DNA of 64,000 bases from Paraburkholderia sprentiae WSM5005. GTDB taxonomy: Bacteria; Pseudomonadota; Gammaproteobacteria; Burkholderiales; Burkholderiaceae. Shown here piece by piece: positions 1 to 64,000 of this stretch. The notes under the pieces are model-generated. The model was not told where the DNA came from. It saw only the letters and a list, made by a program, of their open reading frames with translations, and ran no database searches. Location: NCBI RefSeq assembly GCF_001865575.2, contig NZ_CP017562.2, positions 2,108,001 to 2,172,000 of the forward strand. The letters run 5' to 3'. How positions within the stretch are numbered: the stretch's first letter is position 1; each line of letters begins with the position of its first letter. The translations under genes and the position numbers were made by a program.

Positions 1-227
1 GAACTGCCCGCACCGCCGATGTCGGTGATATCGATCGAAGTGAGCTTCGAGCAATCGACGACGGGCTGAACGACCGACAGCGGCGTGTAGGTGAGCGCGC
101 CGCCGCTGCTTCCGCCGCCGCATGCGGCGACGATCGCGGCAGTCGCGCAAACCGCGATCAACGTCAGCACAGAAACGCTGCGCGCCTTGATACCCGACAG
201 CAACTTCAGGGATTGCAGCGTTCTCAT
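1..227 (-). CDS. Tannase/feruloyl esterase-family lipoprotein, N-terminal part (runs off the window)
   Basis: Only the first 75 or so codons are inside the window; the rest lies beyond base 1. The ATG at 227 follows an AGGAG seven bases upstream. The protein starts with a signal peptide and a lipobox (VAAC, Cys36) followed by GGGSSGG, so it should be an exported lipoprotein. The mature start, VVDCSKLTSIDITDIGGAGS, resembles the start of tannase/feruloyl esterase family proteins of Burkholderiales, which hydrolyse galloyl or feruloyl esters. The family call rests on this short stretch only. A gallate- or ferulate-releasing enzyme would suit the aromatic genes elsewhere in the window. Confidence 0.55.
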   Translation of the reverse strand, partial: MRTLQSLKLLSGIKARSVSVLTLIAVCATAAIVAACGGGSSGGALTYTPLSVVQPVVDCSKLTSIDITDIGGAGS

Positions 228-1203
228 ATTTGTTCTCCTGCGTGGTTGTCGCGGTCCGCTACTGGACCGGTGCGTGTGCTCGCGATGCGCATCACGCATT
301 CGCGATGAGCGACGCATGTCTTCACCTTCATGGATTCACATCTCCTCTTTTTAGTACTTCGGCGCTCAGAAACGTCTTCGTCGCGAAGTTAGCCAGACGG
401 TGAATGACAAGAAATCGCGGGTTAACCACAAGGATCAGCGATATCGGCGGCTCTCCGATACGCCGGCTCGTCGATCCAGACGATGCTCGGCACCCGCTCG
501 AGCCGATGACACAAGGACTGACGCACAGCGACGCGAGCCGACTCGACCGTGCGTCGACATCTTGAGCGACCGCCCGCCATAACTTTTTTAGATGCGAAAA
601 GAAACAGATTGAAATGCATTGGATCGCGATGAGTCGCGCCGAGATTTTCGAGTACTTCTGTAATCCCCTTGCAACGACAACCCGATCATCCGTGCGTGGG
701 CTCATGTAGAGAAGAACGAGACGTCGATCGCGGGTAGTGCCATGTTGTGGCGTGAACCAACCGCTATGTCCGCTCGCTTTGCGAATCAACGCAAAGAGCC
801 TTCTGTTTTGCTTATCGGCCCGTCGTCGTGATCATTGCAATTCTTTCGCCTTTTATTCTTTTTGCGTGGCGACTAGTAAACGTCGCGTTGATCCGACGCA
901 AACATAAAACTTTTTACTTTCAATGAACTACGACACATACCAGGAAATGATGCAATCAGCGCGCCGCTGTTCGAGTTCGCGTAAACCCCGCGATGGCTGA
1001 CAGCCTACTGTTCGATCAGTTGCGCTTTTCGGAGCGGCCGCGCCACTTCCTCATGAACATCGCGCCGACTATATTGAGCCCCGTTCACCGGTGCCCGGCT
1101 TGTTTTGCATCACGAAGACCAACTGAGACCTTCGTGATCCACCAAGGCGGCACAGCTATACGGCTTCGTTTGGCAAAACTAAATATAAAAGGAGATCGTT
1201 TCG
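228..1203. other. 976-bp gene-free stretch between divergent genes
   Basis: No convincing gene is seen. Open frames here (the longest at 328-789 on the minus strand) have no good ribosome site, unusual composition and no recognisable motif. The stretch is more AT-rich than its neighbours from about 800 to 960. It should hold the promoters of the lipoprotein gene to the left and of the porin remnant to the right, but no promoter could be assigned by eye. Confidence 0.5.
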
Positions 1204-1937
1204 ATGAAGAAGACGCAGATCGCGCTCGCCGTTCTCGCGAGTACCTTGATGTCGACTGCGGCGCATGCGCAAAGCAGCGTCACGCTCTTCGGCCTCATGG
1301 ATACCGGAGTGACGTATGTGAGCAACCAGGGAGGCAAAAGCAACGTCAAGATGGATGACGGCGTCAACGGCCCGAACCTGTGGGGCATCAGAGGTTCGGA
1401 AGATCTCGGTGGTGGCACCAAGGCCATTTTCGAACTCGTGAACCAGTACCAGTTGAACAACGGGCAATTCCCTATGCGGCGAATTCTTTCGGCGCCAACG
1501 CCGCCTATACGAACGTGAAGTACTACACCGCGGGCTCGCCGCAGGTCAGCGTGCGCAACTGGGGTCTCGGCGCGCACTACCGATTCGGCGCGTGGTTCAC
1601 CAACGCGCTGTTCACGACCGTGCACAACTCGGCGAATGGCGGCTCGGTCTATGAAGGCTCGGTCGGTGCGCAGTACCGGTTCACACCGGCGCTGGCCACG
1701 GGCGCGTCGTATATGTACATGAAGGGCAATTCGGTCGTCGACAATAATCATGCTCACCAGCTCGCGGCGATCGTCGACTACTCGCTGTCGAAGCGGACCA
1801 GTGTTTATCTGATGGGTCTCTATCAGCGCGCAAGCTCGGGCGGCTTCGCGCAGATCAACGGCATGAACAGCGCGAACGGCGCGTCGAGCGGCCAGATCCA
1901 GGCGATCGCACGCGTCGGCTTGCATACGCACTTCTGA
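1204..1937 (+). pseudogene. Gram-negative porin, pseudogene with internal deletion and frameshift
   Basis: The gene opens like a normal Burkholderia-type trimeric porin: AAAGGAG ahead of the ATG, a signal peptide ending AHAQ, then SSVTLFGLMDTGVTYVSNQ. The first frame can be followed to about base 1470 (ELVNQYQLNNGQF). The C-terminal half continues in another frame from about 1475 (NSFGANAAYTNVKYYTAGSP) to a proper porin end, GLHTHF with terminal Phe. Together the two parts encode about 240 residues against roughly 350-390 in the family, so about 100-130 residues of the central barrel are missing as well as the frame being shifted. A functional trimeric porin is not expected. An intact porin lies at 30693-31778. 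Confidence 0.85.
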
Positions 1938-2099
1938 TTCGACAAGTATTCGCGAATGGCCTGAAGGGTGAAGCCGCCCTTCAGGTCACGTTTGACAAAA
2001 TATTACGTTTTTCACCGCGGTACATCGCGTAGCATAGTAGGGCTATGTCCTGCGAGTGCCCCCACTCGCATTCGTCATTCAACCGCGGAGATTTCGGAA

Positions 2100-2501
2100 A
2101 TGAGTATTTTTGGTGACATCGTGCACAAGCTGTTCGGCAAAGCGAAGCCGGACCAACCTGCCCCCGCGACGGAGCCGACCCCCGACCCGGCCGCCGCACA
2201 AGCCGCGACGCCCAATGCTCCCGCTGCGCCTGCACCGCTGACCGACGTCGACGTGGCCGCCGTGATGGATCAACTCGTCAGCGAAAGCGGACAGACGTTG
2301 AACTGGCGCACGTCGATTGTCGACACGATGAAAGCGCTCGGCGTCGACAGCAGTCTCGACCACCGCAAGCAACTTGCGCAGGAATTGAAGTACAGCGGCG
2401 ACATGAACGACTCGGCGAGCATGAACATCTGGCTGCACAAGCAGGTGATGCAGGCGCTCGCGGCAAACGGCGGCAAGCTGCCGCCCGATCTGGCAAGTTA
2501 A
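2100..2501 (+). CDS. DUF3597 domain-containing protein
   Basis: A 133-residue cytoplasmic protein of unknown function. The N-terminus MSIFGDIVHKLFG is followed by a Pro/Ala-rich linker (residues about 20-50) and then the compact conserved C-terminal domain (LTDVDVAAVMDQL to the end), including LNWRTSIVDTMKALGVDSSL, typical of DUF3597. The ATG at 2100 was chosen over upstream in-frame starts because it matches the family N-terminus and has a GGAG about nine bases upstream. It converges on the gene at 2596-2868, with a hairpin between them. Members are described as LysM-associated or stress-related, but no role can be read from the sequence. Confidence 0.8.
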   Translation: MSIFGDIVHKLFGKAKPDQPAPATEPTPDPAAAQAATPNAPAAPAPLTDVDVAAVMDQLVSESGQTLNWRTSIVDTMKALGVDSSLDHRKQLAQELKYSGDMNDSASMNIWLHKQVMQALAANGGKLPPDLAS

Positions 2502-2537
2502 GCAGGACGAAGCAGGCGTTTCGCTGTGAGCGAAGCG

Positions 2538-2570
2538 CCGTCAACCCACGTGTCGAAACGTGGGTGACGG
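2538..2570. terminator. Hairpin between convergent genes, possible bidirectional terminator
   Basis: CCGTC-A-ACCCACG pairs with CGTGGGT-GACGG around an 8-nt loop, giving 12 base pairs with one bulged A. There is no T-run, so simple intrinsic termination is uncertain. It lies between the ends of the DUF3597 gene and the convergent small gene. Confidence 0.5.
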
Positions 2571-2595
2571 AACACATTGCGATGCAATCACGCGG

Positions 2596-2868
2596 CTATT
2601 GGGCCGCAGTGAGCTTGAGTCCCGGCCGCAACGGCTGGGGAGGCTCTTGAGGCGCCTTGCGTTCGTCCGATACCTGTTCGATGCCCTTTCTCGTGACCTC
2701 TTCGAGAAAGGTCAGCCGAGCCCGGTAGTAATCGGCACGCAGATGTGCGTCGAGCACGAGCTGTTCGGCCTGAAACAGTTCCATGCGCAAGTTGTTCAGC
2801 GCGCGTTCGGCCTGTTTCTCGGGAGTAGGAGCATGTTGTGAAGCCCAGTTAGCAAGCCACCTGATCAT
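2596..2868 (-). CDS. Small helical protein of unknown function
   Basis: A 90-residue protein I do not recognise by function. It starts MIRWLANWASQH and continues as a long predicted helix (residues about 15-65, rich in Ala, Leu, Glu, Arg), likely coiled coil, with a Pro-rich tail. An AGGAGG-like site (GGAGGGA) sits just upstream of the ATG, which supports translation. Similar short proteins are widespread in Burkholderia, but this is from memory, not a search. It is monocistronic and convergent with the DUF3597 gene. Confidence 0.6.
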   Translation of the reverse strand: MIRWLANWASQHAPTPEKQAERALNNLRMELFQAEQLVLDAHLRADYYRARLTFLEEVTRKGIEQVSDERKAPQEPPQPLRPGLKLTAAQ

Positions 2869-2972
2869 CGTGAATCCCTCCTTGAGTTCAGTGCTCTGCT
2901 GCGAAACAGGCTATCAAATTCCGGACGCGATGTGTGTTAATTCACTACCGATACCACAATGCGCGCGAAGCG

Positions 2973-2999
2973 AAAAAAAGCCCGCACAGCAGGCGGGCA
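2973..2999 (-). terminator. Rho-independent terminator for the Na/Pi cotransporter gene
   Basis: GCCCGC and GCGGGC (2980-2985 and 2993-2998) form a hairpin with a 7-nt loop, flanked on the plus strand by seven A residues at 2973-2979. Read on the minus strand this is a GC-stem followed by a T-run, placed about 135 bases past the stop of the minus-strand transporter gene. Confidence 0.75.
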
Positions 3000-3133
3000 A
3001 TCCCACTCTCCGTGAAAGCCTGTCACGAGGATGACACGTAGAAACTTTAGCGCTCGCGCAACGCGAACGTCCGTGTGCTGGCGATCACTTCCGCGTGAAT
3101 CTATCGATCGATGATCCCGGCGCCCGATAGAAG

Positions 3134-4825
3134 CTACTGAAACGCCGCGACGTTTTTCGCAATGGCCCGCGCAAACTGCGCGATCTGCCGGCCCTGCTCG
3201 ATCAGGTCCATGGCCACCCGGAACGTGACCACGTCCGCTTTGTCCGCCAGCTGAAGCTTCGCGAGCACGACCTGCCGCGCGGTCGCGGCGAGTTTGTCGA
3301 TGCCGGCTTTCGCGTCGATCACCCGCGCGATCGCCTCCGGATCGGGCGCCTGGATCGTGCCGATCGCCTGCTCGAGATTGCGAAGGACCGCCTCGGAAAA
3401 CTGCGTGGTCGCCGCATCGCGCAGGCGCAGCAGGTCGATCTGCTGCGCCATTCGCTGCTGCACGACCGTCATCAACGTGGTGCCGACAATGCCGCTGATG
3501 CTCTCCAGATGGCTCGTGACCTGCGTATAGCCGACGATCTGCTGACCTTCGTCCTCCGAGTGCTGCCCCTGCGATAAGCGGCCGATATATTGAAGAATCT
3601 CGAAGGCGAGCCGGTCGCTTTCCTTGTCCTGATCGAGCATCTGATTGATCTCTTCCATCGTGCCGGTCGACACCATCTGCGAGCCGCGTTGCACGACCTC
3701 GAGCACCTGCGCGCCGAGCCGCGTCAATTCGATACGCACGCGTTGCAGTCCGAGCGCCGGCACCGTCAACGACGACTCGTCGAGATACCGCGGGTCGCCC
3801 GCGGGTTGGGCCGGCTTCGCTCGTTTCGGCACGACCCATTGCGCGAGCCGCGCGATCGGGCCGGTAAACCAGATCAGCAGCAGCGTGTTCGCCACACTGA
3901 AAAGCGTATGCACGTTGGCGACCTGGCGCGGCGCCTCGGCCGACAGCCGCGCGAGACCTTGCAGTTCCGGATGCGACGGCGATATCCAGCGCACGAACTC
4001 CGCCATCTGCGGAATGAGCAATAGCGCGATCACTACGCCAAGCACATTGAACACCAGATGCACGACGCCAACCTGCACCGCCTCCGGCGGCTTACCGATC
4101 GAGGCGAGCAACGCGGTGCCGCAGGTGCCGACATTCGCGCCGAGAATCAGCGTGATGGCGGCTTCGAGCGGCATCAAGCCCTGGCCGCTCAACGCAATGA
4201 CGATCGCGAGCGTCGCCGCCGAGCTTTGCACGATCGCGGTGAAGACCGCTCCCACGAAGACGCCGACGAGCGGATTGCGCATGTCCTGCATCGCGTCGAT
4301 GAACGGCTGGTACGTGCGCAGCGGATGCGTAGCCTCCCCCATCAGCTGAATGCCCATGAACAGCAGCCCTAGCCCCATCACGACCCGGCCGATCTCCCGC
4401 AGCAGCTCGCGCGGACCGAACGCGTGCAGCACGAAGCCGATCGCCAGCATGAATGGCGTCAGACGCGAAACGTCGAAGGCGATGATCTGCGCGGTGATGG
4501 TCGAGCCGATGTTCGCGCCCATGATCATCGGCACCGCCTGGGCCAGCGTCATCAGGCCGGCGGACACGAAGCCGACCATCAGTACCGTCGTGATGGTCGA
4601 CGAGTTCAGCAGCGCGGTCACCACGGCGCCCGCCACCACGCCGCGAAACCGGTTCGCGGTCAGCACGCCGATCAGCGACTGCAGTCTCGATCCCGCGATC
4701 GCCTTCAGGCCGCCGGTCAGGAACTCCAGACCGAGAAGAAACAGCGCGAGGCCGCCGATCAACAGCCCGAAGATCCCGACGAAGTTCAATCCGCCGGGAT
4801 CGATGTCAGCAAGATAATCAGTCAT
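3134..4825 (-). CDS. Na/Pi cotransporter family protein (YjbB/NptA type)
   Basis: A 563-residue inner-membrane protein that should couple sodium to phosphate transport. The N-terminal two thirds carry two inverted Na_Pi_cotrans repeats, each with its conserved Ser-rich re-entrant motif (LLNSSTITTVLM and AIVQSSAATLAIV). The C-terminal third (residues about 360-560) is a helical PhoU-like cytoplasmic domain. The start at 4825 (MTDYLADIDPGGLNF) was preferred to an upstream in-frame codon because the extra 31 residues look non-coding; its ribosome site is weak (AGAGG). In relatives such as E. coli YjbB phosphate export has been proposed, so direction of transport is open. Confidence 0.85.
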   Translation of the reverse strand: MTDYLADIDPGGLNFVGIFGLLIGGLALFLLGLEFLTGGLKAIAGSRLQSLIGVLTANRFRGVVAGAVVTALLNSSTITTVLMVGFVSAGLMTLAQAVPMIMGANIGSTITAQIIAFDVSRLTPFMLAIGFVLHAFGPRELLREIGRVVMGLGLLFMGIQLMGEATHPLRTYQPFIDAMQDMRNPLVGVFVGAVFTAIVQSSAATLAIVIALSGQGLMPLEAAITLILGANVGTCGTALLASIGKPPEAVQVGVVHLVFNVLGVVIALLLIPQMAEFVRWISPSHPELQGLARLSAEAPRQVANVHTLFSVANTLLLIWFTGPIARLAQWVVPKRAKPAQPAGDPRYLDESSLTVPALGLQRVRIELTRLGAQVLEVVQRGSQMVSTGTMEEINQMLDQDKESDRLAFEILQYIGRLSQGQHSEDEGQQIVGYTQVTSHLESISGIVGTTLMTVVQQRMAQQIDLLRLRDAATTQFSEAVLRNLEQAIGTIQAPDPEAIARVIDAKAGIDKLAATARQVVLAKLQLADKADVVTFRVAMDLIEQGRQIAQFARAIAKNVAAFQ

Positions 4826-5202
4826 CCCGATGTGCCTCTGATGATCACGCAAATAGACGCAGGAACGATGGACGGCTATGCGCCCCGAATCGGCGATCGT
4901 GCAGGCAGTCTCTTGCACTGTGTCCGGGGCACCTACTTAAGGCCAACGCCAAGGGTAAGAGGAAGACGGCGCGCAGGCAAGGACAGCAGGCCGGCCGGCG
5001 GGATCGGGCCGCGCGGAGTTCGCAAAGCGCTCATGCCGCAATCAACGCAAATCATTGCGCCGTCAAGCAACGATTCCACCCTCCTGATTCGGCAGTTAAC
5101 CCCTAGGTGAAAATGCCCATCGTGCCGCTCGTTGGCGGCTGCCAATAATAGCTTCATCCTCCAATCAAATTCGCTCCAACTCACGCTAAACAAGGAGGAC
5201 TT
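4826..5202. other. Gene-free stretch upstream of phaB and the transporter
   Basis: About 380 bases between divergent genes, with no supported gene. The long open frame on the minus strand here and across phaB is a shadow of phaB. It should carry both promoters; the phaB side ends in a strong AAGGAGG ribosome site. Confidence 0.5.
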
Positions 5203-5943
5203 ATGGCAAATCGAATTGCATATGTAACCGGCGGGATGGGTGGTATCGGAACCGCCATCTGCCAGCGCTTGCATAAAGAGAACTACACCGTCATCGCGGG
5301 CTGCGGCCCGAACTCGACGCGCAAAGCCCGATGGCTGGAAGAACAGAAAGCGCTCGGCTACAACTTCGTCGCATCGGAAGGTAACGTCGCCGATTGGGAA
5401 TCCACCACGAAAGCGTTCGAGAAGGTCAAGAATGAGGTCGGTGAAGTCGACGTGCTCGTCAACAACGCGGGCATCACGCGCGACGGCATGTTCCGCAAGA
5501 TGACGTACGAAGACTGGCAAGCGGTGATCGACACCAATCTCACGAGCCTGTTCAACGTGACCAAGCAGGTCATCGAGGGCATGGTCGAACGAGGCTTTGG
5601 GCGCATTGTCAATATCTCGTCGGTCAACGGTCAGAAAGGCCAGTTCGGGCAAACCAACTACTCCACGGCCAAGGCCGGCATTCACGGCTTCACGATGTCG
5701 CTCGCGCAGGAAGTGGCCACCAAGAACGTGACCGTCAACACCGTGTCGCCGGGCTACATCGGCACCGACATGGTCAAGGCCATCCGCCCGGAGGTGCTGG
5801 AAAAAATCGTCGCGACGATTCCGGTGCGGCGTCTCGGCACGCCGGATGAAATCGCGTCGATCGTCGCGTGGATCGCGTCCGATGAGGCGGGCTTTGCGAC
5901 CGGGGCGGATTTCTCGCTGAACGGCGGTCTGCACATGGGCTAA
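5203..5943 (+). CDS. phaB: Acetoacetyl-CoA reductase PhaB
   Basis: A 246-residue short-chain dehydrogenase, exactly the family length. It reduces acetoacetyl-CoA to (R)-3-hydroxybutyryl-CoA with NADPH for polyhydroxybutyrate synthesis. Visible signatures are the nucleotide loop TGGMGGIG (residues 9-16), NNAG, the catalytic Ser in NISSVNG, and Tyr153/Lys157 in YSTAK. The C-terminus SLNGGLHMG is typical of PhaB. The ATG follows AAGGAGG at ideal spacing. No phaC or phaA is adjacent, so this is a stand-alone, probably second, copy. A GC-rich hairpin follows the stop. Confidence 0.93.
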   Translation: MANRIAYVTGGMGGIGTAICQRLHKENYTVIAGCGPNSTRKARWLEEQKALGYNFVASEGNVADWESTTKAFEKVKNEVGEVDVLVNNAGITRDGMFRKMTYEDWQAVIDTNLTSLFNVTKQVIEGMVERGFGRIVNISSVNGQKGQFGQTNYSTAKAGIHGFTMSLAQEVATKNVTVNTVSPGYIGTDMVKAIRPEVLEKIVATIPVRRLGTPDEIASIVAWIASDEAGFATGADFSLNGGLHMG

Positions 5944-5951
5944 CGGGAACG

Positions 5952-5972
5952 GCGCCGCGTGGGATGCGGCGC
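5952..5972. terminator. Hairpin between phaB and the cytochrome operon
   Basis: GCGCCGC (5952-5958) pairs perfectly with GCGGCGC (5966-5972) around a 7-nt loop. It lies nine bases after the phaB stop and 28 bases before the end of the convergent cytochrome gene. There is no clear T-run. Confidence 0.5.
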
Positions 5973-6000
5973 AACCCCGCATAACCAGGCCAGTCGGCGC

Positions 6001-7356
6001 TTATTTATGCAATGCGTCGCGCACGCTCGACACGTCGTTTCGCGTCACCGGTCGAGCCGTATTTCCCCATGTATTTCGAACAAACGTGAGCACGCGCGCC
6101 ATTTCGGTATCCGTCAGCTTGCCGGCGAAAGACGGCATCTTGCGCGGCTTCGGTCCCGACTCGGTATGAGGACTGCTCCCCCCTTCGACCAGCAAGCGCA
6201 CCAGTGACACGCTCGACGCCGACAACACCGCGGGGTTGCCCGCGAGGCGCGGATACTTTTGCGGCACCCCGGCCCCATCCATCTGATGACAGCGCGCGCA
6301 ATATGACGCGTAAATGCCCGCGCCGGGTCTTTCGACATCCCCCGTTTTCAGCGCCTGCACGGTTTGTTGCGCGGCGCTCGAGCGCGCATTGAAATAGCCG
6401 CTTGGCGCGCGTGGCGGCAGGCTCTTCAGATACGCGGCGATCGCGGCGAGATCGTCGTCGTTCAGGTACTGCGTGCTGTCTTCGACGACTTGCACCATGC
6501 TGCCGAACGGGATGAGTCCGTCACCGTGGCCGTTTCGAAGGAACGCGACGATGTCGGTCGCGGAACTGCGGCCGAGCCCCGAGCCCTCGTCGCCGGTCAG
6601 GTTCGCCGCGAACCAGTGATCGTTGGTGCCCCCGGTCAGATAGGCCGACGCCGACCCGTCATAGCCGCGCTCTTCATAGCCGGGTCCGCGCGGCGTGTGG
6701 CAGGCGCCGCAATGGCCGAGCGATTGCACCAGATACGCGCCGCGATTCCATTGCGCATCGCGTTTCGGATCGGCTTTGAACTGGCTTTTCGGCGCGAACA
6801 CCCAGTCCCAGAACATCAACACCCAGCGCTGGTTGAACGGAAACGGCAAGCGCGTTGGCGGGGCCGGCACGGCGACCGGCTGCACGCCGTGCATGAAGTA
6901 CGCATACAGCGCGTGCATGTCGTCATCGGTAATCTTCGCGAACGACGGGTACGGCATCGCCGGATAAAGCCGCTTGCCACCGGGCGCAATGCCTTCGCGC
7001 ACCGCGCGCGCGAAGTCGTCATAGCTATAACGGCCGATGCCGTATTGCGGGTCTGGCGTGATGTTCGACGTATAGATGGTGCCGAACGGTGATCCGATGC
7101 CGAGGCCCCCCGCAAACGGCGGCGTAGCGACTGGCGCCGCGCCCGGATGCGCGACGCGAGGCGCGGCCGTGTGGCAGCCGGCGCAATCGGCGGCTTTGGC
7201 GAGGTATGCGCCGCGCGCGACCTGCGCGGCGTCCGTGGATGCGCTTGCGGTGTTCGCGGTGGCGTCGCCCGCGGCCGCGTTTGCCGTCGCGGTTATCGCC
7301 AGCGCGCATGCGGCGGCGATCGCGAAGCTGACCGAGTGGAACAGGTCGTGCTTCAT
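6001..7356 (-). CDS. Three-haem cytochrome c
   Basis: A 451-residue exported cytochrome with a signal peptide (cut near ATANAAA) and three CxxCH haem sites: CAGCH, CGACH and CARCH. The three-domain layout and length match the membrane-associated cytochrome subunits of alcohol and gluconate dehydrogenases, which pass electrons to the respiratory chain. Here it is the last gene of an oxidase operon and so may feed electrons to the caa3 oxidase. Its ATG overlaps the stop of the upstream membrane protein gene by one base (TGATG). No partner dehydrogenase is nearby. Confidence 0.85.
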   Translation of the reverse strand: MKHDLFHSVSFAIAAACALAITATANAAAGDATANTASASTDAAQVARGAYLAKAADCAGCHTAAPRVAHPGAAPVATPPFAGGLGIGSPFGTIYTSNITPDPQYGIGRYSYDDFARAVREGIAPGGKRLYPAMPYPSFAKITDDDMHALYAYFMHGVQPVAVPAPPTRLPFPFNQRWVLMFWDWVFAPKSQFKADPKRDAQWNRGAYLVQSLGHCGACHTPRGPGYEERGYDGSASAYLTGGTNDHWFAANLTGDEGSGLGRSSATDIVAFLRNGHGDGLIPFGSMVQVVEDSTQYLNDDDLAAIAAYLKSLPPRAPSGYFNARSSAAQQTVQALKTGDVERPGAGIYASYCARCHQMDGAGVPQKYPRLAGNPAVLSASSVSLVRLLVEGGSSPHTESGPKPRKMPSFAGKLTDTEMARVLTFVRNTWGNTARPVTRNDVSSVRDALHK

Positions 7357-7772
7357 CACCACCACCTGCACGGCGACACGATCGCGATCGCGATGTCCGT
7401 GGCGATCAATGCGAACAGAAACAGCGCGCTGCACATCACCGCGACGCGCGTCAGAAACCAGTCGAGTTCGGCACGCGTGCGGCGCTCGCGGTTCAGCGCG
7501 CCCAGTTGCAGCGGCCCGACGCGGCGAAGATTGCGCCACGCGAGCCACGTGCCGAAGGCGCCCGCGATCAGACACAGCGCGCCGAGCGCGACGATCGCAG
7601 GACGCATCCACGGCACCAGCGGTGCGCCGAGCGGATGGTTGTACGGATAGCAGGCCTGTGCGGCGAGCGTTTCCGCGAACATCATCTGCAACATCCACGC
7701 GAACGGCGCCGCGAACAGACCGATCAGCACGTAAGGCATCGAGATGCGCGAGTCCCTGTGCACCGTCGTCAT
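7356..7772 (-). CDS. Four-helix membrane protein in the oxidase operon
   Basis: A 138-residue integral membrane protein of unknown function. Hydrophobic segments lie near residues 10-30, 50-75 and 110-135, with a conserved-looking middle (CYPYNHPLG) and a positively charged loop (RRVGPLQLGALNRERRTR). It overlaps subunit III by four bases and touches the cytochrome gene, so it is translated with them. Small membrane proteins at this position in alternative caa3-type operons are usually called oxidase-associated, but no assembly or catalytic role can be read from the sequence. Confidence 0.7.
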   Translation of the reverse strand: MTTVHRDSRISMPYVLIGLFAAPFAWMLQMMFAETLAAQACYPYNHPLGAPLVPWMRPAIVALGALCLIAGAFGTWLAWRNLRRVGPLQLGALNRERRTRAELDWFLTRVAVMCSALFLFALIATDIAIAIVSPCRWW

Positions 7773-8410
7773 GACCACTCCCGGAACAGATAGGGCGTGA
7801 GATAGAGCGTGCTGAAAATGAACAGCCACACGACATCGACGAAGTGCCAATACAGCCCGCCGATCGACAGCGCCGCGCAGCGCTTGTCGTCGAAATAGCC
7901 GAGCGCGGTCCAGATCAGCAAAAGCGTCAGCACGACGATGCCGACCAGCACGTGCGCCATATGAAAGCCGGTAATCGTGAAGTACAACGAGCCATAGAGA
8001 TGCGAGGTCAGGCCATACGGATGGTTGTGCCATTCGCGCAACTGGATGCCCATGAAGATGCACCCCAGCACGATGCCGACCGCCATCGACGCGACACCCA
8101 GCCGCAACCGCCGCCGACGCACGCAGCGCTCGCAGAACCAGACGAACACGCTGCTCGATAGCAGAATGATCGTATTCGCGCCGCCGAGCCCGAGCTTGGG
8201 CAAGCCCTCGGGCGGCCAATGCTGCTGGCTCTGCGACGCCAGATACAGATACGAGAAGATCAGATAGCCGAACAGCGCCCCTTCGGTCGTAATCAGCGTG
8301 AAGCAGCCCCACCAGCCGCTCGATCGCTCGCCCGCGCTGCCGACCGGCAACGGACGCGTGGTTTCGTCCGGTTCGCTCGACGAGCGATTCAGATCCAGCG
8401 CATCGCTCAT
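7769..8410 (-). CDS. ctaE: Cytochrome c oxidase subunit III
   Basis: A 213-residue polytopic subunit III of a haem-copper oxidase. It shows the family's Glu in LITTEGALFG, the motif GSLYFTITGFHMAHVLVGI and the C-terminal signature YWHFVDVVWLFIFSTLYL. The ATG at 8410 was chosen because a GGGAGG lies five bases upstream; the upstream in-frame start would overlap that site. It starts one base after the subunit I stop and overlaps the next gene by ATGA. The five-helix length suits caa3-type enzymes. Confidence 0.9.
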   Translation of the reverse strand: MSDALDLNRSSSEPDETTRPLPVGSAGERSSGWWGCFTLITTEGALFGYLIFSYLYLASQSQQHWPPEGLPKLGLGGANTIILLSSSVFVWFCERCVRRRRLRLGVASMAVGIVLGCIFMGIQLREWHNHPYGLTSHLYGSLYFTITGFHMAHVLVGIVVLTLLLIWTALGYFDDKRCAALSIGGLYWHFVDVVWLFIFSTLYLTPYLFREWS

Positions 8411-8411
8411 G

Positions 8412-10409
8412 TCAGCCTCCCGCATCCTCGACCGCGACCGGCTCGCGCTGGATCAGCGCGCGCTCGGGCCACAGCCACGCGATGATCGAGACCGCGCAGC
8501 CGGCCAGCATCGCACCCACGAAAACCCAGGCGGTCAACGCCAGCCCCGCGAACAGCAGCGCGGCGAAGACCGCGAGCCAGAACGGCGCGTACGAATCTTC
8601 GGGCATCTTCAGGATCACGTCGGGACTCGCCTCGAGTGCGGTCGTGCCCAGCGCTTCTCGACCTTGCGCGAGCAGATAGCCTTCGTCGAGCTGCGAGCGC
8701 GTCTGATTCGCGGCGCCCGGCTCCTCGATTCGGCCCTCCCACAGCGGGTGCCGGCTCGCGAGCGTCGGCACCACCGCGAAGTTATACGGCGGCGGCGGCG
8801 AGCTGACCGACCATTCGAGCGTCGGCGCATCCCACGGATTATTGCCGGCGAGCTTGCCGCGTTTCAGGCTCACCGCGATATCGATCAGAAACAGCAGCAC
8901 GCCGGCCGCAAACACGAACGAACCGAGCGACGTGACGAGATTCACCGTGTTCCAGCCCATGTCGGCGGGATATGTGTACATGCGGCGCGGCATGCCGAGC
9001 AGCCCCGCGATATGCATCGGGAAGAACGCGACGTTGAAGCCGATGAACAGCACCCAGAACGCGAGCTTGCCGAGACGCTCGTTCGTCATCTTGCCGGTGA
9101 ATTTCGGAAACCAGAAGTAGATGCCGCCGATCACCGGAAACACGTTGATGCCGAGCAGCACATAGTGCAGATGCGCCACGACGAAATACGTGTCGGTGAG
9201 TTGCCAGTCGAACGGCACGGCGGCCGTCATTACGCCGGAGACACCGCCGATCACGAACAGCAGCACGAAGCCCGCGAAAAACAGGAACGGCACGCGATAC
9301 ACGGGCCGGCCGGTCCAGATCGTCGCCACCCAGGCGAACGTCGCGACCGCGCTCGGCACCGCGATGATCATGCTGGCCGAGCCGAAGAACGACAACGCAA
9401 GCGCGGGGATACCGGTCGCGAACATATGGTGAATCCACACGGCAAAGCCGATCACCATCGTCGCGACCGTCGCCAACGCGACCGGCCCATACCCCACCAG
9501 CGGCCGGCGGCAAAAGACCGGCAAAGCGTCCGACACGATCCCCATGGCCGGCAACACGACCACGTAGACCCACGGGTGCGCGAAAATCCAGAACAGGTGC
9601 TGCCATAGCAAGGGCCGCCCGCTATTGAGCACGTCAAAGAAATGCGTGCCGATGCGGCGGTCCATCCACAGCATCAGAAACGCGAGGCTCACCGACGGCA
9701 CCGCCAGCAGATTGCCGCCCGACGCGGTCAGCGTGCCCCACACCAGCACCGGCACGCGATCGAGCGACATGCCCGGCGCGCGCATCCTCAGCAGCGTGAC
9801 GACGAAGTTCATCGCGCCGACCGTCGTGGAAATGCCGAGCAGCACCATGCCGAGCGCGTACACGTCGATGTTCGGGCCGTTGCTGTACTCGAGGCCTGAC
9901 AGCGGCACGTAGTTGAACCAGCCCGCGTCCGGCGCCTGGCCGGTCGGAAAACTCGCATACAGGAAGATGCCGGCGAACAGGAACACCCAGTACGACAGCG
10001 CGTTCAAGCGCGGAAAAGCCATGTCGCGCGCGCCGAGCACGAGCGGCCAGAGATAGTTCGAGAAGCCCGACAGAACAGGCAGTGCGTACAGAAAGATCAT
10101 CGTCAGTCCGTGCATCGTGAACAGTTGGTTGTACTGTTCAGGCGTGAGCACCGTCGCGTTGGGACGCGCGAGTTGGATGCGCATGATCAGCGCTTCGACG
10201 CCGCCCATCAGCAGAAACACGAATGCGGTCACGAGGTAGCGCAGGCCGATGGTCTTGTGGTCGACCGTCGAGAACCAGCCGCGCCAGCCGGGTCGCGACT
10301 CCCAGATTTCGCGCAGGCGCTTTTCCTGCTCGCTGCCGGGCACCACGCGGCCGCGCCGCGGCGTGCGGGTCAGTGCGGGCATCGAAGAGGAAGCGGGATG
10401 ATCGGACAT
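8412..10409 (-). CDS. ctaD: Cytochrome c oxidase subunit I, with C-terminal extension
   Basis: A 665-residue haem-copper oxidase subunit I that reduces O2 at the haem a3-CuB site. Core motifs are present: FTMHGLTMIFLY, HPWVY with the His/Tyr cofactor pair, WIHHMFATG, and VVAHLHYVLLG. After about residue 540 comes an extension with two more hydrophobic helices resembling a subunit III/IV-like tail, as in caa3 enzymes. The canonical D-channel glutamate of HPEVY is replaced by Trp280 here (FAHPWVY), so proton supply must differ from the aa3 standard. It is the second gene of the operon, after subunit II. Confidence 0.9.
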   Translation of the reverse strand: MSDHPASSSMPALTRTPRRGRVVPGSEQEKRLREIWESRPGWRGWFSTVDHKTIGLRYLVTAFVFLLMGGVEALIMRIQLARPNATVLTPEQYNQLFTMHGLTMIFLYALPVLSGFSNYLWPLVLGARDMAFPRLNALSYWVFLFAGIFLYASFPTGQAPDAGWFNYVPLSGLEYSNGPNIDVYALGMVLLGISTTVGAMNFVVTLLRMRAPGMSLDRVPVLVWGTLTASGGNLLAVPSVSLAFLMLWMDRRIGTHFFDVLNSGRPLLWQHLFWIFAHPWVYVVVLPAMGIVSDALPVFCRRPLVGYGPVALATVATMVIGFAVWIHHMFATGIPALALSFFGSASMIIAVPSAVATFAWVATIWTGRPVYRVPFLFFAGFVLLFVIGGVSGVMTAAVPFDWQLTDTYFVVAHLHYVLLGINVFPVIGGIYFWFPKFTGKMTNERLGKLAFWVLFIGFNVAFFPMHIAGLLGMPRRMYTYPADMGWNTVNLVTSLGSFVFAAGVLLFLIDIAVSLKRGKLAGNNPWDAPTLEWSVSSPPPPYNFAVVPTLASRHPLWEGRIEEPGAANQTRSQLDEGYLLAQGREALGTTALEASPDVILKMPEDSYAPFWLAVFAALLFAGLALTAWVFVGAMLAGCAVSIIAWLWPERALIQREPVAVEDAGG

Positions 10410-10437
10410 TGAACGGGCTCCTCGATTGCTGTGCGCT

Positions 10438-11499
10438 TCAATGCAGCGTCGCGAGATACGCCGACAACGCGGCGGCCTCGCGCGTGGTCAGCGCGATACT
10501 GGGCATCAATGCGTCGGGTTTGATCCGCTGCGCGTGCTCGATCCAGTCGAGCAGATGGTCGGGTGTATTGCTCAGTGCGCCCGCCGCGATCATGCGACGC
10601 GAGCCGAGATGCGTCAGATCGGGCGCCTGCAGGCCGGTGGCCTTGGTGCCGCGAATCGTGTGGCAACCCGCGCAGCGCTCTTCGAACAGATGCTGGCCCG
10701 CCGACACCGCTGCGTCCGCCGTGGGCACGCTGGCCGCGCGTCCCTGTGCGTCGCGCCAGGCGTTGAACGCGGCGGCGTCCTGCGCGATCACTTCGAATGC
10801 CATATGCGCGTGCTGCGCGCCGCAGAACTGCGAGCATTGCCCACGATAAATGCCTGGACCGTCCGCCTGAATCCACTGCTCGTTGGTTTGCCCGGGAATC
10901 GCTTCCGTCTTGCCCGCGAGTTGCGGCACCCAGAACGCGTGCACGACGTCCGCGCTTTTGAGCTGAATCTTCACTGGCTCACCGACCGGAATATGAATCT
11001 CGTTCGCGGTCGTGAAGTTGCGGGCCGGATTCGGATCGCCGCTGTAATCGGCTCTCCACCACCAGTCGTAAGCGGTCACCGTGATCGTCAAGTGTGGATA
11101 CGACGCCGGCGACGCGACCGATTCGAGCGTGATGAGTGCATACGTCAGCATCGCCAGCAGCACGACCGACGACACGGCGGTGCCGATGAACACCCAGCGG
11201 ATGCCGCCCGGCTCGGCGCTCAGCGCGTCCGGTTGCGCCGCGGGACGCTTGCGGACCATCGCGCCGATCAACAGGCCGGCGACGATCAGCGTGACCAGTA
11301 TGACGATCGCGGTGAAGACCCAGCCCAGGTACAGCGTCGGACGGGCCGCCGGGCCTGCCGCGTGCAGAAAGTAGTTCAGCGGCGCCACCGGGTTCGCGTG
11401 GGCGGCGTGCGCGGAAGCGACAGCCAGCGCTGGTAACCACGTGACGCTGCCGCGCGTGATGCGCCGCCTTGACGTTCCGGATGCTGCCGCTGCTGTCAC
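10438..11499 (-). CDS. ctaC: Cytochrome c oxidase subunit II fused to cytochrome c
   Basis: A 353-residue subunit II. After a signal sequence come two transmembrane helices (about residues 55-80 and 100-125), a cupredoxin domain with the CuA site CSQFCGAQHAHM, and a C-terminal cytochrome c domain with CAGCH (about residues 260-353), the mark of caa3-type oxidases. The GTG at 11499 is the only sensible start that keeps the signal peptide; its ribosome site is weak. It heads the operon of subunits II, I, III, membrane protein and cytochrome c. Confidence 0.9.
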   Translation of the reverse strand: MTAAAASGTSRRRITRGSVTWLPALAVASAHAAHANPVAPLNYFLHAAGPAARPTLYLGWVFTAIVILVTLIVAGLLIGAMVRKRPAAQPDALSAEPGGIRWVFIGTAVSSVVLLAMLTYALITLESVASPASYPHLTITVTAYDWWWRADYSGDPNPARNFTTANEIHIPVGEPVKIQLKSADVVHAFWVPQLAGKTEAIPGQTNEQWIQADGPGIYRGQCSQFCGAQHAHMAFEVIAQDAAAFNAWRDAQGRAASVPTADAAVSAGQHLFEERCAGCHTIRGTKATGLQAPDLTHLGSRRMIAAGALSNTPDHLLDWIEHAQRIKPDALMPSIALTTREAAALSAYLATLH

Positions 11500-11818
11500 T
11501 GAGGACCCCGCTGATCGTGATGAGCTTTCAACACGCGTCGTCTCCTGCGACCGAAGCGACGCCCAAGCAGGTCAGCAAAAATCAGGCCGCGAATAGCGCG
11601 GGTGCGGGGGCAGGTTCGCGCTGACTGCGGCATGTCAGCAGAAGGGCGCATTCGCTCGGTTATCGGAATGCGTCAACCAGTCGTTGCAGAGACGTGGATT
11701 GCTGCCGCAAGTTTTTATTTTGATATTAGCCTTCTCAAAATAAATCGCCTTTAAAATGCGCGCTCGGCACAACTTGATTATCCATTAGTTGACTTTTATC
11801 GGTCGATCTGGAGGACTG
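11500..11818. other. Promoter-containing spacer between the oxidase operon and the effector gene
   Basis: About 320 bases without a supported gene. From about 11700 the base composition becomes clearly more AT-rich (for example TTTTTATTTTGATATTAG) and stays so through the effector and immunity genes, which suggests a transferred segment begins here. Confidence 0.45.
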
Positions 11819-12292
11819 ATGTTTCAATGCTCGTTCGAATTAAATGGCAAGCCAATGAGTGAATTTCGGATTGGCGCCCTATCGTTTCCTGCATACTCTG
11901 GACAAGGGAGTTATATCAATAAAGCGGCGGGAACGTGCACGCCGACGTATGGTGCTATCCCCGCGGGCACGTATTATATTTTTGACAGAAGATCCGGAGG
12001 CGCTCTCGGCCCGTGGAAAGAGCGGCTTAATCTGAATCGCAATAACAAGAGCGAATGGTTCGCGCTGTACGCTATCGACGGCCATATTGACGACGACAAA
12101 CTCTTATGCGACGGCATCATTCGTGGCCAATTCCGATTGCATCCGAAGGGACGATTGGGGAAAAGCGAGGGCTGCATCACTATCGACCAACTCGCAGACT
12201 GGCATCATATACGTTCTATATTTATCAACACGCCGAAAGTATCCGTGCCTGGATCGGAACTTAAAGCGTACGGTGAAGTGATTGTGAGATGA
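11819..12292 (+). CDS. DUF2778 / Tlde1-like L,D-transpeptidase-fold T6SS effector candidate
   Basis: A 157-residue protein of the DUF2778 type, the family of Tlde1, a type VI secretion effector that attacks peptidoglycan tetrapeptide stems in the target periplasm. The catalytic pattern is visible: His108 in RLHPKGR, then Ser116 and Cys119 in KSEGCITI. There is no signal peptide, as expected for a T6SS-delivered protein. The ATG at 11819 is preceded by GGAGG; an earlier in-frame TTG lacks this. The following membrane-protein gene overlaps by ATGA, the usual effector-immunity layout. No vgrG, hcp or PAAR gene lies in the window, so delivery by T6SS is inferred from family alone. AT content is above its neighbours. 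Confidence 0.75.
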   Translation: MFQCSFELNGKPMSEFRIGALSFPAYSGQGSYINKAAGTCTPTYGAIPAGTYYIFDRRSGGALGPWKERLNLNRNNKSEWFALYAIDGHIDDDKLLCDGIIRGQFRLHPKGRLGKSEGCITIDQLADWHHIRSIFINTPKVSVPGSELKAYGEVIVR

Positions 12293-12564
12293 AAAAATTC
12301 CTCATCTGCGTCTCGGTCGGCTTGAACTTACTGTTCGCAATCGTTGTCAATGCGCTGTGGTGGATGATGTATCCAGAAGCGCCGTTGAATTTTTCGAATC
12401 CGATATGGAAATGGGCGGTTCGCATGTACGGGGTCACGACGGCATATCAGGAATCCGACTTGGCATTCTTCATGTCGTCGGCCGCTATCGTGCTAGGGTT
12501 CGCGGCAGTCGTGCTGGTTTTCCGGTGGTGCATGAAGCGCGGTCAGCGAAAAGTTGGCGACTAG
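12289..12564 (+). CDS. Small two-helix membrane protein, probable immunity partner
   Basis: A 91-residue protein with two predicted transmembrane helices (about residues 4-26 and 60-83) and a roughly 35-residue loop between them that probably faces the periplasm. Its start overlaps the stop of the Tlde1-like gene (ATGA), so the two are translationally coupled. Immunity proteins of periplasm-acting effectors sit in or across the inner membrane, so this is the natural candidate. I do not recognise a named immunity family; the role is inferred from position and topology only. Confidence 0.55.
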   Translation: MKKFLICVSVGLNLLFAIVVNALWWMMYPEAPLNFSNPIWKWAVRMYGVTTAYQESDLAFFMSSAAIVLGFAAVVLVFRWCMKRGQRKVGD

Positions 12565-12610
12565 CCATCTCCGGTGGAAATAGTCGCTGCGTCAGCACCA
12601 AAAGATTCCC

Positions 12611-12636
12611 CGAAGCCCGCCGCCCAGCGGGCTTCG
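12611..12636. terminator. Strong hairpin between convergent genes
   Basis: CGAAGCCCGC pairs perfectly with GCGGGCTTCG around a 6-nt loop, a 10-bp stem. On the minus strand it is followed by TCTTTT, so it could end the minus-strand gene, and on the plus strand it closes the effector/immunity unit. Confidence 0.7.
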
Positions 12637-12641
12637 CTCGG

Positions 12642-13036
12642 CTAGCTTAGCTTTGCCTTGACACGGTCCCACCACGGCGGCGGTAGCTCAATTTTTCCAT
12701 CGTCGCCTTCCGCCGACGTGTCGTATATCAAAGAGTCCTCTGTCCAGAAAAGCCTGATTCGCTCCGGATATCGATAAACTCGCTCGGCAAGCAATTCCTT
12801 CGTAGCAGGCCGGTAGAGCCTCAAGGCAATGCGGTCGCGGGCAGGTATGCATACCGGGCGATGTATTTCCCGTCATCCGATCTCTGATCATGAAAAGTGG
12901 CTTCTGTCATCTGCTTGGCCGCGGTTCGATAGCCGAGCGCCGCCAGCGCGAGAATCACAGTCAGGGTGACGATAATCAGCCTGGCGGGAACCGACCGCGA
13001 CGTCTTGATCTTGCAGACAAAAATTTCATCAGGCAC
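12642..13036 (-). pseudogene. Small membrane-anchored protein, frameshifted
   Basis: Two overlapping frames read as one protein. The first part starts at a GTG (13036) as MPDEIFVCKIKTSRSVPAR, has one transmembrane helix (residues about 19-39) and runs to RYAYLPA. There the frame shifts by one base in a run of C/G near 12840, and the second frame continues as RDRIALRLYRPATKELLAER to the stop at 12642. Joined, they give about 131 residues. A single-base sequencing error cannot be excluded. The family is unknown to me. It lies beside the effector pair, but nothing shows it belongs with it. Confidence 0.6.
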
Positions 13037-13232
13037 GGTATAGCTTCTCGCTGTAGATTCAACGTTCGTCGATGACTATGACCGGCATGCAGCACCACTG
13101 CTTCTAGCCACACGACATTAATAGCTAACTGACGGTTCGAAAGAAATCAGAGCACGCCTAAACGGCGATGATTCACAATCTTCTTCGCACGCCCGTCACC
13201 GCTCAACGTCCGCCGACCGGAAAAAAAGGCCC

Positions 13233-15692
13233 ATGCGTTCGAACGTCTCCCTGCTCCGCCGCCTCGTCGCCCCGCTCATCGTCCTTCCCGTCGCGGTCGC
13301 CTTGCAAAGCTGCGCGAGCCCGGATACGGACAACGTCGCGCACACCGGCCCCTATCGCGCCGACATCCGCCGCACCGCGCTCGGCATCCCGCACATCAAA
13401 GCCGACGACTGGGACAGCCTCGGCTACGGATATGGCTACGCGCAGGCGCAAGACAATCTGTGCACGATGGCCGAGAGCTTCGTTACCTATCGCGGCGAAC
13501 GCTCGCGCTTTTTCGGCGCCGACGCGCGTCCCACGCTCGGCGCGACATTCGGCCAGCCCGACAATCTGAACTCGGATTTTTTCTTCCGTTTCATCGTCGA
13601 CGACGCGGCCATCGCGCGTTACCGCAAAAGCCAGACCGACGAGATTCGCGCGCTGATCGACGGCTTCGTCGCCGGCTATAACCGCTACGTCGTCGATCTG
13701 GAGCACGGCGATTTTCCGGGCGCGCATACGGCCTGTCGCACGGCGCCGTGGCTCGGCAAGATCAACATCGCGGACGTCTATCGGCGACAGTACGCGGCCA
13801 ATCTGGCAGGCGGCGAGGCGCGCTTCATCAATGCGATCGCGACCGCACGACCGCCGCAGGCCGTACCGGTGCCGCCGCAAAGCGCGTTGCACGATGACGT
13901 CGTCCCCGTCGACGCACCGCTTGCCGAATTCGGCGGGCAGGCGGGCATCGGCAGCAACGCGCTCGCGTTCGGCGCGGACGCGACGCATACGGGCAGCGCG
14001 CTGCTGCTTGGCAATCCGCACTGGTTCTGGACCGGCCCCGATCGCTTCTACCAGGCTCAACTCACTATTCCGGGCAAGCTGAACGTCAGTGGCGTGTCGT
14101 TTCTGGGCGTGCCCCTGATCATGATCGGCTTCAACGACAACATCGCGTGGACGCATACCGTGTCCACCGCGAAGCGCTTCGGTCTCTTCAAGCTGACGCT
14201 CGTGCCTGGCGCGCCGACCCGGTATCAGGTCGACGGCAGCAGCGAAGCGATGACGCCGACGCGCGTGAACGTCGACGTGCTCGCGCCCGACGGTTCGCTG
14301 CATACGGTGTCACGCACGATGTACCGCTCGCGCTTCGGCCCGCTCGTCAATCTCGGCCCGATGTCGCCCGCGCTCGCGTGGAATGCGCAGCAGGCGTTCG
14401 CGCTGCGCGATATCAACACGGACAACTTCCGCGTGCTCGAAAACTTCCTCGAATGGAATCAGGCGAGTTCGCTCGACGATTTCATCCGTATCCAGAAGAA
14501 GAACGCGGCTATGCCGTGGGTCGACACGCTCGCGATCGGCCGCGACGATCCGCGCGTCTCGTACGCGGATATCGGCGCGATTCCTGACGTGCCCGACGAA
14601 CTCGCGCAGCGCTGCACGCCGCCGGTCGGTAAGGCAATGGCGCAGGCCTTGCCCGGCGTGCCGGTCCTGGACGCTTCGCGCAGCGACTGCGACTGGCGCG
14701 ACGAGCCGGGAGCGGTATTGCATCGCGCGTTGCCGGTCACGCAGATGCCGTCGCTGCTTCGGCGCGACTATCTCGGCAATTTCAACGACAGTTACTGGCT
14801 CAGCAACCCGGCCGAGCCGATGACCGGCTACGCGAAGATCATCGGTCCGACCGGCACGCCGCAGTCGTTGCGCACACGGCTCGGCCATATGATTGCCGCG
14901 CAATTGCAGAACGATCCACATGGCGTGAGCGCCGATGCGCTCGGCCGCGCCGCGCTCGACAGCCGCTCGATGTCGGCGTTGCTGTTCAAGCAGCCGGTGC
15001 TCGACCGTGTGTGCAGTAGCGACGCGCTCGCGGCGCTGCCGGCCGATCCGAACGCCGACCAACAGCGCGCCGCGTGCAAAGTACTCGCCGCATGGGACGA
15101 TACGGCCGCGGCCGGCGCGGTGGGTGCCACCTTGTGGGATGAACTGTGGCGACGTCTGCTGACTATTCCGCCTGCGCAGCTATACGCGGTGCCGTTCGAT
15201 CGCGCGAAGCCGTTGACCACGCCCGCGGGCATCGCCGCCGATCCGGCGAAGCTCGCCGCCGCGCTGCATGACGCGCTCGCGGCACTGCAACGCGCCGGCA
15301 TCGCGATCGATGCGCCGCGCAGTGCGGCACTCTATGTGCAACGCGACCACGAACGCATTCCGCTATTCGGGGGTTGCGACACGGGCGGCTATTTCACCGC
15401 GGCGTGTGCCGCTCATCCATTCGATGCGAGCGGCTATTCAATGAACGTCAAGCCAATGGGCGACACGTATCTTCAGATCGTGTGGTTCGCCAAGGATGGG
15501 GTGATCGCCCGCACGCTGCTCGCGCCATCCGAATCGGACGATCCGGCGTCGCCGCACTATGCCGACGGCACGCGCGATTACGCAGCCCAACAATGGGCGC
15601 TGATCCCGTTCTCCGAAGAATCGATTGCGCACGATCCAGCGTTGAGTGTCCACACGCTGAGTTCGTCAGATGGGAAGGGGAAGGCGCAATAA
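13233..15692 (+). CDS. Penicillin acylase-family lipoprotein (AHL/aculeacin acylase-like)
   Basis: An 819-residue N-terminal-nucleophile hydrolase precursor. It has a signal peptide with lipobox LQSC, so the precursor is probably lipid-anchored. The alpha part covers about residues 25-240. The autoprocessing site is GIGS, with Ser241 as the new N-terminal nucleophile (SNALAFGADATHTG), followed by the family motifs LLLGNPHWFW and the oxyanion-region Asn of GFNDNIAWTHTVS. The beta part is about 580 residues. Relatives (PvdQ, aculeacin A acylase) remove long acyl chains from homoserine lactones, siderophore precursors or lipopeptides; the substrate here is unknown. It is a single gene ending 40 bases from convergent vanB. 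Confidence 0.85.
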   Translation: MRSNVSLLRRLVAPLIVLPVAVALQSCASPDTDNVAHTGPYRADIRRTALGIPHIKADDWDSLGYGYGYAQAQDNLCTMAESFVTYRGERSRFFGADARPTLGATFGQPDNLNSDFFFRFIVDDAAIARYRKSQTDEIRALIDGFVAGYNRYVVDLEHGDFPGAHTACRTAPWLGKINIADVYRRQYAANLAGGEARFINAIATARPPQAVPVPPQSALHDDVVPVDAPLAEFGGQAGIGSNALAFGADATHTGSALLLGNPHWFWTGPDRFYQAQLTIPGKLNVSGVSFLGVPLIMIGFNDNIAWTHTVSTAKRFGLFKLTLVPGAPTRYQVDGSSEAMTPTRVNVDVLAPDGSLHTVSRTMYRSRFGPLVNLGPMSPALAWNAQQAFALRDINTDNFRVLENFLEWNQASSLDDFIRIQKKNAAMPWVDTLAIGRDDPRVSYADIGAIPDVPDELAQRCTPPVGKAMAQALPGVPVLDASRSDCDWRDEPGAVLHRALPVTQMPSLLRRDYLGNFNDSYWLSNPAEPMTGYAKIIGPTGTPQSLRTRLGHMIAAQLQNDPHGVSADALGRAALDSRSMSALLFKQPVLDRVCSSDALAALPADPNADQQRAACKVLAAWDDTAAAGAVGATLWDELWRRLLTIPPAQLYAVPFDRAKPLTTPAGIAADPAKLAAALHDALAALQRAGIAIDAPRSAALYVQRDHERIPLFGGCDTGGYFTAACAAHPFDASGYSMNVKPMGDTYLQIVWFAKDGVIARTLLAPSESDDPASPHYADGTRDYAAQQWALIPFSEESIAHDPALSVHTLSSSDGKGKAQ

Positions 15693-15731
15693 GCGGTACG
15701 ACGGGCGGCACGCGCGTGGTACCGCAAAAGG

Positions 15732-16697
15732 TCATAGATCCAGCACCAGCAGCGGCGATTTCGCGCGCGAGCAGCACGGCAGGAACTGATCGTTCGCCGC
15801 TCGTTCCTCGTCGGTCAGATAGGAATCTTGATGATCCGGCTCGCCGGACAACACGCGCGTCAGACAGGTCCCGCACACGCCCTGCTCGCACGACGTGATG
15901 ACTTCCACGCCATGCGCGGCCAGCGCCTGCACGACCGTGCATTGCGGCGGCACGTCGATCGTCGCGCCGGTGCTCGCGATGCGCACCTGGAAACTGCCGC
16001 CTGTCGCCGCCGGATTCGCGGGCGCGCCGAAGAACTCGTAGTGCAGCCTGTGTTCCGGCCAGCCCTTGGCCCGCGCGCGCTCGAGCACGAAGTCCATGAA
16101 GCCGCGCGGGCCGCACACATAGAGATGCGTGCCGTTCGGCGCATGGCTCAGCGTCTGATCGATATTGAACGTCGAGCCGCCCGGATGGTCATCGTGATGA
16201 AGCTGGACCGACTTCGCAAACCCAGCCTGCGCGAGACGCTCGGCGAATGCCGTGCGTTCCTTCGAGCGCGTGCAATAGTGCATGTCGAACGAAGCGCCGT
16301 TCGCGGCAAGCCGCTCCGCCATGCAAAGAATCGGCGTCACGCCGATACCGCCCGCGAGCAGCAGGTGATGCGCTGCATCGTCAGCGAGCGCGAAACGATT
16401 GCGCGGTGCGCTGATCCGCAGGCGATCGCCTTCGCGGAGCCGATCGTGCACCGCTTTCGATCCGCCGCGTCCCGTTTCGTCGCGCAGAACCGCGATCAGG
16501 TAGCGATGCGTCTCGCGCGGATCGTTGCACAACGAGTACTGACGCACGAGCCCATTGGGCAAATGCACGTCGACGTGCGAGCCGGCCTCGAAAGCGGGCA
16601 ACGCTTGACCGTTTTCGCTCGCCAGTTCGAAGCTCGCGATACCGGGCGCTTCATTGCGCCGGCGCGCGACCACTACATTCAGCACAGGATGGTTCAT
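15732..16697 (-). CDS. vanB: Vanillate O-demethylase reductase subunit VanB
   Basis: A 321-residue flavin reductase passing electrons from NAD(P)H to VanA. An FAD/FMN-binding region (about residues 10-105, with RQYSLCN) is followed by an NAD-binding domain (LLLAGGIGVTPI). A plant-type 2Fe-2S domain ends the protein, with ligands Cys270, Cys275, Cys278 and Cys308. Its ATG overlaps the VanA stop by four bases, so the pair is cotranslated. VanAB converts vanillate to protocatechuate and formaldehyde, which links lignin-derived aromatics to the C1 genes at 56-63 kb. Confidence 0.88.
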   Translation of the reverse strand: MNHPVLNVVVARRRNEAPGIASFELASENGQALPAFEAGSHVDVHLPNGLVRQYSLCNDPRETHRYLIAVLRDETGRGGSKAVHDRLREGDRLRISAPRNRFALADDAAHHLLLAGGIGVTPILCMAERLAANGASFDMHYCTRSKERTAFAERLAQAGFAKSVQLHHDDHPGGSTFNIDQTLSHAPNGTHLYVCGPRGFMDFVLERARAKGWPEHRLHYEFFGAPANPAATGGSFQVRIASTGATIDVPPQCTVVQALAAHGVEVITSCEQGVCGTCLTRVLSGEPDHQDSYLTDEERAANDQFLPCCSRAKSPLLVLDL

Positions 16698-17779
16698 GTG
16701 GCCGTCCGCACCGGCATGACATGCGTCGCTTCAGCGTGGGGCACGCCCGTCTCCGCGCGTTCCTGCGCGACCAGACGATCGATCACGCGACGCGACATCA
16801 CACCGCCCGCATCGATATTGAGTTTCAGCAGTTTGCGCTCGGGCCAGCGCAACAGGTTTTGCTGCTGACGTTCGAGCATCTCCAGATCTTCGCTGAAGAT
16901 CTTTCCCTGCCCTTCGCGGATGTTTGCTGTCAGCGCAGCATCGTCGGGACGGAAATTGCGCGCCATGCCCCAGAAATACCAGATCGACGTTTCGGTTTCC
17001 GGCGTGATGAAATCGACCACGATCGACGACGCTTTTTTATCGGCCGGCGCATGATAGCCGCCATGCCCGGCATGCGCGACGCCCACCTCGATCAGCACAT
17101 GACTCGGCGGCGTGAACTGGCAGATCTGCCAGCGGTCGACCGGCACGTCGTCGGCGAGACCATTGCCGCGCAATGCCATTTTCCAGAACGGCGGCGCCGC
17201 GACGTTTTCCATGAAACGGCTGGTGCGCACCACGTCCCCTTCGGCCACGGTTTTCGGCGCGGCTTCGTCGATTTCTTTTTGCCCGATGCTGTTCGCATGC
17301 ACATAGGTCTCGTGCGTCAGATCCATCAGGTTGTCGATCATCAGGCGGTAGTCGCAGCGGATGTGATAAAGGCCGCCGCCATACGCCCATTCGGCACTCT
17401 CCGCCCACTCCAGGTGATGCAGTTTGGCCGCATCGGCCTGCGCCGCATCGCCGGGCCACACCCAGACGAAGCCGTAACGCTCGATCACCGGATAGCTGCG
17501 GATCGACGGAAAGCCGTTGACGCGTTGCCCCGGCATGCCGGTCGCCTTGCCCTGACAGCCCATTTCGAGGCCGTGATAACCGCACACGAGCGTGCCGCCG
17601 CGCACGAAACCGAGCGACAGCGGCGCGCCGCGATGCGGACAGAAGTCTTCGAGCGCCACCGCGGCGCCGTCCGCGTTGCGATAAAAAACCATCGGCTCGC
17701 CGCAAATCTGCCGGCCCAGCGGCTTATCCGCGACTTCGTCGGGCATACATGCGACGTACCACGCATTCCTCGGGAACAT
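16694..17779 (-). CDS. vanA: Vanillate O-demethylase oxygenase subunit VanA
   Basis: A 361-residue Rieske oxygenase. The 2Fe-2S Rieske ligands are Cys47/His49 (CPHRGAPLSLG) and Cys66/His69 (CGYHGLEMG). The catalytic domain follows, with the mononuclear-iron region around DNLMDLTHETYVH. It removes the methyl group of vanillate as formaldehyde. The ATG at 17779 (MFPRNAWYVACMPDEV) was chosen over an upstream in-frame start because AAGGAG lies ten bases ahead and the N-terminus matches the family. The divergent MarR gene and the palindrome between them point to substrate-induced control. Confidence 0.9.
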   Translation of the reverse strand: MFPRNAWYVACMPDEVADKPLGRQICGEPMVFYRNADGAAVALEDFCPHRGAPLSLGFVRGGTLVCGYHGLEMGCQGKATGMPGQRVNGFPSIRSYPVIERYGFVWVWPGDAAQADAAKLHHLEWAESAEWAYGGGLYHIRCDYRLMIDNLMDLTHETYVHANSIGQKEIDEAAPKTVAEGDVVRTSRFMENVAAPPFWKMALRGNGLADDVPVDRWQICQFTPPSHVLIEVGVAHAGHGGYHAPADKKASSIVVDFITPETETSIWYFWGMARNFRPDDAALTANIREGQGKIFSEDLEMLERQQQNLLRWPERKLLKLNIDAGGVMSRRVIDRLVAQERAETGVPHAEATHVMPVRTAT

Positions 17780-17811
17780 GTCGGCTTCACTCCTTATCGA
17801 TCCGCGCATTC

Positions 17812-17849
17812 ATTCAGTACACTCATTGCGATTCAGTGTACTCAATGCG
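17812..17849. promoter_or_regulatory. Operator candidate for vanAB (palindrome within a tandem repeat)
   Basis: Two adjacent 19-bp copies, ATTCAGTACACTCATTGCG and ATTCAGTGTACTCAATGCG, match at 16 of 19 positions. Within them AGTACACT (17816-17823) and AGTGTACT (17835-17842) form a perfect 8-bp inverted repeat with an 11-bp spacer. The site lies 33 to 70 bases upstream of the vanA start and about 115 bases before the MarR gene, the right place for a repressor that blocks vanAB transcription. Confidence 0.65.
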
Positions 17850-17962
17850 CCTTTAATGCTTAAATGAAGGTTTTCCCCTAGACGAACTTTCAATCAGGTA
17901 ACACGAAGGCCGCTTCGCCGTTTCCATTCGCAGCGAAAAGGCGCGCGGTCTTCCGAATCAAT

Positions 17963-18463
17963 ATGGCCACTTCAACCGATACCAGCACTTCCGCGATCAG
18001 CATCGATCTGTACGACCAGCCTGGCCATCTGATCCGTCGCGCGCATCAGATTTCCGTGTCCATGTTTCATGATCTGATCGGGCGGGAGGTGACGCCCGTG
18101 CAGTATGCGGTGCTCCGGATGCTGCAGGAATTGCCCGGCCTCGATCAGGTCACGCTCGCGCAGCGGGTCGGTCTCGACACGTCGACCACCGCCGATATCG
18201 CGGTGCGGCTCGAAGCGAAAGGCTGGATCGTGCGCGAAGTTCTGCCGCGCCGTCAGCGTCGTCTATTGCTGACGCCGGCTGGAGAACAGTTGCTCGATGA
18301 GTTGGTTCCCGGCGTTAACGCACTCAATCACGGTTTGCTCGACGGCATGGGAGACGAGGATGCGCGAGAGCTATTGAGGCTGTTGAGAAAGTTCGTGCAT
18401 CTGAATAACGACCAGAGCCGCGCGCCGCTGCGCAGTGCGAGCGACGACGCGAATTCGAACTAG
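17963..18463 (+). CDS. MarR-family regulator, probable VanAB regulator
   Basis: A 166-residue winged-helix regulator of the MarR family. A dimerisation helix region (residues about 15-40) precedes the helix-turn-helix and wing (LDQVTLAQRVGLDTSTTADIAVRLEAKGWIVREVLPRRQRRLLL, residues about 65-110). It is divergent from vanA and shares an intergenic region with a palindrome that suits a dimeric MarR protein. MarR repressors usually lose DNA binding on meeting a phenolic ligand, so vanillate is the likely inducer. VanR in some bacteria is GntR type, so this would be the MarR version. No strong ribosome site is seen before the ATG. Confidence 0.75.
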   Translation: MATSTDTSTSAISIDLYDQPGHLIRRAHQISVSMFHDLIGREVTPVQYAVLRMLQELPGLDQVTLAQRVGLDTSTTADIAVRLEAKGWIVREVLPRRQRRLLLTPAGEQLLDELVPGVNALNHGLLDGMGDEDARELLRLLRKFVHLNNDQSRAPLRSASDDANSN

Positions 18464-18481
18464 CACCGAGCGCTCTGCGCG

Positions 18482-19420
18482 CTACGACGCCACGTCCACC
18501 ACGATCTTGCCGCGCACGTGGCCTTTCGCGAGCCGTTCCAGCGCCTTGGCCGTCGCATCGAACGCAAACCGTTCGGCGAGCGCGACACGCACGCTGCCTT
18601 TGTCGAGCAACGCCGCGATCTCGGTCAATTGCCGGCCGTCGGGTCGAGCGGTATAACGCGCAGCCCGTGCGCCGTGGTTCGACGCCTCGGTCTGCGACGG
18701 CTCGTTGAGCGTCGAGATCAGCGCGCCACCCGCCGCCACGGCCAACCACGAGCGGCGCTGCGTGTCGCCGCCGATCAGATCGAACACGAGGTCCATGTCG
18801 CGCGCGACGTCTTCGAAGCGCTGCACGTGATAGTCGATCACGCGATCCGCGCCGAGCGAGCGCACGAACGCGATGCCGTCGCCAGACGCCGTCGCGAACA
18901 CTTCCGCGCCCTTCTGCTTGGCGAACTGCACGGCGAAATGACCCACGCCGCCCGCGCCCGCATGAATCAGCACGCGGCCGCCGGCTTCGAGGCAGCCGTG
19001 ATCGAACAGGCCCTGCCATGCGGTCAACGCGGCGAGCGGCACGGCGCCCGCGCTCACCGCATCGAGCTTTTCCGGCGCACGCGCTAGCGCGCTCGCGGGC
19101 ACGACGACGAATTCCGCGTAGGCGCCCTGCCCCTGGCCAACGAAGCCATACACCTGCTCGCCACCGCGCCATTGCGCGACGCCCGGGCCGACGCGTTCGA
19201 CCACACCGGAGAAATCGCGCCCCAGCGTATAGGGCAGCTTGTCTTCGCGGATCAACGGGTACTGGCCCGAGCGCGTCTTCAGGTCGACCGGATTGGCGCT
19301 GGCCGCGCGCACGCGCACCAGCACTTCGCCGGCGCCAGGTTCGGGGATATCGATCTTCTCGGCCTTGAGCACCTCCGGACCCCCGAAGCTGTGAATGCGA
19401 TAAGCGAGCATCGTGCTCAT
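18482..19420 (-). CDS. NADP-dependent quinone oxidoreductase-like protein (MDR superfamily)
   Basis: A 312-residue zinc-free medium-chain oxidoreductase. The GroES-like N-terminal half (AYRIHSFGGPEVLK, GRDFSGVVERVG) is followed by a Rossmann domain with GAGGVGHFAVQFAKQKGAEV. No zinc-ligand cysteines are present, as in the quinone reductase branch. The ATG at 19420 has GGAGG five bases upstream. It converges with the MarR gene, leaving 18 bases between stops, and is monocistronic. The substrate cannot be read; quinones or enones are usual. Confidence 0.8.
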   Translation of the reverse strand: MSTMLAYRIHSFGGPEVLKAEKIDIPEPGAGEVLVRVRAASANPVDLKTRSGQYPLIREDKLPYTLGRDFSGVVERVGPGVAQWRGGEQVYGFVGQGQGAYAEFVVVPASALARAPEKLDAVSAGAVPLAALTAWQGLFDHGCLEAGGRVLIHAGAGGVGHFAVQFAKQKGAEVFATASGDGIAFVRSLGADRVIDYHVQRFEDVARDMDLVFDLIGGDTQRRSWLAVAAGGALISTLNEPSQTEASNHGARAARYTARPDGRQLTEIAALLDKGSVRVALAERFAFDATAKALERLAKGHVRGKIVVDVAS

Positions 19421-19609
19421 GATGGCCTCCTTGAAAGACCGCGTGTCAGCGGCGCTACCTGCCGGCTGCGCGCAAGCCGCGTTCCTCACCGTTTGCCGCT
19501 GGAAAAGACGCCGAAGGCTATCAGCGGTTCAACGCATGCGCCGAGGCACGACATATGCGACATCTACCGGTAGGCGCGCAGTCGTGATGTACTCATTCAA
19601 GGAGGAACC

Positions 19610-19843
19610 ATGTCACAGCACCCCGCCCATTCGCAGGATCATCGTCACCCCGGCCAGCCGAATCCCGCTGACGTCGAAAAAGCACTCAGTGGCGCCAATT
19701 ACCCGACCACGCGCGAAAAGCTGGTCGAGCAGGCGCGCAAGAATCAGGCGAATACCGACATCATCGATCTGGTCGGCCGTCTGCCCGACCACAATTTCGA
19801 CAGCCCGGCCGCGGTCGCGAAGGAAATCGCGCGTATTCAATGA
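19610..19843 (+). CDS. DUF2795 domain-containing protein
   Basis: A 77-residue protein. A hydrophilic His-rich start (MSQHPAHSQDHRHPGQPNP) leads into the small DUF2795 fold: DVEKALSGANYPTTREKLVEQARKN, then DIIDLVGRLPDHNFDSPAAVAKEI. The domain is helical, found in many soil bacteria and of unknown function. AAGGAGG precedes the ATG. It is followed by a small hydrophilic protein and a DUF72 gene in the same direction. Confidence 0.82.
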   Translation: MSQHPAHSQDHRHPGQPNPADVEKALSGANYPTTREKLVEQARKNQANTDIIDLVGRLPDHNFDSPAAVAKEIARIQ

Positions 19844-19888
19844 CGCAGCGAGCCGTTGCTTCGGAACCGGACAGTGCAGGAGAACATC

Positions 19889-20089
19889 ATGGAAAGCACT
19901 TCAAAAGATTCCCGCGGCTCTGGCACGAAAGACGAACCTTCGAGCCCGCGCAAACGCGTCGCCACGCCGACGGACACGGAGCAAAGCAGAAACGACGAGA
20001 AAGAACGGCAAAAGCATGCCGGGTCGGAGAACGCGCTCGAGTCCGCGCAGGACAAGAACCCCATTCCGCCCGAGTCGACGCGCGAATGA
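19889..20089 (+). CDS. Small, highly hydrophilic protein of unknown function
   Basis: A 66-residue protein composed mostly of Ser, Lys, Glu, Asp, Arg and Pro (MESTSKDSRGSGTKDEPSSP), predicted to be disordered. The ATG at 19889 has AGGAG about eight bases upstream. Its stop overlaps the start of the DUF72 gene by ATGA, so the two are coupled. No family is recognised. Confidence 0.6.
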   Translation: MESTSKDSRGSGTKDEPSSPRKRVATPTDTEQSRNDEKERQKHAGSENALESAQDKNPIPPESTRE

Positions 20090-20997
20090 AGAAAACCGGC
20101 AACGTGCGTATCGGCATTTCCGGCTGGCGCTATCAAGGGTGGCGCGGCAGCTTTTACCCCAAGGATCTCAAACATGCAGCGGAATTAGAGTACGCGTCGG
20201 CGCTATTTGGCACGATCGAAATCAATGGCACACACTACAGCCTTCAATCGCTCGATAGCTGGCAGCGCTGGTATGCGCAAACGCCCGACGGTTTCGTGTT
20301 TGGCATCAAAGGCGCGCGTTATCTGACGCATATGCTGCGGTTTCGCGACGCGAGCGCGCGCGTTGGCATCGCGAACTTCTTTGCACAAGGGCTACTCGCG
20401 CTCAACGAAAAGCTCGGTCCTATCCTGTGGCAATTTCCGCCGTCCTTCCGCTTCGAGCCCGCGGCAATGGAGCGCTTTCTGCGCGAATTGCCGCCCGACA
20501 CCGCGAGCGCATCGGCGCTCGCGAAGCAGCACGATCAGCGCGTCAAGACGCCTTACGTCGAGATCGATCGCAAGCGCACGTTGCGTCACGCGGTCGAAGT
20601 GCGCCACGCGAGCTTCGTCGATCCGGCGTTCGTGACCTTGCTTCGGCAATACGGCGTCGCGCTCGTCGTTTCCGATTCCACCGAACCTTGGCCGTTCGCC
20701 GAAGATCTGACGGCCGACTTCGTCTATATCCGCCTGCACGGCAGCGAAGCCAAATACTCCGGCTCATATGGCGACGAAGCCTTGCAACGATGGTCCGAGC
20801 GGCTCGATGCATGGCGCAGCGGCTCGCAGCCGCCCGACGCGCGGTTGATCGCGCCGCAACGCGCGCCACGTCGCCGAGCGGCGCGAGACGTCTATTGCTA
20901 TTTCGACAACGATGTCAAAGCGCGCGCGCCCTTCGACGCGCAACGACTGATGAGCGACCTCGGATTACAAGCGACGCAAGCGCCGGCGCTAACCTGA
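20086..20997 (+). CDS. DUF72 domain-containing protein
   Basis: A 303-residue protein of the DUF72 (YecE) family, a TIM-barrel fold of unknown activity. Family marks are the start VRIGISGWRYQGWRGSFYP, then the conserved FGTIEINGTHYSLQS, YLTHMLR and LWQFPPSF, and the late YIRLHG. The start overlaps the preceding small gene. The last nine bases overlap the convergent UdgX gene. Some members sit near DNA-repair or iron-sulfur genes; UdgX next door fits that loosely but proves nothing. Confidence 0.85.
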   Translation: MKKTGNVRIGISGWRYQGWRGSFYPKDLKHAAELEYASALFGTIEINGTHYSLQSLDSWQRWYAQTPDGFVFGIKGARYLTHMLRFRDASARVGIANFFAQGLLALNEKLGPILWQFPPSFRFEPAAMERFLRELPPDTASASALAKQHDQRVKTPYVEIDRKRTLRHAVEVRHASFVDPAFVTLLRQYGVALVVSDSTEPWPFAEDLTADFVYIRLHGSEAKYSGSYGDEALQRWSERLDAWRSGSQPPDARLIAPQRAPRRRAARDVYCYFDNDVKARAPFDAQRLMSDLGLQATQAPALT

Positions 20998-21657
20998 GCC
21001 CGAGCGCTTGCCGCCGTGAGCCAGCTTCTGTGCGGTGCGCAGCGCCGCGACGATTCGCTCGTACACCTCGCGACGCGTTTCAGGGTCCGGCGCGCGCAGC
21101 GCAAACGACGGATGGTAGGTCGCGACCACGTGTTGCTCGCCACGCTCGAGCGTCTTGTCGAACGCGTCCTGCAAGCGCGCGTGCGAATCGTCGAGAACCG
21201 CTTTCAATGCAGTCGCGCCCAGTGCGACGACCACCCGCACATCCGGCATGTCGAGTTCCTGGTCGAGCCAATAGCTGCACGCATCGAGTTCGCGCTGCGC
21301 GGGCGTTTTGTGCAAGCGACGCTTGCCGCGCGCAATCCACTTGAAGTGCTTGACCGCGTTCGTCACGTACACGTCAGTACGCTTCACGCCCGCCTCTTCG
21401 AGCGCTTTGTCGAGCAACGCGCCGGCCGGCCCGACGAAGGGCTTGCCCTGCAGATCTTCCATGTCGCCGGGCTGCTCGCCAACCAGCACGATCGACGCAT
21501 GCCGCCGCCCTTCACCGGGTACGGCCTGCGTCGCGTTGCGCCAGAGCGCGCAACGGCGGCAATCGTCGAGCTTCGCCGGATGCTGATCGGGTTCGACATC
21601 CGGTTGCTCCGATTGCGCGTCGCCCTGCGCGCGCTTTTTCGGCGGCCTGTCGGTCAT
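20989..21657 (-). CDS. udgX: UdgX-type uracil-DNA glycosylase
   Basis: A 222-residue iron-sulfur uracil-DNA glycosylase. The UdgX signature is clear: GEQPGDMED (residues 60-68) and the extra loop GKRRLHKTP, whose His116 corresponds to the residue that forms a covalent bond with the sugar after uracil removal in mycobacterial UdgX. Cys33 and Cys36 begin the 4Fe-4S ligand set, and the late motif is ATYHPSFALRA. The loop has Leu where the mycobacterial enzyme has Ile (KRRIH). The function is uracil recognition and suicide cross-linking at abasic sites. It overlaps the convergent DUF72 gene by nine bases. Confidence 0.85.
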   Translation of the reverse strand: MTDRPPKKRAQGDAQSEQPDVEPDQHPAKLDDCRRCALWRNATQAVPGEGRRHASIVLVGEQPGDMEDLQGKPFVGPAGALLDKALEEAGVKRTDVYVTNAVKHFKWIARGKRRLHKTPAQRELDACSYWLDQELDMPDVRVVVALGATALKAVLDDSHARLQDAFDKTLERGEQHVVATYHPSFALRAPDPETRREVYERIVAALRTAQKLAHGGKRSGSG

Positions 21658-21684
21658 GGGTGCGACCGCGCGTGCTGAAGCGGC

Positions 21685-21837
21685 TTATTTGCCGCTCTTC
21701 TTCGGAATCTTCGCGCCCGACTTGCGCGCCTGATTCAATGCGATCGCGACAGCCTGTTTGTGCGGCTTGCCATGCTTCGACTCAGTCTTGATGTTGTGCG
21801 ACACGGTCTCTTTCGAGGTACCTCTCTTCAGCGGCAT
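21685..21837 (-). CDS. Small basic protein (DUF6496-like), 50 residues
   Basis: A very short, Lys-rich protein: it starts MPLKRGTSKETVSHNIKTE and continues GKPHKQAVAIALNQARKSG, ending in a Lys-rich tail. The helix with AVAIALNQAR is typical of small DUF6496-type proteins common in soil bacteria. A GGAGAAG lies at good spacing before the ATG at 21837. It is 28 bases downstream of nothing else on its strand and precedes udgX, which could be cotranscribed. Function unknown. Confidence 0.65.
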   Translation of the reverse strand: MPLKRGTSKETVSHNIKTESKHGKPHKQAVAIALNQARKSGAKIPKKSGK

Positions 21838-21952
21838 GATCTTCTCCGGGTTAGGTGACGACAGGAAAAATCAGGACCCGCACGCACTCGCGTTCCTGCA
21901 CCTGCACTCCGCAGCATACGGTGTGCCCGCGACCGCATCGGCCGCCTCCAGA

Positions 21953-22636
21953 TCACCCGGAAAAACCCGCCGCCGCCGCATTCAACGCCAGCGACACGCC
22001 CCCGACCAGAATCAGACTCGACGCCCACAGCGCATCGAGATTGAACCAGCTGCGCGACACGAACCTAAGCCCGAGGTAGCGATAAACGAGCCATGCGAGC
22101 ACGCCGCCCGCGATCGTCATCGCAGCCGCATGCGCGGCGGAGACCGACAGCGCCATGCGCAGACTCGTTTCGATCAGCGTTTGGGCGGCTTTGTGCGCGC
22201 TGTCGATGTCGTCCGCGCGGCACAGACCGAGGTAGATCGGCACCAGCATCAAGCCCGCGCCATGCGCGATCGCCACCGCAAACGACCATAACGCGAGCCG
22301 CGACGGCGGAATTCTCGCCAGCACACGCGGATGACGCCGGCGCATCAGCAACACCAGGCCGAAGCCGATCACCAGCAGGCTCGCACCAATCTGCATCTGG
22401 CGCTGCCATGCAAGCACGCTCGCGAGCATCGCGAACGGCAGCATCATCAGCAGGATGGCGAGCGCGTGCCCCGCCGCGAGGTAACACAGCGCCACAAACA
22501 GCGCTTGCGAGCGCCGCTGCATCAGCGCGTTCGACACCGCGAGGGGCCATCCCATCGCCGGATTAAGCCCGTGATACACACCGCTTGCGAGCACGGCCAG
22601 CCACAGTACCGCTTGCGGCGACACCGCGCCGTTCAA
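21953..22636 (-). CDS. Polytopic membrane protein following the SBP56-like gene
   Basis: A 227-residue membrane protein with about six predicted helices. It starts near SGVYHGLNPAMGWPLA and includes WSFAVAIAHGAGLMLVP; the repeated H-x-G/N features recall transition-metal exporters of the RcnA/HupE/UreJ kind, but this is a weak similarity. No ATG is available: a TTG at 22636 overlaps the upstream stop (TTGA), and a GTG at 22624 is the alternative. Coupling to the SBP56-like gene suggests a joint role, for instance supply of a metal such as copper to that protein. Confidence 0.65.
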   Translation of the reverse strand: MNGAVSPQAVLWLAVLASGVYHGLNPAMGWPLAVSNALMQRRSQALFVALCYLAAGHALAILLMMLPFAMLASVLAWQRQMQIGASLLVIGFGLVLLMRRRHPRVLARIPPSRLALWSFAVAIAHGAGLMLVPIYLGLCRADDIDSAHKAAQTLIETSLRMALSVSAAHAAAMTIAGGVLAWLVYRYLGLRFVSRSWFNLDALWASSLILVGGVSLALNAAAAGFSG

Positions 22637-24039
22637 ACGCCCACCGACGGATAGCAGAACGAATCGGTCGAGCAGTCGCCACCTTCGAGGCGGATCTGGT
22701 GCGCGCGGTAGCCGGCCGGAAACTCGACGAAGTAATCTTCGGCGAGCGTCAGACCGCCATCGGGGTCGGCATGCGCCATCACTTGCACGCCGGGCACACC
22801 GTCCGGATAGAACTGGTCGTCCCACGTCGAGTAGAGCGAGTTGGTCCAGTAGATGCGCTTGCCGTCGCGGCTGATCTCGACCATCTGCGGACCGCCGGTG
22901 AAAGCTTTGCCGTTCGGATGCGGCGTGCAACGTTCGATGCCGCCGATGCGCACCGAGCCCGTCAATCTCGGCTTGCGCGGTTCGGTCACATCGTACTGGC
23001 GCATCTCGCCGGTGCCCCAACAGGAGACGTAGAGGAATTTATCGTCGATCGACAGATCGATGTCGGTGACGAGCGGCGGCACGGCGCCGAAACCTTGCAG
23101 CAGCGGCGGCAATTCGTCGGCGTGCGCCGGCTCGGGCGCAATGGTCGCGGTTTTTTCGATGTGGAAGCGGCCGTCTTCGCGCCACCAGGTCCAGATCGAC
23201 CCTTCCAGATTGGTGGTATCGACCACCACGCCGATAAAGCCGTATTCGCGGCTCGGATCGTGCGCGGGCCGCACTTCGAGCGCCATCTGATGATTCGCGC
23301 CGAGGTCGAGCGTTTGCACGTTGCGCCTCGCGCGCAAATCCCAGAAGTGCACGCGGTGGCCGTATTGGTTCGCGAGCAGGTCTTCGGGCACGATGCCGTT
23401 TTCGAATTGCGGCGGCAGCGCCCATTCTGTCGACACCATGTAATCGCGCGGCAGATTCCACCAGAAGTCGTAATGCTTTTCCTGCGCGCCGCGCTCGATC
23501 TCCCAGCGGCCCAGCACCTCGAATGTCTGGCAGTCGATGATGAAGATGCCGGGTGGCCCGTCGGTGCCGTCTTTGCCGCCACCGCCGAGCGTGCTCACGT
23601 AGATGCCCTCCGGTCCGCAATGCACGGTGTGCGGACGCGAATAGCCGGTCTTGCGGAAGATTTCCTCGGGCTCGATGATCTTGTGAATCTTCGCCTGGGT
23701 CGGATGCGGTTTCGTGTCGACGATGTAGATGCGCGACGAGCGCATGCCCGGAACGATCAGATAGCGTCGTTCAAGGAACGCGTGGCCCGTCAACGGCGAT
23801 AGCGCGGACGAGCATGCATTCCAGCCGAAGTGATGGAACTCGTCACCCTTGTTCGGCACCGGCACCGTGTGGACCACCTGGCTATAGGTCGGCGAACCGG
23901 GTTTCACGTCGATCACGGCGAGCGCGTCGGGCTGAGAAAAATCCGGACTCAGCAGCACCGTGTACGCGTATTCTTCCGCCGGCGCATCCATCGCGAGCTT
24001 CGGCGATGCATGAAAGGTAGGATCGGGGCGCATTCCCAT
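22633..24039 (-). CDS. Selenium-binding protein 56 / methanethiol oxidase-like protein
   Basis: A 468-residue beta-propeller protein, the usual length of SBP56. Family motifs are FHHFGWNACSSA with the conserved Cys, SRIYIVDTKPHPTQAKIHK, YSRPHTVHCGPEGIYVSTLGG, the HFWDLRARR block, and late HPNGKAFTGGPQMVEISRDG. In bacteria this family includes MtoX, which oxidises methanethiol to formaldehyde, H2O2 and sulfide. There is no signal peptide, unlike periplasmic MtoX. The ATG at 24039 follows GGGAGAG. It is the fifth gene of a probable organosulfur operon after a TauD-like dioxygenase and an ABC importer. Confidence 0.85.
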   Translation of the reverse strand: MGMRPDPTFHASPKLAMDAPAEEYAYTVLLSPDFSQPDALAVIDVKPGSPTYSQVVHTVPVPNKGDEFHHFGWNACSSALSPLTGHAFLERRYLIVPGMRSSRIYIVDTKPHPTQAKIHKIIEPEEIFRKTGYSRPHTVHCGPEGIYVSTLGGGGKDGTDGPPGIFIIDCQTFEVLGRWEIERGAQEKHYDFWWNLPRDYMVSTEWALPPQFENGIVPEDLLANQYGHRVHFWDLRARRNVQTLDLGANHQMALEVRPAHDPSREYGFIGVVVDTTNLEGSIWTWWREDGRFHIEKTATIAPEPAHADELPPLLQGFGAVPPLVTDIDLSIDDKFLYVSCWGTGEMRQYDVTEPRKPRLTGSVRIGGIERCTPHPNGKAFTGGPQMVEISRDGKRIYWTNSLYSTWDDQFYPDGVPGVQVMAHADPDGGLTLAEDYFVEFPAGYRAHQIRLEGGDCSTDSFCYPSVGV

Positions 24040-24175
24040 GACGGCACTCTCCCTGTCGTTCTGAACGGTTCTGAACGGAAGCCCGGCCCGCCAGCAATCG
24101 AGCCAGCGCGTAACCTTAAATTTGTAGTCCACGCCAGCGACGGACGCAACCGGAAATTTGCGCCGCCGCAATGCG

Positions 24176-25054
24176 CTACTGTTGCGTGCCCCAGCGCCGC
24201 ACGGTGACGCGTTCGAGCGTATCGAACACCAGATGTTCGACCAGCAGACCGATCACGATCACCGCGGCAAGCCCCGCGAAAACGCGATCCGTATACAGCT
24301 CGTTGCGATTCTGGAAGATGTACCAGCCGAGCCCGCCGCTGCCCGAACTCGCGCCGAACACGAGTTCCGCGGCGATCAGCGTGCGCCATGCAAACGCCCA
24401 GCCCACGCGCAGGCCGGCCAGGATCGACGGCAACGCCGCCGGCACGAGGATCAGCAACACATGACGCAGACCCGTCAGACCATAATTGCGCCCGGTCATC
24501 TTCAGCGTCGCGGGCACCGACTGAAAACCCGAATAGGTATTGAGCGCGAGCGGCCACAGCACCGCATGCACGAGCACGAAAAGCAGGCTGCCGGTGCCGA
24601 GCCCGAACCACAGCAGCGCGAGCGGCAGCAATGCGATGGACGGCAGCGGGTTGAACATCGCGGTGAGCATCGACAGCAGATCGCGGCCCACGCGTGTCGA
24701 GACCGCGAGCGAGGTCAGCACGAACGCGCACCCGGCGCCGAGCACGTAGCCGCGCAGCAGCACGGACATCGATACCGCCGTCTTCGCGAGCAGCTCGCCG
24801 GACCACACGCCTTGCACGAACGCGGTCAAGGTCGCTCCGAACGTCGGCAGCAGCAGATCGTTGTTGATCACGCGCGCGGCGATTTCCCACACGACGATCA
24901 GCACCAACGCGATCAGCGTCTTGCGCAGCCAGCCGTGCGCGAAGACCCGCCTGGCCATCGGCAACGGCGCTTCGGTCGCGAGCTCGCCGGGCGCTTCGAG
25001 CGGGCGTTCGTATTCGTCGCGCACCGGCGGCCGCAAGCGGGCGGGCGTACTCAT
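24176..25054 (-). CDS. ABC transporter permease (sulfonate/nitrate/taurine type)
   Basis: A 292-residue inner-membrane permease with about six helices after a hydrophilic N-terminus. The ATPase-coupling loop is clear: RNYGLTGLRHVLLILVPAALPSILAGLRVGWAFAWR, typical of SsuC/TauC. It starts four bases before the ATPase gene stops (ATGA overlap). With the ATPase and the binding protein it forms one importer. Specificity follows the context: organosulfur compounds are likely. Confidence 0.87.
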   Translation of the reverse strand: MSTPARLRPPVRDEYERPLEAPGELATEAPLPMARRVFAHGWLRKTLIALVLIVVWEIAARVINNDLLLPTFGATLTAFVQGVWSGELLAKTAVSMSVLLRGYVLGAGCAFVLTSLAVSTRVGRDLLSMLTAMFNPLPSIALLPLALLWFGLGTGSLLFVLVHAVLWPLALNTYSGFQSVPATLKMTGRNYGLTGLRHVLLILVPAALPSILAGLRVGWAFAWRTLIAAELVFGASSGSGGLGWYIFQNRNELYTDRVFAGLAAVIVIGLLVEHLVFDTLERVTVRRWGTQQ

Positions 25055-25881
25055 TGCACGGCGTCCGTCTGGTCGAACAGCAGGTGATGAATCCGCGCGA
25101 CGCTGCGCTGAAAATCAGCGCGTCCGAAACTGTCTCGCGAATATTGATGGCTGTTCAGCTCCGCGCGCACGCGGCCCGGATGCGGTGACAGCAGCAGAAC
25201 CCGGTTGCCGACTATCAGCGCCTCCTCGATCGAATGCGTGACGAACAGCAGCGTGAAATTCACTTCTTCCCATAGCCGCAGCAGTTCTTCCTGCATCTTG
25301 CGGCGCGTCAGCGCGTCGAGCGCGGCGAACGGTTCGTCCATCAGCAGCACGCGCGGCTGCATCGCGAGCGCACGCGCAATCGCGACGCGCTGCTTCATGC
25401 CGCCCGACAGCGTGTGCGGATACGCATTCGCAAACGCGGCGAGCCCGACCTTGTCGAGGTAGTGCAGCGCGCGTTGGTGGGCTTCGGCTTTCGACAGCTT
25501 CTTTGCGACGCGCAGCGGAAACGCGACGTTCTGCACGACCGTCTTCCACGGCGGCAACTGGTCGAACTCCTGAAACACGACGATGCGATCGGCGCCCGGT
25601 CCGCGCACGCGCTCACCGTCGAGCGAAATGCTGCCCGCGCGCGGCTCGATGAAACCGGCCACCGCCTTCAGCAGCGTCGACTTGCCGCAACCCGACGGGC
25701 CCAACAGCACGAAGCGGTCGCCGCCGTAGACGTCGAAGCTCACGTCGTGCGTCGCGCGCACGATCCGCTCGCGCGTGCGGTATTCGAGGTTCACGTTCTC
25801 GACCGCGAGCAGCTTGCCGCTGGTTGCCGCGGCTTTCTCTGCGCCGTGATGCGGAAACACCATCGTGGGATTGGCCACCAT
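25051..25881 (-). CDS. ABC transporter ATP-binding protein (SsuB/TauB type)
   Basis: A 276-residue ATPase with Walker A GPSGCGKST, the ABC signature LSGGMKQRVAIARAL, Walker B RVLLMDEPFAALDA and the switch His in LLFVTHS. The Gln-loop reads VFQEFDQLPPWKTV. The ATG at 25881 was chosen for its GGGAG seven bases upstream. It energises the importer made with the permease (overlapping) and the binding protein. Confidence 0.9.
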   Translation of the reverse strand: MVANPTMVFPHHGAEKAAATSGKLLAVENVNLEYRTRERIVRATHDVSFDVYGGDRFVLLGPSGCGKSTLLKAVAGFIEPRAGSISLDGERVRGPGADRIVVFQEFDQLPPWKTVVQNVAFPLRVAKKLSKAEAHQRALHYLDKVGLAAFANAYPHTLSGGMKQRVAIARALAMQPRVLLMDEPFAALDALTRRKMQEELLRLWEEVNFTLLFVTHSIEEALIVGNRVLLLSPHPGRVRAELNSHQYSRDSFGRADFQRSVARIHHLLFDQTDAVQ

Positions 25882-25915
25882 CAAAGCGCTCCCGCCCAGT
25901 TAGCTTGCGTCATGC

Positions 25916-26968
25916 TCAGCTCCCCGCCGCCGTCGCCGGATCGTCGAAGAAATAGTCCCGCCACGACGACGGTTCGTTCCTGATCGCGCCGACGCGATAC
26001 ATGAACTGCGCAAGCCCGAACGTGTTCTGCGGCACGATCTTGAACTGCACCTGCGGGTTCGTGATGATCTTCACGAGCAGGTTGCGATCGATCTTCGACT
26101 GATTGGCGCGGATATAGATATCGGCCGCGCCCTGCGGACTCGCGTTGACGTACTTCGCCGCATCGGCGAGCGCATCGACGAACGCGCGATACGTCTTCGG
26201 GTTGTCGTGGCGGAATTTTTCGGTCGCATAGAGAACCGTCGCCGAACTCGGTCCGCCCAGTACATCGTACGAATTGAGCACGATATGCGCATGAGGATTA
26301 GCGGCCAGTTCCTGCTCCTGGAACGGCGGATTGCCGAAATGCCCGGTGATTTCCGTGCGGCCCGCGATGATCGCCGCGGCCGCGTCGGGATGCGGCAAGG
26401 CCTGGGTGAACTTGTCGAGCCGGTCATATTCCTTGTCGCCCCAGCGCTTCGCGGCCGCGTATTGCAGCACTCGCGATTGCACCGACACATTGACCGCCGG
26501 CAACGCGATGCGGTCTTTCTGCGTGAAGTCCGCGATGGTCTTCACGTCGGGATTGTTGCTCACCAGGTAGTACGGCAGATTGCCGAGCGACGCGACACCC
26601 TTCACGTTCTGCTTGCCATGCGTGCGATCCCAGATCGTCAGCAGCGGGCCGACGCCCCCGCCGGCGACATCGACCGCGCCCGACAGCAACGCATCGTTGA
26701 CCGCCGCGCCGCCCGACAGCTTGATCCAGTCGACCTTGATGTCGAGCCCCTGCTTGCGCCCTTCGCTTTCGATCAAACGCTGATCGCGCGCCACGTTCAG
26801 CAGCAGATACACGATGCCGAATTGCTCGGCCACGCGAAGCTCGCCCTCGGCATGCGCGGAAGCCGTGACGGCGACGCCCGCCGCACCGATCGACAGACTC
26901 AGCAGGCATGCCGTCAAACGGCGGACAAACGACGGCCGTGCGGCGGTCGGGCGAAATCGGCTCGGCAT
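25916..26968 (-). CDS. ABC transporter substrate-binding protein (NMT1/SsuA-like)
   Basis: A 350-residue periplasmic binding protein with a signal peptide cut after ASAHA. The two-lobe fold of the NMT1/SsuA/TauA kind is seen in GIVYLLLNVARDQRLIESEG, LSGGAAVNDALLSGAVDVAGGGVGPLL and the C-terminal helices. Such proteins bind nitrate, sulfonates, taurine or thiamine-like ligands. It lies between a TauD-like dioxygenase and the ATPase in one minus-strand operon, so a sulfonate or another organosulfur compound is the likely ligand. Confidence 0.85.
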   Translation of the reverse strand: MPSRFRPTAARPSFVRRLTACLLSLSIGAAGVAVTASAHAEGELRVAEQFGIVYLLLNVARDQRLIESEGRKQGLDIKVDWIKLSGGAAVNDALLSGAVDVAGGGVGPLLTIWDRTHGKQNVKGVASLGNLPYYLVSNNPDVKTIADFTQKDRIALPAVNVSVQSRVLQYAAAKRWGDKEYDRLDKFTQALPHPDAAAAIIAGRTEITGHFGNPPFQEQELAANPHAHIVLNSYDVLGGPSSATVLYATEKFRHDNPKTYRAFVDALADAAKYVNASPQGAADIYIRANQSKIDRNLLVKIITNPQVQFKIVPQNTFGLAQFMYRVGAIRNEPSSWRDYFFDDPATAAGS

Positions 26969-27025
26969 TGAAACTCCAGTCGGCGTGCGGTGTGATGGGT
27001 GTCGTGGTGATCGAAAACGTCGCGC

Positions 27026-27910
27026 TCAGAACGGCACGTCGCCCTCGATCGTGGTGCGATACAGCTTGCGGCGCAGATGATCGGGCGTGCCGGCGGCGAG
27101 ATGCATCACCGAGCGGTTGTCCCAGAACACCATGTCGTGCTCGGCCCATCGATGCCGGTACAGATGCTCGGGCCGCACGCTGTGCGCGAAGAGTTCGTCG
27201 AGCAAGGCCTTGCTCTCGTCTTCCGGCAAACCGATCACGCGCGTCGTGAAGTGCTCGCTGACGAACAGCGCGCGGCGCCCCGTCTCCGGATGCGTGCGCA
27301 CGATCGGATGCACGACCGGTTTCACCTGCGCGATCTGCTCGGCCGACAGATTTGGCCGCCACGGGCTGCGTTGTTGCAACTCCGCGTATTTGGCCAGATA
27401 GGTGTGCTCCGCGCTGCGCCCTTCGACTGCGCTGCGCAGATGCGCGGGCAACGTGTCCCACGCCAGATGCATGTTCGCGAACACGGTATCGCCGCCCTCG
27501 GCCGGCAGTTCCTGCGCGTGCAGCAACGAGCCGAGGCTCGGCTTGTCCTTGTACGACAGGTCGGAATGCCAGTAGTGGCCGGCGTCGCCAAGACCGATCG
27601 GCTTGCCGTTCTCGATGACGTTCGAGACGACCAGCACCTCGGGATAGCCGGGCAGACCGAACTGATGCAGCACGTGAATCTGCAGCGGGCCGAAGCGGCG
27701 GCTGAACGCGATCTGCTGTTCCGGCGTGATGCGCTGGTCGCGAAACACGACAACGTGATAGTCCAGATGCGCGCGGTGGATTCGCGCGAAATCGTCGTCG
27801 CGGAGCGGCTGGCCGAGATCCAGTCCGACCACTTCCGCGCCGAGCGGCGCATCGAACGCGCGGATCTCGAAGGATTGCGCGGCAGGGGCGACAGCATCAC
27901 CGGTAGTCAT
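27026..27910 (-). CDS. TauD/TfdA-family alpha-ketoglutarate dioxygenase
   Basis: A 294-residue Fe(II)/2-oxoglutarate oxygenase. The iron facial triad begins with HSD in YWHSDLSYK and is completed by the distal His before the Arg that binds 2-oxoglutarate (WDNRSVMHLAAG, then RRKLYRTTIEG). The start FEIRAFDAPLGAEVVGLDL is family-typical. Homologues release sulfite from taurine or alkylsulfonates, or cleave phenoxyacetates and alkyl sulfates. It is the first gene of the operon with the importer and SBP56-like protein, which argues for a sulfur compound. Confidence 0.85.
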   Translation of the reverse strand: MTTGDAVAPAAQSFEIRAFDAPLGAEVVGLDLGQPLRDDDFARIHRAHLDYHVVVFRDQRITPEQQIAFSRRFGPLQIHVLHQFGLPGYPEVLVVSNVIENGKPIGLGDAGHYWHSDLSYKDKPSLGSLLHAQELPAEGGDTVFANMHLAWDTLPAHLRSAVEGRSAEHTYLAKYAELQQRSPWRPNLSAEQIAQVKPVVHPIVRTHPETGRRALFVSEHFTTRVIGLPEDESKALLDELFAHSVRPEHLYRHRWAEHDMVFWDNRSVMHLAAGTPDHLRRKLYRTTIEGDVPF

Positions 27911-28130
27911 TACAGGACTCTCTTCGTCGAAACTCTTCAGCGGGCGCCTAATGGCGCGGTCAGTGCGACGAATGTACCGGCCCGCGCGCGCGCTGCCAAC
28001 GAAGGAAATGCTATACGGTTATCTGCCGGAGTGATAAACCCGATGTTGTAACGCGTCGGGGGGTGCTGTCTTTTCGATGGACCGTGGTGGTTGACCGCGC
28101 CGTGGGAGGTACTGCTGCAGAGCTAGCCGG

Positions 28131-29309
28131 CTACTTGACGAACGCAACGCTCGACGGGTCGGTGACATCAGCCGATTCTCCGGTGTCCGCCAACCTGCCC
28201 GACGCCGCATCGATGCTGAAGACGTTGACCTTGCCGCTGCGTTGATTCGCGACGAGCAGCCATCGCCCGGACGCATCGATGCCGAAGCCCCACGGCTTGT
28301 CGCCGCCCGACGCGATACGCTGCACGAGCGAAAGCTTGCCCGTGTCCGCCTTCACACGATAGACGACCAGCGCGTTTTCCCCGCGATTCTCGACATACAC
28401 GAAACGCCCGTCACGACCGAGCGTGATTTCCGCGCCGCTTTTCACGCCGTCGAATCCATCACTGCTGATTGGCAGCGATTGCACGTGCGTCAGCGTGCCT
28501 TGCGTCGCATCCCAGCGCAACACCATCACTTCCGCGCTCAACTCGGTCAGGAGATAAACGAACTGTCCGTTCGCGGAGAATTCGAGGTGGCGCGGCCCGC
28601 TGCCGGGCGGCGCGACGAAGGTGGCCGCGCGCGTGCCATCGTCCTGCGACAGCGCATGCGTCGCGCGATCGAAGCGATAGACGAACACGCGGTCCGCGCC
28701 GAGATCGGCAACCAGCGCGTAGCGCCCGGATGGATCGATTGCGACACCGTGTGCATGCGCGCTCGCCTGGCGGCGGTTCGGGCCGTCGCCAGTCTCCGCG
28801 AGCGTCGAGACGAGCGGGCCGACGCTGCCGTCCGCATTGACCGCGACGCTCGATACCGAGCCGCTGTTGTAATTCGCCCCGAGCAAGGTCATCGACGGTG
28901 CGTCGAAGCGCAGGAAGGTGGTGCCGCGTCCGCCCGTCGGCACCACGCCGAGCGGGCTCAGCGAACCGTTGTGCTGATCGACCGCGTACGCGGTGATGCT
29001 GCCTTCTTTAGCGCTGTCGTCGTCGACGGCATACAGCACCGGTGCGTGCGGCGACGCCGAGACCCACGTCGATTTCGGCCCTTCCGCAACGGCTCCGAGC
29101 GCGGTCAGTGCGCCGGTGGAGGCATCGAAGCGCAGCGCGCTGATCTGCTTGTGCAGCGTGCCGATATAAACGAATTCAGTTTGCGCGGGCGCCGGTACCT
29201 TCGCGGCGCGCAGCGGTGCGCCGACCATGCCCGCCGACAAAGTCAGCGCGGCGCACGCCGTCGTCAGCGCGTGCCGCGCGGCGTGATTCTGCTGGAACGA
29301 CCGGGTCAT
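28131..29309 (-). CDS. Secreted lactonase-family beta-propeller protein (6-phosphogluconolactonase-like)
   Basis: A 392-residue protein of the Pgl/lactonase (seven-bladed propeller) family with a signal peptide of about 35 residues, so it is exported unlike cytoplasmic Pgl. Blade repeats are visible as GALTALGAV, GSLSPLGVV, GTLTHVQSL and TGKLSLVQRI, and the family motif SGPRHLEFSANGQFVY. A copy of the element shared with the aromatic cluster lies 67-101 bases upstream, so it is probably coregulated. Its substrate may be a lactone or pyrone formed in that pathway; this is inference. Confidence 0.8.
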   Translation of the reverse strand: MTRSFQQNHAARHALTTACAALTLSAGMVGAPLRAAKVPAPAQTEFVYIGTLHKQISALRFDASTGALTALGAVAEGPKSTWVSASPHAPVLYAVDDDSAKEGSITAYAVDQHNGSLSPLGVVPTGGRGTTFLRFDAPSMTLLGANYNSGSVSSVAVNADGSVGPLVSTLAETGDGPNRRQASAHAHGVAIDPSGRYALVADLGADRVFVYRFDRATHALSQDDGTRAATFVAPPGSGPRHLEFSANGQFVYLLTELSAEVMVLRWDATQGTLTHVQSLPISSDGFDGVKSGAEITLGRDGRFVYVENRGENALVVYRVKADTGKLSLVQRIASGGDKPWGFGIDASGRWLLVANQRSGKVNVFSIDAASGRLADTGESADVTDPSSVAFVK

Positions 29310-29375
29310 ATTCGATGAACGTCAAGACGCAGGCGATGTGAGCGATCGACCAAGCGTAGTCGAATCGCCGTTGGT

Positions 29376-29410
29376 CGTCCCTGCACAAAAAGTCGATTCG
29401 CCTGGACTTA
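29376..29410 (-). promoter_or_regulatory. Copy A of the shared ~36-bp regulon element, upstream of the lactonase
   Basis: Read towards the lactonase gene the element is AAGTCCAGGCGAATC followed by GACTTTTTGTGCAGGGACG. It aligns without gaps to copies B, C and D (conserved core: GAATC, eight-base spacing to TTTTGTG). Its left half is the least conserved of the four. The likely reader is the AraC-family protein encoded at 29447-30376. Confidence 0.65.
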
Positions 29411-29446
29411 TCGAAAACGACTTTGGCGCGAGCTCGTCGCCACGCG

Positions 29447-30376
29447 CTAACGGTTCGGCTGCTGCCGCGCCGCGACGCGAAACTGGCTCGGCGCCTGGCC
29501 CACTTCCCTGCGGAAGAAACGCGTGAAGTACGCGGCGTCCGCGAAGCCGAGCCCGAACGCGATCTGCTCGACCGACATGTCGCCGAAAATCAGGTTGCGC
29601 TTGGCCTCCGCGATGATGCGCGCGTGAATCATCTTGGTCGGACTTTGCTCCGATGCGGACGCGCAGGCCGCGCGCAATTGCACGAGCGAGACGGCCATCA
29701 TCGACGCATAGTCCTGCAGCGTCAGATTCTCGCGGTAATGCTCGTCGATCAGTTTGCGGAAGCGGTCCACCTGGCGCATGTCGTTGCGCGTCGCGCTTTC
29801 GTTCGCGGCCTGCTCGAGCGGCGTTGCGCGCGCGAGTTTCAGCAGCAGCGTGGTCAGCAGCGCTTCGGTGCCGACCACGTGGCCGAGCGCATCGGATTCG
29901 GCTTCCAGTTTGAGGCTATCGACGAGGCTGTAGAACGCCATGCCCGCATCGCTGGACCCGGCGAGCGGAATCACGCGCGGTGCCTCCCACAGCGCGATGA
30001 ACTCGCGCAGCTTCGCGTTGATCTGCGTCAGATACGCGACCTCGATCGTCACGACCCAGCGGTCAGCGTCGACTTCGTAGTCGAGACCGTGCACGCATTC
30101 GGTGGGTAGCAGCAACGCGCACGGGCCCTCGAACGGTACGCTCTCGCCTTCGAGATTCATCACGCCGCGTCCGCTCCGCACGAAAATCACCTGACCGTAA
30201 GCGGGATGCGCGTGCGGCTCGGTGCGCCAGCGGCCACGGTCGGTTACGTGTCCGACGTGCACGAACCAGTTCTTCGCTTCGGGACGCTCCACGTATAAGC
30301 GGACCTTGGGCACGGTGGTCCGTTTCGCCTTCGCGATCGCTCTGGGCTGGTGTTTTGCCGCGGCGCTGTGTGTCAT
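29447..30376 (-). CDS. AraC-family transcriptional regulator
   Basis: A 309-residue regulator. The N-terminal part is a cupin-like sensor (EPHAHPAYGQVIFVRSGRGVMNLEG, residues about 55-80); the C-terminal 100 residues are the double helix-turn-helix (LTLQDYASMMAVSLVQLRAACA and MSVEQIAFGLGFADAAYFTRFFRREVGQAPSQFR). The ATG at 30376 follows AAGGAG. Its place between the lactonase and porin genes, and the shared element in front of both, make it the best candidate activator of the aromatic regulon. No copy of the element is seen in front of its own gene. Relatives include 4-hydroxybenzoate regulators such as PobR. Confidence 0.85.
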   Translation of the reverse strand: MTHSAAAKHQPRAIAKAKRTTVPKVRLYVERPEAKNWFVHVGHVTDRGRWRTEPHAHPAYGQVIFVRSGRGVMNLEGESVPFEGPCALLLPTECVHGLDYEVDADRWVVTIEVAYLTQINAKLREFIALWEAPRVIPLAGSSDAGMAFYSLVDSLKLEAESDALGHVVGTEALLTTLLLKLARATPLEQAANESATRNDMRQVDRFRKLIDEHYRENLTLQDYASMMAVSLVQLRAACASASEQSPTKMIHARIIAEAKRNLIFGDMSVEQIAFGLGFADAAYFTRFFRREVGQAPSQFRVAARQQPNR

Positions 30377-30692
30377 ACAGTCTCCTTGACGGCCGATTCG
30401 CTCGCGCTCGCGGCCTTCATGGCAATCGCGGCCCGCTGCGGAAAATCGGCGGCCGCCGAGACGCGACAGAACCGCTGCGGCGCTCGGCATGCAGTGCTTG
30501 TAAGAGGTGCCGAGGCCGGAGCGGTTGTCTGCTCGATGATTTGCCAACGCGGCAAAGTATTTACCTGGTCACCAAGAAAACCGCCCCAGCCTTCGGGCAT
30601 CATCCTAGCACTGTGGAAAGACTCGCGGAAACGGGCGAATTTTTCCAGGCATTTCCAGCCATACATCGAGCCGGCGACTTTACGCGGTGGCC
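30377..30692. other. 316-bp spacer upstream of the AraC gene
   Basis: No gene is supported. The stretch must hold the promoter of the AraC-family gene and the 3-prime end of the porin transcript. No clear terminator or copy of the regulon element was found. Confidence 0.4.
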
Positions 30693-31778
30693 TCAGAACT
30701 TGTGTACGAGGCCGACGCCGACGCCGCGCGTGTCGGTGCCGGGAGTGACCGCAAGGCCCGAATACGCGGTGCCCGACAGCGTGTATGCCGCCTGATTCCG
30801 GTTCTGCAGAAAGCCGGCCGCTGTATAGAGCTCGGTCGATTTGGACAGGGCGTACTCGAAAAGCAGACCTAATTGCTGCGCATTGTTGCCCTTCCCCGTG
30901 CGATCGTGCAAGTAACCGTACATCAGCGAAACCAGCGCAAATGGGTCGATCTGGTATGAGTCGGAAATCTGATAGACGTCGTGCTGCATGTATTTCGGCG
31001 TATGGGTCAGATTCTCCGTGTGGTAGGCCAGCCAGACGCGGTTGGCGCCGATCGCATACGAAGCGCCCGCGTTGAACACGCTCAGTACCGCGCCAGGACC
31101 CGCGGCAGCACCGCCCGCCAGCGCATAGCTCCCCCCCCCTCCGATGGCTGGTTCGTCGCCTCGTTCGTAGCCGGCCGCGACGTTCAACGGTCCGTTGCCG
31201 TACTGGACGACTGCGTTGTAGAAGCCAATCCCATTGCCCCCTCCGGTCGCTGGATCGCGCAATGCCACCATGAACTTGGCATTCAGCCCGCCGAACGTTG
31301 GGGTGTAGTACGAAATACCGTTGTTTGCGCGGATGATCAGCGCGTTGAAGTTATTCATCGGCGAAGCAATGCTCTTAACCCAGGACGGATCCATTGCCGC
31401 CTGCAGCACGTCGTATTGCGGCGAGTTTTGCAAGCCGAAGCGCACTTCTCCGAAGCCACCGGACAGGCCGACGAAGGCCAGACGATTGAAGGCCTTCGTC
31501 GGGTCTGTCGCTGCACCCGTCTGACCGGAAAAGGCCTGCTCCAACTGGAAATTGACGTGAAGTCCGCCGCCGATATCCTCACTGCCCTTCAAGCCGAAGC
31601 GCGTCGAGAAAAGGCCGCCGGGTACCGCGCGGATCGTCGAACCTTTGCCGCTCGAACTCTGATAGGCCAGGCCATTGTCGAGCACGCCATAGAGCGTGAC
31701 CGACGACTGCGCGAACACGGCGGAAGCGGAACCGCAAAACAGGACTGCGCCCGATGCGAGAGTGATCAATCTTTTCAT
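30693..31778 (-). CDS. Gram-negative porin (Burkholderia trimeric type)
   Basis: A 361-residue outer-membrane porin. The signal peptide ends SAVFAQ, followed by SSVTLYGVLDNGLAY; then GLKGSEDIGGGLHVNFQLEQAFSG and the loop region FNRLAFVGLSGGFGEVRFGLQ. The terminal GVGLVHKF ends in Phe, as needed for assembly. GGAGAC precedes the ATG. A copy of the regulon element lies about 130-170 bases upstream, so this porin is probably the dedicated entry channel for the aromatic substrate of the cluster at 32-41 kb. Its intact state contrasts with the broken porin at 1204. Confidence 0.9.
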   Translation of the reverse strand: MKRLITLASGAVLFCGSASAVFAQSSVTLYGVLDNGLAYQSSSGKGSTIRAVPGGLFSTRFGLKGSEDIGGGLHVNFQLEQAFSGQTGAATDPTKAFNRLAFVGLSGGFGEVRFGLQNSPQYDVLQAAMDPSWVKSIASPMNNFNALIIRANNGISYYTPTFGGLNAKFMVALRDPATGGGNGIGFYNAVVQYGNGPLNVAAGYERGDEPAIGGGGSYALAGGAAAGPGAVLSVFNAGASYAIGANRVWLAYHTENLTHTPKYMQHDVYQISDSYQIDPFALVSLMYGYLHDRTGKGNNAQQLGLLFEYALSKSTELYTAAGFLQNRNQAAYTLSGTAYSGLAVTPGTDTRGVGVGLVHKF

Positions 31779-31907
31779 GCGACGTCTCCATTTTTATACA
31801 CATCGGAATACCGATGCTTTTATCTAAATCATTTTGTTGGCGTACCTACACGAGCGAAGCAGCGATAGCCCGCTGCCGGAGCCAAGAATATGGGATGCCA
31901 TGCACCG

Positions 31908-31947
31908 CGTCCTTACACAAAAGTCAGATTCACTGGCATTTTTTTTC
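31908..31947 (-). promoter_or_regulatory. Copy B of the shared regulon element, upstream of the porin
   Basis: Read towards the porin: AAAAAATGCCAGTGAATC, then TGACTTTTGTGTAAGGACG. It keeps the TGCCA, GAATC and TTTTGTGTA blocks at identical spacing to copy D. It shares the divergent region with copy C, which points the other way. Confidence 0.7.
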
Positions 31948-31994
31948 TGGCGATGCACGCAGGCAACGGCTGCGACCACCGTCCCTCTCTAATT

Positions 31995-32030
31995 AAAAAG
32001 TGCCAGCGAACATCATTTTTGTGTAAAGGC
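31995..32030 (+). promoter_or_regulatory. Copy C of the shared regulon element, upstream of the MFS pseudogene
   Basis: Read towards the MFS remnant: AAAAAGTGCCAGCGAACA, then TCATTTTTGTGTAAAGGC. It is on the opposite strand to copies A, B and D, but again points at the gene it precedes (72 bases to the ATG). Two bases of the GAATC block differ. Confidence 0.7.
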
Positions 32031-32101
32031 ATTCACGCGTGCATCGCGTACATTCTCATCGGGTTTTTCCGACCCGAATCGACTTGGCAAGAGAACGAAA
32101 C

Positions 32102-32462
32102 ATGGAAGACATATCAAGGCCACCGTGCGCCCGCGAAAACCCGTGGGCCATTCTCGTGCTGCTCGCGCTCGGCCTGCTCATTTCCTTTATCGATCGAACG
32201 AGTCTGTCCGCGGCGCTTGCGGACTAACATTTCGTGCGCGAGTTTGCGCTGACGAGCGTCGAGCGAGGCGGGCTCAACTCGGCGGTGTTCTGGTCTTACG
32301 GCCTCGTGCAGATGCCGATGGGTTGGATCGTTGACCGCTACGGCGTCAAATGGCCGTACGCCATCTGCTTCGTGCTGTGGTGCGTCGCCGCGGCCGCGAC
32401 CGGCATGGTGACGACACTGGCCGCACTGGTCGTCATGCGGCTTCTGATCGGCGTCGCCGAAT
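32102..32462 (+). pseudogene. MFS transporter remnant (5-prime end only, with internal stop)
   Basis: The reading frame begins MEDISRPPCARENPWAILVL and follows the intact MFS permease encoded at 36894-38174 closely (LLISFIDRTSLSAALAD). A TAA stop falls at codon 42, where the paralogue has Ala. The frame then resumes (HFVREFALTSVERG, FWSYGLVQMPMGWIVDRYGVKWPYAI) and ends abruptly after LLIGVAE at about 32462, where the sequence changes to the end of the next gene. About three quarters of the permease is missing. The promoter element (copy C) is still there. Confidence 0.85.
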
Positions 32463-32469
32463 ACGATCG

Positions 32470-33366
32470 TCAGCCGAGGCTGCCCGTCACATCGTCGAAC
32501 AATTCATCGACCGACAAACGATGCGGCAGGATCTTCTGATCGAGCGCCCAGTCGATGGCCAATTGCAACCCCTTGCGGTTCTGCTCGAGACCGATGGGCG
32601 GAAACACCGCAGGCGTGCCGCCTTCGGTTTGTGTGCGGCTCTCGACGATCATCCGGTACAACTCGCGCACGACCTCCGGGCGCTGCTTCGACAGATCCTG
32701 ATGGACGACGAACATGTGATTGACCGGCACCACGCCCTCCCGCGCGAACCACGCTTTCGCGGCGTTCTGCGCATCGGGCACCAGCGTGCGCACACGCTCG
32801 TCCTTCGGCATGTCTTCGCCGAGCAGCGCCGCGGCGAGCTCGCCGTTCATCATCATCTGCGGGATCGACGAACCGGCGGGCAGGCGCACGCAGTGGTTCG
32901 GATCGCGATACTCGGCGAGGTGGCCGTCGCCGAGCGTCATCCACGTGACCTTGTCGAGATCGACGCCGTATTCGTGGCGCAGAATGCCGCGAATCCACAG
33001 CGCGGTGGTCTGCGTATAGGTCCGCACGCCGACCTTCTTGCCTTCGATGTCCTTCGGATCGAGATGGCCGAAGTCGATGTTGAAGCCCGCGCAATGATGC
33101 TGAAAGCGGCCCGAGATCGGCGTCGGCAGCAGCACATAGGGCTTGCCGTAGGCTTTCGCCTGCAGGAACGTGACGATCGCGAGTTCGCCCGCATCGAACG
33201 CGTTTTCGCGCACCATCGCCTTGAAGCCGTTATGCGCGGGCGTCGGTCCGCAGAAGTCGAGCGTGACGATGTTCGAGCTCACGCGCCCGTCTCTGATTGC
33301 CTTCGTTACCGGATAGTCGGCCAGATTGGTGCGCAGCGTCGGCACCGCCGTTTGCGTCGTCGTCAT
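32470..33366 (-). CDS. Pht5-like protein (4,5-dihydroxyphthalate decarboxylase / solute-binding-like), copy 1
   Basis: A 298-residue protein with the type II periplasmic-binding fold but no signal peptide. The conserved block DPKDIEGKKVGVRTYTQTTALWIRGILRHEYGVDLDKVTWMTLGDGH matches proteins named 4,5-dihydroxyphthalate decarboxylase (Pht5). FKAMVRENAFDAGELAIVTFLQAKAYGKPYVLLPTPISGRFQHH is equally typical. A cytoplasmic location favours an enzyme over a transport receptor, and a decarboxylase would deliver a dihydroxybenzoate to the ring-cleavage enzyme. It is the last gene of the minus-strand cluster. A second member is at 40256-41233. Confidence 0.7.
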   Translation of the reverse strand: MTTTQTAVPTLRTNLADYPVTKAIRDGRVSSNIVTLDFCGPTPAHNGFKAMVRENAFDAGELAIVTFLQAKAYGKPYVLLPTPISGRFQHHCAGFNIDFGHLDPKDIEGKKVGVRTYTQTTALWIRGILRHEYGVDLDKVTWMTLGDGHLAEYRDPNHCVRLPAGSSIPQMMMNGELAAALLGEDMPKDERVRTLVPDAQNAAKAWFAREGVVPVNHMFVVHQDLSKQRPEVVRELYRMIVESRTQTEGGTPAVFPPIGLEQNRKGLQLAIDWALDQKILPHRLSVDELFDDVTGSLG

Positions 33367-33394
33367 GAATGTCGGTCCTTATGCTTGAACGAAA

Positions 33395-34942
33395 TTACAG
33401 TCTCACCTCGATGAGACACGGGCCGGCCGCATGCACGGAATCGGCGATGGCCTTGTGGAAAGTTTCCGCCGTGTCGACGGCGACGGCCGGTACACCCATG
33501 CTCTTCGCCATCGCGAGCCAGCCGATGCGCGGACGGTCGATGTCGATCATCGCGAGCGCGCGCTCGCCCGGCGCGCCAGCGCCCATGTTGGCGTACTCGG
33601 CCTTGAGGATCGCGTAGCTGTTGTTGGCGAAGATGATCGTCGTGATGTTCAGGCTCTCGCGTGCCTGGGTCCACAGCGACTGGATCGTATACATCGCGCT
33701 GCCATCGCCGACCATGCAGAACACGCGGCGCTCCGGGCACGCCAGCGCGGCGCCGGTTGCTACCGGCGTGCCGTAGCCGATCGAGCCGCCCATGTTGTTG
33801 ATCAGGTCGTGACGCGCAGCGCCGACGGTCAGGCCCATCGTCTCGCGGCCGGTGGTCAGCGATTCGTCGACGAGGATGCAGTCTTCCGGCAACGCCGCGG
33901 CAAGCGCTTGCGCGATGCTCGTGGGACTCAGTGCGCCGGTGGGCGCGTCGGCGTTCGCGCGCTGCTGCAACACGGCTTGCGTGCTGGTCGCGCCGAGTGC
34001 CTCGACCAGCATGTCGAGCGCGGCCGTGCCGTCCTCGCCCACTTCCGCCAGCGCATGCACGCTGGTGCCGGCCGACTTCAGCAGACTCGGCTTGTCCGGG
34101 TAACTAAAGAAGGCGATCGGCTCGGTCGTCTCGACCGTGATGATGTGGCGAAAGCCCTTCAGGTAGTCGACCGCCGCGTTTACCGCGTATGGAATCCGTT
34201 CGAGCATCACTCGCCCCGCGCCGCGTTCGATGCGCGTGCTGAAAAACTGCGTCGCCAGACGGCAGCCGCTCGCCGCCTTCAGCCTGCCCGCGAGTTCGAG
34301 CGCGCGGCCGCGCGTTGCACGGCCGGCCAGCACGATCAGCGCGGGCTCGCCCGAGCGCAGCACCTGCGCGATGTGCTCGACGCGCGCGGCCTCGGGCTTG
34401 CCTGGCTGCGCGACCGGCAGCTTCGGCAGTGAGACTGTTTCGCCCGCGTCCTGCCACGACGCATCGCCGGGCAGAATCAGCGTGGCGATTTGCCCCGGAT
34501 ACCCGCTCGCCTTGCTCACCGCCGCGGCCACGTCCCACGCGACCGCGCGCGGCGATTCGACGCGACGCACCCAGTGACTGAGCGGCCGCGCGAGGCCTTC
34601 GATATCGGACATCAACGGCGGATCGTATTTCAGATGCGCGGCCGAATGCTCACCGACGATATTGACCATGCCGGACGACGCGCGCTTGGCATTGTGAATA
34701 TTGGCCAGCCCATTCGCGAGACCAGGTCCGAGATGCAGCAGCGTCGATGCGGGCGTGTCCTTCATCCGGTAATAGCCGTCGGCGGCGCCCGTGCAGACGC
34801 CTTCGAAAAGACACAACACGCTGCGCATGCGCGGATTGTCGAGCGCCTTCAGAAAGTGCATCTCCGAGGTGCCGGGATTCGCGAAACAGATGTCGACGCC
34901 GTGATCCGTCAGCGTATCGACGAGGCTTTCGGCTCCGTTCAT
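33395..34942 (-). CDS. Thiamine pyrophosphate-dependent enzyme (acetolactate synthase/benzoylformate decarboxylase-like)
   Basis: A 515-residue three-domain TPP enzyme. The N-terminal Pyr domain has the catalytic Glu in LCLFEGVCTGAADGYYRM; the C-terminal PP domain carries the cofactor motif GDGSAMYTIQSLWTQARESLN followed by ANN. Members decarboxylate 2-oxoacids or make acetohydroxyacids. It begins directly after the aldolase stop (TGA-ATG), so the two are coupled. Within an aromatic pathway its job could be to process a 2-oxoacid product; the substrate is not evident. Confidence 0.8.
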   Translation of the reverse strand: MNGAESLVDTLTDHGVDICFANPGTSEMHFLKALDNPRMRSVLCLFEGVCTGAADGYYRMKDTPASTLLHLGPGLANGLANIHNAKRASSGMVNIVGEHSAAHLKYDPPLMSDIEGLARPLSHWVRRVESPRAVAWDVAAAVSKASGYPGQIATLILPGDASWQDAGETVSLPKLPVAQPGKPEAARVEHIAQVLRSGEPALIVLAGRATRGRALELAGRLKAASGCRLATQFFSTRIERGAGRVMLERIPYAVNAAVDYLKGFRHIITVETTEPIAFFSYPDKPSLLKSAGTSVHALAEVGEDGTAALDMLVEALGATSTQAVLQQRANADAPTGALSPTSIAQALAAALPEDCILVDESLTTGRETMGLTVGAARHDLINNMGGSIGYGTPVATGAALACPERRVFCMVGDGSAMYTIQSLWTQARESLNITTIIFANNSYAILKAEYANMGAGAPGERALAMIDIDRPRIGWLAMAKSMGVPAVAVDTAETFHKAIADSVHAAGPCLIEVRL

Positions 34943-35800
34943 TCAATACCCCGCCATCTCGCGCGCCATGCCGACCACGCCATAGCTGCGCAGCGGCGCC
35001 GACATCAGAAAGCGGTAGCCCTCTTCGATCAACCGCTTGTGGTTCTTCGCGTTCACGTGCGGATTGCCGACCACCACATCGTGCTTGTGGCAGGTGTCGA
35101 CGATCTTGCGCATCGCGTCGACCACGATCGGGTGTTCGTAATCGCGCGGATGGCCGAGCTCCTGGCTCAGGTCGCCCTCGCCGATCAGAATGAAACCGAT
35201 GCCCGGCACGTTCGACAGAATGTCGTCGAGATTCTCGATCGCCTCGGTGCTTTCGCACATCAGTCCGACGAGGATTTCGCCTTCCGGCGCGAGCGGCCAC
35301 ACGTCGGCCTTCCGGTAGTAGTCGGCCATGCTCAAGCCCCAGTAGCGCGCGGCGGTTGCGGGACCGTCGCCGCGCACGCCTTTCGGCTCGTACAGCGGCG
35401 CGTTTTTCGGCCGCGCATAACGGCACGACGCGACCGCGTTATAAGCCTGTTCGACCGTCGCGACATGCGGCCACACCACGCCGTAGACGCCGCGATCGAG
35501 CACCTGCTTGGCGAACGCCTGATTCATCTCGGCGCCATTGGCCGGAATCCGCGCGATCGGCGTGACGCGCGGCGCGACCGAACCGGCTTCGACGATCGCC
35601 TTGCGATTGAGCATGTACTGCAAAGCGTCGCCCAGCGCCGACACGTCGTACGGGTTGTGCTCCATCTCGAACACGATGCCGTCATAAGGCGCGTCGCTCA
35701 TGTCGATCGCGGTCTGCTTGTCGAGTTTCGAAAATGCGGTGAATGCGGGCTTGCCGGATTCGAACGCGCGAATGATGCCGTTGAGACGGTTTTCGCTCAT
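34943..35800 (-). CDS. HpcH/HpaI-family class II aldolase
   Basis: A 285-residue aldolase of the HpcH/HpaI/citrate-lyase family. Visible marks are DGIVFEMEHNPYD near the start, PIARIPANG, the Glu of VGLMCESTEAIENLDDI, and GEGDLSQELGHP with metal-binding Asp. Such enzymes split 4-hydroxy-2-oxoacids to pyruvate plus an aldehyde or oxoacid. In the OMA pathway the usual aldolase (LigK/GalC) belongs to the RraA family, so this would be a non-homologous replacement for cleaving 4-carboxy-4-hydroxy-2-oxoadipate. It lies between the dioxygenase and TPP-enzyme genes. Confidence 0.82.
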   Translation of the reverse strand: MSENRLNGIIRAFESGKPAFTAFSKLDKQTAIDMSDAPYDGIVFEMEHNPYDVSALGDALQYMLNRKAIVEAGSVAPRVTPIARIPANGAEMNQAFAKQVLDRGVYGVVWPHVATVEQAYNAVASCRYARPKNAPLYEPKGVRGDGPATAARYWGLSMADYYRKADVWPLAPEGEILVGLMCESTEAIENLDDILSNVPGIGFILIGEGDLSQELGHPRDYEHPIVVDAMRKIVDTCHKHDVVVGNPHVNAKNHKRLIEEGYRFLMSAPLRSYGVVGMAREMAGY

Positions 35801-35845
35801 GATGTTGCTCTCTGGTGAACGCGAGAATTAGAAGGTGAAGCCAGA

Positions 35846-36832
35846 TCAGTCGGCGGCTTTCCAGTACATGAAGCCCATGCCTTCGCCGGTGCCGGCGGGC
35901 GTGCGCCAGCACGGCACATAGTCGACCAGCGTCATTTCAGCGCCGGTCTCCTGTACCGCCTTCATCACGCTGACGTACAGCTTGATCTCGGAGGTGCCCG
36001 ACTGGTACGAACGGTTGTCCACCGCCGCGAGGCCGTCATAGTCGTAGTCGGCCAGCATCTTCATGATGCGGTGATCGAACTCTTCGTCGTTGACGAAGTG
36101 CGACAGGCCGCCCGACGCGAAGATGCCCACCCGTACGTCGTCAGGCCATGCATGGATCGCGTCGCGCAACACGCGGCCGAATTCGATGCAACGCGACATC
36201 GACGGTTGCGTCGGCGGATAGAAGCAATTCATGATGACCGGCACGTGCGGCGGCGGGTTGTCGCCCATGATCTGGTGATACACGAAGCTGTAAGCGTGCG
36301 GTACCACCGGGTACTCGGGCAACGGCTTCATCCACACGTTGTCGGGCCACGCGAACAGATCGGTCAGATCGAAGCCCTCATTCTGGAAGTACCCGATCAG
36401 GTAAGTCGCGAGCTTCGGATGGCAGTCGTGCGTCACATGATGATCGGGTGCATAGACCGAACGTTGTGGCGGACCGTTGTGCACTTGCGCGCCGCTATAG
36501 ATCGCGATCGACGGGGAGAAAGCGGTGAAGATCTCCTTCTGGTCCTTGCCGAGAATGATCGCAACGTCGACGTTCGCTTCGCGATACGCGGCCGCCATCG
36601 TGTCGAGCGCGCTACGGCAGCGGGCGGCGCGCGCGGTGCGCTCTTCGAGCGTCAGGTACTGCTCGAACGCGGCTTCGCGATGCGCTTCGAGCTCGGGGTA
36701 CGTCCACGTGCGATTGCGATACCACAGTTCCGGGTTGTTGCGGTCGCGCTCCCCGTTCTTGAGCCAGTCTTCCGGGGCCTGGCCCAGCATGCCGCTGTGC
36801 GGCACCGCCATCCCGAATACGATCTTCGCCAT
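35846..36832 (-). CDS. Class III extradiol ring-cleavage dioxygenase (LigB superfamily)
   Basis: A 328-residue non-haem iron dioxygenase. LigB-type features are the N-terminal metal His in AVPHSGML, ILGKDQKEIF, a His-rich stretch DHHVTHDCHP, HVPVIMNCFYPPTQPS and GIFASGGLSHFVNDEEFD near the active site. It should open a catechol-like ring next to the hydroxyls. No LigA-type small subunit, separate or fused, is present, unlike protocatechuate 4,5-dioxygenase and gallate dioxygenase. The neighbouring LigJ-type hydratase argues for a product at or near 4-oxalomesaconate, so gallate or a related trihydroxy acid is a good guess. Confidence 0.8.
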   Translation of the reverse strand: MAKIVFGMAVPHSGMLGQAPEDWLKNGERDRNNPELWYRNRTWTYPELEAHREAAFEQYLTLEERTARAARCRSALDTMAAAYREANVDVAIILGKDQKEIFTAFSPSIAIYSGAQVHNGPPQRSVYAPDHHVTHDCHPKLATYLIGYFQNEGFDLTDLFAWPDNVWMKPLPEYPVVPHAYSFVYHQIMGDNPPPHVPVIMNCFYPPTQPSMSRCIEFGRVLRDAIHAWPDDVRVGIFASGGLSHFVNDEEFDHRIMKMLADYDYDGLAAVDNRSYQSGTSEIKLYVSVMKAVQETGAEMTLVDYVPCWRTPAGTGEGMGFMYWKAAD

Positions 36833-36893
36833 GTGCGTTTCTCAAAAAATGAATATGTCCAGAGGCCGCCATATGCCGGCCCTGCTACGAGTG

Positions 36894-38174
36894 TTAGGCC
36901 TGCCGCAACCTGCTCGGTGCCTCGGTCACCTTGGGTGACCATTCAGGGCGGTACAGGACGATCGTCGCCATCGCGCCGACAAGCAGGAATCCGAGGATCA
37001 CCATCATCGGCAGGTCGTAGCTGCCGCTCACGTGCAGCAGCCAGCCCGACAGGCTCGCCGCCACGCCGCCCGCAAGACTGGTCGCGAGTTGCTGAACCCC
37101 GGTGACGAGCCCGATTGCCTGCCTCGGAATCAAGGTCAGGCGCGACAGCACCAGATTGTTCGCCGTGACGAAACCGAGCAGCGAGAGGGAAAACACATTC
37201 CAGAACAGCGCCATCTGCAGCGTCGGCGCATACGCACCGAGCAGTACGCTGCAGCCACCAACGAACCCGGTCACGGTGAAGATCTTGCGGACCAGGATCG
37301 GATCCTTGCCGCGGGCAATGATCAGATCGGCAGCGGAGCCCGCGAGAGCCGCGACGATCGCGATTCCAGCGAAGCTGAAAAACGTGAAGAGCCCCGAGCG
37401 CGAAATCGACAGACCGCGTTGCTCGACCAGATAGGCCGGCATCCACGTCATGCAGTAGAACGTGAAGTAGCCATAGCAGAAGTTCGTGATCATGCCGCCC
37501 CACACGACCGGACTCGACAGGATGTTGCCGAAGGTCACGGTGCGAGCGCGGCGATTTGCCTGCGCGAGGTCCGCTTTGGTCGGCAGATCGTTGCGCACCA
37601 GCAGCAGCCATGGCGCGAGCCAGATCAAGCCGGCGAGACCCGTCACGATGAACATCAGCTTCCACGAGTAAGTGACGATGATCCAGGCTGCGATCGGCGC
37701 ACCGAGCGCGGGGCCGAACTTATTACCCATGGCTAGCAGGCCGACGGCGAGACCGTTTTGTCGTTCGTCGAAGTTATTGCGAATCCATCGATAGCTGGCG
37801 GGTATCACGATCGCCTCGGCCACGCCGATAATCAGCCGCATCAGCACGAGTGCGCCGAGTGTGGTCACGAGGCCCATCATCGTCGTGGCGATGCACCACA
37901 GCGTGAAGCTGATCGCATACGGCCATTTGACGCCGTAGCGGTCGGCGACCCAACCCATCGGCACCTGAAACAGCCCGTACGACCAGAAGAACGCCGCGTT
38001 GATCCAACCGCGATCGACGTCTGTCAGCGCGAAGTGCCGAATGAAATTCGCGTCCGCCAGCGTCGACGAAATGCTGGTGCGATCGACAAACGAAATCAGC
38101 ACGCCGATTGCAAGAAGCGCAAGCACCGCCCAGCGGTTCGTGATTCCTCGTCGTTCAGGTTTGCCCGTCTCCAT
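36894..38174 (-). CDS. MFS transporter, anion:cation symporter (aromatic acid uptake)
   Basis: A 426-residue permease with 12 predicted helices. The MFS loop motif is VADRYGVKWPYAISF after helix 2, and LMRLIIGVAEAIVIPASYRWI follows. It resembles the anion:cation symporter family that imports aromatic and sugar acids. The start at 38174 (METGKPERRG) was chosen from family length; its ribosome site is weak, and upstream in-frame starts up to 40 residues earlier are possible. It sits inside the ring-cleavage operon, so it should carry the pathway substrate. The pseudogene at 32102 is a decayed relative. Confidence 0.85.
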   Translation of the reverse strand: METGKPERRGITNRWAVLALLAIGVLISFVDRTSISSTLADANFIRHFALTDVDRGWINAAFFWSYGLFQVPMGWVADRYGVKWPYAISFTLWCIATTMMGLVTTLGALVLMRLIIGVAEAIVIPASYRWIRNNFDERQNGLAVGLLAMGNKFGPALGAPIAAWIIVTYSWKLMFIVTGLAGLIWLAPWLLLVRNDLPTKADLAQANRRARTVTFGNILSSPVVWGGMITNFCYGYFTFYCMTWMPAYLVEQRGLSISRSGLFTFFSFAGIAIVAALAGSAADLIIARGKDPILVRKIFTVTGFVGGCSVLLGAYAPTLQMALFWNVFSLSLLGFVTANNLVLSRLTLIPRQAIGLVTGVQQLATSLAGGVAASLSGWLLHVSGSYDLPMMVILGFLLVGAMATIVLYRPEWSPKVTEAPSRLRQA

Positions 38175-38268
38175 CTGTTTGTTCTCTTCAGTTTGATTGA
38201 ATGCTGCATGCATGCCGCCGCGAACCATGCACCCCTTCACGGGCGGCCGGCCCGGATAGCGCCGAATC

Positions 38269-39120
38269 TCAGGCGAGCGCCGGATAAAGCTGCTGCGCGG
38301 TCTTGCCGAAAATCCACTCGCGGTCCTCATCGTCGAGCGTTGCGAGGCCGGCTTGCGCGGTCGCGAGAATGTCCGCGAGCGTGCCCGGCGAGGTCGGATA
38401 ATTCGAGCCCCACGCCATCCGTTGCGCGCCGAATGCTTCGACCACGCGCGGGAAGAAGGTCTCGGCGCTCGCCTTCTCCTTCTTTACGTCGCCGAAAATG
38501 CGCGGCGTCAGCTTCAGATAGATGTTCTCCAGCGACGCAAGGTCGAACAGGCTCTGCGCCTTCGCATAGGGGGCGCCGTCCGCGACCTCGGGACGCCCGA
38601 GATGATCGAGGACGATGCGCACGTTAGCGAAGCGCCGTGCGAGCGCGGTGACCTGCGGCAAGCCGATCGGTCCGGTCTGGATGCACATTGGCAGGCCAAG
38701 CTCGCCGCAGAGCTCCCACGCGGGAAACGATCGCGGATCGTCGAGCTCGCTCGGATCGAACTCCTTCGTGCTGCCGCCGGTGAACAGACGCAGGCCCGCA
38801 AGACCGCGCTGGACCCATGCGCGGATGCGTGCCGGCGCATCGGGGTCCAGCACGTCGACCGAGCCGACCGCGACCAGACGGTCCGCGTATTTTGCACAGC
38901 CGTCGACCACGTAGCTGTTGTCGAAACCGTACGTGGTCGACGAGTGAACCACCGCTGCTTTGGCGACGCCGGCCGCATCCATCGCTGCGATCAGCGTTTC
39001 GACCGTGGTCGGCCGTTCCTTCGACCACTCCGAGCGCTTGCCGAACAGCGGCGCGGGTGGATAGCGGGTCTCGTCGTCGGAAATGATGTGCGGGTGAATA
39101 TCAACGATTGAGGAAGTCAT
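38269..39120 (-). CDS. Amidohydrolase-superfamily metal-dependent hydrolase (COG3618-like)
   Basis: A 283-residue TIM-barrel hydrolase. The metal-binding HxH is in VDIHPHIISDD near the start; further metal or catalytic positions are IVLDHLGRPE and the terminal WGSNYPTSPG. The superfamily includes LigI, which opens 2-pyrone-4,6-dicarboxylate, a by-product of gallate and protocatechuate 4,5-cleavage, so a lactonase or pyrone hydrolase is plausible. The ATG at 39120 follows GAGG. Longer upstream frames are shadows of the next gene. Confidence 0.78.
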   Translation of the reverse strand: MTSSIVDIHPHIISDDETRYPPAPLFGKRSEWSKERPTTVETLIAAMDAAGVAKAAVVHSSTTYGFDNSYVVDGCAKYADRLVAVGSVDVLDPDAPARIRAWVQRGLAGLRLFTGGSTKEFDPSELDDPRSFPAWELCGELGLPMCIQTGPIGLPQVTALARRFANVRIVLDHLGRPEVADGAPYAKAQSLFDLASLENIYLKLTPRIFGDVKKEKASAETFFPRVVEAFGAQRMAWGSNYPTSPGTLADILATAQAGLATLDDEDREWIFGKTAQQLYPALA

Positions 39121-39182
39121 GAATGCCTCGGTATCTTGCTCATTGCATGCGGCTTGCGCCGCGAAACGTGCTGCGCTCGAGC

Positions 39183-40208
39183 TTATTTGCCGCGCGCTTT
39201 CAGACGCGCATCGAGGCGCGGATAAACCCGCCGTGCGTTGCCTTCGAAGATCTTGTGGCGATCCTGGTCGCTCAGCGCCGCGCAGCCGTCGATATAGCGC
39301 TTCGTGTCGTCGAAGTAATGTCCGGTTGCCGGATCCTTGCCGCGCACCGCGCCGATCATCTCCGAGCCGAACAGCACGTTGTCCGCGGGAACCACCTTGG
39401 TCAGCAGCTCGACGCCCGGCTGGTGATAGACGCACGAGTCGAAGAAAATATTGTTCAGCAAACCTTCCAGAGGACGCTCGCGCATTTCGAGCGACATGCC
39501 GCGATAACGGCCCCAGTGATACGGCACCGCGCCGCCGCCGTGCGGAATCACGAGACGCAGCGTCGGGAAATCCTTGAACAGGTCCGATTGCAGGATCTGC
39601 ATGAACACTGACGTGTCCGCATTCAGATAGTGCGCGCCAGTGCCGTGGAAACACGGATTGCACGACGCGGCGACGTGAATCATCGCCGGTACGTCGAGAT
39701 CGACCAGCGCTTCGTACAGCGGGTACCACTCGCGGTCGGTCATCGGCTTGCCCGTCCAGTAGCCGCCGCTCGGGTCCGGGTTCAGATTGCAGCCGACGAA
39801 ACCGAGTTGCTCGACGCAGCGGCGCAATTCGGCGATCGAATTCGCGGGCGCGACGCCCGGCGATTGCGGCAGTTGGCAGACCGGTGCGAAGTTGTCCTGG
39901 TAGAGTTCGGTCACGCGGTACACGAGGTCATTCGACACTTCGGCCCACTCGAGGCTCGTGCGTTCGTTGCCGAGATGGTGGCTCATCAGCCCCGCGATCG
40001 GCGAGAACAGCGTCAGGTCGCTGCCGCGCTCGCGCTGCAGTTTGAGCTGGCCGTTGCCGATCGCTTCGCGAATCTCGTCGTCGCTGACATAGGCGCCATC
40101 ACGCGAGGGCGCATTGGCCGGGTCGTTCGCAAACTGGACCTGTTTGGCGCGCCAGGCGCGAAAGGAAGCCGGGACGGTCGTGAAATGACCGTGGCAATCG
40201 ATAATCAT
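39183..40208 (-). CDS. ligJ: 4-Oxalomesaconate hydratase (LigJ-type amidohydrolase)
   Basis: A 341-residue member of the amidohydrolase superfamily that follows the LigJ pattern along its whole length: start MIIDCHGHFTT with His6 and His8 as metal ligands, then RGSDLTLFSP, LPQSPGV, NLNPDPSGGYWT, CNPCFHGTGAHYLNADT, VIPHGGGAVPYHWGR, NNIFFDSCVYHQPG and EGNARRVYPRLDA. LigJ adds water to 4-oxalomesaconate to give 4-carboxy-4-hydroxy-2-oxoadipate. GGAGACACC precedes the ATG. This is the best-identified enzyme of the cluster and fixes the pathway type. Confidence 0.88.
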   Translation of the reverse strand: MIIDCHGHFTTVPASFRAWRAKQVQFANDPANAPSRDGAYVSDDEIREAIGNGQLKLQRERGSDLTLFSPIAGLMSHHLGNERTSLEWAEVSNDLVYRVTELYQDNFAPVCQLPQSPGVAPANSIAELRRCVEQLGFVGCNLNPDPSGGYWTGKPMTDREWYPLYEALVDLDVPAMIHVAASCNPCFHGTGAHYLNADTSVFMQILQSDLFKDFPTLRLVIPHGGGAVPYHWGRYRGMSLEMRERPLEGLLNNIFFDSCVYHQPGVELLTKVVPADNVLFGSEMIGAVRGKDPATGHYFDDTKRYIDGCAALSDQDRHKIFEGNARRVYPRLDARLKARGK

Positions 40209-40255
40209 GGTGTCTCCGTTCGAATCGCCGGGTCGGCGATAAGTGGTGTTGCGCC

Positions 40256-41233
40256 TTAGCGGGCGAGCGGGTCGACGAACAGCTCGTCGATCGACATGCG
40301 GCGCGGCGTGAGACCCTGCTTGAACGCGGTTGCTTCGAGGGTTTCGATCGTCTGCAGGTTTTCATGCAGACCGTACGGCAGCGGATCGTGACCGACGATC
40401 TTGCGCAGTTCGAGATACTTCTTGTCGCTTGCGCTCGTCGCCTCACCCGCATCGAGACCCTCGAGCCATTCTTTTTTCGCCTGCGCGAACGCATCGAACA
40501 GCGATTTCGCGATCCACGGATGCGCAGCGAGCACCGAGTCCTTGACGACGATCGTGCCGTGCATCGGATACACGCCGGTGCGCGCGTAGTACTCGGTTTC
40601 GAGTTCGGTCGCGTTCGGCAGCAGATCCGGGTAATCGGCCTCGACTTCCTGCCAGCCACCCGTCGGCGCGCCGGTGCGGCCGATACCGGCGGCTGCGGCA
40701 ACTCCGGCCGACAGTTCGCCCGACGCCATCATCTGCGCGAGCGAGCTGCCTTGCGGCGCGTGCACGACGTTCGACGGCAGCTTCAGTTGCGTCACGTGCT
40801 CTTCGTCGTCGACGACCCACGTGACCTTCGACGAGTCGAGACCGAACTCATCGATGAGCACCTGACGTGTCCACACGCCGGTCGTGACCGAATAGGCGCG
40901 CACGCCGACCTTTTTGCCTTCGAGGTCCTTCGGCGTATTGATGCCCGCGTCCGGACGCACCAGCAGACCGCCGTGATGAAAACGCCGCACGACGAAGATC
41001 GGCAAGCCGACGAACGGCGCGCCATAAGCGCGCGCGATGATGTAGGTGGTCGGCGCGAGTTCGCAAACGTCGAATTCGACGTCGCGCACCATGCGGCGGA
41101 ACGCGCCGATTTGCGGCTTGACGGTGACGAACTCGGCGTCGACGCCTTCGATAGGGATGGACCGGTTACGAATGGCCGACGTGTGCGGATGCTCAGCGAT
41201 CGCGATCTTGAGCGGGACTTTCTTGGTCAACAT
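40256..41233 (-). CDS. Pht5-like protein (4,5-dihydroxyphthalate decarboxylase / solute-binding-like), copy 2
   Basis: A 325-residue relative of the product at 32470-33366 and the first gene of the cluster. Shared blocks are FRRMVRDVEFDVCELAPTTY, VGLPIFVVRRFHHGG, PKDLEGKKVGVRAYSVTTGVWTRQVL and a C-terminal DELF ending. There is no signal peptide. The two copies are clearly different in sequence, so they are not a recent duplication and may act on different acids or form one enzyme. The regulon element (copy D) lies 98-137 bases upstream and should drive the whole block down to 32470. Confidence 0.72.
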   Translation of the reverse strand: MLTKKVPLKIAIAEHPHTSAIRNRSIPIEGVDAEFVTVKPQIGAFRRMVRDVEFDVCELAPTTYIIARAYGAPFVGLPIFVVRRFHHGGLLVRPDAGINTPKDLEGKKVGVRAYSVTTGVWTRQVLIDEFGLDSSKVTWVVDDEEHVTQLKLPSNVVHAPQGSSLAQMMASGELSAGVAAAAGIGRTGAPTGGWQEVEADYPDLLPNATELETEYYARTGVYPMHGTIVVKDSVLAAHPWIAKSLFDAFAQAKKEWLEGLDAGEATSASDKKYLELRKIVGHDPLPYGLHENLQTIETLEATAFKQGLTPRRMSIDELFVDPLAR

Positions 41234-41330
41234 CCTCTCCTGTGGATTGATCGTCGCGCGCTGCGGGATACGGGTCGCAGCGTAGGACGTGTCGTCTCGA
41301 TGGCGTAAGAATAGGAGAGGTTGGGACAGG

Positions 41331-41370
41331 CGTCCCTACACAAAAAGTAGATTCAATGGCACTTTTTGGT
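41331..41370 (-). promoter_or_regulatory. Copy D of the shared regulon element, upstream of the aromatic cluster
   Basis: Read towards the cluster: AAAAAGTGCCATTGAATC, then TACTTTTTGTGTAGGGACG. It is the closest to the consensus and heads the eight-gene minus-strand run. The match with copy B covers about 30 of 37 aligned positions by eye. Confidence 0.72.
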
Positions 41371-41455
41371 GGCGGTGGAAAGCCGCGGGGAAGGCGGAAT
41401 GACGCGGATATCGGAAGGAACGGAAGGAACTGATCGGCTGGGGACGTCGCGCTAG

Positions 41456-41896
41456 CTATCGCGCACGCCGAGCCTCGATAAAACCCTCGACATAACGCAA
41501 CGCCTGCTCGCACTGCTCGGGCGTGAACGCGTGAATGCTTGCTGGGACAGGATCGAAGCCAAGCTCGGTTGCCACCCACCGGATCGCCTTCGCGCGGGCT
41601 TCGAACGCGTTGACGCCATCGCGGCGCACCTTCCCCGCAACGAGCGGTTCCAGCGCATCGTGCAGCTTGCTCTTCGCCTCGCGCAACGTTGCGTCGGCGA
41701 GGCGGCCGAGCGGCAGGTTGTGCTTGCTGCGCGAATAAACGCCGATCCACGCCTGACATGCGGTGCAGATCCACAGCGGCCCTTGATCGCTGCGATACGG
41801 GTACGACTCGTCGCCGTAACGCGCGAGCAATGCACGGTTGCCGCAGTAGTCGCATGACGGCTGCGGCAGTGCCTTGACGGGCTTGCCTACGCGCAT
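41456..41896 (-). CDS. Zinc-ribbon protein (DUF3268/PF11672-like)
   Basis: A 146-residue protein with a four-Cys zinc site: CDYCG near residue 14 and CTACQAW near residue 45. A helical C-terminal part follows, including LREAKSKLHDALEPLVAG and PEQCEQALRYVEGFI. This layout matches zinc-finger-containing DUF3268 proteins, which are of unknown function. The ATG at 41896 (MRVGKPVKALPQPSCDYCG) was chosen for a GGGAG upstream; an in-frame start at 41968 would add 24 residues that look non-coding. It is a single gene. Confidence 0.7.
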   Translation of the reverse strand: MRVGKPVKALPQPSCDYCGNRALLARYGDESYPYRSDQGPLWICTACQAWIGVYSRSKHNLPLGRLADATLREAKSKLHDALEPLVAGKVRRDGVNAFEARAKAIRWVATELGFDPVPASIHAFTPEQCEQALRYVEGFIEARRAR

Positions 41897-42013
41897 CGGG
41901 AGGGCTCCCGGGCAAATTTGCAGGACTTCATCGCATCGATCCGGCTGTCGGACAAGGGGTAGAGCCATACAGTTTAATGGAAGGCCCGCACCAACCGTAT
42001 GCAGGGCTCGCGA

Positions 42014-42697
42014 TCAGGTAGCCTGTCTCCGCGCGATTTCCATCACGATCCGACGCCGCGCGGCCAGGCCTTCAGCCGACCGTTGCCGGACCAGCTCGAC
42101 CACCGCTTGCGGCGCCAACGCCGGATCGCCCGCATCGAACGGCGGCGCCGGCGCGTATTCGAGTTCGAGCTGAATCGCCTGTGCCTCTTCGACGCCCGCC
42201 AGTTCGGCCGCCACGGTCAAGCCGAAATCGATGCCCGCCGTCACGCCGCCGCCGGTAATCAGATTGCCGTCGCGAACCACGCGTGCATGCGTCGGTATTG
42301 CGCCGAGCGGCTCCAGCAGCGAGTGGAATGCCCAGTGAGTCGTCGCGCGCCGCCCGCGCAGCAAACCGGCCGCGCCAAGCAGCAACGCACCGGTGCACAC
42401 CGACGTCACGTAGCGCGCGCTCGCGGCCTGGCGGCGTACGAAGTCGATCGTTTGCGCGTCTTGCAACAGGTCGGTCACGCCGCTTCCGCCCGGCACACAA
42501 ATCACGTCGAGCGGCGGGCAGCTTTCGTAAGTCGTGCTCGGCGTCAGCACGAGCCCGTTGCTCGACACTACGGGGTCCCGCGTCTTCCAGACCAGATGCA
42601 TCGTGGCGCCCGGCAACGATGCGAGCACGTCATGCGGGCCGGTCAGATCGAGTTGCTGTACTTTCGGAAACACCAGAAAACCGATTTGCAGGTTCAT
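42014..42697 (-). CDS. DJ-1/PfpI-family protein, isonitrile hydratase-like
   Basis: A 227-residue DJ-1 superfamily protein. The nucleophile Cys lies in YVTSVCTGALLLGAAGLLRGRRATTHW, closely like Pseudomonas isonitrile hydratase InhA, which turns isonitriles into N-formamides. The acidic partner region at the start is FLVFPKVQQLDLTGPHDVL. It is divergent from a GlxA-type regulator, which could control it. Substrate use is inferred from family only. Confidence 0.8.
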   Translation of the reverse strand: MNLQIGFLVFPKVQQLDLTGPHDVLASLPGATMHLVWKTRDPVVSSNGLVLTPSTTYESCPPLDVICVPGGSGVTDLLQDAQTIDFVRRQAASARYVTSVCTGALLLGAAGLLRGRRATTHWAFHSLLEPLGAIPTHARVVRDGNLITGGGVTAGIDFGLTVAAELAGVEEAQAIQLELEYAPAPPFDAGDPALAPQAVVELVRQRSAEGLAARRRIVMEIARRQAT

Positions 42698-42855
42698 AGC
42701 GATGCCTTAATCGAAGAGAGATCGAAACACGTCATTGGCCACTGTTTCCAGATGGACGGATCGATTCTATGCGGGTAGTCTTTGGCAAGACTGCCATTCA
42801 CCCCTTGGTTTCTGCCAGGCACGCGCGCTCTCTTTCCCAGCACTACCTACACGAT

Positions 42856-43830
42856 ATGTCCAGCCCTCCCCGCTCCATCGTGCTGCTCGCGTTCCCCAAC
42901 ATGCAATTGCTGGACGTCAGCGGTCCACTGCAGGTATTCGCTTCCGCCAATGAACTCGTCACGCAGCGCGGGCTCGACACGCTCTACGCGCCACACGTCG
43001 TGGCAGCCGAAGGCGGGCCCGTCACGTCGTCGTCAGGCCTCGCGGTGCTTGCCGGTTCGCTACGTTCGGTGAAGGCGCCGGTCGATACGCTGATCGTTCC
43101 CGGCGGCTGGGGCATTCGCGAGGCATTGGCCGATCGTCGTCTGATCCGCTGGACGCAGCGCCAGGCGCCGCATTGCAGACGCGTCGCCTCGGTCTGCTCG
43201 GGCGCGTTCCTGCTGGCCGAGGCGGGGCTACTCGACGGCCGGCGCGTCGCCACGCATTGGGGGCGTTGCGACGAACTCGCGCAGGCGTATCCGCAACTGC
43301 ATGTCGAAGCCGATCCGATCTTCATTCGCGACGGCGCGATCTGGACATCGGCGGGCGTCACGGCCGGTATCGACCTCGCGCTGGCCATGCTCGAAGAAGA
43401 TCACGGACGCGCGTTGGCGCTCGAGGTCGCGCGCGAACTCGTCGTGTTTCTGAAGCGGCCGGGTGGTCAGTCGCAATTCAGCGCGACGCTCTCGCTGCAA
43501 CATGCCGACGACCGTTTCGGCGAATTGCATGCTTGGATGACATCGCATCTCGCGTCCGACCTGTCGGTCCCCGCGCTCGCGCGACGGCTTCATATGAGCG
43601 AGCGCAGCTTCATGCGCCACTACAAGGCGCAAACGGGCCGCACGCCCGCCCGCGCGGTCGAGCAGCTGCGCATCGAAACGGCACAGCGCTTGCTGAGCGA
43701 AACGTCCTGGTCGATTAAACGGATCGCGACGCGATGTGGATTCGGCAGCGAGGAAACCATGCGCTGCAGCTTCGTGCGTCAGCTGCGCGTGGCGCCGCAG
43801 GTGTATCGCGAGCGTTTTTCGTCGACGTGA
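42856..43830 (+). CDS. GlxA-family transcriptional regulator (DJ-1 domain plus AraC HTH)
   Basis: A 324-residue regulator joining an amidotransferase-like DJ-1 domain (residues about 8-190, with VASVCSGAFLLAEAGLLDGRRVATHW) to an AraC-type DNA-binding domain (residues about 215-315: LSVPALARRLHMSERSFMRHYKAQTG, then WSIKRIATRCGFGSEETMRCSF). The ATG at 42856 is preferred to one 29 codons upstream because it fits family length. It shares a promoter region with the isonitrile-hydratase-like gene on the other strand. Confidence 0.85.
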   Translation: MSSPPRSIVLLAFPNMQLLDVSGPLQVFASANELVTQRGLDTLYAPHVVAAEGGPVTSSSGLAVLAGSLRSVKAPVDTLIVPGGWGIREALADRRLIRWTQRQAPHCRRVASVCSGAFLLAEAGLLDGRRVATHWGRCDELAQAYPQLHVEADPIFIRDGAIWTSAGVTAGIDLALAMLEEDHGRALALEVARELVVFLKRPGGQSQFSATLSLQHADDRFGELHAWMTSHLASDLSVPALARRLHMSERSFMRHYKAQTGRTPARAVEQLRIETAQRLLSETSWSIKRIATRCGFGSEETMRCSFVRQLRVAPQVYRERFSST

Positions 43831-43838
43831 CGTCCTCG

Positions 43839-43861
43839 GCGGGCGCGCGAAGCACGCCCGC
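43839..43861. terminator. Hairpin between convergent genes
   Basis: GCGGGCG (43839-43845) pairs with CGCCCGC (43855-43861) around a 9-nt loop, eight bases after the GlxA-type stop and ten bases before the end of the convergent gene. No T-run follows. Confidence 0.5.
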
Positions 43862-43871
43862 TCGACATCGC

Positions 43872-44438
43872 TTAGAAGCGATGTTTGACGATGAGCGTCG
43901 CGCCCGTATCGTGCGAATGCAGAATCGCCACGCGCGCGGTGCCGGAGAACACCCAGTCGTTGATCGTCAAAGATAAGCGTCGCTGCGGTGACGCACCGAT
44001 CGACAATACTGAGCTGTTCATCTGAACGATGGACACTTGCGGCGCGGTCGATGGGCCCAGGTGCAAAGGATTCGAAGCATCCTGCGCGGCAGTCCGCGCA
44101 CCGGGTTCGGACACCGGTGCGAACTCCGGTCCTGACGACGCCAGCGCCTTCGCGGTACCGAGCTGGACATCGCGCGTCACGTCCACGCTATAAAAGTTCT
44201 GCATTTGCGGATAGAACGGCTCGCCCTGATCGCCCTGATACTCCATCGCATAGCGCTGCTGCTCGAAGTAGTGCCGAGGCTCGGGAATCGGCGGCACGAC
44301 TTCGACGGGCGACGCGACGATGTTGGCCATCATCATCATCATTGGTTCGGGCGCATCGCCGGTGGGGCCGCCCGCAAACGCGTAGCCGCTCATCACGATG
44401 AATATCGCTCCGACAACCCTCTCGTTTTGGCACGTCAT
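43872..44438 (-). CDS. Secreted protein of unknown function
   Basis: A 188-residue protein with a signal peptide (VVGAIFIVMSGYAFAGG) and GGAGG five bases before the ATG. The mature part is Pro- and Gln-rich early on, carries an unusual run of five Met (PEPMMMMMANIV, encoded by ATG repeats), and ends in alternating hydrophobic strands (RRLSLTINDWVFSG, VAILHSHDTGATLIVKHRF) with a terminal Phe, which hints at outer-membrane or periplasmic beta structure. No family is recognised. It lies about 300 bases downstream of mxaL on the same strand but is probably separate. Confidence 0.6.
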   Translation of the reverse strand: MTCQNERVVGAIFIVMSGYAFAGGPTGDAPEPMMMMMANIVASPVEVVPPIPEPRHYFEQQRYAMEYQGDQGEPFYPQMQNFYSVDVTRDVQLGTAKALASSGPEFAPVSEPGARTAAQDASNPLHLGPSTAPQVSIVQMNSSVLSIGASPQRRLSLTINDWVFSGTARVAILHSHDTGATLIVKHRF

Positions 44439-44737
44439 CCATGCCTCCGTGAAGGAATTGAAACGTCACATGACTCGGCGCTCAGGTCGAACCGCGCGTC
44501 TTACAGCGTCGCTTGCATTCAGACATTGTAGTCAGTCATTCGCGGACCGGTAGGTCAATGTGCGAGGCGATGCGTGACAGCGCTGTCAGCCACCCAAGAC
44601 CGGCAAAAGCGACTGGCGCGAGCCGCGCGAGCCGAACGCTCCCGGCAACTCTTGCGAGGTGCGCGAAGCGATCATGCGGTTCGATTGGATGCCTGCCTCT
44701 TCAACCGTTGCAGCATCAACGGTCGCGCTTGCGGGAG

Positions 44738-45733
44738 TCAGTCGACCCGCGTGGGCCGGCCATTGAATGCCGGCGCAACGAGCGAAACGATGGTTCGAAT
44801 GCGCTTTGGCCAGCCGCGCGGCCATGCGAAAACGGCATCGGGCATGAAGCGCGCGACCAGCAGCAGCAACGCGAGTAGCGCGGGACACCAGCGCAGATCG
44901 GTCGGCACCGGTTCGCGTCGGGCGAAGCGCGCATCGAGCAGCGCATCGCCGAACGAAGTCACGTTCAGCAGGCGCCGATAATCGAGGCCAGTCTGCCCCG
45001 CCACCGACGCCAGATACTCGCCTCGCAATTCCGACAACTCCTCGTGCGCTTGCGCCTGCCCACCGGAGCCTGGCGCAGGCGGGGCCTGGATCACATCGTC
45101 GGCCTGCCAGAAGCCGATCCGGTTGCCGCCCGCGTCGGTCTTCGGAATGGCGGCGGGCTGGTCGCCGCCCACGCCGATCAGCCAGCCCCTGATCCGCGCG
45201 GCGTTGATGCCCTCCATCAGCGGGCGCGACGCCGACACCGGCGGCGCCTCCTGCCCATCGGTGACGAACGCGATGGCCGCGCCGCCGCTCACCTGCTGCG
45301 CGACGCGCACGGCCGAATAGACGCCGCCCTCGGCAATGCGGCTCCAGTTGGTCCAGCGCATGCGCCCGTCGATGCCGTCGAGCGACACGAGCAACGCGTC
45401 GTAGTTGCCGCAGACTTCGACCGGCGACATCAGCAGCAGCACCCGCTGCCCGGTGAAGACGCTCCAACCTACCTTCGAGCCGCACGGCAAGCGCCCGAGC
45501 GCGTCGCGCATCGCGGCCTGGGCGAATTTGAGCCGGCTGACCGGGGCGCCGTCGAGCACCATGTCCTCGACGTCCATGCTTTGCGTGATATCGAACGTCA
45601 CGATGTAGTGGAACGTGTTGCGCGGCAACGTGACCTCCGGCATCGCGACCGCCGCGATCAACGCGACCAGCGCAAGCGGCGTCAACGCGTGCCGCCATCT
45701 TGCGAAGCCGCGCTTGCGCGAGACGCGGCTCAT
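44738..45733 (-). CDS. mxaL: MxaL-like von Willebrand A protein
   Basis: A 331-residue membrane-anchored VWA protein: N-terminal helix (residues about 14-34), then the metal-site motif in IVTFDITQSMD (D-x-T-x-S), and a second helix near residue 295 (CPALLALLLLVARFM). It is the last gene of the run mxaS-A-C-K-L and overlaps mxaK by four bases. In methylotrophs MxaL, with MxaA, C and K, is needed to load calcium into MxaFI methanol dehydrogenase. Here it accompanies xoxF instead. The ATG at 45733 follows the coupled layout; longer upstream frames are shadows. No mxaD follows: the 299 bases after it hold no gene. Confidence 0.8.
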   Translation of the reverse strand: MSRVSRKRGFARWRHALTPLALVALIAAVAMPEVTLPRNTFHYIVTFDITQSMDVEDMVLDGAPVSRLKFAQAAMRDALGRLPCGSKVGWSVFTGQRVLLLMSPVEVCGNYDALLVSLDGIDGRMRWTNWSRIAEGGVYSAVRVAQQVSGGAAIAFVTDGQEAPPVSASRPLMEGINAARIRGWLIGVGGDQPAAIPKTDAGGNRIGFWQADDVIQAPPAPGSGGQAQAHEELSELRGEYLASVAGQTGLDYRRLLNVTSFGDALLDARFARREPVPTDLRWCPALLALLLLVARFMPDAVFAWPRGWPKRIRTIVSLVAPAFNGRPTRVD

Positions 45734-46275
45734 GGCAAGTCCTGGCTCTGCGGGTCGCGCAGTGTGACGTTGTGCTGCTCTTTCACATCGGGACCGGCGA
45801 GCGTGGACGGCGTTTCCGGCGCAAGCCACAGCGCACGCTCGAGGTTGTAGCGCGCATCCCAATCGTCGGGCGCCGCGCGCAGCGCAAGCCGGTAGCGCGC
45901 CTTCGCCTCGCCGAGCATCGCGACAGACCTGACCGCCTGCGCGGTGTCGCCGCCGCCCTCGCGTAGGTACAGGTTGCCGAGATCGAACAGCGCGGCGCGG
46001 CCCACTTCGTCGGGCGGCCTTCCGTCAGGGATCAGGCCGTTGTAAAGCCGCGCCGCCGCGTCGTAGGCGCCCGCTTTCGACAGCGCGATCGCGCGGGCCA
46101 GCTGAACCTCGCGCGCGTCGTCGCCGGCATGCTGCTCGCGCGAAGCGGCGTTCGTCGCGACAATGGCCTGATCGATCCGCTGCGCGTGTTGCAGACGAAC
46201 GAAGCCATAAGCGGCCCACGCGGCGCAGCAGATCGCCGCGGTGCCGAACAGCGAGTGGATCAACGTGCGCCTCAT
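45730..46275 (-). CDS. mxaK: MxaK-like protein
   Basis: A 181-residue protein with one N-terminal membrane helix (IHSLFGTAAICCAAWAAYGFV) and a tetratricopeptide-like helical body (ALFDLGNLYLREGG, ARYRLALRAAPDDWDARYNLERALWLAPE). This matches MxaK, a membrane-anchored accessory factor of methanol dehydrogenase maturation. Both ends overlap the neighbours by ATGA, so it is translated together with mxaC and mxaL. Confidence 0.8.
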   Translation of the reverse strand: MRRTLIHSLFGTAAICCAAWAAYGFVRLQHAQRIDQAIVATNAASREQHAGDDAREVQLARAIALSKAGAYDAAARLYNGLIPDGRPPDEVGRAALFDLGNLYLREGGGDTAQAVRSVAMLGEAKARYRLALRAAPDDWDARYNLERALWLAPETPSTLAGPDVKEQHNVTLRDPQSQDLP

Positions 46276-47258
46276 GCCCAGCTCCTGAGCTGCAACTGGT
46301 GCAGCACCACCAGCAGCGCCGAACAGAACAACGCGAGCGCGAAACAGTACGGACTCAGGTCCTGGCGAGGCAGATGCTCGACGAACGTGGTCGTCGCGTT
46401 CTGCTGTCGGTTGATCTCCGCGATCGCCGCCATCATCCCCTTCGGGTCTTCGGCCTGGAATAACCGGTAGGGCGTCCTGAGCGTCAGAAAGAAACGATGC
46501 AGTTGCGCTTCGGCCGAGCTTGCGCTGACGGGCAGCCTCGCGTTCAGATCGGGACTGAAGACGCTGCTGCGCAGGTAGATGAAGTACAGCGCGATCTGGT
46601 TGCGTCGCAGCCCCGACTCGATGCGCCGGCGCATCGGTTCGTCGAGCAGCGCGCCGCCATCTGAGACCAGCACGATCGCGCGGCGCCCCGACGACAGGCG
46701 CCCGTCGAACTGCCCGATCGCCGCGAGCATGCCGCGATCGAGCTCGGTGTCCGGCATGCCGCGGCCAATCGCCGTGGCCGCGACCGCGGCCTCGATCACA
46801 CGATGGTCGTACGTGAACGGCATCGCCAGCACGGGGTTGGTGCCGAACATCATGAACGCGAGCCGGTCGTTCGGCCGCTGCTCGACGAAGCGCGTCAACG
46901 CCGCGCGCGCCACGTGGTTCTTGGAGTCGCCGCGCGGCGACTCGACGCCCTTGCTGCCCATCGGCTCGTCCATGCTCGCGCTGCGGTCCATCAGGATCAG
47001 GATCTGCGCGCCGCTGCCTGTGCGCAGCACCTGCAACTGCGAGCGCCCCGGCCCCGCCAGCCCGACGACGATCGCGGCGATCGCCAGCGCCGCGCCGCCG
47101 CGCGCGAGCCAACCGGCCACGCGGCCGAGTTCGTCGGCGGGCAGCCACGCGACGCTCGAAAACACCAGCGTGTCGCTGCGTCGCCGCAGCAGCGGCAGCG
47201 CGGCGAGCGGCAGCAGAACCAGCATCCACGGAAAGGCGAAGTCGAGGCCGATGGTCAT
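46272..47258 (-). CDS. mxaC: MxaC-like von Willebrand A protein
   Basis: A 328-residue VWA membrane protein. Helices near residues 8-25 and 58-75 precede the VWA domain, whose metal motif is ILILMDRSASMDEP (D-x-S-x-S) with the later Thr/Asp in FMMFGTNPV and VLVSDGG. A final helix (CFALALFCSALLVVL) lies near the C-terminus. BatA-like proteins share this layout, but the place between mxaA and mxaK supports MxaC. It overlaps both neighbours by four bases. Confidence 0.82.
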   Translation of the reverse strand: MTIGLDFAFPWMLVLLPLAALPLLRRRSDTLVFSSVAWLPADELGRVAGWLARGGAALAIAAIVVGLAGPGRSQLQVLRTGSGAQILILMDRSASMDEPMGSKGVESPRGDSKNHVARAALTRFVEQRPNDRLAFMMFGTNPVLAMPFTYDHRVIEAAVAATAIGRGMPDTELDRGMLAAIGQFDGRLSSGRRAIVLVSDGGALLDEPMRRRIESGLRRNQIALYFIYLRSSVFSPDLNARLPVSASSAEAQLHRFFLTLRTPYRLFQAEDPKGMMAAIAEINRQQNATTTFVEHLPRQDLSPYCFALALFCSALLVVLHQLQLRSWA

Positions 47259-48163
47259 CGCTGATGGCGCCTCTCCGCCCGATACAACGCACGGCACAGC
47301 CCGTGCAATGACAGCTCGCCGGGATTCTCGAAGGCATTCGGCGCGGGCCTGAAAAAGCGCTCGGACGATGCGTGATAGAAACGTTCGAGCTGCGCGCGCA
47401 GCGGTTGCAGATACGGCGCGCGCGCGAGCAACGCGGATAGCGAGCCGGCATGCACGACCTGGCCGGCGGTTTCGTTCAGCGCGCGATGCAGGCACACCCA
47501 CGCCTCGCTCGATGCGGCGGCGGGCGCCTCCGGCAGCCGTTGCATCCGCCGCCACGCACGCGCGAACGGCAGCCGCGCCGATTCGCGCCGGTTGCGCGCC
47601 CACCACCAGCAGGCCCACGCGAGCAGCGTCGCGAGCAGCAGGCCGAGCGCCCATGCGATCTGCCGACGCCAGCCGGCCGTATCCAGCATCGGCGCCTGAC
47701 GATCGGGCCGCAGCGGCTGCAAGTCCCCCGCGGCGAACGCCGTTTGCGGCGTCAACGGTCCGATGCTCGCCGGCCATTCGGCGACCTGCAGTTGCGTGCC
47801 CGCCGCGGACGTCAGGCTCAACGCGGGCAAGGTGATCTGCGTGAGCGTCTGCGGCGCGTTGACCACCTGATACGCGATCACCATCCACTTGCGGCCGTGG
47901 TCGTCGGTTTCGAGCGTCGCGGGCCGGCGTTCGAGCCACACGCCCGTGCGCCCGACCGAAGGCGGCGTGACGGCGCCCACGTCGCGACCGTTGGCCTCCA
48001 GCAACACCCGCTGCGTCAGCACATCGCCGAGCACATAACCGAACGCGCGCGGCTCCTGAACCAGCGCGGTCACCGCGGCGGCACTGGCCGTCGCGCACGC
48101 GGCGCCGCATAGCGACGCAATCAGCACGCGCATCGCCGCCCGCCGCGCGACACCACTGCTCAT
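47255..48163 (-). CDS. mxaA: MxaA-like protein
   Basis: A 302-residue protein with a signal sequence (VLIASLCGAACATASAAA), a periplasmic beta-rich domain of about 150 residues (YVLGDVLTQRVLLEANGRDV), one transmembrane helix (IAWALGLLLATLLAWACWWWA) and a cytoplasmic helical tail. This is the MxaA arrangement. It starts 12 bases after mxaS. No good ribosome site is seen, so coupling is likely. The paired work with MxaC, K and L in metal insertion is known from calcium methanol dehydrogenase systems. Confidence 0.78.
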   Translation of the reverse strand: MSSGVARRAAMRVLIASLCGAACATASAAAVTALVQEPRAFGYVLGDVLTQRVLLEANGRDVGAVTPPSVGRTGVWLERRPATLETDDHGRKWMVIAYQVVNAPQTLTQITLPALSLTSAAGTQLQVAEWPASIGPLTPQTAFAAGDLQPLRPDRQAPMLDTAGWRRQIAWALGLLLATLLAWACWWWARNRRESARLPFARAWRRMQRLPEAPAAASSEAWVCLHRALNETAGQVVHAGSLSALLARAPYLQPLRAQLERFYHASSERFFRPAPNAFENPGELSLHGLCRALYRAERRHQR

Positions 48164-48174
48164 GCCGCGCGCGC

Positions 48175-49098
48175 TCACGCCGTCATCTCCAGAAAGTAGC
48201 GCGACATTGCTTCCGGATCGAACCCGCCTTCGACATAAAACGGCCGGATGCCACGCGCATCGAACCCGGCGTCGAGTTCGTCGCGACGGCGCGCGACGCC
48301 TTCGCGCCAGCGTTCGCGCACGCCTCGGGAGAGCCATACGCGACGCTCCTCGCCGGACTCGGCATCGTTGACGGCGAGCAGCGACGCGTGCTGCGGCGGC
48401 GTGATCTCGGCCGCGTCCCACACGACCATCGGCACCACGCACGCATGCACCAGCATGTCGAGTACCGGCGACAGTTGCGCGAGCGGCCAGTGGAAGTCGG
48501 ACACGACGAACACGAGCGCCTGGCGTCCAGCGATACGGATCGCGCAACGCCGCAAGCCCTCGACCGCCGCGCGCCCGGGCTGACGGTCGGCCTGACCGTC
48601 GGGCTGACCATCGGCCTCACCACCCGTCCGACGATCCGCCGCATCACTCGCGCATTCGCGCAACATGCTCGCGAGCAGCGTGCCGGTGCCTCGGCCGGTG
48701 CGCGCCGGCATGAACAGATCGTCGCGCTCGCCGCTATCGAAGGCCAGCATGCCGAGCCGGTCGCCGACCCGAAACGCGCTATGGCCGAGCGCCTCGACGA
48801 AATCGGCGGCGACCTGCAGCTTCGTTTGACGGCTGCCGAACCGCATCGAGCCCGACACGTCGACGATCACGAACACCGGCACCGCGACGCGCTGCAAATG
48901 CACGCGCACGAGCCACTCATCGCGCGCGGCGCGCAAGCTCGCGCGCAGATCGAGACGGCGCGGGTCCGGATAGTCGAACAGCCGGCCGTGCATCGCGAAC
49001 TGCTGACCCGAGCCGAAGCTCGAGCCCGGATGCGAGCCGGGCCGCGCGCCGGCCGCGCGCATCGGCAGACGGTAGTGGAATTCCGCGGTGCCGTTCAT
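48175..49098 (-). CDS. mxaS: MxaS-like DUF58 protein
   Basis: A 307-residue protein of the DUF58/VWA-like group. The start HYRLPMRAAGARPGSHPG leads to FDYPDPRRLDLRASLR, then the VWA-like metal motif FVIVDVSGSMRFGS, ALVFVVSDFHWPL and a C-terminal YFLEM. MxaS acts with the MoxR ATPase in methanol dehydrogenase maturation. An in-frame 12-bp tandem repeat (48577-48624) adds a low-complexity Gly/Gln/Asp insert in the middle. It begins 20 bases after moxR and has no evident ribosome site. Confidence 0.75.
   Translation of the reverse strand: MNGTAEFHYRLPMRAAGARPGSHPGSSFGSGQQFAMHGRLFDYPDPRRLDLRASLRAARDEWLVRVHLQRVAVPVFVIVDVSGSMRFGSRQTKLQVAADFVEALGHSAFRVGDRLGMLAFDSGERDDLFMPARTGRGTGTLLASMLRECASDAADRRTGGEADGQPDGQADRQPGRAAVEGLRRCAIRIAGRQALVFVVSDFHWPLAQLSPVLDMLVHACVVPMVVWDAAEITPPQHASLLAVNDAESGEERRVWLSRGVRERWREGVARRRDELDAGFDARGIRPFYVEGGFDPEAMSRYFLEMTA
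48577..48624. repeat. 12-bp tandem repeat inside mxaS (four units)
   Basis: Four consecutive 12-bp units: GGGCTGACGGTC, GGCCTGACCGTC, GGGCTGACCATC, GGCCTCACCACC. In the protein they encode an insert rich in Gly, Gln and Asp (GGEADGQPDGQADRQPG). The unit length is a multiple of three, so copy-number change would not break the frame. Confidence 0.8.
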
Positions 49099-49118
49099 CG
49101 TGGTGCGCGCGCGGGCGT

Positions 49119-50141
49119 TCAGCGAGGCACGGCGACGTTCGCGACGATCCGCGCGATCAGCGCTTCGGCCAATTGCTGGCGGCGCAGCTCGTAGATCGGC
49201 GTGAAGAACACGCGATGCCCGAGCGCCGGCAGCAGCACTTCGTGGATGTCCTCCGGAATCAGATGCGTGCGGCCCGCGAGCCACGCGACCACGCGCGCGG
49301 CCCGCAGCAGCGCGCTCATGCCGCGCGGACTCGCGCCCGCGAGAATCAACTGCTGCATGTCGACGCCGTCGAGCGCGATGCCGAACCGCAGCGGCGTCTC
49401 CGTCGCCTGCCAGATATCGAGCACGTAGCGCTCGATCGTCTCGCTCGCCTGCACAACCTGCTGGATGGCGGCGCCGATCCGGTTCAACTGTTCCCACGGC
49501 ACGATCGACGGCGTCAGTTGCGCCAGCAGGCCGTCGACGTCATGGAACATCGTGTCGAACACGAGGCTGCGCCGCGCGTCCACATCGGCCGGCGTCGGCA
49601 TATTCAGCTCGAACAGGAAGCGGTCGCGCGCCGCCGACGCGAGTTCGAAGGTCTCTTCCTTCTCGACCTTGTTGCGGTCGGCGTACACGGTCATGTGCGG
49701 AAAGCGGTGTTCGCGGCCGAACGCCCACACGGAGCGCTCGGCCATCGCGCGCAGCAAAAGCGATTGCACCTGCGGGCGCGCGCGATTGATCTCGTTGAAG
49801 AAGAAGGTGGTCAGTTGCTCGCCGTGGCGCAGCAGCGGGCCCGGCTCGATCCGCGGCTTGCCGTCGGCATCGACGTAGGTGTGATAGACGAGGTCGCCCG
49901 GCATCAGATCGATCGTGCCTTCGACGCGCTCGAAGTCGCCGCCGACCACGCGCGCGAACGCCCGCAACACAGTCGTCTTGCCGACGCCGACGCCGCCTTC
50001 GAGCAGCACGTGGCCGCGGGCGAACAGCGCGACGTTGATGAGCCTCAGCGTTTGCTGCTGGCCGACGACGACCCTCGCGACTTCGTCTTCGATCTGCTGG
50101 GCGTGAGAACGCCAGTCCTGAAGCTGCTCGCCGGAAACCAT
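49119..50141 (-). CDS. moxR: MoxR-family AAA+ ATPase (MxaR)
   Basis: A 340-residue AAA+ ATPase. Walker A is GGVGVGKTT (residues 49-57), Walker B is TFFFNEINRARPQ, and sensor-region residues follow in TVYADRNKVEKEETFELASAARDRF. The ATG at 50141 (MVSGEQLQDWR) has AAGGGG about ten bases upstream. MoxR proteins work as chaperone-like factors with VWA proteins; here mxaS, mxaC and mxaL follow in the same operon. It begins 212 bases after the end of the lysR gene, so it may have its own promoter. Confidence 0.88.
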   Translation of the reverse strand: MVSGEQLQDWRSHAQQIEDEVARVVVGQQQTLRLINVALFARGHVLLEGGVGVGKTTVLRAFARVVGGDFERVEGTIDLMPGDLVYHTYVDADGKPRIEPGPLLRHGEQLTTFFFNEINRARPQVQSLLLRAMAERSVWAFGREHRFPHMTVYADRNKVEKEETFELASAARDRFLFELNMPTPADVDARRSLVFDTMFHDVDGLLAQLTPSIVPWEQLNRIGAAIQQVVQASETIERYVLDIWQATETPLRFGIALDGVDMQQLILAGASPRGMSALLRAARVVAWLAGRTHLIPEDIHEVLLPALGHRVFFTPIYELRRQQLAEALIARIVANVAVPR

Positions 50142-50353
50142 CGCTGCGATCCCCTTCCGTGGTGACTGGCGTTGCTTGGCACGACGCCCCAAGGTCGGCG
50201 CGTTTCCCGACTCGCCAGCCTTCCGTTCAAGCACGGTTTATGCCGGTCACGCCAACGGGACGCAAGCGTTGAATTGAATCCGAAAAGTTGGCAGCCTGTC
50301 ACGGCAGCCGGGTACAGACTGTGCCATCGACGGTCGCGCAGATAGAAGGCTAG

Positions 50354-51358
50354 CTAGCGCTTCGCGCCGACCGGCGGTTTCGCAAACACCCCGGCAAACG
50401 CCGCATATTCCTGCTCCAGATGCAGCGCCGCATGGTCGAGCAGAAACTGCCGGAACATCACGCTGGTCGGCGAAAGCTGCTTCGAGCGCAGATGCACGAT
50501 CTGCCACGTGCGCTCGATCGGCGTGCCGTTCACGTCGAGTAGCGCGATCTCGCCGGTACGCAACTCCAGCTGCAACGTATGCAGCGAGATCAGACTCACG
50601 CCCATGCCCGCCATCACCGCCTGCTTGATCGTTTCGTTGCTGCCGAGCGTGATGGTTTTCACGGGCGTGAACAGATGCTGCCGGAACATCACCTCGGCAG
50701 CCATGCGGGTACCCGAGCCCGGTTCGCGCAGCAGGAAGGTGTCGCGGCGCAATTCCTGCAAATCGAAGCGGCGCGCGCCGCACAACGGATGATTCAGCGG
50801 CGCGATCACCACCTGGGGATGGTTCGCGAGCGGCTCGGCCGTCGTATCGAGTTCGGGGGGCGGGCGGCCCATGATCGCGAGATCGATCGCGTTGTCCTGC
50901 AGCAAACGCAGCAACGCGTCGCGATTGCCGACCGAGAAGTGCACGTCGACCTTCGGATAGAGATGCGAGTACATCGCCAGCAGTTTCGGCGCGAAGTAGG
51001 TCGCCGAACTGACGATGCCGACGTTGATCGAGCCGCTGTCGGCCTGCTTGAGCGACATCATCGCGTCTTCGGTATCCTTGATTTCGCCGAGAATGCGGCT
51101 CGCGTGATGGGTCAGTACCTCGCCCGCTTCGGTCAGCGTCAGCTTGCGCGCGACGCGCTCGAACAGGCGTAGGCCGACCGCATCTTCGAGCTGATGAATC
51201 TGCATCGACACCGCCGGCTGGGTCAGATGCAGTTCCTCGGCCGCGCGCGCGAAACTCGTATAGCGGCTCGCCACGACGAAGATCTGCAACTGCCTCAGGG
51301 TCAGCGTGCGAACGAAATTCAGCTTGACCCGGTTCGCCGCATAAGTCGCGTTCTGCAT
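50354..51358 (-). CDS. LysR-family regulator (CbbR-like) in the xox locus
   Basis: A 334-residue LysR-type regulator. The winged helix-turn-helix spans about residues 18-80 (LTLRQLQIFVVASRYTSFARAAEELHLTQPAVSMQIHQLEDAVG), followed by the linker helix and a two-lobe effector domain. The body resembles CbbR, regulator of Calvin-cycle genes (IMGRPPPELDTTAEPLANHPQVVIAPLNHPL). It starts seven bases after the preceding unknown gene, so it may be cotranscribed with xoxFGJ. A T-N11-A dyad upstream of xoxF is a possible binding site. Confidence 0.85.
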   Translation of the reverse strand: MQNATYAANRVKLNFVRTLTLRQLQIFVVASRYTSFARAAEELHLTQPAVSMQIHQLEDAVGLRLFERVARKLTLTEAGEVLTHHASRILGEIKDTEDAMMSLKQADSGSINVGIVSSATYFAPKLLAMYSHLYPKVDVHFSVGNRDALLRLLQDNAIDLAIMGRPPPELDTTAEPLANHPQVVIAPLNHPLCGARRFDLQELRRDTFLLREPGSGTRMAAEVMFRQHLFTPVKTITLGSNETIKQAVMAGMGVSLISLHTLQLELRTGEIALLDVNGTPIERTWQIVHLRSKQLSPTSVMFRQFLLDHAALHLEQEYAAFAGVFAKPPVGAKR

Positions 51359-51364
51359 TGGAAT

Positions 51365-52135
51365 TCAGCGACTCGCCCGCGGCGCGTTCGACGGTTTCGC
51401 CGGCAGCTTGCCCGGCGACGGCAACTTGTTCAGTGCGGATTGAAAGCTCAACGACTCGGTATGCGCCGGATGCGTGAAGTCGTTGTTGGGTCCCGGCACG
51501 TCGGTGCGAATCTGCACGACCTGACCCGGCACACCGTCGGCGAGCAGGAACGTGTAGCGCTTGCCGGTGTATTGCGCAAAGCGCTCCGCGTTCGGATCGT
51601 TCAGATAGGGCTGCACGACAATGCGCCGCGCACTGACCGGTTTGCCGCCGACCTCGCTCGGCACGCTGTCGATGTGCGGCCCCGCGGCGAGCGCGAGACG
51701 CAGACGCTGCTGGAAATAGCGGCGCTGTCCGCCGGTGAGACCCTGCATCTCCGCGATGTCGTGTTCGAGAAAATAGATGATCGCCGGATTGCACTGCAGG
51801 CCGCCGATAGGCAGGTTCACGCTGCCGCTATGGTCGGAAACCTGCGCATCGCCTTTTGCGTTGTTCTCGCTCAGCACCAGCACCTTGACCAGATCGTTGC
51901 TGCGCGACGGCTGCCCGGAATCGATCAGCGCGTAGTCGAGCTCGGTCTGCGCGGCGACGCCGTGCAGGTGATCGGTCAGAAAAATCAGCCGCTCGGCCGG
52001 CGTGATGTCGTCGCTGCCCGGTGCCGAGGCCGGGCTCGCCGCGCGCGCGGCGGCCGGCGCGAGGCATAGCACGCACAGCGTCCCGATCAGCGCGGCGCGT
52101 GCCGCGCGCAACCATGCGCCGCGCGCGCGCGTCAT
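51365..52135 (-). CDS. Secreted protein of unknown function in the xox operon
   Basis: A 256-residue protein with a signal peptide (AALIGTLCVLCLAPAAARAA). The mature part is soluble; it includes PAERLIFLTDHLHGVAAQTELDYALIDSG, NLPIGGLQCNPAIIYFLEHDIAEMQ with a single Cys, and a beta-rich C-terminal half (YTFLLADGVPGQVVQIRTDVPG). I do not recognise the family. It overlaps xoxJ by four bases, so it is translated with the methanol dehydrogenase genes and goes to the same compartment. A maturation or electron-transfer helper of XoxF is a reasonable guess, no more. Confidence 0.7.
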   Translation of the reverse strand: MTRARGAWLRAARAALIGTLCVLCLAPAAARAASPASAPGSDDITPAERLIFLTDHLHGVAAQTELDYALIDSGQPSRSNDLVKVLVLSENNAKGDAQVSDHSGSVNLPIGGLQCNPAIIYFLEHDIAEMQGLTGGQRRYFQQRLRLALAAGPHIDSVPSEVGGKPVSARRIVVQPYLNDPNAERFAQYTGKRYTFLLADGVPGQVVQIRTDVPGPNNDFTHPAHTESLSFQSALNKLPSPGKLPAKPSNAPRASR

Positions 52136-53043
52136 GGCGATGCGTCGCCAGGCTTCGCCGCCGGCACGTCGATCGGTTTGAGCATCGGCACCTGGTAGGT
52201 CGCGAGGATGCTGTCGATCTTGTCGTGATTCGCGCCGATCCATTGATCCACCTTGTCCTTCCATGCCTTCTCGCCGTAACGCACACCCATCGAAATCGTG
52301 TAGTCGAAACGGATACCGGGCCCCGGCGGGAACGGCACGAGCTTGACCGAGTCGCCGGCGCGCTTCGCGAAGTAACCGGCGATCGGCCCCCACAGGAACA
52401 CCACGTCGACGTTGCCCGCGCGCAGGTCCTGTTCGATCATCTGCCCCGGGTACACGGCCGGATCGCCGCTTTGCACCTGGTACGACACCGCCTGGTCGAT
52501 CAGGTTGTGGCCGAGCAGCCAGTCCACCGCGGGCGTCTGCGAAAAAATGCCGAAGCGCAGCTTGTGGAGTTGCTCGGGCGGCAGCTTGAGCAGGTCGTCG
52601 GGGGTCTTGATGCTCGCGAACTCGGGACGGTTAGGCAGCACCATCGCGTAGGTCGAGTGCAGATAGGGCTGCGTCGTCGACGTCATGTCATAGCCCTTCG
52701 GCACGCCGATGATCAGGTCGCAGCGATAGCGGTCGCTGCCGCCCTCTTTCTCGCGCAAGGTGTGGCGCACGAAGCCCATGCGCTGCGGAAAGTACGTGTA
52801 TTCGAGCTTGTAGCCGAAATCGCTCGCCATCTGGGCCGCGATGCGGTTCTCGTAGCCCTCGCCCTTGTCGTTGGACAACGGCATGTTGTTCGGGTCCGCG
52901 CACACTCTCAGCACGCCGTCCGCGCCGTCGTTGTTCGGCAGCTCCGGGCCGTCCGCCCGGACCGCGGCGCTCGCGAGCGCCGCGCCGCATAGCGCGGCGG
53001 CGATGATGCCGACATGCACGGACATGCTTCTCTTATCACGCAT
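52132..53043 (-). CDS. xoxJ: XoxJ/MxaJ-like periplasmic binding protein
   Basis: A 303-residue periplasmic protein with signal peptide (ALCGAALASAAVRA) and the type II binding-protein fold. MxaJ-like features are VLRVCADPNNMPLSNDKGEGYENRIA, GYKLEYTYFPQRMGFVRHTL and PYLHSTYAMVLP. XoxJ has been shown in methylotrophs to bind partly unfolded XoxF and is thought to help activate it. GGAGG lies six bases before the ATG at 53043. It lies directly after xoxG. Confidence 0.87.
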   Translation of the reverse strand: MRDKRSMSVHVGIIAAALCGAALASAAVRADGPELPNNDGADGVLRVCADPNNMPLSNDKGEGYENRIAAQMASDFGYKLEYTYFPQRMGFVRHTLREKEGGSDRYRCDLIIGVPKGYDMTSTTQPYLHSTYAMVLPNRPEFASIKTPDDLLKLPPEQLHKLRFGIFSQTPAVDWLLGHNLIDQAVSYQVQSGDPAVYPGQMIEQDLRAGNVDVVFLWGPIAGYFAKRAGDSVKLVPFPPGPGIRFDYTISMGVRYGEKAWKDKVDQWIGANHDKIDSILATYQVPMLKPIDVPAAKPGDASP

Positions 53044-53074
53044 CGTGAGCCTCCGTAAGAATGACGGCGCGGCG

Positions 53075-53494
53075 TTATTTTGCGTCGATGGCCTGCAGAT
53101 CGCCCGGCTTGATCTGTCCATCGGAGCGTCCCTTCAGATACGCGTAGAGGTTTTCCCAGTTCTTCTGCATCATCTGGCTCGTGCTGAAATCGGGCATGCC
53201 CTTGTCCACCCGGCCGCCGAACACCGTGCGATGAAACTCGGTCTTATCCAGCGTCTTGAACGCGTCGATCAGCGACGGTCCGACCATGCCCTGCTGCTGC
53301 GCGCCGTGGCAGCGTTCGCACGCGAGCGCGCGCCACGTCTTCCAGCCCTGCAGCGTATTACTGTCGACCTTGCTGCCATCGACCACCTTATACGCGACCT
53401 GCGCAATCGAAGGATTGTTCTGCGCGTATCCGACGGGCAGCACCACGAGCGCTGCGGGCAACACGGTGAGTAACAGGATAGATCGGCCTTTCAT
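53075..53494 (-). CDS. xoxG: Cytochrome c(L) XoxG, electron acceptor of XoxF
   Basis: A 139-residue exported monohaem cytochrome. The signal peptide ends near VGYAQ; the haem site is CERCHG and the axial Met probably lies in KGMPDFSTSQMM. It takes electrons from XoxF and passes them towards the oxidase. The ATG at 53494 was chosen over one at 53500 because GGAG is then at normal spacing. It lies between xoxF and xoxJ, the standard xoxFGJ order. Confidence 0.88.
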   Translation of the reverse strand: MKGRSILLLTVLPAALVVLPVGYAQNNPSIAQVAYKVVDGSKVDSNTLQGWKTWRALACERCHGAQQQGMVGPSLIDAFKTLDKTEFHRTVFGGRVDKGMPDFSTSQMMQKNWENLYAYLKGRSDGQIKPGDLQAIDAK

Positions 53495-53657
53495 GCACAT
53501 GTCTCCATCTTAGATAAGCCGCGCCCGATGCGCTTGATCAGCGCATCCACCAAACGGGCACGGTCGGGGGTGATTCACTGCTGCTGCCAGGCTGGCGGGG
53601 CGGCCATGCCGGTTGATGGCCGCCCCGCTCGTCCAGCCGTTCATTGCAGCCGTTGGT

Positions 53658-55475
53658 TCAGCTCTTTTCGCCAGGAATCGCGAACACGAACAGCGTGCCG
53701 CCGAGCGCGGTGTACTTGGCGAGCTCGCGATAGCCGCCGACCGCACCCAGACCTTCAGTCGACTTTTCCAGGCCCGCCGCCATGCCGATGCCGGCCCAGC
53801 CGCCGATACCCGAGTACACGCCGACGTACTGCTTGCCCTGATACTCATACGTGAAGACGTTGCCGATGATTCCCGACGGCGTCTTGAAGCGCCACAGTTC
53901 CTTGCCGTCCTTGATGCGCACCGCCTTCAGGTAGCCTTCCAGCGTGCCGTAGAACGCGATGCCGCCCGCGGTCGCCAGCACGCCCGACCACACCGAGAAC
54001 TTCTCCGGCTTCGAGTAGACGATCTTGCCCTTGCTCGCGTCCCACGCGATGAAGTTGCCCATCGCGTTGCCCTCGTTCGGGCCCGGATACATCGACAGCG
54101 TGGCGCCGACATACGGCTGTCCCGACACGTAGTCGACATCGAACGGCTCATAGTCCATACACACGTGGTTGGTCGGCACGAGGAACAGATGCGAGTTCGG
54201 ATCGTATGCCGCCGGTTGCTGGTCCTTCGAACCGAGTGCCGCCGGGCAGATGCCCTTCACGTTGTGATCGGACCCGGCCGCCTGCGTCGAGTACGCCGCG
54301 TTGCGAATCGGCAGGCCGCTTTGCAGATCGACGCGGTCGGCCCAGTTCACCGCCGGGTCGTACTTCTGTGCGACCAGCAGCTGTCCGGTTTCGCGATTGA
54401 GCGTATAGCCGAAGCCGTTCCGGTCGAAGTGCACGATCGCGGGCACCTGCTTGCCGTTGATCGTCAGATCGGACAGGATCATTTCGTTGACGCCGTCATA
54501 GTCCCATTCGTCGTGCGGCGTCATCTGGTAGACCCATTTGGCCGTGCCGGTATTCAGGTCGCGCGCGAAGATCGACATCGACCATTTGTTGTCGCCCGGA
54601 CGTTGCGTCGGATTCCATGTGCCCGGATTGCCAGTACCGTAGTAGACAAGGTTGAGTTTCGGATCCCACGCATACCAGCCCCACGTGGTGCCGCCGCCGA
54701 GCTTCCACTGATCGCCCTTCCACGACTTGATCGACGAATCCGCGCCCACCGGCACCATCTGACCGTTGGTGTACGTCATCGTCTTTTGCGGGTCGATCAG
54801 CATGTCGTTGTCGGGGCCCGTGCTGTACGCGGTCCAAGCCGGTTTGCCGGTCTTGATGTCGTACGCGATCAGACGGCCGCGCACGCCGAACTCGCCGCCC
54901 GAGATGCCGGTCAGCACCTTGTCGCCGAATACGTGCGGCGCGTTGGTGTTGGTTTCACCGGCTTTCGGATTGCCGTTCTGCGCGCTCCATACCACCTCGC
55001 CCGTCTTCGCGTTCAGCGCGACGAGCTTGGTGTCGGCCTGCTGCAGGAAGATCTTGCCGTCGCCGTAGGCGAGACCGCGATTGACGGTGTCGCAGCACAT
55101 CACGGAAACGACCTGCTCATCCTGCTTCGGCTGGTACTGCCAGAGGAACGTCTGATCCTTCAGGTTGACCGCAATGACCTTGTTCGGGAATGGCGAGTGG
55201 ACATACATCGTGTCGCCGATCACGAGCGGCGCGCCTTCATGGCCGCGTAGCACGCCGGTCGACATGGTCCATGCGACCTGCAGTTTGCCGACGTTGTTCT
55301 CGTTGATCTGCTTGAGCGGGCTGTAGCGGTGATTCGCATAATCGCCCGCCTGGGCCGCCCAGTTGGATGGATTTTTCATCAGTCCGTCGAGCTGCGAATC
55401 GGCCTGCGCAGCCAGAGAGCTAAAGGCTGCGGATGCGAGGATCGCGAGCCCAAGAACCACAGTGCGTAAGTTCAT
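53658..55475 (-). CDS. xoxF: Lanthanide-dependent PQQ methanol dehydrogenase XoxF
   Basis: A 605-residue periplasmic quinoprotein with signal peptide ([14 protein letters not shown]). It oxidises methanol to formaldehyde or formate with PQQ. The propeller motifs and the vicinal disulfide ([13 protein letters not shown]) are present. The key site is WDYDGVNE: Asp325 is the catalytic Asp and Asp327, two residues on, is the extra lanthanide ligand that is Ala in calcium-type MxaF. This marks the enzyme as XoxF. It is the first gene of the run xoxF-G-J-unknown-lysR-moxR-mxaSACKL and is divergent from the H4MPT genes. Confidence 0.95.
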
Positions 55476-55890
55476 GTCTCCTCCAGAATTGTCCTGCGTT
55501 CAACTCACGAATGACCCACGCTACCTCATCGCATCGACGCGCCTTCTCGAGTGCAGGTAACGATTAACGCCCTATCCCGATTCGATGTCGGGCTTCGCGA
55601 CGCATGAACGGCCGACGCATATTCCATGCCGGAATAGCAGCGACGCTTGCCGCCGGTGGCCGTGCGAGCCCGGCGACCCGGCACGCTCAGGCACGCGCGG
55701 CGCGCGGGCGTCGCGCGAATCCTTGCACGGCGGTAAGCTGAAGGGGTTGCGTCACGCGATGCGGCACATACTGTGTCACTTGCGTGATACGAATCGTGTC
55801 CTTTGCGAGTCACCCGCCGCGGCACGGGCCAGTCCCCCTGCAACGATGCTTCGTTCGGCGAACGATTCGCGCATTCGAGGAGCCACCACC
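55476..55890. promoter_or_regulatory. Divergent control region between xoxF and the H4MPT genes
   Basis: A 415-base gene-free region from which two C1 operons diverge. It holds a dyad, TATTCC-ATGCC-GGAATA (55620-55636), whose inner part TTCC-N5-GGAA fits the T-N11-A pattern of LysR-type sites, 145 bases before xoxF. A second inverted repeat, CCCGA-N7-TCGGG, is at 55576-55592. The CbbR-like regulator of the locus could bind the first. Promoter hexamers could not be assigned with confidence. Confidence 0.4.
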
Positions 55891-56289
55891 ATGGCAAGCA
55901 CCGAGCACGTCTATACCGACGAAGAGATCCAGCAGCGTCTCGTCGGCCCGCTGCAACACTGGTATCTGGAAGATGGCTGGCTGCGGCGCAAATACCGCAC
56001 CGAGGGCTGGAAGGGAACGCTGATGGTGGTCAACACCGTCGGCCACCTGGCGGAAGCCGCATGGCACCATCCGGACCTGACGGTCTCGTACGCCTTCGTG
56101 ACCGTCAAGCTGAAGACGCACAGCGCGAAGGGCATCACCGACAAGGACCTCGCGCTCGCGACGAAGATCGAATCGGTGGTCCACTGGCAGCCCGGCCTCG
56201 AAGACGGCCCGCTCGAGGGCACACCCTCCGGCGATCAGCGCTTCCGCTATATCAAGTACGACGCGCCGAAACCCGCGCAAGGCAGTTGA
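55891..56289 (+). CDS. Pterin-4a-carbinolamine dehydratase-family protein
   Basis: A 132-residue protein of the PCD/DCoH family. The active-site pattern E-A-A-W-H-H-P is in LAEAAWHHPDLTVSYAFVTVKLKTHSAKGITDKDLALATKIE. GAGGAG precedes the ATG at 55891. PCD normally dehydrates 4a-hydroxytetrahydrobiopterin after phenylalanine hydroxylase, but homologues also occur in H4MPT clusters of methylotrophs, where a role with the methanopterin cofactor is supposed. Its place as first gene upstream of mptG supports that. Confidence 0.82.
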   Translation: MASTEHVYTDEEIQQRLVGPLQHWYLEDGWLRRKYRTEGWKGTLMVVNTVGHLAEAAWHHPDLTVSYAFVTVKLKTHSAKGITDKDLALATKIESVVHWQPGLEDGPLEGTPSGDQRFRYIKYDAPKPAQGS

Positions 56290-56551
56290 TGCGGGCGCGT
56301 GTCGCCCGATGAAACAGCGCGTGACACAGTGCGCCTTCGGCGTCACACAGCGTCCACGCAGCAGCGAAACCGCGCCGCGCGCGGCCGGTCATCCTGAAGA
56401 TTGCAGCGGGCCGAGCCGGTTGCGGCAACCGTTGCGCGCGTCTGGCACGGCTTTCGCGTGATCTCGCCGGGCGCGCTGCCGCCGGGATCTGCAGGGCCGC
56501 TTCGCCCAACCCGGTCTCGCGCACCCGCAAGGACACCTGAGGACACTCGAG

Positions 56552-57577
56552 ATGCCGCTTCAGCTCCGCCGCCTGCCGCCACGCGCCCCCATCACGATCG
56601 ATGCGCCCGCGCGGCTGCATCTTGGCTTTCTCGATCCGAACGCGTCGCTCGGACGCGCGTTCGGCAGCCTGGGACTCGTCATCGATGCGCACGGCACGCG
56701 GATCGAAGCGCGGCTCGCCGAACGCGAGCAAATCAGCGGTGCGGTGAGCGAGGCAGAGCGCGAGCGCATCGCGGTGAGTCTCGCGCGACTCCAGGCTGCC
56801 TACGGACCCGCCACGCTCGCGATCGACGTGCTGGAGGCGCCGCGTGCTCACACCGGCCTCGGTTCGGGCACGCAACTCGCGCTGGCCGTGGGCACCGCGT
56901 TTACGCGCCTCGTCGGCCAGCCGGCGACCAGCGCCGAGCTCGCCAGCCTGCTCGGGCGCGGCGCGCGCTCCGGCGTCGGCATTCTCGGCTTCGAATGCGG
57001 CGGCCTGCTGCTCGATGGCGGCCCGCCCGGCGATCTGCGCCAGAGCGTGCCGCCGCTGCTGTCGCGTCAGCCGTTTCCGCAGCAGTGGCGCGTGCTGCTC
57101 GTCAGCGACAACAGCCGCGAGGGCTTGCACGGCGCCGACGAACGCAGCGCGCTCGCGTCGCTCGCGCCGTTCCCGCAGCGGCTCGCCGCGCATCTGTGCC
57201 ATCTGGTGCTGATGCAGATCCTGCCCGGCGCCGCCGAGCACAATTTCGCGCCGTTCGCGCACGGCCTCACCGAACTGCAGCAGACCATCGGCGGATACTT
57301 CGCGAGCGTGCAAGGCGGCGTGTTCGCCAGTCCCGACGTCGAGCACGTGCTGCGCGCGGTCGCCGCCGAGCGCACCGCCGGCATCGGCCAGACCTCGTGG
57401 GGACCGACCGGCTTCGCGGTGCTCGCGAGCGCGCGCGAGGCCGAACGCGCCCTCGCGACCGCGCGCGCGGTGACGAGCGCGATGCCGCATATCGAATGCA
57501 GCGTCGTCGCGGGCCGCAATCGCGGCGCGGCGATCAGCGGCGCCGAGGCGCGCGCGCCGCGCATCGACGCCGCATGA
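56552..57577 (+). CDS. mptG: Beta-ribofuranosylaminobenzene 5'-phosphate synthase
   Basis: A 341-residue GHMP-kinase-fold enzyme that condenses 4-hydroxybenzoate or 4-aminobenzoate with PRPP in methanopterin synthesis. Family features are APARLHLGFLDPNASLGRAFGSLGL near the start, the Gly-rich loop RAHTGLGSGTQLALAVG, and RSGVGILGFECGGLLLDGG. GAGGACACTCGAG leads to the ATG. It is the first committed H4MPT-specific gene of the cluster, followed by mtdB. Confidence 0.88.
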   Translation: MPLQLRRLPPRAPITIDAPARLHLGFLDPNASLGRAFGSLGLVIDAHGTRIEARLAEREQISGAVSEAERERIAVSLARLQAAYGPATLAIDVLEAPRAHTGLGSGTQLALAVGTAFTRLVGQPATSAELASLLGRGARSGVGILGFECGGLLLDGGPPGDLRQSVPPLLSRQPFPQQWRVLLVSDNSREGLHGADERSALASLAPFPQRLAAHLCHLVLMQILPGAAEHNFAPFAHGLTELQQTIGGYFASVQGGVFASPDVEHVLRAVAAERTAGIGQTSWGPTGFAVLASAREAERALATARAVTSAMPHIECSVVAGRNRGAAISGAEARAPRIDAA

Positions 57578-57682
57578 TGCGCGGCCGCGCCCCCGCCGCC
57601 GCTCCCGCATCGCGCGGCCACGCGCGGCACATTGCCTGGTCTTGCGCCGTCCCCGAGATTGCCACTGAAACGAGCCCCTGCC

Positions 57683-58609
57683 ATGTCAGAAACCATTGAA
57701 AGGCCCTATGTCCTGCACATGTTCACGGCCACGCCGCAGATGAGTCCGTTCGACGTCAATATGGCCGCCGACGCCGGCTATCAGGTCATCGTGCCGTATT
57801 GCAACGTCGAAGCGGGAATGGTTGCCAATCTGACGCAGGACGCGATCTTCTCGCGCGGCCCGAAGGGGGTGTCGCGCACCGGCATCTTCATCGGCGGCCG
57901 CGACGTGATGCAGGCCGCCGATATGCTCGACACGGCACGCAAGGCGATGGTGCCGCCGTTCGAAGTCTCGGTGTTCGCCGATCCGAGCGGCTCGTACACG
58001 ACGGCCGCCGCGCTCGTCGCGTTGGTCGAGCGGCATCTCGGCAAGCAGCACGGCGTGGAGCTGGGCGGCAAGCGCGTGCTGATTCTCGGCGGCACCGGCG
58101 CGGTCGGGCGCATCGCGGCGGCGATCGCCGCGTCGCGTGGCGCCGACGTGACGATCGCGAGTCATCACGACCGCAATCGCGCGTTAGGTGCGTCGGCCGA
58201 GCTCAACCAGCGTTTCGGCATCGTCACCAACGGCATCGGCACCACGACGCCGGACGAACTGCGCGGCGCGCTCGCCGACGCGGAAATCGTACTCGCCACC
58301 GCGATCGCGGGCGTGCAGGTGGTCCGCAGCGAGGACCTCGCGCATGCGAAACGCCTGCTCGTCGCCGCCGACGTGAACGCGGTGCCGCCCGAGGGCATCG
58401 CCGGGGTGAACGTGATGAACGACGGCAAGCCGATCGACGGCGTGCCGAACGCGGGTGCGATCGGCATCGGCGCGCTGGCGATCGGCAACGTCAAGTACCA
58501 GGTCGAGCATCGCCTGTTCATGCGCATGCGCACGGGCGGCAAGCCGGTCTACCTCGGCTTCCCGCAAGCGTACGACGAGGCCCGCGCGGTCGCGTCCGGT
58601 CTGGGCTGA
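57683..58609 (+). CDS. mtdB: NAD(P)-dependent methylene-H4MPT dehydrogenase MtdB
   Basis: A 308-residue enzyme oxidising methylene-H4MPT to methenyl-H4MPT. The start YVLHMFTATPQMSPFDVNMAADAGY and VGRIAAAIAASRGADV within the Rossmann motif GGTGAVG are typical of MtdB/MtdA. The ATG at 57683 was chosen from family length; upstream in-frame starts would add non-conserved residues. It lies between mptG and an ATP-grasp gene, on the formaldehyde oxidation route after Fae. Confidence 0.88.
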   Translation: MSETIERPYVLHMFTATPQMSPFDVNMAADAGYQVIVPYCNVEAGMVANLTQDAIFSRGPKGVSRTGIFIGGRDVMQAADMLDTARKAMVPPFEVSVFADPSGSYTTAAALVALVERHLGKQHGVELGGKRVLILGGTGAVGRIAAAIAASRGADVTIASHHDRNRALGASAELNQRFGIVTNGIGTTTPDELRGALADAEIVLATAIAGVQVVRSEDLAHAKRLLVAADVNAVPPEGIAGVNVMNDGKPIDGVPNAGAIGIGALAIGNVKYQVEHRLFMRMRTGGKPVYLGFPQAYDEARAVASGLG

Positions 58610-58616
58610 GGCGGCC

Positions 58617-59843
58617 ATGATGAAGTCGCACCGCCCGCTCACGCATGCGCCGTTCGTCGCGCTCGCCGGCTTGTCCGCGCGTTGGCTCGCGCAGTCGGCG
58701 GCGCGCGCCGGCCTGCGCGTCGCCGCGCTCGATATCTTCGGCGACCGCGACACGCGCGAGGCCGCCGAGCTATGGTTCGACGTTGGCGCCGGTGATGGCG
58801 CGCTCGCGCTCGATCGCGCGCGGCTCGTCGATACGCTTGCGCGCGTCGCGCGTCTGCCCGGTTTGCTCGGCTGGATCGGCGGCAGCGGGCTCGAACCTTT
58901 GATGCCGCGCTTGTGCCGCGAATCCGGCTTGCCGCGCTTTCTCGGCAACGATGCCGAGGCGATCGCGGCCGTGCGCGAGCCGCGGCGTTTCTTCGCGCTG
59001 CTCGACGCGTTGCGCATTGCGCATCCGGCTGTGTCGTTCGAGCGGCCCGCGACGGCCGAGGGCTGGCTGTTCAAGCGGGCGGATGGCTGCGGCGGCACGC
59101 ATATCAAACCGGCTTTACGCTTGGACGCCGCGACCGATTCGACGCGCGGCTACTTTCAGCGGATCGGCCAAGGCCGCCCGCTCTCGGCGCTTTTCATCGG
59201 CGTGCGCGGCCGTGCGCATCTGATTGGTTTCGCCGAGCAACTGATCTGCGCGATCGGCGATCTGCGCTTCGTGCACGCGGGCTCGCTCGGGCCGATCGAC
59301 CTGCCGCCAGCGTTCATCGCGCACGCGCAGCAAGCACTCGACGCGCTATGCGCGCGCACCGGCCTCGTCGGCATCAACAGCTGCGACTTCCTATCCGACG
59401 GTGCCTCGTTCGACGTGCTCGAAATCAACGCGCGCCCCTCATCGACGATGACGCTGTACGAAACCGCGTCGCCCGATGCCTGGCCAGCCGGCCTGCTCGC
59501 CTGCCACCTCGACGCATGCCGCCACGCTCGCGCGCCGTCGGCCGCGAGCCTCGCGCTCGCCCGCGAGCCGCGCTGGCGCGCCGGCCAGCGGGTGCTGTTC
59601 GCCCAGCGGCCGTTCAGCGTGTCGGCGGCGTTCTCCGACGCCTGCCTGCGCGATCCGCAATGCCGCGACGTGCCGATGCCGGGCACCCGCATCGACGCAG
59701 GGCAGCCGGTGTGTACGCTGCACGTGCGAGCGGCATCGGTGGACGCGGTGCGCGCCGCGCTCGATGCGCAGCACGAACGCGTCGTCCAACGAATCGAAAC
59801 CTGCGATGAAACCGACCATGCCTGCCTCGACGCCCATTACTGA
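58617..59843 (+). CDS. ATP-grasp protein of the H4MPT cluster (first copy)
   Basis: A 408-residue ATP-grasp-fold protein. After an N-terminal Rossmann-like part (PFVALAGLSARWLAQSAARAGLRV) come ATP-grasp features: WLFKRADGCGGTHIK (phosphate-binding Lys and Gly-rich loop) and LVGINSCDFLSDGASFDVLEINARPSSTMTLYE (metal-binding Asp, Glu and Asn). ATP-grasp ligases join carboxylates to amines or thiols. Uncharacterised members are standard in bacterial H4MPT clusters and may build the side chain of H4MPT or of methylofuran. GAGG lies before the double ATG at 58617. It overlaps mch. Confidence 0.78.
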   Translation: MMKSHRPLTHAPFVALAGLSARWLAQSAARAGLRVAALDIFGDRDTREAAELWFDVGAGDGALALDRARLVDTLARVARLPGLLGWIGGSGLEPLMPRLCRESGLPRFLGNDAEAIAAVREPRRFFALLDALRIAHPAVSFERPATAEGWLFKRADGCGGTHIKPALRLDAATDSTRGYFQRIGQGRPLSALFIGVRGRAHLIGFAEQLICAIGDLRFVHAGSLGPIDLPPAFIAHAQQALDALCARTGLVGINSCDFLSDGASFDVLEINARPSSTMTLYETASPDAWPAGLLACHLDACRHARAPSAASLALAREPRWRAGQRVLFAQRPFSVSAAFSDACLRDPQCRDVPMPGTRIDAGQPVCTLHVRAASVDAVRAALDAQHERVVQRIETCDETDHACLDAHY

Positions 59844-60849
59844 CGGCTCGCCGCCCGCCGCGTTGCCGAGCGTGAACGCGTTGAGCGAGCGCCTCGTCGC
59901 ACGGCTCGTCGATCACGCGGCGCAACTCGGCGTCGCGCTCACCCGCACGGCCGACGGCACCGTCATCGCCGACGCCGGTGTGGACGCACGCGGCAGCCTC
60001 GACGCGGGCGTGCTGATCGCGCGCATCTGCATGGGCGGTCTCGGCCGCGTCGCGGTACGCGCGAACTTCGACGCCGCGCCGTTGTGGCCGACGATGCTCG
60101 AGGTCAGCACGTCAGCGCCGGTGCTGGCCTGTCTCGGCAGCCAGTACGCGGGCTGGAGTCTGTCGGCAACCAGGGAGCAGACGGGCGGCAAGAAGTTCTT
60201 TTCGCTCGGCTCGGGGCCCGCGCGCGCGCTCGCGGTCAAGGAGCCGCTATTCGAGGAGCTCGGCTATCGCGACCGCCACGAACGCGGCGCGTTGGTGCTC
60301 GAAGTGGACCGCCTGCCGCCGCCGGTGGTGATCGACAAGGTGCTGCACGACTGCGGCCTCGCGCCCGAGCACCTGACGCTGATCGTCACGCCGACACACT
60401 CTGTCGCGGGAACAGTACAGGTGGTCGCGCGGGTCGTCGAAGTTGCGCTGCACAAAGTGCACGTGCTCGGCGTGCCGCTCGACGAGATCGTCGCGGGCAC
60501 GGGCTCGGCGCCGCTGCCGCCGCCCGCGCCCGACGGCATTCAGGCGATGGGCCGCACCAACGACGCGATTCTGTACGGCGGCCGCGTGCATCTGAGCGTC
60601 GTGCACGACGAGATCGCGCGACGTCTCGCCGAGAGCCTGCCCTCCGCCAACTCGCGCGACTACGGCCGGCCGTTCGCGGACGTCTTCACGGCCGTCAACT
60701 TCGACTTCTACCAGATCGATCCCGCGCTGTTCGCGCCGGCCGAGGTGTGGATCAGCAGCCTCGAAAGCGGCGCGACCTATCATGGCGGCCGCGTCGACGC
60801 CGGCCTGTTGCACAAACAGTGGGGCGGCGAGTCCGTCGCGCGCCGATGA
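59806..60849 (+). CDS. mch: Methenyl-H4MPT cyclohydrolase Mch
   Basis: A 347-residue enzyme that hydrolyses methenyl-H4MPT to formyl-H4MPT. Family marks are DAGVLIARICMGGLGRV, ACLGSQYAGWSLSA, GSGPARALAVKEPLFEELGY, GRTNDAILYGG and the C-terminal NFDFYQIDPALFAPAEVW. The ATG at 59806 overlaps the preceding gene by 38 bases; the alternative at 59818 gives four fewer residues and neither has a strong ribosome site. It ends with an ATGA overlap to the next ATP-grasp gene. Confidence 0.9.
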   Translation: MKPTMPASTPITDGSPPAALPSVNALSERLVARLVDHAAQLGVALTRTADGTVIADAGVDARGSLDAGVLIARICMGGLGRVAVRANFDAAPLWPTMLEVSTSAPVLACLGSQYAGWSLSATREQTGGKKFFSLGSGPARALAVKEPLFEELGYRDRHERGALVLEVDRLPPPVVIDKVLHDCGLAPEHLTLIVTPTHSVAGTVQVVARVVEVALHKVHVLGVPLDEIVAGTGSAPLPPPAPDGIQAMGRTNDAILYGGRVHLSVVHDEIARRLAESLPSANSRDYGRPFADVFTAVNFDFYQIDPALFAPAEVWISSLESGATYHGGRVDAGLLHKQWGGESVARR

Positions 60850-61841
60850 TCACGCCAGGCCTGCGCATCGCGATCATGACCGACGAAACCGGCTGGCACA
60901 CCGGCCGGCTGAAAAAAGCGTTCCGCGCGCGCGGCGCCGAAGCGCGTTGCGTCGATCTCGCGGATTGCCGGATCGACACCACGTGGCTGCCGCACGGCCT
61001 CGTGGTGCCGGGCTTCGGCCGCACGCTGCCGGACGCGGTGTTCGTGCGCGGCATCGCCGGCGGCACCTTCGAACAGGTGACGCTGCGGCTCGGCATCCTG
61101 CACGCGCTGCGCGAATCGGGCGTACCGGTCTACAACGACGCGCGCGCGATCGAACGCAGCGTCGACAAGTCGATGACGAGCTTCCTGCTGCATCGCGCCG
61201 GCGTACCGACACCGGCCACCTGGGCCGTCGAATCCGCCGCGTTCGCGCAACGCGTACTGATGCGCGAAGCCGCCGCCGGCCGCCAGGTCGTGCTCAAGCC
61301 GCTGTTCGGCTCGCAAGGTCACGGGCTCAAACGGCTCGGCGCGCGCGGCGGGCTGCTCGCGCCGTTGCCGTCGCTCGCGCGCTATCGGCAGGTGGCCTAC
61401 TTGCAGCGCTTCGTCGCGAGCGGCCGGCCCGGTTTCGACTGGCGCGTGCTGGTGATCGGCGGCAAGGCCGTTGCGGCGATGCGGCGCAGCGGCGGCAAGG
61501 GCTGGATCCACAACGTCGCGCAAGGCGCGCGCTGCGAGAGCGCCGAACTGACGGTCCCGCTTGCGCAGACCGCCGTACGCGCAACCGCCGCGCTCGGGCT
61601 CGACTACGCGGGCGTGGACCTGATCCCCAACCCCGACGACGCCGCGCTGCCGCTCGTGCTCGAAGTCAACGGCGTGGCCGCGTGGCGCGGGTTGCAGTCG
61701 GTGGTGCCGCTCGATGTCGCGGCGGCGCTCGTCGACGATCTGCTCGATCGCAAGCTTGCCGCGCAGCGGCGCGCGAACGAGCCGGCCGAGCCAGCCGCTA
61801 GCGCGGGATTGCCTGAGCAGTCGGCGGCGCGCCGGGCTTGA
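60846..61841 (+). CDS. ATP-grasp ligase of the H4MPT cluster (second copy, RimK-like)
   Basis: A 331-residue protein of the RimK-like ATP-grasp group. The centre shows SVDKSMTSFLLHRAGVPTPATW, VVLKPLFGSQGHGLKRLG (ATP-binding loop) and the metal site in LDYAGVDLIPNPDDAALPLVLEVNGVAAWRGLQ. RimK-like ligases add Glu to proteins or cofactors; in archaea the relative MptN adds glutamate to H4MPT. A glutamyl ligase for H4MPT or methylofuran is the natural guess. It overlaps mch and is six bases from the next gene. Confidence 0.8.
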   Translation: MITPGLRIAIMTDETGWHTGRLKKAFRARGAEARCVDLADCRIDTTWLPHGLVVPGFGRTLPDAVFVRGIAGGTFEQVTLRLGILHALRESGVPVYNDARAIERSVDKSMTSFLLHRAGVPTPATWAVESAAFAQRVLMREAAAGRQVVLKPLFGSQGHGLKRLGARGGLLAPLPSLARYRQVAYLQRFVASGRPGFDWRVLVIGGKAVAAMRRSGGKGWIHNVAQGARCESAELTVPLAQTAVRATAALGLDYAGVDLIPNPDDAALPLVLEVNGVAAWRGLQSVVPLDVAAALVDDLLDRKLAAQRRANEPAEPAASAGLPEQSAARRA

Positions 61842-61846
61842 GTGCC

Positions 61847-62797
61847 ATGCCCGAGACTCGCGCGATCCCCTTCGAGCATGCGCGCGCGGCCTTCCTCGAA
61901 GCCTGCGCGCTCGACGTCACCACGCCGAAACCCGGCAACGTCAGCACGCAAAGCCCCGGACACGGCATGGACGCGGCGCAGTTCCTGGCCAGCGCGGACG
62001 CGTCGCTCGACGCGCTATTCGCGCGCGGCGCCAAAGTCGGGCAGCGCATTCTCGACGCGGTCACGCGCACCCGCGCGGCGGTCGGCTGCAATACCAACCT
62101 CGGCATCGTGCTGCTCGTCGCGCCGCTCGCCGCGGCCCTCGACGCAACCGGCGACCGGCCGTTATCCGCGCAAACGTGGCGTGCCGCCACGGACGACGTG
62201 CTGAGCAGCCTCGACCTCGACGACGCACGGCTGGCCTACCGCGCGATCGCGCTCGCCAACCCCGGCGGCCTCGGCGACGCGCCCGAGCAGTCAGTCCACG
62301 CGCCGCCGACGGTCGGCCTGCGCGAAGCGATGCGGCTCGCCAGCGAGCGCGACAGCATCGCGCGGCAATACGCGAACGGTTTCGCGGACCTGTTCGACAC
62401 CGGCCTCGCCGCGTATCAGGAAGCCTTGCCGCGGGCGCACGAAACTGCGCCCGGAAATCCAGCCGAACGCGCGATGCTCAACGTGTTTCTCGCGTTCCTC
62501 GGCGGCTGGCCCGACTCTCACATTGTGCGCAAGCACGGGCTCGCGCTGGCGCAGAGTGTCACGTTGATGGCACGCGAGCAGCACGCGCGCTGGCACCACA
62601 CTCCGCCGGCCGCGCGCCGCTCGGCAAGCGATCCGCAGCTCGATGCCTGGGACGCCAAACTGAAGGCACAGGCGATCAATCCCGGCACGAGCGCCGATCT
62701 CGCGGTGGCCACGCTGTTCGTCGCGCGCTGTATCGCGGGCGCGGTGAGCCCTCGATCGCACCGGCCGGACACGACTGGCACGGAACCTGTTAGTTAG
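61847..62797 (+). CDS. CitG/MdcB-like triphosphoribosyl-dephospho-CoA synthase family protein
   Basis: A 316-residue protein of the CitG family. The start [34 protein letters not shown] and the motif [19 protein letters not shown] are characteristic. CitG makes the prosthetic group precursor of citrate lyase by transferring ribosyl triphosphate from ATP to dephospho-CoA. No citrate or malonate lyase gene is here; instead it lies between C1 genes, so it probably transfers a ribosyl phosphate unit in methanopterin synthesis. The ATG at 61847 was chosen over a TTG nine bases earlier. Confidence 0.78.
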
Positions 62798-62895
62798 TAC
62801 CGCCGTGCATCCCGCACCGCTCTCGCGATGCTTATCCGGACGATCGCGGGCGGCGCCTCGTCGGCAGGTCCATACCTACTCATTGGAGGAACAGA

Positions 62896-63405
62896 ATGGC
62901 CAAGATCAACCGCGTCATGATCGGCGAGTCGCTCGTCGGAGACGGCAACGAGGTCGCGCACATCGACTTGCTGATCGGACCGCGAGGTTCGGCTGCGGAA
63001 ACCGCGTTCTGCCACGCGCTCACCAACAACAAGGACGGCTTCACGTCGCTGCTCGCGGTCGTCGCGCCCAATCTCATCACGAAGCCCAATACGATCCTGT
63101 TCAACAAGGTGACGATCAAAGGCGCCAAGCAGGCCGTGCAGATGTTCGGGCCCGCGCAGCACGCGGTCGCGCTCGCGGTGGCCGACAGCGTCGAGGACGG
63201 CACGATTCCGCAAGAAGAAGCCGACGATCTGTTCCTCTGCGTCGGCGTGTTCATTCACTGGCAGGCGGAGGACGACAAAAAGATCCAGCAGTTCAACTAC
63301 CAGGCGACGCGCGAGGCGATCAAGCGCGCGGTCAGCGGCGACCCGAGCGCGGCCGACGTGGTGGCGAAGAAGGGCAGCGTCGCGCATCCGTTCGCGCCGA
63401 ACTGA
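62896..63405 (+). CDS. fae: Formaldehyde-activating enzyme
   Basis: A 169-residue protein, the usual Fae length. It catalyses condensation of formaldehyde with H4MPT to methylene-H4MPT. The start [21 protein letters not shown] includes the conserved catalytic His22, and [29 protein letters not shown] follows. GGAGG lies six bases before the ATG. A 98-base gap from the previous gene allows a separate promoter, which would suit the high expression Fae needs. Confidence 0.95.
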
Positions 63406-63579
63406 CCGCGCATGCTCGCGCAGGGGACGTGGCGCCGTTAGCGGCGGCGTTAGCGATGCTATTCGCGGCGTCATTGCCGGCCCCGTCTCCTCGCGCATCC
63501 CGGGGCCTCGCGGCCGCCAGACACGCACCTCGCGCAGCGGTTCGCGAAGCCGCTTCAATGCTTTTCGCAGAGGCATTCA

Positions 63580-63957
63580 ATGACCAACAGATGTCGCGCG
63601 CTTCTCGCCTTTACGTCGCTCGTGCTCGCCGCGCCGCTCGCGTGGGCGGACGGCTACAACTATCCGACCGAGGGCCGCGTCGAGTACGTGCTCAGTTGCA
63701 TGGACGATAACGGCCACGATTTCGCGAACGTCTACAAGTGCTCGTGCGTGATCGACAAGATGGCCGCGTCGTTGCCGTATGACGAATTCGTCGACCAGTC
63801 CACCTTCTCGAAGTACGCGACGCTCGGCGGCGAAGGCGGCGCGGAGTTCCGCGTCGATCACGCGAAGGCGCAAACGAAACGATTCCGCGCGCTGCAAACC
63901 AGCGCGTATCAGGCGTGCGGACTCGGTCCGCAGAAAGCTTCGACGGTGGCGAAATGA
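63580..63957 (+). CDS. Small secreted protein of unknown function downstream of fae
   Basis: A 125-residue protein with a signal peptide (LLAFTSLVLAAPLAWA). The mature part has four Cys, including a C-x(n)-CSC pattern in YVLSCMDDNGHDFANVYKCSCVIDKMAASLPYDEF and one in AYQACGLGP, so disulfides or a metal site are likely. AGAGG lies seven bases before the ATG at 63580. It follows fae by 174 bases in the same direction. Family unknown; its periplasmic location matches XoxF and its partners rather than the cytoplasmic H4MPT enzymes. Confidence 0.7.
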   Translation: MTNRCRALLAFTSLVLAAPLAWADGYNYPTEGRVEYVLSCMDDNGHDFANVYKCSCVIDKMAASLPYDEFVDQSTFSKYATLGGEGGAEFRVDHAKAQTKRFRALQTSAYQACGLGPQKASTVAK

Positions 63958-63976
63958 ACGGTGGCTGAACCGCGCC

Positions 63977-63996
63977 GGGCGCCCGGCTAGGCGCCC
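63977..63996 (+). terminator. GC-rich hairpin at the end of the C1 cluster
   Basis: GGGCGCC (63977-63983) pairs perfectly with GGCGCCC (63990-63996) around a 6-nt loop, 20 bases after the last stop. The window ends before a T-run could be seen. Confidence 0.45.
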
Positions 63997-64000
63997 CCAG

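Follow-up and report, generated by a model that had tools for sequence, protein, structure and literature searches.

A conserved promoter element and its probable AraC-family regulator at a ring-cleavage gene cluster of Paraburkholderia sprentiae

The window analysed here is a stretch of 64,000 nucleotides from the genome of Paraburkholderia sprentiae WSM5005. It contains an eight-gene operon running from 41233 down to 32470 and, next to it, genes for a lactonase, an AraC/XylS-family regulator and a porin as well as the remnant of an MFS transporter gene (Table 1). The araC gene is situated 3' of the porin gene on the same strand. In the operon a LigB-type extradiol dioxygenase is encoded together with a 4-oxalomesaconate hydratase-like protein, the combination by which meta-cleavage of the 4-oxalomesaconate (protocatechuate/gallate 4,5) type was recognized. 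The product of the seventh gene scores above the cut-off of NF005760, a model named acetolactate synthase large subunit. The presence of two 4,5-dihydroxyphthalate-decarboxylase-like proteins suggests that the substrate may be a carboxylated catechol.

Table 1. Features of the locus; positions are those of the window, and mismatches are counted against RTGCCANNGAAYNNNNNTTTTGTGYARRG.
Feature	Position	Strand	Remarks
Lactonase, 7-bladed beta-propeller	28131..29309	-	target of copy A; PF10282 5.4e-99
-10-like hexamer TACGCT of copy A	29353..29358	-	fixed spacing
Element copy A	29376..29411	-	upstream of lactonase gene; 3 mismatches; weakest copy, distal half degenerate
AraC/XylS-family regulator, 309 aa	29447..30376	-	candidate reader of the element; Pfam HTH_18 1.1e-18, HTH_AraC 1.1e-7
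Porin	30693..31778	-	target of copy B; PF13609 1.4e-49
-10-like hexamer TATTCT of copy B	31885..31890	-	
Element copy B	31908..31943	-	upstream of porin gene; 0 mismatches
Element copy C	31996..32031	+	divergent from copy B, upstream of MFS fragment; 0 mismatches
-10-like hexamer TACATT of copy C	32049..32054	+	
MFS transporter remnant	32102..32466	+	behind copy C; 67% to the operon's MFS; no 3' part
Operon gene 8, second 4,5-dihydroxyphthalate-decarboxylase-like protein	32470..33366	-	PDB 9jp7, E 8.1e-17
Operon gene 7, thiamine-diphosphate enzyme	33395..34942	-	PF02776, PF02775
Operon gene 6, HpcH/HpaI-type aldolase	34943..35800	-	PF03328
Operon gene 5, LigB-type extradiol dioxygenase	35846..36832	-	PF02900; PDB 1b4u, E 6.1e-5
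Operon gene 4, MFS permease	36894..38177	-	PF07690
Operon gene 3, amidohydrolase, distantly 2-pyrone-4,6-dicarboxylate-hydrolase-like	38269..39129	-	PF04909; PDB 2ffi, E 7.2e-7
Operon gene 2, 4-oxalomesaconate hydratase-like	39183..40208	-	PDB 2gwg, E 6.4e-149
Operon gene 1, 4,5-dihydroxyphthalate-decarboxylase-like	40256..41233	-	PDB 9jp7, E 2.7e-43
-10-like hexamer TATTCT of copy D	41308..41313	-	
Element copy D	41331..41366	-	upstream of the eight-gene ring-cleavage operon; 0 mismatches

Four copies of an element had been noted at this locus, aligning without gaps, with a weak TGCCA in one of them and all oriented towards the gene that follows. Re-alignment anchored on TTTTGTG bore this out: the four copies are gap-free, copy A differs from the pattern at three positions and B, C and D at none, and all four read towards the lactonase gene, the porin gene, the MFS fragment and the operon, respectively. 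A pattern scan of the window gave these four matches, compared with none in 100 dinucleotide shuffles. The search pattern was derived from the four copies themselves, so that conservation at the positions fixed by it is given by construction and fair tests are provided by the remaining genome and by other genomes. In the whole genome (7.84 Mb) only five matches were obtained and none with the pattern read backwards as a control; numerous matches at unrelated genes, named beforehand as an argument against a common regulon, were thus not encountered. The fifth copy, outside the window and without mismatch, is located 0.96 Mb away and precedes a chemotaxis receptor gene.

The MFS remnant behind copy C carries an in-frame TAA at 32225-32227 (codon 42) and breaks off near 32466, and copy C now serves only this dead gene. 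In the relatives examined, C-type sites lie before the gene of a Tsx-like channel, often followed by an MFS gene. A search of the P. sprentiae genome, carried out without positive control, did not find the Tsx-like gene. The relatives' gene has no Pfam match, and its name rests on the names of some homologs, many others being called 'hypothetical protein'. The original prediction of a regulon joining uptake and catabolism holds with respect to the targets, and has to be amended in that the distant chemoreceptor joins them and the gene behind copy C is dead.

For the comparison with other genomes, a genome was counted as site-bearing if it contained matches with at most two mismatches. The stretches around such matches were rescanned at up to three mismatches with a light TTT/GTG pre-filter, which yielded 168 sites in 44 genomes. 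In 165 of these sites a TANNNT box, no part of the search pattern, begins at precisely 21 nt past the element; a random position would have it at that spacing in 0.3% of cases. All five sites of the P. sprentiae genome show the box at the identical spacing, and a pattern composed of GAAY, the second half-site and the -10 box (up to three mismatches) recovered four of the five in this genome and nothing else. The sequence RGGACG (AGGCA in C-type sites) is found 17 bp before TANNNT, again in 165/168 sites; the -35 region is placed there by its spacing only. An AAAA block, likewise absent from the search pattern, is conserved at 1.8-2.0 bits per base across 140 distinct sites, and positions 15-17 of the element show little conservation. 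The full conserved unit of about 59 bp can be written as AAAA-RTGCCA-N2-GAAY-N5-TTTTGTGYARGGACG-N17-TANNNT. As this unit extends to the -10 box, each copy of the element forms the upstream portion of a promoter. The sites are asymmetric and keep a fixed orientation relative to the -10 box.

We considered two readings of these copies in which no dedicated activator is involved. First, near-identical copies at several places could represent a dispersed repeat, mobile or palindromic, or could have arisen by chance. Orientation towards the next gene, the fixed spacing of the -10 box, the low number of five copies per genome and the absence of matches in the shuffled sequences contradict this explanation, and we regard its probability as negligible. 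Second, the sites could be a plain promoter class, for example one of an alternative sigma factor, as the -10 box at fixed spacing would indeed suggest. We judge this highly unlikely since conservation extends to the AAAA block, about 50 bp further upstream than the -10 box, since the sites of the genome are limited to one pathway with the exception of the chemoreceptor, and since sites are confined to genomes with one particular regulator gene.

This regulator gene is the araC gene of the cluster. Within the same genus (144 genomes), sites were present in 40/40 genomes with an araC ortholog versus 4/104 without; for 338 genomes sampled from other genera the numbers were 16/16 versus 3/322 (Fisher test, 2e-31 and 1e-24, respectively, uncorrected for relatedness). 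The prediction of one AraC-type reader with several targets is upheld by this comparison. Three of the four exceptions in the genus contain remains of a broken cluster and one is a chance match. In G094 a 62-codon match to the 3' part of araC adjoins the sites, G104 contains operon fragments without a close dioxygenase or araC, and G142 has two sites with no intact cluster gene nearby. That good sites without the regulator occur in these three genomes, where the cluster is broken, ties regulator and sites further together. G118, G175, G438 and G459, which have no araC ortholog, contain a single lone match with two mismatches each; such matches are about as rare as those of the backwards control (4 versus 2 of 398 genomes), which also speaks against chance as the origin of the sites. 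In nine genomes the only LigB homolog is a distant one, and these have neither araC ortholog nor element.

Co-occurrence cannot fully separate an araC product that reads the site from an araC gene that merely belongs to the same cluster. A different regulator encoded elsewhere, such as a LysR or IclR protein or another AraC paralog, could read the element, the araC gene being only a neighbour. Seven genomes have further araC copies (65-73% identity), which could share the sites, in G136 and G013 LysR-type-looking ORFs were seen by eye behind sites or in their vicinity, and the element contains an A4/T4 dyad (score 0.575 over 12 pairs). A regulator binding this dyad was rejected, as A4/T4 makes up most of the best-scoring dyad and conservation at positions 15-17 is low. 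Of those window proteins that were looked for in the fetched stretches, AraC was the sole regulator retained together with the sites: its gene was found in 40 of the 44 site-bearing genomes, versus 3/44 for the other AraC-type gene of the window (42769-43830). Furthermore, araC and the divergent operon flank the site in Oxalobacteraceae, namely in the loci of Herbaspirillum and Janthinobacterium and in one of the two from Duganella. With an element that is asymmetric and strictly oriented, we think a different regulator rather improbable; very probably, judging from these comparisons, the AraC-family protein encoded at 29447-30376 reads the element. Directly upstream of araC itself, the pattern scan of the window gave no match.

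In AraC/XylS regulators the C-terminal domain, about 100 residues long, contains two helix-turn-helix (HTH) motifs. The protein matches PF12833 in residues 223-300 (67.7 bits, cut-off 33.6) and PF00165 (32.3 bits, cut-off 26.6), and in both HTH regions many residues are invariant across 26 aligned orthologs. The N-terminal matches to Cupin_2 (E 2.5e-4) and AraC_binding (E 6.1e-4) are both under the cut-offs. An AlphaFold model of the regulator (26 close orthologs) has a mean pLDDT of 46. The protein is not close in sequence to the curated models compared. The best-scoring of these, HpaA of 4-hydroxyphenylacetate catabolism (TIGR02297), reaches 154.4 bits against a cut-off of 274.65, and the pathway differs. 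Several close homologs are annotated by their sources as 'AraC family transcriptional activator of pobA', whereas no pobA is among the cluster genes identified.

Regulators of this family bind half-sites that are oriented, arranged in tandem and spaced by about two turns of the DNA. For a 6-base core, an offset of 21 was the best of 13 offsets (51%), followed by 46% at offset 26; in a 13-base frame offsets 26 and 27 (37% and 36%) exceeded offset 21 (29%). A tandem repeat inside the element is weakly supported. The closest parallel is XylS/Pm of the Pseudomonas putida TOL plasmid, also an AraC-family regulator of aromatic meta-cleavage, whose site is oriented, lies upstream of the promoter and extends into the -35 box. 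According to the parts of the reports considered, the XylS sites at Pm are TGCAN6GGNTA direct repeats, the second overlapping the -35 box by two bases (PMC4225500), and two XylS monomers bind in sequence (PMC5481539). In our element the proximal half-site likewise reaches the -35 region at fixed spacing from the -10 box. In contrast to Pm, the half-sites are RTGCCAN2GAATC and TTTTGTGYARGGACG, the internal repeat is weaker, and the targets are several, among them the genes for porin, lactonase and chemoreceptor.

We consider it likely that the element represents the half to which the activator binds in a family of AraC/XylS-type promoters and that the AraC-family protein switches on the regulon. 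The protein would bind the element, probably in tandem, one DNA-binding domain occupying the AAAARTGCCA..GAATC half and a second one the TTTTGTGTAGGGACG half. The latter half would run into a poor -35 region with the sequence RGGACG, which stands 17 bp ahead of the -10 box (TATTCT/TACGCT). The inducer is probably an aromatic acid of the pathway or an intermediate. Once bound to it, the protein would recruit RNA polymerase and activate one regulon comprising the porin, the permease of the inner membrane, the lactonase and the cleavage of the ring to give intermediates of the 4-oxalomesaconate type; a site over the -35 region allows repression as well. The regulon would also include, in relatives, the Tsx-like outer-membrane channel and, here and in several other genomes, a chemoreceptor, which may sense the same compound. 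More tentatively, one AraC-type activator might coordinate how the cell seeks a carboxylated aromatic yet to be named, takes it up through the outer and inner membranes and cleaves its ring, using a single rigid promoter design kept across Burkholderiaceae and Oxalobacteraceae, target-specific site variants encoding the relative expression of the steps.

The kind of promoter switch is familiar, and this particular regulon appears to be new; among the matches listed, no title in the open-access literature dealt with the regulon as such. For a widespread cluster of ring-cleavage genes, the analysis provides a likely regulator-operator pair and a promoter signature of 59 bp. Since the signature finds members outside the cluster, such as the chemoreceptor 0.96 Mb away, it can help in looking for the substrate, and it might also be used as a sensor part. 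In the genomes compared, 13 chemoreceptor loci with a site were found. Targets of the 168 sites were labelled by their nearest tblastn matches, which left 32 as 'other'; these comprise porin-araC units, broken clusters, Tsx-like and TolB-like-looking genes (by eye), one LysR-type-looking gene and the G118 match.

Among other pathways compared, a riboflavin pathway (PMC12746152, in the part considered) has enzyme classes in common with the operon and was rejected, its gene set being different. Protocatechuate meta-cleavage enzymes, including 4-oxalomesaconate hydratase, are annotated in Paraburkholderia strains (PMC8268980), the term 'AraC' having no occurrence in the text considered. The galBCD operon of Pseudomonas sp. 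NGC7, as described in the portion of PMC12314914 considered, is controlled by GalR, like our candidate an activator, whose pathway includes meta-cleavage steps of the gallate type; GalR is LysR-type, whereas the regulator here belongs to the AraC family, and in strain NGC7 a separate repressor, of the GntR type, controls the upper genes.

The four copies of the element were found at the coordinates of the original prediction and could be aligned without gaps when anchored on TTTTGTG. The degenerate pattern RTGCCANNGAAYNNNNNTTTTGTGYARRG, derived from these copies, matched three of them without mismatch and copy A, the weakest, with 3 mismatches. No match was obtained in 100 dinucleotide shuffles of the window. 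Because the pattern was built from the copies, the test must come from independent sequence. The genome scan that had been proposed, run with the pattern (≤3 mismatches), yielded only five matches in 7,840,207 bases, four being the window copies; read backwards, the pattern gave none. The fifth copy is situated outside the window, 0.96 Mb away. A second pattern (GAAY, the TTTTGTG half, GGACG, 17 free bases, TANNCT; ≤3 mismatches allowed) hit four sites without any mismatch and nothing else in this genome; the remaining one, copy C, escapes it because its tail is AAAGGCA and its −10 sequence TACATT.

Coordinates of the element copies and associated features
Feature	Coordinates	Strand	Mismatches	Remark
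Copy A	29376-29411	-	3	precedes lactonase gene
Copy B	31908-31943	-	0	precedes porin gene
Copy C	31996-32031	+	0	precedes MFS fragment
Copy D	41331-41366	-	0	precedes ring-cleavage operon
Fifth copy	G000:C2:1177801-1177829 (= L036:8802-8830)	+	0	precedes chemotaxis protein gene
araC	29447-30376	-		AraC/XylS-family protein, 309 aa
MFS fragment	32102-32466			in-frame stop, 3' part missing
Operon genes 1-8	41233 down to 32470	-		
DJ-1/PfpI gene and divergent DJ-1/AraC-type regulator	42014-43830			

The sites are tied to araC. Its orthologs (E ≤ 1e-60, the best copy of each genome being 64-100% identical) were present in 40 of 144 same-genus genomes, all 40 of which carry sites, and 44 of the 144 contain sites with ≤2 mismatches; the backwards control gave 0 in all. 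In a family sample of 398 genomes, sites were found in 36 of the 36 with an ortholog and in 5 of the 362 without (G142 and lone 2-mismatch matches in G118, G175, G438 and G459); control matches occurred in 2 genomes. Outside the genus the numbers were 16 of 16 versus 3 of 322. Fisher's test gave 2e-31 (genus) and 1e-24 (other genera), values that ignore relatedness. The operon dioxygenase (91-100%, best copy) was found in 39 genomes, all with araC, and is missing from the fortieth araC-bearing genome, G145; in nine genomes whose sole dioxygenase is a distant one (37-42%), neither the araC ortholog nor sites were found.

Four site-bearing genomes of the genus have no ortholog. G094 (L123) retains, as judged by eye, the start of a gene like the 4,5-dihydroxyphthalate decarboxylase gene and a 62-codon 3' match to araC; G104 (L133-L135) contains operon fragments, with neither a close dioxygenase nor a close araC found; G142 (L146, L147) has two sites, one without −10 box, and no cluster genes were found beside either. 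These sites are probably relics of cluster loss: in all three genomes araC is deleted or fragmentary, as is a large part or the whole of the operon. The fourth, G118, has a single 2-mismatch match without −10 box. The stretches around the matches contained araC in 40 of the 44 genomes and the window's other AraC-type regulator, which is divergent from a DJ-1/PfpI gene, in 3. G078, G085, G099, G141, G151, G153 and G163 carry additional copies of araC (65-73% identity); several of these belong to the same cluster, and the copies may share sites with araC.

Relatives of araC led to 42 loci, the closest protein being that of Paraburkholderia monticola (93%). The 15 that belong to other genera were searched for the element at a looser cut-off of 5 mismatches. 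The element adjoins araC in four Caballeronia, three Cupriavidus, two Janthinobacterium, one Trinickia, one Herbaspirillum and one of two Duganella loci; none was found at this cut-off in the second Duganella locus, a distant Cyclobacterium locus (26%) and a Stenotrophomonas fragment, which begins inside araC. The simplest arrangement, with the site between araC and the divergent operon, is seen in the Herbaspirillum and Janthinobacterium loci and in the positive Duganella locus.

The element is part of a promoter. From 140 distinct sites (≤2 mismatches, G118 excluded) the consensus reads AAAA-RTGCCA-K-Y-GAATCT-N3-TTTTGTGYARGGACG, 17 mostly weakly conserved bases and TA(T/C)NCT; positions the pattern requires are conserved by construction, and the evidence lies in those outside its demands. 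These are the AAAA block (1.8-2.0 bits per base), the RC of the RGRC that follows the pattern, and −10 box positions 50, 51 and 55 (1.9 bits each). Among 168 sites (≤3 mismatches, stretches from 44 genomes), TANNNT starts exactly 21 nt past the pattern in 165 (background 0.3%), including 20 of 20 three-mismatch sites; the exceptions are in G118, G142 and G022. Assuming a 17-bp spacer, the −35 region falls on RGGACG at the end of the element. AraC-type sites are expected to hold a tandem repeat, which is weak here: for a 6-base core, offset 21 was best of 13 (51%; offset 26, 46%), and for a 13-base frame, offsets 26 and 27 (37% and 36%) exceeded offset 21 (29%). The anatomy resembles that of XylS at Pm (PMC5481539, PMC4225500). 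The araC product would be the protein binding the element, probably in tandem, and a putative activator responding to a presumed inducer. No paper on this regulon was found among the titles listed for open papers; the regulon is new, its kind already known.

Each target type has a distinct consensus. The operon follows 37 of the 168 sites, operons starting with an MFS gene 5 further sites, the lactonase 31, the porin 23, the chemoreceptor 6 (within 400 nt) and other targets 32; 34 are of the type of copy C (tail AAGGC/GAGGC). The operon looks like a protocatechuate/gallate-4,5-type meta-cleavage pathway for some carboxylated catechol, judging from its predicted products: relatives of 4,5-dihydroxyphthalate decarboxylase (genes 1 and 8), a close relative of 4-oxalomesaconate hydratase (gene 2), a protein distantly like pyrone-dicarboxylate hydrolase (gene 3), an MFS permease (gene 4), a LigB-type dioxygenase (gene 5), an HpaI-type aldolase (gene 6) and a thiamine-diphosphate enzyme (gene 7).

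A methyl-accepting chemotaxis protein gene (510 aa; PF00015, 1.9e-46) starts 272 nt past the fifth copy, which has a −10 box; transposase-like ORFs, seen by eye, follow it. Orthologs of the receptor (E up to 1e-150) occur in 18 of 144 genomes, 17 with araC plus G104. Thirteen of the 18 loci have a site (≤4 mismatches), in 9 upstream of and pointing at the receptor at up to 1.1 kb (judged by eye). Control of chemotaxis by the element is well supported in the own genome, because of the 0-mismatch site, the −10 box and the spacing, and in several others, though not in general.

The predicted MFS remnant is all that copy C would drive here, and the promoter ahead of it is apparently intact. Where genes behind C-type sites were examined (part of the genomes), most were Tsx-like, a name resting on a search of one such protein, and one looked like an aldehyde dehydrogenase gene. 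No Tsx-like gene was found in the own genome, and copy C is probably a promoter that outlived its gene.

LysR-type-looking ORFs were seen by eye near sites in G136 and G013; the one 85 nt behind a 1-mismatch site in G136 (G136:C147:39810, L178) is possibly a second-tier regulator there. Divergent site pairs lie between a Tsx-like gene and a TolB/WD40-like-looking gene of about 640 codons in G011 (L104) and G002 (L112), the two genomes whose ORFs were examined (by eye), and this gene is possibly a further regulon member. Similar pairs occur in G015 (L109) and G135 (L175).
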